A DNA stretch of 19,651 bases, from positions 1 through 19,651 of the forward strand of contig JAUQXG010000494.1 of the NCBI GenBank assembly GCA_030834765.1, in the 5' to 3' direction. Positions 1-19,651 of this stretch are shown here, piece by piece. Under the pieces are notes generated by a model. It made no database searches, was not told the origin of the DNA, and saw only the letters and a list, made by a program, of their open reading frames with translations. How positions within the stretch are numbered: position 1 is the first letter of the stretch; each line of letters starts with the position of its first letter. Source of the stretch: Lutispora sp. (lineage in GTDB: Bacteria > Bacillota > Clostridia > Lutisporales > Lutisporaceae). A program made the position numbers and the translations under genes.

Positions 1-346
1 ATGTTGTTTTAACTTGAAAGTATCCAGCCATCCGTGCAGTATAAACTGTGGGGCTATAACCAAAGTCCTTACGGAATGCTTTGGTAAAACCGCTATGTGT
101 TTCAAATCCATAATCTAAAGCGATATCAATTATTTTTTTACCAAGAAACAATTCCGTTGATGCTAAAGATAATCTTCTTCTACGAACATAATCCATTACA
201 GAGATTCCTTTGTAAATACTGAATACTCTGCAAAAATGATAAACGGAATATCCTAACTGTGTGGCAATTTCTTGGACAGTTATATTTTCTTTGATATGAT
301 TTTCGATGAACTCAATACACTTTTCAATATCTTTGCTATAGTTCAA
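1..346 (-). CDS. AraC-family transcriptional regulator, N-terminal part (runs off window)
   Basis: Only the first ~115 codons are in the window; the gene continues past position 1. The translation is a typical AraC/XylS double helix-turn-helix domain placed at the N-terminus: first helix pair around ITVQEIATQLGYS and HFCRVFSIYKG, second around IIDIALDYGFETHSGFTKAFRKDFGYSPT. The GF-x-x-x-S-x-F-x-K-x-F-x-x-x-x-G-x-S-P signature is clear. The DNA-binding domain coming first fits AraC regulators with a C-terminal GyrI-like effector domain, but that part is outside the window. I chose the TTG at 346-344 (reading LNYSKDIEK) because no ATG occurs between it and the in-frame stop near 417; a purine-rich stretch lies upstream. 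No target can be inferred from this fragment. Confidence 0.85.
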   Translation of the reverse strand, partial: MNYSKDIEKCIEFIENHIKENITVQEIATQLGYSVYHFCRVFSIYKGISVMDYVRRRRLSLASTELFLGKKIIDIALDYGFETHSGFTKAFRKDFGYSPTVYTARMAGYFQVKTT

Positions 347-621
347 TGTACCACCAAGCCTTTCTCCGTACGGTAATTTTAGTATAGCAACAACTTCAAA
401 ACTGTGCTGTTCCTATTTTGCTAAAAGCATAAAGGATATACGAATTTTCTCCCTACTAATTTCCTTTTAAATAATAAAGATTAGTTAACTACAATTATCA
501 TAAATATATAAATCTGCTGCTAATACTCTTCATCTTCGATTTTCTTTTTTGCCTCAGTTATCTCCACTAATTCATGTAGCTTCTATCTCAAGAGCTTCTT
601 GTCGATGAAACATCAGTTTTG
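347..621. other. Gene-free stretch with a short coding relic
   Basis: No intact gene is visible. On the minus strand, positions 582-520 read as a 20-codon charged tail (KLHELVEITEAKKKIEDEEY) ending in TAG, with a stop just upstream in the same frame. It looks like the degraded C-terminal end of a lost gene. The adjoining 602-627 segment is a vestige of the agr promoter (separate entry). This suggests a recombination scar. Confidence 0.4.
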
Positions 622-627
622 GTATAG
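602..627 (-). promoter_or_regulatory. Vestigial agr-type promoter box
   Basis: The segment GTCGATGAAACATCAGTTTT (plus strand, from 601) matches the outer part of the LytTR promoter boxes at 2191-2210, 5195, 6891 and 15612. Homology stops exactly where the first half-site ACCACTTAT should begin. The half-sites, the -35 region and the -10 are all missing, so it is probably non-functional. Confidence 0.5.
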
Positions 628-661
628 AAATAAGAAAACGATGCTATTTTGCATCGCTTTC
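622..661 (-). terminator. Rho-independent terminator of the 238-aa gene
   Basis: On the minus strand an 11-bp stem (651-661 with 634-644, one G-U pair, loop 645-650) is followed by a T-rich tail (TTTTCTTATTTCT). It overlaps the stop codon of the gene ending at 644 and is nearly identical to the terminator after agrC at 2223-2250. Confidence 0.75.
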
Positions 662-1360
662 TATAGGAATTATACTATTTGTTTTAAGTTCTTTCTTTAA
701 ATTTCCCTTTAAACCATTGTTTCTTTCTCTTTCCAACATTTTAAAAAGATAGTCTCCCATTTCCTTTTTTATTTTTTCTATTTTCTCTCTGGTTTTATCG
801 TCTACTTCTAACTGACCGATTTTCAATTCCAAGAGATCTTCCATGCCCTTAAGAAATTCAGTAACATCTATCTTCCCATCTTTGTTATATTTAAGCTCCG
901 TTCCAAACGAATCTATATCGCCAACTTCAAAACCAATTTTTTCGCAAGTTTTATTAAATTTTTGTTGCACATCAAGTACCTTTTTAAAGGCTTCTTCCAA
1001 TGCTTTCTCATTAAGAGTCTCATCTTTACCGCAATTTGTTAAATTTATTGATAATTTGATCTTACCATTTCCTTCTTTCCTATCTACATATGTAACAAAA
1101 CATCTTAGATTAGGTATATCTGTTTTTTCTTCCTTAAAAAGACTTAAAATAGATGACTTTTTCTCTACTCTATTTATATTATCCAAAGAAGAAAGACCTT
1201 TGGCATAATTATCATAACTTTCTGTAATAAAACTACCTTGTCCAATATTCAGCATATCTCCAAAATATAAAGATGCTTCCTTTGCTTCATAAGTTATGGT
1301 CTTAGGTTTTGATTGTGGCTGAATATATGGTATTCCTGCATTCATATTGTTTATCCTCAT
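644..1360 (-). CDS. Hypothetical 238-aa protein with a degenerate EF-hand-like loop
   Basis: Unrecognised soluble protein with no signal peptide or membrane segment. The first ~50 residues (MRINNMNAGIPYIQ...) are low in hydrophobics; residues 112-215 are charged and mostly helical. Residues 157-168 (KYNKDGKIDVTE) match an EF-hand loop except that the first ligand is Lys instead of Asp. It is therefore only EF-hand-like and may not bind calcium. AGGAG seven bases before the ATG supports the start. It lies downstream of agrD1 and the 129-aa secreted-protein gene in the same direction, so it may be read from the agrD1 promoter; a TATAAT-like -10 just upstream (near 1390-1400) could also serve it. 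Its last residues (IPIESDAK) and terminator copy the end of agrC (IPIENDAN), suggesting the 3' end was acquired by recombination. Confidence 0.7.
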   Translation of the reverse strand: MRINNMNAGIPYIQPQSKPKTITYEAKEASLYFGDMLNIGQGSFITESYDNYAKGLSSLDNINRVEKKSSILSLFKEEKTDIPNLRCFVTYVDRKEGNGKIKLSINLTNCGKDETLNEKALEEAFKKVLDVQQKFNKTCEKIGFEVGDIDSFGTELKYNKDGKIDVTEFLKGMEDLLELKIGQLEVDDKTREKIEKIKKEMGDYLFKMLERERNNGLKGNLKKELKTNSIIPIESDAK

Positions 1361-1434
1361 AATTCCACTCCTATATCTTACCTATATTACATTATATCGG
1401 TAAAATAGCGCACTTGTTTAATACTACGGCTACT

Positions 1435-1824
1435 TTATTTATAGTACTGAAAGCTTCCGTTAAAAGTAGAGCTTGTATCAACCTGAATGTTATAACGGAA
1501 AGTACCGATGCGTAAGCTGGAAGATTGAAAGGTTACGCCTACAGTTTTATTAGCTACTAACCCTCCAGACTTTTGTTCAACCGAATTCCAGCTGCCATCA
1601 GGATTTTGGCGCTGCAAGTATATGGTATATGTTCTGTAAAATGATGACGGATTAAAATATAAGTTCAATAAAGGCTGCCCTTCATTGTAAAAGGATTCAG
1701 AATTATAATTTCTAGTAGCTGTTGCATTAATAGTACCTGTATACCAGCTTCCTGCATAGCAAATCACAGGCATAGCAGCAATTATTAGTATTAGAACCAA
1801 AAACAACACTTTCTTTTTCTTCAT
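1435..1824 (-). CDS. Small secreted protein (129 aa), unknown function, in agrD1 operon
   Basis: A clear signal peptide: MKKKK, a hydrophobic stretch (VLFLVLILIIAAMPVI), then CYA|GS as the probable cleavage site after residue 24. The mature ~105 residues are rich in Ser, Thr, Asn, Tyr and aromatic residues and alternate polar and hydrophobic positions, which suggests an extracellular beta-sandwich. There is no Cys in the mature part and no family I recognise. Start supported by AGAGAGG upstream. It follows agrD1 by 96 nt on the same strand with no clear terminator between, so it is probably co-transcribed and quorum-controlled. By position it parallels the 202-aa secreted protein that follows agrD2. 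It could be an antimicrobial, an adhesin or a surface protein; the sequence does not decide. Confidence 0.75.
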   Translation of the reverse strand: MKKKKVLFLVLILIIAAMPVICYAGSWYTGTINATATRNYNSESFYNEGQPLLNLYFNPSSFYRTYTIYLQRQNPDGSWNSVEQKSGGLVANKTVGVTFQSSSLRIGTFRYNIQVDTSSTFNGSFQYYK

Positions 1825-1920
1825 AATTAATTCCTCTCTTTCTTTTTATTTAATACATTTATTTTTTATTATTTGACTTATTGATTGCTTTCTTTTTCTC
1901 CAAGTTTCAGATGTAAGTTT

Positions 1921-2052
1921 CTATTGTTTAACCAGCTTTTTCGGCATCTTAGGCTGACAAAGTACCAAGTAACAACAGGTTCCAGCTCCAACATTAGCGA
2001 ACATCAAGGATAAACCTGCCAGCATATTGAGAAACTTGAACTTTCTTTTCAT
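1921..2052 (-). CDS. agrD: AgrD-like cyclic autoinducer peptide precursor, copy 1 (43 aa)
   Basis: A 43-residue peptide with the three-part AgrD layout: a basic, amphipathic N-terminus (MKRKFKFLNMLAGLSLMFAN), a core GAGTCCYLVLC, and a charged tail QPKMPKKLVKQ. Aligned with the well-known S. aureus AgrD-I (TCDFIM followed by DEVEVPKEL), the predicted thiolactone ring is Cys27-Tyr-Leu-Val-Leu31, with AgrB cutting after Leu31. Cysteines directly before (26) and after (32) the ring are unusual. RBS GGAGG lies eight bases before the ATG. It sits under an agr-type promoter at 2144-2206. The gene has no agrB next to it, only an agrB fossil that overlaps its start. Identity as a cyclic-peptide precursor is confident; ring chemistry is inferred. 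Confidence 0.9.
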   Translation of the reverse strand: MKRKFKFLNMLAGLSLMFANVGAGTCCYLVLCQPKMPKKLVKQ

Positions 2053-2111
2053 TGTGTACCCTCCTTCCTATCTTTCTTTATTCGCATAAACTTTGACACT
2101 GCAGTTGTCAA
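2049..2111 (-). pseudogene. Fossil of the agrB 3' end in front of agrD1
   Basis: Read from 2111, this segment translates as LTTAVSKFMRIKKDRKEGTQ and a stop TGA that overlaps the agrD1 ATG (ATGA). The intact AgrB of this window ends LTDAVAKLIYIKVREKEAQ. The match in sequence, length and stop position shows the last ~20 codons of a deleted agrB. The same bases contain a perfect 15-bp inverted repeat (2084-2098 with 2106-2120, loop CTGCAGT), which could fold in the agrD1 leader. Confidence 0.8.
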
Positions 2112-2143
2112 AGTTTATGCCAAGGATTATTATCCTTAATTGG

Positions 2144-2206
2144 AATATATCAGATACTTGTCCTATTTGGAATGCCCTATGCATAAGTGGTCGATGAAAT
2201 GTCATT
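2144..2206 (-). promoter_or_regulatory. LytTR-type (AgrA) promoter of agrD1
   Basis: Minus strand: CATTTCATCG, half-site ACCACTTAT (2191-2183), 12-bp spacer, half-site CCAAATAGG (2170-2162), then 12 bp to an extended -10 TGATATATT (2152-2144). The second half-site covers the -35 position, where no good -35 hexamer exists, as expected for an activator-dependent promoter. The 9+12+9 geometry is that of LytTR-domain regulators such as AgrA. The same arrangement with identical spacing occurs at 5148, 6844 and 15565. Confidence 0.8.
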
Positions 2207-2209
2207 TTT

Positions 2210-2250
2210 GGCATAGAAATAAGAAAACGATGCTAATTTGCATCGTTTTC
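2210..2250 (-). terminator. Terminator of the agrAC operon
   Basis: A perfect 11-bp stem (2240-2250 with 2223-2233, loop 2234-2239) on the minus strand is followed by TTATTTC. It overlaps the agrC stop codon, so transcription of the kinase ends just before the agrD1 promoter box. Confidence 0.8.
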
Positions 2251-3555
2251 TATAGGAATTGCTATATTGACTTTAAATTCTTCACCTAAATCTTCTACTT
2301 CAATTATTCCATTTAATTTTTTTACAACCTTTTTTACATTAGCCAAGCCAAAGCCGTGATTATCTATATCTTCCTTTTTTGTTTTAAATCCTTTTTTCGC
2401 TATGCTGTATTCTTCACTGCTCTTGTTATTATTAATTTTGATTATCAAATATTGATTTCTTATATGCATTTCCATTGATATTTTTCTTATGGCCTTAGAT
2501 AGCTTGTCACATGCTTCTAATGCATTATCCAGTAAATTCCCTAGTATTATGGACAAATCTATTGGTTCAATAGACAATTCACGTGGTAAATTCATGTTTA
2601 ATGATATTTCTATGTCTTCCTTTTTCCCTCTGGCTAATTTGGTATTTAATATAGAAGCAACTACAGGTTCTTCAATGTTTATATAATAGTTAAACTTCTC
2701 TCTATTCTTAGTCAATAAATCTATATATGACAATGCTTCTTCCATCTTTCCCATATGTAAAAGTCCATATAGGCACCCAACATGATGATTAAAGTCATGC
2801 CTCTCTGCTTTCATCTGCTTCAACATTTCCTCTATGCTGCTGGTATAAAATTTTTGTCTTTCAAACGCTCTTTCCTTTGCTCTCCACACTGCCTCTTTAT
2901 TTATTTGATCAGACATTTTCTTGATTATAGTGGAAACATTGACACTGAAAAGAATAGCACCTAAGGACATAAAGATTAAGTATCTTATCTCATGTCCTTT
3001 TAAAATGTAAGTATATTTATAAAACCATAGTGCCAAAAAACCTATGAGAATGTTAAAGGATATAATAATCATTATCTGATATCTAATGGTGGTATCAAAC
3101 TTTAAATCTTTGACTATTCTTTTCTTAAAAATAAGCAAAACCAATACGTATAATGCCTTAGCTACTATTATTGCAATCATTCTGTGTGTATTCAGCTTAT
3201 AGTATATATTTGGAGCCAGCTTTGTAATTATCACTATCATTCCCATTGATAATAGCTCGGTAATGAGCATAAGCACGATACCCATAGCACAATAAAAATA
3301 TGTTTTCATAGATTCCCATCTAAATGTTAAATGTAATATAAAACCTGTAGACAAAAGCATGATGATTAATCCCATAAGGCTTCCGATTCCAAAGTAAATG
3401 TTAGCAATAGAATTTATTGTAGCTTGAATGATTACAGCTATAAACACCTTTAAAAACTTAATCCTTGTTTCTCTCATCATCATGTAAGTAAATGCAAATA
3501 AAAGTGTTGCATCAATCATATTTACAAAGAATTCTATAATATGCCAACCACTCAT
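2233..3555 (-). CDS. agrC: AgrC-like sensor histidine kinase
   Basis: About 440 residues. The N-terminal half has six to seven membrane segments (to about residue 215), the usual peptide-sensing module of AgrC/ComD/FsrC kinases. A short coiled linker follows, then the phosphoacceptor box RHDFNHH (His is residue 259 counted from the upstream ATG at 3573). The HATPase part carries NLLDNALEAC (N box) and HGFGLANV (G box), the pattern of the HPK10 group. I prefer the ATG at 3555 because GGAGGG lies eight bases upstream. The ATG at 3573 has no ribosome binding site and would overlap the agrA stop. It is expected to bind the cyclic peptide outside the cell and phosphorylate AgrA. The gene follows agrA by 14 nt and shares its transcript. 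Confidence 0.93.
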   Translation of the reverse strand: MSGWHIIEFFVNMIDATLLFAFTYMMMRETRIKFLKVFIAVIIQATINSIANIYFGIGSLMGLIIMLLSTGFILHLTFRWESMKTYFYCAMGIVLMLITELLSMGMIVIITKLAPNIYYKLNTHRMIAIIVAKALYVLVLLIFKKRIVKDLKFDTTIRYQIMIIISFNILIGFLALWFYKYTYILKGHEIRYLIFMSLGAILFSVNVSTIIKKMSDQINKEAVWRAKERAFERQKFYTSSIEEMLKQMKAERHDFNHHVGCLYGLLHMGKMEEALSYIDLLTKNREKFNYYINIEEPVVASILNTKLARGKKEDIEISLNMNLPRELSIEPIDLSIILGNLLDNALEACDKLSKAIRKISMEMHIRNQYLIIKINNNKSSEEYSIAKKGFKTKKEDIDNHGFGLANVKKVVKKLNGIIEVEDLGEEFKVNIAIPIENDAN

Positions 3556-3569
3556 TTTATTACCCTCCA

Positions 3570-4292
3570 TCATTCAAATAAGCTATCTTCAAAAATCTTT
3601 TTCACAAGCTTTTTGCATCTGCGGCTTACAGGTATAATAGTATCTGTATGATGTAATAATAATTCATCCCCCTGTAGCCCCTTTATCATATGCTTATTTA
3701 CTATATATCCTTGATGGCAATGTAGGAAATATTGTGTATCTAAGTTATGAATTAAATCTTTAAAATTTCCATAATACCCGTATTCTTCAATTGCTGTGAC
3801 AACAATTATTTTTCTGAATAATTTCTCAAAATAAATGATATCTTTATATTTTAAATTTATCTCTGCGCTTTTACTTCTTATAGTAAATACATGACAATTC
3901 TCTTCATACAGTTTAATTTGATCAATCCTTATGATTATATCTTCCATTATCTTATTAAAGCGCTCTATAGTAATTGGTTTTATAATGTAATCCAAAGACT
4001 TGACTTCAAAGGCATCTAGTGCATAATCTTTATATCCTGTTATGTACACCAAGACAACATCCTTAAATCTTTGTCTAATTTCCATACCCGTATCTATTCC
4101 ATTTAAATCTTTCATCTCTATGTCAAGAAATACTATATCTGGGTTGATTTTATCAATTTTGAGTAGAAGTTCTTCACCGCTTGATGCAGCTATAATATTA
4201 AATTCATATTCGCTTTTTGCAGAATGAATAAAACAAGATAGTAAATCTATTTGTACAACATCATCATCACACACAAATATGTTCAGCCCCAT
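3570..4292 (-). CDS. agrA: AgrA-like response regulator (receiver + LytTR DNA-binding domain)
   Basis: A 240-residue protein of standard AgrA length. The receiver domain (1-125) has the acidic pair Asp9/Asp10, the phosphoacceptor Asp57 in FLDIEM, Thr85 and Lys105 (IIKP). Residues ~145-235 form a LytTR domain (CHVFTIRSKSAEINLKYKDIIYFEK through FLHCHQGYIVNKHMIKGL to PVSRRCKKLVKK). LytTR proteins bind paired ~9-bp sites one helical repeat apart. Four such pairs in this window sit before agrD1, agrB, agrD2 and the bacteriocin operon. Start at ATG 4292 after a G-rich ribosome binding site. It comes first in a two-gene operon with agrC and has its own promoter, lacking the LytTR box. Confidence 0.94.
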   Translation of the reverse strand: MGLNIFVCDDDVVQIDLLSCFIHSAKSEYEFNIIAASSGEELLLKIDKINPDIVFLDIEMKDLNGIDTGMEIRQRFKDVVLVYITGYKDYALDAFEVKSLDYIIKPITIERFNKIMEDIIIRIDQIKLYEENCHVFTIRSKSAEINLKYKDIIYFEKLFRKIIVVTAIEEYGYYGNFKDLIHNLDTQYFLHCHQGYIVNKHMIKGLQGDELLLHHTDTIIPVSRRCKKLVKKIFEDSLFE

Positions 4293-4325
4293 TGCATCCC
4301 CCCTAGCAATTTCTATACTATATTA

Positions 4326-4331
4326 ATTATA
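4326..4331 (-). promoter_or_regulatory. Candidate -10 of the agrAC promoter
   Basis: On the minus strand, TATAAT preceded by TGG (extended-like) lies 34 bases before the agrA ATG. The -35 is weak (TTAGTA-like). No LytTR box is present, so basal, non-autoinduced expression of the sensor pair is likely. Confidence 0.5.
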
Positions 4332-4432
4332 CCATAAATTAACATGATACTAATCCCTATTAAAGGGGAATTTAGCAAGTTGATGCTGTATATATTGGCA
4401 TTATTATCAATAGTGAAGGTGTTGAAACAGAT

Positions 4433-4477
4433 AAAAAAAGAACCGAACAAAGCTTATTAATATTAAACTTTGTTTGG
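4433..4477 (-). terminator. Terminator downstream of agrB
   Basis: A 10-bp stem (4468-4477 with 4443-4452, one G-U pair, 15-nt loop) on the minus strand is followed by a run of seven T (4433-4439). It ends the agrB transcript right after the agrD fossil and separates agrB from agrAC. Confidence 0.8.
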
Positions 4478-4486
4478 CCTTATTTT

Positions 4487-4507
4487 TAACTTGAACTTTT
4501 CTCTTAT
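4487..4507 (-). pseudogene. Fossil of an agrD start downstream of agrB
   Basis: The agrB stop region reads CACAATAAGAGAAAAGTTCA, whereas both agrD genes begin CACAATGAAAAGAAAGTTCA (copy 1) or with one synonymous change (copy 2). The start ATG has become ATA and homology ends after about seven codons, where the terminator follows. The agrD that should follow agrB is therefore deleted here. Confidence 0.7.
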
Positions 4508-5112
4508 TGTGCCTCTTTCTCTCTAACCTTTATATATATCAACTTTGCTACTGCATCTGTCAAGGTTAAAGCCTCAAGCAATATAGAAATTACAGCTATG
4601 TTGTAGTATTTATAAAACTCAGGCTTAATTATTACTAGGACTACTACTATTAAACATTGCGTGATTATTGCATATAAGCTTCTTTTTCTGTAGATTACAA
4701 CTTCAGCTTTGCTTAGCCTTCTATTGGGATTATCAACCGGTGCATAAATTGCAACCAGTATCAAGGAAACTATTAAGCTGCAGCTTATAAGATATATACT
4801 CAAATTGCCATGGATATTTATCCCCATCCATATAGTTACAAGCATTAAAGCCACTGTCCCTATAAAGCATTTCAAATAAGTATCCAGATGCACTCCTCCT
4901 GCATTTATCCTCAATACTGAAAACGCTAATATAAAAACGATTGCTTCCTTTATCCAGCCCAGAGCTGCTGCAATTAGCATAATTCCAATTCCTTTAAGCA
5001 CAGTTGCAGTAAGAAGCTGCATCCCAAAATAATAAATATCTTGATCATCAAATTCTACAAGATTTTGTTCAACCATTCTTTGTGTAAAGCTTTTTGCGAT
5101 ACTATCAATCAT
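4504..5112 (-). CDS. agrB: AgrB-like membrane peptidase that matures AgrD
   Basis: A 202-residue membrane protein with five to six hydrophobic segments. The AgrB signature LRINAGGVHLDTYLKCF holds the catalytic pair His75 and Cys82, with conserved Arg68 and the GG before the His. The downstream motif APVDNPNRRLS is also typical. AgrB cuts the charged tail off AgrD and forms the thiolactone ring during export. It is the only agrB in the window, so it would have to process both agrD products in trans. AGAGGTGAT supports the ATG at 5112. Its promoter at 5148-5210 carries the same LytTR box as the agrD genes. Unusually, no agrD follows it; only a 7-codon fossil and a terminator do. Confidence 0.95.
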   Translation of the reverse strand: MIDSIAKSFTQRMVEQNLVEFDDQDIYYFGMQLLTATVLKGIGIMLIAAALGWIKEAIVFILAFSVLRINAGGVHLDTYLKCFIGTVALMLVTIWMGINIHGNLSIYLISCSLIVSLILVAIYAPVDNPNRRLSKAEVVIYRKRSLYAIITQCLIVVVLVIIKPEFYKYYNIAVISILLEALTLTDAVAKLIYIKVREKEAQ

Positions 5113-5147
5113 ATATAATCACCTCTTCAATTAGTATCCTTAGTTGG

Positions 5148-5210
5148 AATATAGCAGATACTTGTCCTATTTAAAATGCCATATGCATATGTGGTCGATG
5201 AAATGTCATT
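5148..5210 (-). promoter_or_regulatory. LytTR-type (AgrA) promoter of agrB
   Basis: Minus strand: CATTTCATCG, half-site ACCACATAT (5195-5187), 12-bp spacer, half-site TTAAATAGG (5174-5166), 12 bp, then extended -10 TGCTATATT ending at 5148. Transcription should start near 5141, leaving a leader of about 29 nt before the agrB ATG. This copy also has a TGTCA-TTTT-TGACA inverted repeat at its upstream edge. Confidence 0.8.
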
Positions 5211-5294
5211 TTTGACATTATACACTTCTATAACTTCAAATCTATATAACCAAAAACCTATTAGGAAGGTAGGTCGCAAATAGAGGGGTAATAT

Positions 5295-5495
5295 ATGAAA
5301 AAGATAATATTTAATAGAATTACTTTTGTATGCATGTTCGTGTTGTCCGTCATATGGGTAATCAATATCGTAGCATCTCATAATATCTATCACATGATTC
5401 TTCAACGCTCTATGGGAATTCTTGTGGGCCCTATACAAGGTTTCATAACAGGATCGATAATAAATATATCGACTGCCATATTAAAACAATTGTGA
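5295..5495 (+). CDS. Small membrane protein (66 aa), unknown
   Basis: Unrecognised. The peptide starts MKKIIFNR, then a membrane segment (residues ~9-27), a short loop, and a second weaker hydrophobic segment (~40-62) rich in Gly, Ile and Ser. AGGGG six bases before the ATG supports translation, and a strong terminator follows the stop. It is divergent from agrB; the agrB promoter lies in the intergenic region. The opposite strand also has an open frame here, but without a ribosome binding site. Small basic membrane proteins next to bacteriocin or agr loci are sometimes immunity proteins; that is only a guess here. Confidence 0.6.
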   Translation: MKKIIFNRITFVCMFVLSVIWVINIVASHNIYHMILQRSMGILVGPIQGFITGSIINISTAILKQL

Positions 5496-5510
5496 AGTTG
5501 GTTATAGGTG

Positions 5511-5568
5511 ATATGAGGTTGAAGGCTGTAAAATAATTAACAGTCTTCAACCTCATATTTGTTTTTTA
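5511..5568 (+). terminator. Strong terminator after the 66-aa gene
   Basis: A 19-bp stem (5511-5529 with 5540-5558, one G-U pair, 10-nt loop) is followed by TTTGTTTTTT. It also separates this gene from the coding relic on the opposite strand. Confidence 0.88.
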
Positions 5569-5617
5569 TAAGTTCTCAAACTCTTTTACTAAGGAAATTT
5601 AAAGCCTGAGTCATCTT

Positions 5618-5781
5618 TTATATACTTAAGTTACCATTAGGGCCACACGTTATGCTTTGATATGCATAAGCATCTGTAACAAGCAGCTCTTTACCTTCTT
5701 GTTTCCATATAATACAGTAATCACTTTAAAAAATGCTTCATGGCTATCACCTATTGATTGATAATCTGATTTATCAATCAA
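5618..5781 (-). pseudogene. Frameshifted coding relic
   Basis: Two adjoining frames on the minus strand read like one broken protein tail: SDYQSIGDSHEAFFKVITVL, then after a one-base shift WKQEGKELLVTDAYAYQSIT and CGPNGNLSI with a stop at 5618-5620. There is no good start or ribosome binding site. The family is not recognised. The 5' edge overlaps an 11-bp inverted repeat (5754-5764 with 5771-5781). Confidence 0.45.
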
Positions 5782-5807
5782 ATTATATTAGAGAATAATA
5801 GTAATGA

Positions 5808-5933
5808 TTATTTATTTGGTTTATCCTTGGTTTTACCTATATACTTTACTACAAAATAAATTATACTACCTAACACCGCTATGTTGAATATAACAAATAA
5901 AAAAAGGCCACCATTAAAATTCAGGTCTGTCAT
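5808..5933 (-). CDS. Small single-span membrane protein (41 aa)
   Basis: ATG at 5933 preceded by GGTGGTGATTCT. The product reads MTDLNFNGG, one hydrophobic helix (LFLFVIFNIAVLGSIIYFVV, residues ~10-29), then a basic tail KYIGKTKDKPNK. It begins 27 nt after the stop of the 202-aa secreted-protein gene on the same strand, so it is probably third in the agrD2 transcript. Function unknown; a single-span peptide with a cationic tail could be a toxin-like or immunity peptide, or a membrane anchor. Confidence 0.6.
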   Translation of the reverse strand: MTDLNFNGGLFLFVIFNIAVLGSIIYFVVKYIGKTKDKPNK

Positions 5934-5960
5934 AGAATCACCACCATATTCAATATAATT

Positions 5961-6569
5961 CTACATATCTCCAACGATAAAGGTTTGATTAAAATTATAG
6001 GGTCTCTGATATACTTTTAGCACTCCCTCAATTAGCAAATAGTAATCGACCGTCCCTTTAGCTTTTAAAGTAACACTTGTATTAGTATAAGTTGATTTTG
6101 GTGGGAATGCTTCTGTATAATCCAATCCTAAACTAAATCCTTCCATAATCATATATGCATCACTACAACTTGTTACTATCTTTTTGTTTGGTGTCACAAG
6201 TATCTCCACATCAGCTGCCACATAAAACGAACCTACTACCCAAGTTTCTCCTTTTTTTACTGTTATCTCTTTAGTATATGGGTCTGTCGCTGCTACTTTC
6301 ATTCCTTTGTCACTTTTATTCAGCTCTAATTTGACATAATCAGAATTGTCGCTACTTTTAGATTGAGATACATTATTTAAAAAATTTTCTAATTCTCCTA
6401 TATTAGTAAACTCAATAGGTTGTATTCCTTTTGGTATAGTTGTAACATTTTTTAATTTAAATTCATTAGACAATTCTTTAAGTTTATCATTATCATCAGC
6501 ATTTGTTAAAATAATGTTTGACATTATAGTAAGAATCAAGATAAAGGAAATTACAAATCCTCTTTTCAA
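5961..6569 (-). CDS. Secreted protein (202 aa), unknown function, in agrD2 operon
   Basis: An in-frame ATG lies at 6626, inside the end of agrD2. I choose the TTG at 6569 because GAGGAG lies nine bases upstream and the protein then begins directly with a signal peptide: KRG, a hydrophobic stretch (FVISFILILTIMSNIILT), and NA|DD after residue 24. The mature part opens with an acidic and basic helix, then IPKGIQPIEF and a short ELENFL helix, a Ser/Asp-rich linker, and a C-terminal domain of alternating beta-like segments. One Cys is present in the mature part (TSCSDAY). I do not recognise a family. It starts 48 nt after the agrD2 stop and is presumably co-expressed under the quorum promoter at 6844, as the 129-aa protein is with agrD1. 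Confidence 0.75.
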   Translation of the reverse strand: MKRGFVISFILILTIMSNIILTNADDNDKLKELSNEFKLKNVTTIPKGIQPIEFTNIGELENFLNNVSQSKSSDNSDYVKLELNKSDKGMKVAATDPYTKEITVKKGETWVVGSFYVAADVEILVTPNKKIVTSCSDAYMIMEGFSLGLDYTEAFPPKSTYTNTSVTLKAKGTVDYYLLIEGVLKVYQRPYNFNQTFIVGDM

Positions 6570-6616
6570 TTTAATACACTCCTCTGTTTTTTCATTATAA
6601 TCTTTGCTCGCCAGAT

Positions 6617-6754
6617 TTATTCCCATCTGCCTTTTAACTTCTCCGGCATCTTAGGCTGACAAAGTACCAAATAGCAACAGGTTCCAGCTCCAATATTAGC
6701 GAACATCAAAGATAAACCTGCCAGCATATTGAGAAACTTGAATTTTCTTTTCAT
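6617..6754 (-). CDS. agrD: AgrD-like cyclic autoinducer peptide precursor, copy 2 (45 aa)
   Basis: The first 37 residues equal copy 1 except Ile for Val at residue 21; the core GTCCYLVLC and QPKMP are unchanged. The tail differs: EKLKGRWE instead of KKLVKQ. Most base differences from copy 1 in the shared part are synonymous, so the peptide has been kept by selection since duplication. Both copies should yield the same ring (Cys27 to Leu31). The RBS and its spacing are identical to copy 1. The promoter is the LytTR box at 6844-6906, and no agrB is adjacent. Confidence 0.9.
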   Translation of the reverse strand: MKRKFKFLNMLAGLSLMFANIGAGTCCYLVLCQPKMPEKLKGRWE

Positions 6755-6809
6755 TGTGTACCCTCCTTCCTATCTTTCTTTGTGTAAGCTTTGATACTGC
6801 AGCGGTCAA
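6752..6809 (-). pseudogene. Fossil of the agrB 3' end in front of agrD2
   Basis: From 6809 the minus strand reads TTGACCGCTGCAGTATCAAA, giving LTAAVSKL, against LTDAVAKL at the end of the intact AgrB. A one-base shift follows, after which the frame runs through the agrD2 start. As with agrD1, the bulk of agrB is missing between the promoter and this remnant. Confidence 0.7.
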
Positions 6810-6843
6810 AATCAAATCTTCAGGAATTATTATCCTTAACTGG

Positions 6844-6906
6844 AATATATCAGATACTCGTCCTATTTGGAATGGCTTTTACATAAGTGGTCGATGAAAT
6901 GTCATT
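6844..6906 (-). promoter_or_regulatory. LytTR-type (AgrA) promoter of agrD2
   Basis: Minus strand: CATTTCATCG, half-site ACCACTTAT (6891-6883), 12-bp spacer, half-site CCAAATAGG (6870-6862), 12 bp, extended -10 TGATATATT (6852-6844). Both half-sites are identical to those of the agrD1 promoter. Confidence 0.8.
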
Positions 6907-7543
6907 TTGTGTGTTATAAATCTCTATATTTTGAAAGCTATACATGGTAAAATAATTAATATAATACATATTCATAAAAAATTGGCTTAATTAATTAGAT
7001 GCTCATACATTGTAGTTTAATAGGCGATTGAGAAACCATATAAATTTTTAGGAAATAATTTCTACATGTTAAAAAAAAAGAATGTCACAGCAAAGATCAC
7101 AGCCTTTAGAGATTGAAATGTATATGAATGAGCATCAATAGCATAATTATTCTTAAAGAGACATCTGCAATTTCTAAGTAAAGAATCAAAGAATTTGGAA
7201 TTATTCACTTGAATATAAGGCTCAACGTCTAAACGATAGAGATATTTGTTTACAGATAGATTCAGTTAGACCAACAAAATCTTGCTTAGTCCTAAACAAA
7301 TCGAGCTGAATGAGAGACTTTAGGGAAATTACATGGTGCTCTAAGCTCAGAGAATAAAGAAAGAATGTTGACAAGAAGAGTAATCTCGCTAATGCATAAT
7401 ATCTTCTGACTAAGCAAAAAACAGGGCATAGAAGAAAGTTTGTAATCTCTAAGATTATCTGTATGTTTATTGTAATGGCTGATGAATGATTTTATTTGAT
7501 TACACATACAATATTTTACAAACAGTGAGGAGGGGGAGCCCAA
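6907..7543. other. Long stretch without a recognisable gene
   Basis: No supported gene. The minus strand holds an 83-codon open frame (from 7543) and an overlapping shifted frame of similar length. They contain alternating Leu/Phe-rich segments that might be the residue of a degraded coding sequence, for example a transposase. There is no ribosome binding site or recognisable motif. The last 30 bases carry the strong ribosome binding site of the next plus-strand gene. Confidence 0.35.
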
Positions 7544-7732
7544 ATGGTAACAGGATATACTTTTTCATTCTTCTTTTATACAGCCTTAGTTGCTTCAGCT
7601 CTGTTTTATTTAAATATTATATCTACAATAAGGAAAATACATGATAGTAAAAGCACAATTATTAATAATATTCTTGGCTGCATTATGACTTTATACATTG
7701 TCTATTCATTTTTAATATTACTTGCTGATTAA
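7544..7732 (+). CDS. Small membrane protein (62 aa), unknown
   Basis: GAGGAGGGGGAG immediately upstream is a very strong ribosome binding site for the ATG at 7544. The peptide has two hydrophobic helices (residues ~6-27 and ~41-60) separated by a basic, polar loop (RKIHDSKSTIINN). Family unknown. It converges with the broken gene at 7833-8310 across a long hairpin. Like the 66-aa protein at 5295, it is a two-helix membrane peptide on the plus strand between agr and bacteriocin genes. Immunity or signal-related roles are possible but unsupported. Confidence 0.65.
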   Translation: MVTGYTFSFFFYTALVASALFYLNIISTIRKIHDSKSTIINNILGCIMTLYIVYSFLILLAD

Positions 7733-7765
7733 GGTTAAATATAAAAAATAATATAAATTAGGAAG

Positions 7766-7811
7766 ATACAATACAAGTGATATTTAATAATAAATATCAC
7801 TTGTATTGTAT
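7766..7811. terminator. Perfect 21-bp hairpin between convergent genes
   Basis: 7766-7786 and 7791-7811 are exact inverted copies with a 4-base loop (ATAA). T-rich DNA flanks the hairpin but no clean T-run follows on either side. It lies between the 62-aa gene (plus) and the broken gene (minus), so a two-way terminator is the best reading. Confidence 0.65.
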
Positions 7812-7832
7812 TAATAGTTGATTGAACCAATA

Positions 7833-8310
7833 TTATTCATATTGGTTAGTATTTTTTACTTCTTTATAATCATAGCTTTCTCCTAACTCTTTAACGTAAC
7901 CAGAGAATGATAAAGATACTGGAGCTATGGAATATTGTATTGACAGTGTTACAGACATAGTCGTATGTCCATACATAGTTATCATCCCTATTTCATTAAC
8001 CAATCCAGTTTTAGAAGCCTTTATTTGTGCAACGCCAACTTTGCCCAACCTCCGACTGGTCCGCTTTTTTCCTTGTATACTGGAAACTTAAAACTACAAG
8101 CTCCATTAGGTGCATCAGCTTTTGCTGATATTGCTTCTGTCCAATCGTTAGCTGGCGCAAAATTATTCCCATAAACTATGCTGCATTTTGAACCACTGGT
8201 ATATAGACCTTCACTCCATTCCCAAGTATAATATATGAGTAGATTTGTTTTATTTGTAGATTTTGTGTAAGTAAATGAGTTAATATAGCCAGAGCCACTA
8301 AAGTATGAAA
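7833..8310 (-). pseudogene. Broken gene for a putative extracellular protein
   Basis: Two minus-strand frames join into one protein. The first reads FSGSGYINSFTYTKS through NNFAPANDWTEAISAKADAP to EKSGPVGGWAK. A one-base shift near 8045 leads to VGVAQIKASKTGLVNEIGM through SLSFSGYVKELGESY to a stop at 7833. No start codon or ribosome binding site precedes the first frame, and the upstream end runs into the stop region of the SpoIIM-like gene, so the 5' end with any signal peptide is missing. Composition (Ser, Thr, Tyr, Gly, Asn rich) resembles the secreted proteins next to agrD1 and agrD2, but I see no direct alignment. It would be the last gene of the bacteriocin transcript if it were still intact. 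Confidence 0.6.
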
Positions 8311-8319
8311 AGAGTTTTA

Positions 8320-8793
8320 TTACATAAGCCTGGCCTCTATTATTGCGGCTATTAATAACAGCCCCAAAGCTGCTCCAAACACCCTAAAAAGTTTATACTT
8401 GTCAATGTTCATATCTTTATTATTGTATTTATGCCAGACAAACCAGATCGGTATCAACCCGATAGAAGCAATTAGAATTGTACCTGCAATTTCAAAAACT
8501 CCATGAGGTAAAATTTTTGTGACAATCATATAAATACTGCCTTTTGACATGGTTATTCCTAATATAATGCCGTTATAAATCAAGTAAAGAATAGTTATTA
8601 TACCAAATGATAAGAGTCCTAACAGTGAGACACAATTTGAAATAATATTATGGATCAATAAATCCTTAGCCGATATCTTCATAACTTCATTCCCAAACCA
8701 TTGCATGTCAATCAGCTGTCTTGAAAGTATCATACCAAAGATGATTGAACTCACATAAATTACAGTACTTGAAATAACACTCTTTTTAATCAT
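8320..8793 (-). CDS. SpoIIM/DUF95-family membrane protein of the circular bacteriocin cluster
   Basis: A 157-residue protein with five or so membrane helices. The DUF95 hallmarks are present: N-x-x-x-x-x-x-G in HNIISNCVSLLG, YNGIILG, and PHGVFEI. Members of this family (As-48C, CclC and relatives) occur in nearly all known circular bacteriocin clusters and are needed for production or immunity; their exact role is not settled. Here it is the last intact gene of the operon, about 68 nt after the permease, instead of next to the precursor as in some clusters. The alternative, sporulation protein SpoIIM, is unlikely given the context and the small size. Confidence 0.85.
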   Translation of the reverse strand: MIKKSVISSTVIYVSSIIFGMILSRQLIDMQWFGNEVMKISAKDLLIHNIISNCVSLLGLLSFGIITILYLIYNGIILGITMSKGSIYMIVTKILPHGVFEIAGTILIASIGLIPIWFVWHKYNNKDMNIDKYKLFRVFGAALGLLLIAAIIEARLM

Positions 8794-8861
8794 ATTACTC
8801 CTCTCAATTCGTCATTATGCTTTTCTGCTTAGTAAATAATTGTTCATAATATTACTCTTTA

Positions 8862-10058
8862 TTAGTCATATCTGAGAGCCTCAATAGGATCAAGCTCGGC
8901 AGCTTTGTTAGCCGGATAAATTCCGAACCCGATTCCAACCATAGCTGAGAATGAAACTGCAATTAATACAATCCAAACTGGTACAACAGGACTAGCCTTT
9001 AGCAGTATAGCTATTATGTTGGATATACTCAGCCCTATAAAGACTCCCATAATTCCTCCAATAGCAGATATTATCATTGATTCTGTCAGGAACTGAAGTA
9101 CTATATCACTCCTGCTTGCTCCTAGTGCCTTTCTGATACCTATCTCTTTTGTTCTTTCTGTAACTGAAACAAGCATAATATTCATAATGCCAATTCCTCC
9201 AACCAATAAAGAAATACCCGCAACTATGCTTATTCCAGTAGATATGGTGCCTAAAATATTATTGATAAGCTCTATCTGATTTTTTGCCGTTTCTGCTATA
9301 TATAAATTCTCTTTCCCTTTTATTCTTGCTATGAACTTTATGATTTTTTTACTCATCAGGTTGGTTTCACTATCTTTGGATATTTGAAGCTGTAGCTGAT
9401 CATATTCATTATCATTATTTGAAAATACTATAGGAATATAAACAGATGTGCTTTTACTGAATATCGAATCAAATAATTGAGGCTTCTTTTCATATATCCC
9501 TATTATTGTGAAACTTTGTTTCAAATTCGTACTTTCTACTTTAAGTGTCTCTCCAACAACATTTACTCTTTTAAATAATTTAAGTGCTAGTTTTTTATCT
9601 ATTACGCTCACACTTCTTCTTTTATCAAGATCAGATTGATTTAGGAATCTACCCTTGATAACATTCACTTTTTCTAAAGCTTTATAATCAGGGTTTACCC
9701 CCATCATTATCACATCACCCGACTCTTTTTTCTTTACAGCCTTCCCCATATCTCCCATTAGAACAGGTGACATATATGTAATTTCATTTTTGAAAACATT
9801 TCTAATTTTGTTAATGTCACTATCAGTCAAAAAATCCTTCTTCACACTATTGCTTGTCCAGTTCAAATAAATGCCTACTTTGTTGGCCCCGACTCCTTCA
9901 AACTGCTTACTAATATTAGATTTTCCAATCTCGCCTAATGTCATTATTGTAATAACTGCACTAATACCAATAATTATACCCAGCATCGTCAGAAATGTTC
10001 TTACTTTATTGGATTTTAGGCTTGCAACAGCTATCATAAAATTCTCTAATAAAAACAA
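8862..10058 (-). CDS. MacB/FtsX-type ABC transporter permease (bacteriocin immunity/export)
   Basis: About 398 residues with the MacB plan: one N-terminal membrane helix (TFLTMLGIIIGISAVITIMT), a ~240-residue extracellular domain, and three C-terminal helices with the FtsX signature (GGIGIMNIMLVSVTERTKEIGIRKALGA). The TTG at 10058 is chosen since GGAGG lies seven bases before it; the longer frame to 10109 overlaps the upstream ATPase and has no better site. Together with the ATPase (10103) and adaptor (10790) it forms the three-part transporter that in enterocin AS-48 is encoded by as-48FGH and contributes to immunity and secretion. Confidence 0.88.
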   Translation of the reverse strand: MFLLENFMIAVASLKSNKVRTFLTMLGIIIGISAVITIMTLGEIGKSNISKQFEGVGANKVGIYLNWTSNSVKKDFLTDSDINKIRNVFKNEITYMSPVLMGDMGKAVKKKESGDVIMMGVNPDYKALEKVNVIKGRFLNQSDLDKRRSVSVIDKKLALKLFKRVNVVGETLKVESTNLKQSFTIIGIYEKKPQLFDSIFSKSTSVYIPIVFSNNDNEYDQLQLQISKDSETNLMSKKIIKFIARIKGKENLYIAETAKNQIELINNILGTISTGISIVAGISLLVGGIGIMNIMLVSVTERTKEIGIRKALGASRSDIVLQFLTESMIISAIGGIMGVFIGLSISNIIAILLKASPVVPVWIVLIAVSFSAMVGIGFGIYPANKAAELDPIEALRYD

Positions 10059-10102
10059 TTTAAAACCTCCAAAATCCAGGCTGTATATATCATGTAAATA
10101 TA

Positions 10103-10786
10103 TTAGCAACTTGTAAGCTTATCCTGCACTAATTCACCATCTTTAAATATTATTGTCCTTTTGCATTTTTGGGTTATTTCCAATTCATGTGTTACTATTA
10201 TTACTGTTACACCTTCATCATTTAACTTTTTTAAAATATTCATAATATCGCTACCTGACTTTGAATCAAGATTACCGGTTGGTTCATCAGCAAGTATTAT
10301 TGAAGGCTCATTTGTTAATGCTCTTGCAATTGCTACTCTTTGAGTTTGTCCTCCTGACATTTCATTGGGCATATGATTAACCCTATCAGATAATCCAACC
10401 TTTTCTAAGAGTTCTAATGCCCTTTCCCTTCTTTGATTTTTTGTTTTTCTGGCATAAAAGAGGGGAAGTTCAACATTTTTTAAAGCACTTACTCTCGGAA
10501 TAAGATTAAATGACTGAAACACAAATCCAATCCTTGAATTTCTTAATTTAGAAAGTTCCTTCTCAGTCCTTTCCTGTATAGATACTCCATCTAAAATATA
10601 TTCTCCAAATGTTAACTTATCCAAGCAGCCTAGAATATTCATAAATGTAGACTTTCCTGAGCCAGAAGGACCTGTTATAGCGACAAATTCTCCTTCTTTT
10701 ATACTAAGTGAAACATTTTTTAAAGCTTGCACCTCATTTTCTCCGCGATAATATATTTTGTACAAATTCTTAACCTCTATCATCAT
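10103..10786 (-). CDS. MacB/LolD-type ABC transporter ATPase
   Basis: A 227-residue nucleotide-binding protein with all motifs intact: Walker A GPSGSGKST (39-47), Q-loop Gln91, signature MSGGQ (143-147), Walker B IILADEP with catalytic Glu (163-169), and H-loop His200. The NLDSKSG D-loop is characteristic of the MacB/LolD subgroup. The start (ATG 10786) lies 3 nt after the adaptor stop. It pairs with the permease at 8862 and the adaptor at 10790, matching the As-48F/G/H arrangement. Confidence 0.93.
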   Translation of the reverse strand: MMIEVKNLYKIYYRGENEVQALKNVSLSIKEGEFVAITGPSGSGKSTFMNILGCLDKLTFGEYILDGVSIQERTEKELSKLRNSRIGFVFQSFNLIPRVSALKNVELPLFYARKTKNQRRERALELLEKVGLSDRVNHMPNEMSGGQTQRVAIARALTNEPSIILADEPTGNLDSKSGSDIMNILKKLNDEGVTVIIVTHELEITQKCKRTIIFKDGELVQDKLTSC

Positions 10787-10789
10787 GTA

Positions 10790-12046
10790 TTACTCCGCAT
10801 ATTCATCTATATTTACTTTCATTCCGTCTGAATAAGTCTCATCCGGATTGAGTACTACTTTATCACCGACCTTAATGCCATCAGCTATTATCTGAACCAA
10901 TAGATCACTTTCTACTCCCAGTTCTACGGGTATTTCCTTAAGCATGCCGCTATCAACTAAAAAAACACAATTTGTTTTATCTACTTTTTCATATATTGCT
11001 TCATAAGGAAGAACCAGTACCTCATTTTCTATTTGGGTTTCAATCTTTGACTCGATTGTCAATCCAGGTCTTAATCCTGCAATATCTCCAGTTAATTCTA
11101 CCTCTACAGGAATCACAATTTGTTTACCTGATGCAGCATTCTGTTCGACTTGTGCTGTAGGATATATATTTGTTATTTTTCCTTCAAAAGTCTTGTTCTG
11201 AATAGATTCAGTTGTTAATTCGACAGTTCTACCTATTTTCAATTGGCTGATATCAAATTCGTTTATATAAAATGTTGCCTTTAGCTTTGATAAATCCTCA
11301 ATGATAAATAAGCCTTCTGTACCTTTGGGCATTGATCCGATTCTTGCATTGACGGCAGTAATAGTTCCGTCTATAGGACTTACAACTGTTGATTTGCTTA
11401 TATTTTCTATCTTCTGTGTTAAATTTATTTTTTTTAATTCTAATGCTTTTAAATCAGATTTATTATCTTTTTCTTTTATAATTTTATTTAATTCTAAGAT
11501 ATTTTTTTCCAAGCTGTTTTTAGATTTTATATATTCATCATAAGAAGTTTCTAGCTCGTCTTTGGCTACAACACCTGACTCATATAGAATCTTATTTCTT
11601 TCATATTTATTGCTTAATATTCTTACATCTATTTCCTGGTTCTCAATATCCTTCTTTAAGGATAATATATTCTCTTCGCTATTCTTTTCTTTATATTGTT
11701 CTTCTTGAATTTCAAGCTCTAATTTTGCACATTCTATATCAAAGTTTAATTCTTTAATATCAAACTTTGCTAATACCTCTCCCTTTTTAACTTTATCTCC
11801 TACTTTTACATATATATCATTAATCCTATATGAAAAATCTGATGAAATTTCTGATTTGATCTTGCTTTCCAATTTCCCCTGCACCATCATGTAGGAGCTT
11901 ATATCTTGTTTATCTACATCAATGCTTGTTACTGATAAGCCCTTTTCCATAGCAATATTCAGTTTGGTCAAAGCCAAGGTGAATAAAACTACTACAATAA
12001 AACCTATAAATATCATTGTCCATTTTTTTGACTTTCTTGCCATCAT
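10790..12046 (-). CDS. HlyD/MacA-like membrane fusion (adaptor) protein
   Basis: A 418-residue protein with a short cytoplasmic basic tail and one membrane anchor (residues ~11-30). It is followed by a split lipoyl-like hairpin (KVGDKVKKGEVLAKFD around 80-95 and VVSPIDGTITAVNARIG around 220-237) enclosing a long coiled coil rich in Glu and Lys (~95-215), then beta-barrel segments. This is the MacA/HlyD layout; in Gram-positives such proteins bridge to an FtsX-type permease. It lies directly before its ATPase. In AS-48-type clusters the equivalent (As-48F) is part of the accessory transporter that adds immunity. Confidence 0.9.
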   Translation of the reverse strand: MMARKSKKWTMIFIGFIVVVLFTLALTKLNIAMEKGLSVTSIDVDKQDISSYMMVQGKLESKIKSEISSDFSYRINDIYVKVGDKVKKGEVLAKFDIKELNFDIECAKLELEIQEEQYKEKNSEENILSLKKDIENQEIDVRILSNKYERNKILYESGVVAKDELETSYDEYIKSKNSLEKNILELNKIIKEKDNKSDLKALELKKINLTQKIENISKSTVVSPIDGTITAVNARIGSMPKGTEGLFIIEDLSKLKATFYINEFDISQLKIGRTVELTTESIQNKTFEGKITNIYPTAQVEQNAASGKQIVIPVEVELTGDIAGLRPGLTIESKIETQIENEVLVLPYEAIYEKVDKTNCVFLVDSGMLKEIPVELGVESDLLVQIIADGIKVGDKVVLNPDETYSDGMKVNIDEYAE

Positions 12047-12139
12047 AACACCACCTATTGAGTACTAAAATACCGCTCTAATATAATTCCCAGATACTTA
12101 ATTCAGTACTTTTATCCTTAAAACATCTAAATTATTCTC

Positions 12140-12766
12140 TTACATTAGACTGTCATCAATGATCTTTCCTTCATGCAATGTAATCAATCTTGTACATAAT
12201 TTATCAAGCATACTATTGATATGTGTAGTCAAAACTATAGTTCTTTGCTCTTTAATCAAGCAGCTTAAAATATCTGTTATTATTTTGATCGATGCCTTAT
12301 CTATTCCGTTGAAGGGTTCATCTAATAAAATAAATCTCGGTTTATGAATCAAAGACATTATAATGCCTAGCTTCTGCCTATTTCCTAAAGACAAGTTTTT
12401 TATCAACTCATTCTCATATTGCTTTAAACCTAATTCTTCCATCCACAGATCAATTCTTTTTTCATATCGGTTTCCATATATAGCTTTAAGCAGGTCTATC
12501 TTTTCACTAACTTTTAGCAGCTCATAAAAAAATGGAGAACTATCCATATATGATATTTTAGAAAAATCCTTGGGTTTAATTTTTTCTCCGTCAATATAAA
12601 CATGATCGTTTTTCAAAATCCCTGATATTATTTTTAACAAAGTGGTTTTTCCAGAACCGTTACTCCCAACAATTCCGATGAGCTCCCCAGCTTTTATTTT
12701 TAAGCACATATCTTTAATCTGGAAGTTTTCGTAATTATGATTTACATTTATCAGCTCTATTGTCAT
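12140..12766 (-). CDS. ABC transporter ATPase next to the bacteriocin membrane protein
   Basis: About 208 residues starting at the ATG 12766, where AAGGGG lies upstream; longer in-frame extensions run inside the preceding gene and are not credible. Walker A GSNGSGKTT (34-42), a variant signature LSLGNRQK (125-132), Walker B FILLDEP (145-151) and His182. The ATG lies 2 nt after the stop of the 518-codon membrane-protein gene, so the two are translationally coupled and likely form one transporter. This matches the B-D pair of circular bacteriocin clusters (for example CirB-CirD, As-48B-As-48D), which is thought to drive maturation and export of the circular peptide. Confidence 0.88.
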   Translation of the reverse strand: MTIELINVNHNYENFQIKDMCLKIKAGELIGIVGSNGSGKTTLLKIISGILKNDHVYIDGEKIKPKDFSKISYMDSSPFFYELLKVSEKIDLLKAIYGNRYEKRIDLWMEELGLKQYENELIKNLSLGNRQKLGIIMSLIHKPRFILLDEPFNGIDKASIKIITDILSCLIKEQRTIVLTTHINSMLDKLCTRLITLHEGKIIDDSLM

Positions 12767-12768
12767 CG

Positions 12769-14319
12769 CTATACCCCTTCCCAATTTTCCCACAGCCTTC
12801 TTAATAGCATTCCTCTGTAAAAAACAAATAAAGTTCCTGCATGCATCAACATAATTCCAAATAGAATTCCCCAAAATGCCATTGGTCCTATTTTTCCTGT
12901 AAATGCTAAAGCAAATAAAGATATACAGCAAATATAATAAATAAAAATATTAATCATTTTTAACGCAAAACCCAAAATATCATTTGCTAAGGTTCCTTCT
13001 AATTCTTCATTTTTCAAACAACCGAAATTTGGTCTGAGAGTGTTTGACATCACCGTACTAAATGAATATATTAAGCTTAGTGTTATAGCAACAGCTATGC
13101 CTATACCATAAGCAATTCCACCAAATAACAAACCTGGAATCATCAGAATTATATTCATCACTGCAAATATGATAAAATGAACTTTTATTTTCGTATTTAA
13201 GAACTTTTCCATGCTGCCGGTATTTATCAGATGCCTTACCAAAAATTTATCATTCTCTATTATTAGAACCCTTTTAACAATAGCCTCCGATAACTCACTG
13301 GCAAATATCAGGTTAAAAAACAAAATACTGCATAATGTTTTATCCAGCAAAATGTTGTCCATATTGAACAATATCCCTAATAGCATAAATGTGAATGTGG
13401 AAATGCTCTCTATCAAAATTTGAAATGTTGAATTTTCTCTGTTTAATATTAACATCTGATAATAAATAAACTTGTCCTTATATCCTATAAATTTTCTCAT
13501 AAATATGTTGTTGGTCATATTTATCTTTTTTTCATGCAATCTATCTATAATATACAGTCCTTTTAGAACCATCAATAACATAGCTGATACTATCACTACA
13601 AAAATATAGATGATTTCTGCAGTGGGTAACACCGTACTATTATGTTCTATATATTCTAAGACATTAACCTGATTCATATTATTCCAGTTTACAACCATAT
13701 ATGAAAGTATGAATGATATCCCAAATGTAACACTTATCTTAGCAAATAGCCTCACATAAAAGGAAAACTTCCTTTCAAATATGTATATATAATTGATCAG
13801 TATAAATCTTAATATGATAGGTAAGGCTATGACGACAATATACTGTAAAAAGCTTTCTAGAAGATATTTTGCAAAATGCTTATCCTCCAATATTAAAAAC
13901 AATGAAATATTCACAGATATGAATATAATAGATGATAATGATATATACTGTAAAAATGCTGAAGCTATATACTTCGAAACTATAAACCTTTTACTATAAT
14001 TTCCTGATTGCATGATAAAGCTGCTGTCTTTCCCTTTATACACTTTGTTATATGCACAATTAATATTATTAAATGATAAATATAGCAGTATCAGAATGTA
14101 TATTGATTGAACCAATAGGCTGCATTGATCTATACTGATATTATTATCAACAAGTGTCTTAAAAATGAAGTTAAATAATAAAATCAGACTTAGCAAAACA
14201 GTAATAAATCCAGACATATATATGATATAAAAAGATTTCTTAGTAATCATCGGAATGGAAAACTTAACCGAGATCCTTCTGGCCTCCAGTAATAAAAAAT
14301 AACTAATTATTTTTATCAT
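12769..14319 (-). CDS. Large multispan membrane protein of the circular bacteriocin cluster (B-type)
   Basis: About 516 residues, with roughly ten to twelve hydrophobic segments spread along the whole length and short basic loops. No soluble domain and no obvious catalytic motif. Start: ATG 14319 with AAGGG six bases upstream; an alternative TTG is two codons earlier. It overlaps the end of the 64-aa gene by 17 nt and is coupled to the ATPase downstream. Size, topology and position directly before an ATPase match the poorly understood As-48B/CirB/CclB proteins that are essential for making circular bacteriocins and have been proposed to act in circularisation or export. Assignment rests on context, not on sequence motifs. 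Confidence 0.75.
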   Translation of the reverse strand: MIKIISYFLLLEARRISVKFSIPMITKKSFYIIYMSGFITVLLSLILLFNFIFKTLVDNNISIDQCSLLVQSIYILILLYLSFNNINCAYNKVYKGKDSSFIMQSGNYSKRFIVSKYIASAFLQYISLSSIIFISVNISLFLILEDKHFAKYLLESFLQYIVVIALPIILRFILINYIYIFERKFSFYVRLFAKISVTFGISFILSYMVVNWNNMNQVNVLEYIEHNSTVLPTAEIIYIFVVIVSAMLLMVLKGLYIIDRLHEKKINMTNNIFMRKFIGYKDKFIYYQMLILNRENSTFQILIESISTFTFMLLGILFNMDNILLDKTLCSILFFNLIFASELSEAIVKRVLIIENDKFLVRHLINTGSMEKFLNTKIKVHFIIFAVMNIILMIPGLLFGGIAYGIGIAVAITLSLIYSFSTVMSNTLRPNFGCLKNEELEGTLANDILGFALKMINIFIYYICCISLFALAFTGKIGPMAFWGILFGIMLMHAGTLFVFYRGMLLRRLWENWEGV

Positions 14320-14497
14320 GGCCAACCCTTTTCAAAAACTTTATAATGGTATATACTTCTATTATATATAGTACTGCATTTGCAATGGTTGCAATCAAAA
14401 GTGCCGTACTACTAAACTTAATGTTAAACATTCTCATTATCAAATATATTGCAAGTATATTAAAAGCCAATAATAAGAATACATGTAATTTTTTCAT
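14303..14497 (-). CDS. Small basic membrane protein, candidate bacteriocin immunity protein (64 aa)
   Basis: GGGAGGG lies before the ATG at 14497. The peptide has two hydrophobic helices (residues ~4-24 and ~30-54) and a strongly basic C-terminus (KFLKRVGHDKNN). Circular bacteriocin clusters typically encode a 45-65 residue, cationic, two-helix immunity peptide close to the precursor (As-48D1, CclI, CirE). This fits in size, charge and place, lying between the precursor and the B-type gene. No direct homology could be tested, so immunity is inferred. Confidence 0.7.
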   Translation of the reverse strand: MKKLHVFLLLAFNILAIYLIMRMFNIKFSSTALLIATIANAVLYIIEVYTIIKFLKRVGHDKNN

Positions 14498-14573
14498 CGT
14501 TTTCCCTCCCGAGATTATATTTTGAAATAGTTTAGGTTCTTGATGTATGCCAAACTTAAATTATATACTAAAC

Positions 14574-14587
14574 GCATACCATACATA
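14574..14587 (-). repeat. Inverted repeat, arm downstream of the precursor gene
   Basis: Reads TATGTATGGTATGC on the minus (coding) strand, 14 bases past the precursor stop. It is the exact reverse complement, in the transcript, of the arm at 14881-14894. It can also form a local 7-bp stem (ATGTATG with CATACAT at 14543-14549). Confidence 0.7.
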
Positions 14588-14600
14588 TTTTATCTAATTT

Positions 14601-14819
14601 TTACCAACCAGCCATTATACCTGCTGCTGTTTTCTTAGCTACACCTTCTAAAACCTTTTTAATCAGGACTGTTGAGATAGCTATTCCCACACCACTGAGA
14701 ACGGCTGCAGCAATAGCTGCAACAGTAGCACCTATCATTATGTAATCAAGAACCTTATATGCAGCTGCTAATGATATACCACAAGCTGTCGCAATATAAC
14801 CTAAAAATAATCCTTTCAC
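14601..14819 (-). CDS. Circular bacteriocin precursor (72 aa)
   Basis: Starts at GTG 14819 after a near-perfect AAGGAGGTGATATC ribosome binding site. The peptide is very hydrophobic and Ala-rich, with Lys clustered at 54-55 and 62-63, and ends in Trp (AAGIMAGW). The segment ATACGISLAAAYKVLDYI (residue 10 on) follows the conserved start of circular bacteriocins: hydrophobic residue-Ala-x-x-x-Gly-Ile/Val, then a Lys/Val/Asp helix, as in amylocyclicin, enterocin NKR-5-3B and uberolysin (from memory). By that alignment the leader is MKGLFLGY and the mature peptide runs Ile9 to Trp72, 64 residues, joined head to tail, net charge about +3. A leader of five residues (cut before Leu6) is the main alternative. 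Four or five helices of saposin type are expected, acting on membranes. The single Cys13 is unusual for this class. Confidence 0.88.
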   Translation of the reverse strand: MKGLFLGYIATACGISLAAAYKVLDYIMIGATVAAIAAAVLSGVGIAISTVLIKKVLEGVAKKTAAGIMAGW

Positions 14820-14880
14820 GATATCACCTCCTTATCATAAAATAGAAGGACCTTTAACTAAACTAAAACATTATGCTCTA

Positions 14881-14894
14881 TATGTATGGTATGC
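14881..14894 (-). repeat. Inverted repeat, arm upstream of the precursor gene
   Basis: Reads GCATACCATACATA on the minus (coding) strand, three bases after the stop of the Yip1-like gene. It is exactly complementary in the transcript to the arm at 14574-14587, so the two could pair and loop out the precursor cistron. Confidence 0.7.
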
Positions 14895-14897
14895 TGT

Positions 14898-15458
14898 CTA
14901 GGCAAGAAAAAAATTTAATGATATAAAAGCTATCCATAGAACCGACATCAAAACCATAAAACTTATTCTCTCTTTATTAAGATCAAATTTATTATCAATT
15001 CTTAGCGTGTGAATCAATATTTCACAGTAAGCTATCAAATAGATTAAATTTACAATATTAAATTGAGTAATAGTTTTAAATATGCTTGAATCTATTAAAC
15101 TGGCTAATATTGCTACAAAGATATTAAGCAGCATTATATAGTTCATCATACAACTTACCTTAAAGACTGTTTTAAAGCTTACATTAAATCCCTTAAATAA
15201 TGATACTAAATAAAATATTCCCGTAAAGAATGTCATTATCAGCAAAGGAGAAAACAAACCCGACAAAGTGGCAAAAACAGGAAATATAGTTCTGTATACA
15301 GGCTCTAATTCAGCATTTCCGAATTGTCTTATCAAGCTATCCATATTAAGCTTTATAAAAATTACCGTACTTGCTACAGAGATTATTTCTTGAAAAATAA
15401 AATGCTTAAGTATTGGCTTATTTCTAATATCATAAAAAACCTCACTTGTTGGTTCCAT
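14898..15458 (-). CDS. Yip1-like multispan membrane protein, first gene of the bacteriocin operon
   Basis: A 186-residue protein with five hydrophobic helices. A short N-terminal cytoplasmic part (MEPTSEVFYDIRNKPILKH) carries the Pro-x-x-x-x-x-x-x-x-Arg/Pro-rich entry seen in bacterial Yip1-domain (DUF1282-like) proteins. The helices follow the Yip1 spacing, including a Phe-Lys-rich loop (FKGFNVSFKTVFKV). Start supported by AAGGAAG. It lies 78 nt before the precursor and directly behind the LytTR promoter at 15565. Membrane proteins of unclear role at this position are known in circular bacteriocin clusters; it could take part in maturation or self-protection. The family call is tentative. 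Confidence 0.65.
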   Translation of the reverse strand: MEPTSEVFYDIRNKPILKHFIFQEIISVASTVIFIKLNMDSLIRQFGNAELEPVYRTIFPVFATLSGLFSPLLIMTFFTGIFYLVSLFKGFNVSFKTVFKVSCMMNYIMLLNIFVAILASLIDSSIFKTITQFNIVNLIYLIAYCEILIHTLRIDNKFDLNKERISFMVLMSVLWIAFISLNFFLA

Positions 15459-15564
15459 TAAAACACTTCCTTTACCAATTAATCATTGCTGGACATATTT
15501 TTTCACTTTCATTTTACACTTCCAATGTTTTCTCCTATATAATGTTATATTTAACCTTAACTGG

Positions 15565-15627
15565 AATATAACAAATGCTTGTCCCATTTACAATACTTCA
15601 TGCATAAGTGGTCGATGAAATGTCATT
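15565..15627 (-). promoter_or_regulatory. LytTR-type (AgrA) promoter of the circular bacteriocin operon
   Basis: Minus strand: CATTTCATCG, half-site ACCACTTAT (15612-15604), 12-bp spacer, second half-site GTAAATGGG (15591-15583), 12 bp, extended -10 TGTTATATT ending at 15565. Distances equal those of the agrD1, agrB and agrD2 promoters, and the outer CATTTCATCG and first half-site are identical to the agrD ones. The leader of about 100 nt contains a possible 9-codon mini-frame (15512-15483). Confidence 0.8.
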
Positions 15628-15669
15628 TTTGGTAAAATATTTCATTTATATTACAAAATCATTATATTG

Positions 15670-15698
15670 TTGTATTAATTAGCTTATTGGAATATAAT
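15670..15698 (+). promoter_or_regulatory. Promoter of the leader peptide and ABC exporter operon
   Basis: TTGTAT (15670-15675), a 17-bp spacer, and a consensus TATAAT (15693-15698). This predicts a start near 15705 and a leader RNA of about 270 nt before the first ABC gene. Confidence 0.75.
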
Positions 15699-15730
15699 TG
15701 TAAAAGGAATCTTAGCGGAAGGAGGTCGTC

Positions 15731-15817
15731 ATGATGAGAAAAACAATCTTTAGATTTAGCAGTAAATATTATGTGTTTTTTCAAGGACCTATCGCCGTTG
15801 GAGAGGATTATCTGTAG
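15731..15817 (+). CDS. Leader peptide of the ABC exporter operon (28 aa)
   Basis: AAGGAGG lies five bases before the first of two consecutive ATG codons (15731, 15734). The peptide is basic and aromatic (MMRKTIFRFSSKYYVFF) and ends QGPIAVGEDYL. It is far too short to be an enzyme and sits between a good promoter and two terminators, ahead of a multidrug exporter. This is the arrangement of BmrB before bmrCD in Bacillus subtilis, where ribosome stalling under translation inhibitors prevents termination. The codons for GPIA contain the sequence that can pair with the first terminator. Confidence 0.75.
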   Translation: MMRKTIFRFSSKYYVFFQGPIAVGEDYL

Positions 15818-15853
15818 ATTTATTACACCTTATCCTGAATCGTGGCCATAGGT
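15787..15853 (+). promoter_or_regulatory. Candidate antiterminator pairing of the attenuator
   Basis: ACCTATCGCC (15787-15796, inside the leader codons) is complementary at 9 of 10 positions to GGCCATAGGT (15844-15853), the 5' arm of the first terminator. The two structures exclude each other. A ribosome stalled upstream in the leader would leave 15787-15796 free to disarm the terminator. A ribosome reaching the stop codon would cover it and let the terminator form. Confidence 0.6.
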
Positions 15854-15876
15854 ATATATATTACCTGTGGCTTTTT
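15845..15876 (+). terminator. Attenuator terminator 1
   Basis: GCCATAGGTA (15845-15854) pairs with TACCTGTGGC (15862-15871), ten pairs with one G-U and a 7-nt loop, followed by TTTTT. It lies between the leader peptide and the ABC genes. Confidence 0.8.
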
Positions 15877-15902
15877 ATATCTCTTGTGTTTTTTAGTTTA
15901 TT

Positions 15903-15935
15903 AAAGCCGCGTATAATATATCTGTGGCTTTTTTT
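15903..15935 (+). terminator. Attenuator terminator 2
   Basis: AAAGCCGCG (15903-15911) pairs with TGTGGCTTT (15923-15931) with two G-U pairs, followed by a T-run to 15935. Its 3' part (CTGTGGCTTTTT) repeats that of terminator 1, suggesting a tandem duplication that tightens the block before the ABC genes. Confidence 0.7.
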
Positions 15936-15973
15936 AGGTTTCATTAATTTCTTTCAAAAGGGAGTGATATAAT

Positions 15974-17764
15974 TTGAACAATTTAAAACTGCTATGGAAC
16001 TTTATGAAAGGAAATAGAGTTCTTTATCTCGCCTCAATCATCGCCATTGGATTTGCAACCTTATTTTCCTTTGCATCGCCTTTGATTATTCGTTATACCA
16101 TCGACTCTGTCATCGGAGGGACTGCTATGGAGGCTCCACTATGGGTAATCAATATGGTGGAGTATTTAGGAGGACAAAGTGTCTTAAAACAGAATCTTTG
16201 GCTTTGCAGCCTTGGACTTATTTTATTATCCATTATAAACGGTATTTTTACTTATTATAAAGGGAAATGGTCCGCAGTTGCTTCTGAATCCATCGCTCAA
16301 AATATGAGGGATGCACTATATGACAGACTTCAAAATGTAAATTATGACTATTATGTAAAAGCAGAGACCGGAGACTTAATACAAAGATGTACTTCAGATG
16401 TAGACACTGTGAGAAGATTTCTTTCCATGCAGCTCGTGGAGGTTGGAAGAGCCATTTTTATGCTAGTCATGGCTATGGCAATTATGTTTTCTCTGAGCGT
16501 TGGTATGACTCTTCTTGCAATGAGCATTATACCAGTGATCTTTCTATTTTCTACTTTATACTATGTGAAAATAAAGGATATCTTTTTAGAATGTGATGAA
16601 TCCGAAGGAAAGCTTTCTGCGGTGCTTCAGGAAAATCTCACAGGCGTTCGCGTAGTGAGAGCCTTTGCAAGACAGCCTTATGAAAGAGAAAAGTTTGATC
16701 AAACCAATTTAGATTTCAGAGGAAAGGTAACTGATTTAATCAGCCAATTGGCTTTATACTGGTCTTTTTCAGACTTTTTATCCATGCTTCAAATGGGGAT
16801 TGTCTTAATAGCAGGCATTTATTGGACCGTTGCTGGAAATATGACATTGGGAACATTGGTGTTATTCACCACCTATGAGGGCATGCTCCTTTGGCCGGTG
16901 AGGCAGATGGGTAGAATCCTTACAGATATGGGAAAAACAACAGTAGCCATGGGAAGAATAAAAGAAATACTGGATCAGCCCTTAGATATAACAGAAGAAG
17001 GTAAGAAACCTGTGATAACAGGCAATGTTGATTTTGACCATGTGTATTTTCAGTATGCAGAAGGCATAGAAATCTTGCAGGATATAAGCTTTAGCGCGAA
17101 ACAAGGGCAAACTATCGCCATACTTGGCCCAACAGGCTCAGGAAAGTCTTCTCTCATGCATTTGCTCCATCGCCTTTATGAATACGATAAAGGCTCTATA
17201 AAGATAGATGGTGTAGAGCTTAAAGAAATAGATAAAAAATGGATCAGAGAAAAAGTAGGTATAGTCCTGCAAGAACCATTTTTATACTCAAAAACTATAA
17301 AAGAAAACCTTCATATGGCACAAGACTCTGCTGATGAGGAAAGGATTTATCAATCGGCTAAAATAGCAGCCGTACATGATGTGATAAATAACTTTGACAA
17401 AGGTTATGACACAATGGTTGGAGAAAGAGGCGTGACTCTATCAGGCGGCCAAAAACAAAGGGTTGCCATTGCAAGAGCCTTGATAAAGGATTGTCCCATC
17501 CTTATCTTTGATGATTCTCTGAGTGCCGTTGATACAGAGACAGATGCATCTATAAGAAAAGCATTAAGAGAAAGAAAGCAAGATGTAACAACTTTTATCA
17601 TATCTCATCGAATCAATACATTATCGGAAGCAGATTTAATATTAGTAATGGAAGAAGGAGGCATAACCCAAATAGGAAATCATCAAGAATTGATGAATCA
17701 ACAAGGTCTTTATAGAAGGATTTGGGAAATACAAAATCCTAAAGAAGATATATTCTCTGCGTAA
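15974..17764 (+). CDS. Multidrug ABC exporter half-transporter, degenerate-site subunit (BmrC-like)
   Basis: A 596-residue protein: six-helix exporter domain (~1-330), then an ATPase domain. Walker A GPTGSGKSS (about 385-393), signature LSGGQ (about 489-493), Walker B ILIFDD (about 509-514) and ISHR H-loop (about 542-545). The residue after Walker B is Asp instead of the catalytic Glu (FDDSLSAVD), which marks the degenerate-site partner of heterodimeric exporters such as BmrCD, LmrCD and TM287/288. Start is TTG 15974 behind GGGAG. The second subunit begins 14 nt after its stop. Expression is probably set by the leader-peptide attenuator upstream, which suggests induction by ribosome-targeting antibiotics. 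It has no agr box, so it is likely separate from the bacteriocin system. Confidence 0.9.
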   Translation: MNNLKLLWNFMKGNRVLYLASIIAIGFATLFSFASPLIIRYTIDSVIGGTAMEAPLWVINMVEYLGGQSVLKQNLWLCSLGLILLSIINGIFTYYKGKWSAVASESIAQNMRDALYDRLQNVNYDYYVKAETGDLIQRCTSDVDTVRRFLSMQLVEVGRAIFMLVMAMAIMFSLSVGMTLLAMSIIPVIFLFSTLYYVKIKDIFLECDESEGKLSAVLQENLTGVRVVRAFARQPYEREKFDQTNLDFRGKVTDLISQLALYWSFSDFLSMLQMGIVLIAGIYWTVAGNMTLGTLVLFTTYEGMLLWPVRQMGRILTDMGKTTVAMGRIKEILDQPLDITEEGKKPVITGNVDFDHVYFQYAEGIEILQDISFSAKQGQTIAILGPTGSGKSSLMHLLHRLYEYDKGSIKIDGVELKEIDKKWIREKVGIVLQEPFLYSKTIKENLHMAQDSADEERIYQSAKIAAVHDVINNFDKGYDTMVGERGVTLSGGQKQRVAIARALIKDCPILIFDDSLSAVDTETDASIRKALRERKQDVTTFIISHRINTLSEADLILVMEEGGITQIGNHQELMNQQGLYRRIWEIQNPKEDIFSA

Positions 17765-17778
17765 AAGGAGGAGACAAA

Positions 17779-19614
17779 ATGACAACCAATCAAGAACAGG
17801 ATTATACCAAACGGTTTGACTTTGGTGTATGGAGAAAAATAGTAGGATTTGTGAAGCCTTATAAAAAGTATGTTCTTAGGTTAGCTCTGGTTATGATTTG
17901 CGTAGGAGGAATTGATGTAATATTCCCCCTTATGACCAGATATGCCATTGATCACTTTATTTTAAAAGGTACGGTTGAAGGTATATGGGGTTTTGCGGCA
18001 ATTTATTTGCTTTTGATTTTTCTACAGGCCTTTAATGTAAGACAATTGGCTTTAAACGCAGGAAAAATTGAAACAGGAATGGTATATGATATAAGGCATC
18101 GGGGCTTTGATAAGCTTCAGCAGCTCTCTTTTTCATACTACGATAAAACCCCTGTAGGCTGGATGATGGCTAGAATGACATCAGACGTACAAAGGTTGGG
18201 TGACACAATCGCCTGGGGCCTTGTGGATTTAGTATGGGGTTTTACAATGATGGTAGGCATATCTATCGTAATGTGCTTTATAAATATTAAGCTTGCACTG
18301 ATAAGCTTATCGGTGGTGCCGCTGCTTGCAATCATCAGCGTATATTTTCAACAAAAAATACTTACCTCCCAGAGAAAGGTGAGAAAAATAAACTCTAAAA
18401 TAACAGGGGCATTTAATGAGGGTATATCAGGAGCTAAAACTACTAAGGTACTGGTAAGAGAAAAAGAAAATCTGAATGAATTCAAGGAATTAACCTTAGA
18501 TATGTATACTTCCTCTGTTCAAGCAGCGATATACTCTGCCATTTATCTTCCTGTAGTATTGACCCTTGGAAGCATAGGAACAGGCCTTGCGCTATGGCAG
18601 GGGGGAAATGGCGTAATGCTTCAAAGCATAAGCTATGGAACCTTGGTTATTTTTGTATCCTATACCATACAGTTTTTCGAACCCGTAAGAGATCTGGCAA
18701 GAATATTCAGCGAGCTGCAGTCTTCCCAGGCTTCTGCGGAAAGAATCATGACACTCATTGAAACAGAGCCTGAAATAGTAGACAGTAAAGAAGTATTTGA
18801 AACATATGGAGATGTTTTCTCCCCTAAGAAAGAAAACTGGCCGGATATAAAAGGAAATATATCGTTCAAAGATGTATCCTTCTTATACAAAAGTGGAGAA
18901 AAAGTCCTTGAAAACTTCAGCCTAGATATCAATGCAGGACAAAGCATCGCATTGGTAGGCGAAACCGGATCAGGCAAAAGCACAATAGTAAATCTTATAT
19001 GCAGGTTTTATGAGCCAACAAAGGGAGAAATATTAGTAGATGGAGTGAATTATAAAGAAAGGTCCCAGGCATGGCTTCAGTCCAATCTAGGCTATGTGCT
19101 ACAAACACCTCACCTTTTTTCCGGTACAGTTGGCGATAATATCAGATATGGAAAACTTGATGCAATTAAAGAGGATATTATCAATGCAGCTAAAATGGTA
19201 AATTCCCATGAATTTATCATGAAGCTTGAAAAAGGTTATGATACAGAGGTAGGGGAAGGCGGTAACAGGCTATCAACAGGAGAAAAGCAGCTTATCTCTT
19301 TTGCCAGAGCTATTTTAGCAGATCCAAGGATTTTTATTCTGGACGAAGCCACTTCTTCTGTGGATACAGAAACTGAAAAAATCATACAGGATGCCATTCA
19401 AAAAGTTTTAAAGGGCAGAACCAGCTTTATCATAGCACACAGGCTTTCCACCATCAGATCATCAGATAGAATACTGGTTATCAATGGTGGCAAGATTATT
19501 GAAGATGGAAATCACAATGAACTGATGAAGCAAAAGGGTCATTATCATAGACTTTATACCAATCAGTTTATAGAAGAGAAAGAAATTGAGCTGTTGGGCA
19601 AGAAAGCTAAATAA
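17779..19614 (+). CDS. Multidrug ABC exporter half-transporter, second subunit (BmrD-like)
   Basis: A 611-residue protein with six membrane helices (~1-340) and an ATPase domain. Walker A GETGSGKST (about 394-402), Walker B FILDEA with the catalytic Glu, and IAHR H-loop. Its signature is LSTGEKQ, not LSGGQ. This is the reciprocal defect expected in a heterodimer: its own Walker B is intact and completes the active site, while its altered signature faces the partner's degenerate site. AAGGAGGAG lies upstream of the ATG. A perfect hairpin terminator overlaps its stop codon. A role in efflux of drugs or lipids is likely; the substrate cannot be read from sequence. Confidence 0.9.
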   Translation: MTTNQEQDYTKRFDFGVWRKIVGFVKPYKKYVLRLALVMICVGGIDVIFPLMTRYAIDHFILKGTVEGIWGFAAIYLLLIFLQAFNVRQLALNAGKIETGMVYDIRHRGFDKLQQLSFSYYDKTPVGWMMARMTSDVQRLGDTIAWGLVDLVWGFTMMVGISIVMCFINIKLALISLSVVPLLAIISVYFQQKILTSQRKVRKINSKITGAFNEGISGAKTTKVLVREKENLNEFKELTLDMYTSSVQAAIYSAIYLPVVLTLGSIGTGLALWQGGNGVMLQSISYGTLVIFVSYTIQFFEPVRDLARIFSELQSSQASAERIMTLIETEPEIVDSKEVFETYGDVFSPKKENWPDIKGNISFKDVSFLYKSGEKVLENFSLDINAGQSIALVGETGSGKSTIVNLICRFYEPTKGEILVDGVNYKERSQAWLQSNLGYVLQTPHLFSGTVGDNIRYGKLDAIKEDIINAAKMVNSHEFIMKLEKGYDTEVGEGGNRLSTGEKQLISFARAILADPRIFILDEATSSVDTETEKIIQDAIQKVLKGRTSFIIAHRLSTIRSSDRILVINGGKIIEDGNHNELMKQKGHYHRLYTNQFIEEKEIELLGKKAK

Positions 19615-19651
19615 AGAGTGCTGGGGAGATCCCCAGCACTCTTTATTTAGC
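19606..19651 (+). terminator. Perfect 21-bp hairpin ending the ABC exporter operon
   Basis: 19606-19626 and 19631-19651 are exact inverted copies with loop AGAT; the core is AAAGAGTGCTGGGG. The hairpin includes the stop codon of the second ABC gene, and its 3' arm ends in CTTTATTTAG at the window edge. Confidence 0.85.

Follow-up and report, generated by a model that had tools for sequence, protein, structure and literature searches.

The window, 19,651 nt of contig JAUQXG010000494.1 (positions 1-19,651) of Lutispora sp. (GCA_030834765.1), probably carries an agr system whose signal operon has come apart into modules: agrBD would have been copied, partner genes lost, and one AgrB left to serve both remaining agrD genes under a shared promoter. 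The usual form of agrB and agrD, in which they have been found and studied, is an operon pair. Here one agrB stands without agrD, two agrD genes stand without agrB, a remnant of the missing partner lies beside each, and all three keep a copy of the same promoter. The host of these split genes is an anaerobic bacterium. The features, all on the minus strand, are the following:

1435..1824, minus strand, apparently secreted 129-aa protein following agrD1 (signal peptide assessed by eye)
1921..2052, minus strand, agrD1, 43-aa AgrD precursor, predicted ring C27-Y-L-V-L (TIGR04223 31.8 bits, cut-off 19; alignment)
2049..2124, minus strand, agrB 3′ end fossil before agrD1 (DNA and protein alignment against the AgrB tail)
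2127..2210, minus strand, agr promoter copy of agrD1 (box 2187-2205)
2233..3573, minus strand, AgrC-type histidine kinase, GHKL, SpoOB-type (profile search)
3570..4292, minus strand, AgrA-type response regulator, receiver plus LytTR (profile search)
4488..4508, minus strand, agrD start fossil behind agrB
4504..5112, minus strand, agrB (PF04647)
5130..5214, minus strand, agr promoter copy of agrB (box 5191-5209)
5961..6626, minus strand, apparently secreted protein following agrD2 (signal peptide and start assessed by eye; translation probably begins further in)
6617..6754, minus strand, agrD2, 45-aa AgrD precursor, predicted core as in agrD1 (TIGR04223 33.7 bits, cut-off 19; alignment)
6755..6825, minus strand, frameshifted agrB 3′ end fossil before agrD2 (DNA and protein alignment against the AgrB tail)
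6827..6910, minus strand, agr promoter copy of agrD2 (box 6887-6905)
8320..15458, minus strand, run of genes like a circular-bacteriocin cluster, putative operon and possible target (similarity)
15561..15631, minus strand, fourth agr promoter copy, before the bacteriocin-like genes (box 15608-15626)

One agrB, its sensor pair and two agrD genes

AgrB matches PF04647 at 134.9 bits (cut-off 23), and a search for G-x-H-x6-C places its catalytic residues at H75 and C82; the available text of PMC10196373 gives H77 and C84 for S. aureus AgrB. A protein search with this AgrB gave five matches including itself, the best other at 46%. A mobile origin was rejected, the plasmid (three records) and phage (two records) matches being distant and partial, all below 60% identity and none covering 80%. 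The agr locus includes an adjoining histidine kinase and LytTR regulator, which score far below the Staphylococcus equivalogs (61.9 against the AgrC cut-off of 500 and 57 against the AgrA cut-off of 400). This AgrC/AgrA pair, the likely AgrB and the two agrD copies all fall within the same 5 kb.

The agrD genes do not directly follow agrB; the gap between profile matches is 2530 bases for agrD1 and 1535 bases for agrD2. Both products fit the AgrD layout of a ring residue, four core residues, one further residue and a (Q/K)-P-x-x-P tail in an alignment of eight AgrD, the ring boundary being set by analogy. Over 40 codons the two genes agree at 111 of 120 bases, with five codons changed silently and two replaced (V21I and K38E), at about 24 silent and 96 replacing sites; the core is unchanged. 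Since the predicted core is the same and silent changes outnumber replacing ones, both genes are probably in use. For agrD2 the large protein collection contains no candidate relative with three 5-residue words in common, and a search with the 129-aa protein behind agrD1 found only that protein.

The assembly, in 564 contigs and 86.85% complete, yielded no AgrB besides that of the window, but a further agrB may sit in the missing part. No complete agrBD pair was found elsewhere in this 86.85% complete assembly. A third agrD, differing from agrD1 and agrD2, lies on contig C519 with its own kinase and has no AgrB on that contig. The first-pass annotation proposed that one AgrB serves two AgrD in trans, and the single AgrB together with the identical predicted core raises the likelihood of that proposal; processing of both products in trans by one AgrB is the most likely arrangement.

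Partner remnants and promoter copies

The frame in front of agrD1 (2111-2049) reads as an AgrB tail, and its TGA overlaps the agrD1 ATG to form the ATGA junction described in the first-pass annotation. The matching text before agrD2 (6759-6809) is put out of register by a 4-base gap, the frameshift reported there. In protein comparison against the AgrB tail these frames score 36 and 26 and, self aside, rank first and second among the 14,856 stop-free 17-codon stretches of the window; the next one scores 22. Against the whole AgrB the agrD1 frame is equalled by 1 of 5000 shuffled peptides, and against the tail alone by 0 of 5000. DNA alignment gives scores of 34 and 32 for the agrD1 and agrD2 scraps, and the maxima among 2000 dinucleotide shuffles each are 19 and 20. 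Chance similarity of the agrB-like tails is ruled out by the shuffles and by the ranking of stop-free stretches. The reciprocal remnant, an agrD start behind agrB whose ATG has become ATA (4505-4507) and whose continuation is lost, likewise bears out the first reading. It matches agrD1 at 17 and agrD2 at 16 of 21 bases; the 17/21 level is reached by 3 of 39,260 21-mers in the window, which from the pairwise matches must be agrD1, agrD2 and the stub itself.

Between promoter and ribosome site the agrD1 and agrD2 loci agree at 37 of 52 positions with 4 gap columns, as against 73 of 79 in the promoter (Fisher p 0.003) and the agrD values above (p 0.0005). The agrB-tail part proper agrees at 22 of 28 (p 0.08 against promoter, 0.04 against agrD), and at 49 of 55 once the ribosome site, which is identical at both genes, is included. 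Drift of the agrB scrap thus appears less clear than 37/52 suggests.

The promoter box, reported earlier as kept at all three loci, is present at each, and a fourth copy at 15608-15626 had escaped that first reading. The four matches in the window compare with 0 expected from 200 shuffles. Pairwise, the promoter copies share 61-69 of 75 bases, and that of agrD1 is equally close to those of agrB and agrD2 (69/75 each). The box is common to agrB and both agrD genes and is a candidate target of the system's own regulator. A copy of the kinase 3′ end lies with half a promoter box at 601-718 as duplication debris. No known RNA family was detected in the window at gathering thresholds.

The genes behind the fourth promoter copy comprise a 72-aa precursor (14601-14819), a SpoIIM-type membrane protein, two ABC ATPases, HlyD and MacB/FtsX proteins. 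The precursor stays under the cut-offs for circular bacteriocins of the uberolysin type (TIGR03651 17.3 against 30.7 bits, PF09221 14.0 against 23.6), and the cluster is therefore named bacteriocin-like only. Through the shared promoter the split agr system may be tied to this candidate cluster. Among the literature matches listed for circular bacteriocins with agr none contains 'circular bacteriocin', which does not prove absence.

Order of events and rival readings

In the preferred explanation an ancestral promoter-agrB-agrD unit would have been duplicated. In one line a deletion would have removed the first 178 or so codons of agrB and left the promoter, the tail of agrB, the ribosome site and agrD; in the other copy agrB would have been kept and agrD lost except for its first codons. 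The two solo agrD loci would stem from copying of the deleted form, preferred from the shared junction, or from two separate losses. The one AgrB would process both precursors in trans, each would yield the same cyclic peptide with the predicted ring C-Y-L-V-L, and the adjoining AgrC/AgrA would sense this peptide and activate every copy of the shared promoter, that before the bacteriocin-like genes among them. Of the original proposal that agrBD was copied and partners lost, the descent from agrBD, the loss of agrB in front of the agrD copies and the loss of agrD behind agrB all stand, whereas the order of copying and loss is not settled by the aligned sites. Overall 18 sites group agrD1 with agrD2, against 8 and 5 for the other pairings, but 13 of the 18 fall in the ribosome site and agrD start, needed at agrD loci only. 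Outside these regions 5 sites join agrD1 with agrD2, 7 agrD1 with agrB and 5 agrD2 with agrB. Divided in this way, the site counts do not prove one agrB deletion before copying, and only the shared junction still favours it: in the alignment the promoter passes into agrB near one and the same codon at both agrD loci, although the match over the opening bases of the junction is poor (9/17).

The order given by the first-pass annotation, in which agrBD was copied twice and each copy lost agrB separately, is a less probable history of the same system. It accords with the near-equal distances among the three scraps (5, 7, 5) and with the flank upstream of the box, which is closer to that of agrB at agrD2 (28/45) than at agrD1 (18/45), yet two deletions would have to share their endpoints, close to one agrB codon on one side and at identical promoter bases on the other, a demand somewhat eased by the poor alignment of the junction start. 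That another AgrB, missing from the draft, processes the two agrD products while that of the window serves something else is unlikely; the incomplete, fragmented assembly and the third agrD likewise lacking an AgrB on its contig leave room for it, but the AgrB of the window matches the fossil tails, shares its promoter with both agrD genes and has lost its own agrD.

Still less probable is a working leader before agrD1, either a short ATGA-ending frame that couples translation or an RNA hairpin that regulates the gene. Beside the ATGA overlap, the agrD1 leader folds at -26.7 kcal/mol (z -6.0; 0 of 200 shuffles as good), and part of the fossil forms a 15-bp RNA hairpin with arms within 2081-2098 and 2106-2123, so the scrap may be more than debris. 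However, the agrD2 leader has neither an in-register frame nor a stem of this type (z -0.9; 38 of 200 shuffles as good), the Lutispora solo agrD genes, judged by eye, have no such leader, and debris can have gained a stem later. Decay of the solo agrD genes into functionless copies is very improbable: the debris at 601-718 shows that duplication remains lie nearby, but silent changes exceed replacing ones despite fewer silent sites, core and ribosome site are identical, and AgrB would be left without a precursor on the contig.

Relatives and known agr systems

Like the canonical agrBDCA of Staphylococcus aureus, whose order and roles are outlined in the available text of PMC3673130, and like clostridial agrBD, the window has AgrB, AgrD, a GHKL kinase and a LytTR regulator. 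Unlike them, it has two solo agrD genes, neither behind agrB, each with a promoter copy and partner remnants. In Clostridium perfringens, according to PMC2706048, no evident kinase/regulator pair adjoins the agr locus; circuit parts are thus apart as in the window, but agrB and agrD are co-transcribed. VirS is reported as the receptor in C. perfringens agr signalling. A solo agrD is already known from Clostridium thermocellum, where Clo1313_2818 is not part of an apparent agr operon and mass spectrometry has confirmed its mature cyclic peptide (PMC5322536). The available part of that report names no AgrB candidate, whereas the window has a likely AgrB, kinase and regulator in 5 kb, two copies and readable remnants. 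New in this locus is that remnants of both missing partners can still be read; no agrB/agrD split with remnants appears among the literature matches listed for orphan, multiple or separated agrD. The locus shows how the pair can come apart with its parts apparently still in use, and makes testable both the action of AgrB on precursors made elsewhere and the effect of separation on signal dosage.

The ancestral agrB-agrD order, expected in relatives by the first reading, is seen there: in 22 family genomes 9 of 20 over-cut-off agrD genes directly follow agrB. Lutispora thermophila and Lutispora saccharofermentans resemble the window in their AgrB (45 and 48% identical), a related promoter box and a solo agrD. 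L. thermophila has an agrB with no agrD behind it, a solo agrD 2.4 kb away with its own box, and a decayed copy in which the box is kept and agrD is gone; it has five AgrB matches, one partial, and its split pair may therefore not be exclusive. L. saccharofermentans has boxes at both an agrBD and a solo agrD. They differ from the window in that, by eye, an agrB tail is missing from their solo agrD genes, L. saccharofermentans still has a complete agrBD, and the box search found none before L. thermophila agrB; it found none in genome G013 either. A tentative extension, on balance doubtful, is that one AgrB serves several promoter-agrD cassettes copied around the genome in this family, heading small operons for secreted proteins and boosting one common signal. 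If so, precursor dosage would evolve apart from the processing enzyme.

Across 80 genomes, 21 of 52 over-cut-off agrD genes are not directly behind an agrB match, some perhaps from contig ends, and agr detection by neighbourhood can miss such candidates. Seven of the 52 have no AgrB on their contig, which can reflect broken assemblies. This census left out one under-cut-off AgrB row and five under-cut-off agrD rows; of the latter, the fifth has no AgrB on its contig and four lie directly behind agrB.

The agr locus and remnants of the lost partners

The draft genome (3.16 Mb in 564 contigs, completeness 86.85%) forms one family with the Lutispora genomes, and the window is its complete contig C363 of 19,651 bases. 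The genes of the system are listed in order of transcription.

Genes of the agr system in the window
6754-6617, minus: agrD2
between agrD2 and agrB, minus: secreted-looking protein (by eye)
5112-4504, minus: agrB
4292-3570, minus: LytTR response regulator
3573-2233, minus: GHKL histidine kinase
2052-1921, minus: agrD1
behind agrD1, minus: second secreted-looking protein (by eye)

The solo genes carry real fossils of their missing partners. The first-pass annotation had described an agrB tail in front of each agrD, and both tails stand out well above chance. At the DNA level the alignment of the agrB end to the text before agrD1 scores 34 points against a shuffle maximum of 19 (n=2000), and to that before agrD2 32 against 20. 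A protein-level comparison of the AgrB tail with every stop-free 17-codon stretch in the window (14,856 in total) ranks these same sites as the two best non-self matches (36 and 26 points at agrD1 and agrD2, the runner-up scoring 22). The reciprocal fossil, an agrD start behind agrB with its ATG changed to ATA, is borne out as well: 17/21 bases 3′ of agrB are identical to the start of agrD1 and 16/21 to that of agrD2, a match equalled by 3 of 39,260 21-mers. Shortly past this stub lies an inverted repeat followed by T's (by eye).

The scrap before agrD1 has also turned into an almost perfect inverted repeat, with arms at 2081-2098 and 2106-2123 (minus strand, 94% complementary), that forms a 15-bp hairpin. 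The leader RNA folds at -26.7 kcal/mol (z -6.0), a value reached by none of 200 shuffles, and no comparable hairpin precedes agrD2 (z -0.9). Template switching, turning an imperfect palindrome into a perfect one, is one possible origin of the hairpin; a regulatory stem is another.

Bases 601-718 are a diverged duplicate of 2190-2308 (minus strand), comprising the 3′ end of the kinase gene, the bases behind it and half an agr box; the duplicate is fused to the end of the reading frame at 644-1360, whose terminal residues are kinase-like. Interrupted frames at 7833-8300 (minus strand) resemble, by eye, a decayed gene for a secreted protein.

Proposed processing in trans and the shared promoter

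Judged from the sequence, the locus is probably a split agr system in which one AgrB would process both AgrD1 and AgrD2 in trans. A PF04647 profile search of the assembly (86.85% complete) finds one AgrB, and no complete agrBD pair is found elsewhere; this AgrB has both its catalytic histidine and cysteine. TIGR04223 finds three agrD genes over the cut-off, namely agrD1, agrD2 and one on contig C519 (L013 2070-2285, minus strand), which has a different core and adjoins a sensor and its own kinase. No AgrB is found on C519; because the contig breaks off within a response-regulator-like frame, part of this system may be missing from the assembly, which is the main weakness of the trans-processing argument.

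The two solo genes are closely alike and probably both in use. Over the first 40 codons 111/120 bases are identical, with five silent and two replacing codon differences (V21I, K38E); silent sites number about 24 and replacing sites about 96, and the predicted signal core is unchanged. The promoter (73/79) and ribosome site (26/26) are likewise kept. The stretch between them (37/52, four gap columns) is less kept than the promoter (p 0.003) or agrD (p 0.0005); for its agrB-tail part alone (22/28) the contrast is weak (p 0.08 and 0.04, respectively).

The promoter at agrB, agrD1 and agrD2 is retained as previously noted: a 19-base box, to which the AgrA-type LytTR regulator would bind, is exact at all three and at a fourth window site (expected number 0), with 61-69/75 bases identical between copies including surroundings. 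The whole assembly holds two further sites with three mismatches; the backward control matched once. The fourth box (15608-15626) lies upstream of genes resembling a circular-bacteriocin cluster (8320-15631, minus strand), a possible target of the system. These include a 72-aa candidate precursor (14601-14819), weakly circular-bacteriocin-like and below family cut-offs (17.3 bits vs 30.7), a SpoIIM-type membrane protein, two ABC ATPases, an HlyD protein and a MacB/FtsX permease.

Order of events

In a three-way alignment of the loci, 18 sites unite agrD1 and agrD2 against agrB, eight unite agrD1 with agrB and five agrD2 with agrB. Of these 18, thirteen fall within the ribosome site and agrD start, neither of which agrB needs any longer. 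In the lead and agrB tail the counts become 5, 7 and 5, a pattern that decides no order. The order first proposed, an agrBD operon copied at least twice with agrB then lost separately from each agrD copy, is possible and agrees with these ungrouped sites. Against separate losses, the same promoter bases run into about the same agrB codon at both agrD loci, although the first junction bases align poorly (9/17). This common junction is the remaining argument for a single agrB deletion followed by copying of the solo agrD, which is the preferred order.

Promoter likeness is mixed. Identity is 69/75 for agrD1-agrB and agrD1-agrD2 and 64/75 for agrB-agrD2; in the upstream flank of the box, 28/45 bases are common to agrB and agrD2, against 14-19/45 for the other five pairs among the four promoters. 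Either gene conversion or another round of copying may account for these figures.

Relatives and known cases

The ancestral agrB-agrD order is found in related genomes: in 22 family genomes 9 of 20 agrD genes over the cut-off lie directly behind agrB, one of which (G019, a family genome) adjoins an agrB with an in-frame stop. Across 80 genomes, family included, 31 of 52 do so, two lie directly before agrB, ten within 2 kb in other layouts, two farther away and seven on contigs without AgrB; separation as such is thus not rare. One solo agrD with a confirmed cyclic peptide is described for Clostridium thermocellum (PMC5322536), and two agrBD pairs within one species are known as well (PMC3673130). 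To the C. thermocellum arrangement the window adds the remnants of the lost partners. Among the matches listed in open-licence literature no split with remnants of both halves was found.

With two mismatches allowed, a looser form of the box matches 14 times in five genomes, against one match for the backward control; it is present in four (G000, G010, G019, G021) and not found in G013, where an agrB of the window's branch has no agrD in the ~330 bases up to the contig end. In L. thermophila (G010) no agrD follows the agrB of this branch, which is divergent to the kinase and has no box before it at this threshold; 2.4 kb on there is a solo agrD, preceded by a box of its own and divergent to the regulator. 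This genome has further agr loci (five AgrB matches, one partial, and four agrD), so the split genes need not be an exclusive pair. A decayed copy of the solo agrD upstream region (L083 1194-1540) keeps the box and has no agrD. Two other L. thermophila loci (contig C33, 39686-40356 and 75236-75906) have agrD directly before agrB rather than after.

L. saccharofermentans (G021) keeps agrBD intact; its solo agrD, with box, is found on a different contig that also carries a second regulator, and a secreted-looking protein is encoded behind it. The box further precedes agrB and, as judged by eye, the gene for a small membrane protein upstream of agrBD (L045 7425-7882), presumably UviB/holin-like. 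No agrB tail was seen by eye before the Lutispora solo agrD genes. In the AgrD of comparison genome G001 (L054 3278-3403) serine replaces the ring cysteine, which predicts a lactone ring in place of the thiolactone.
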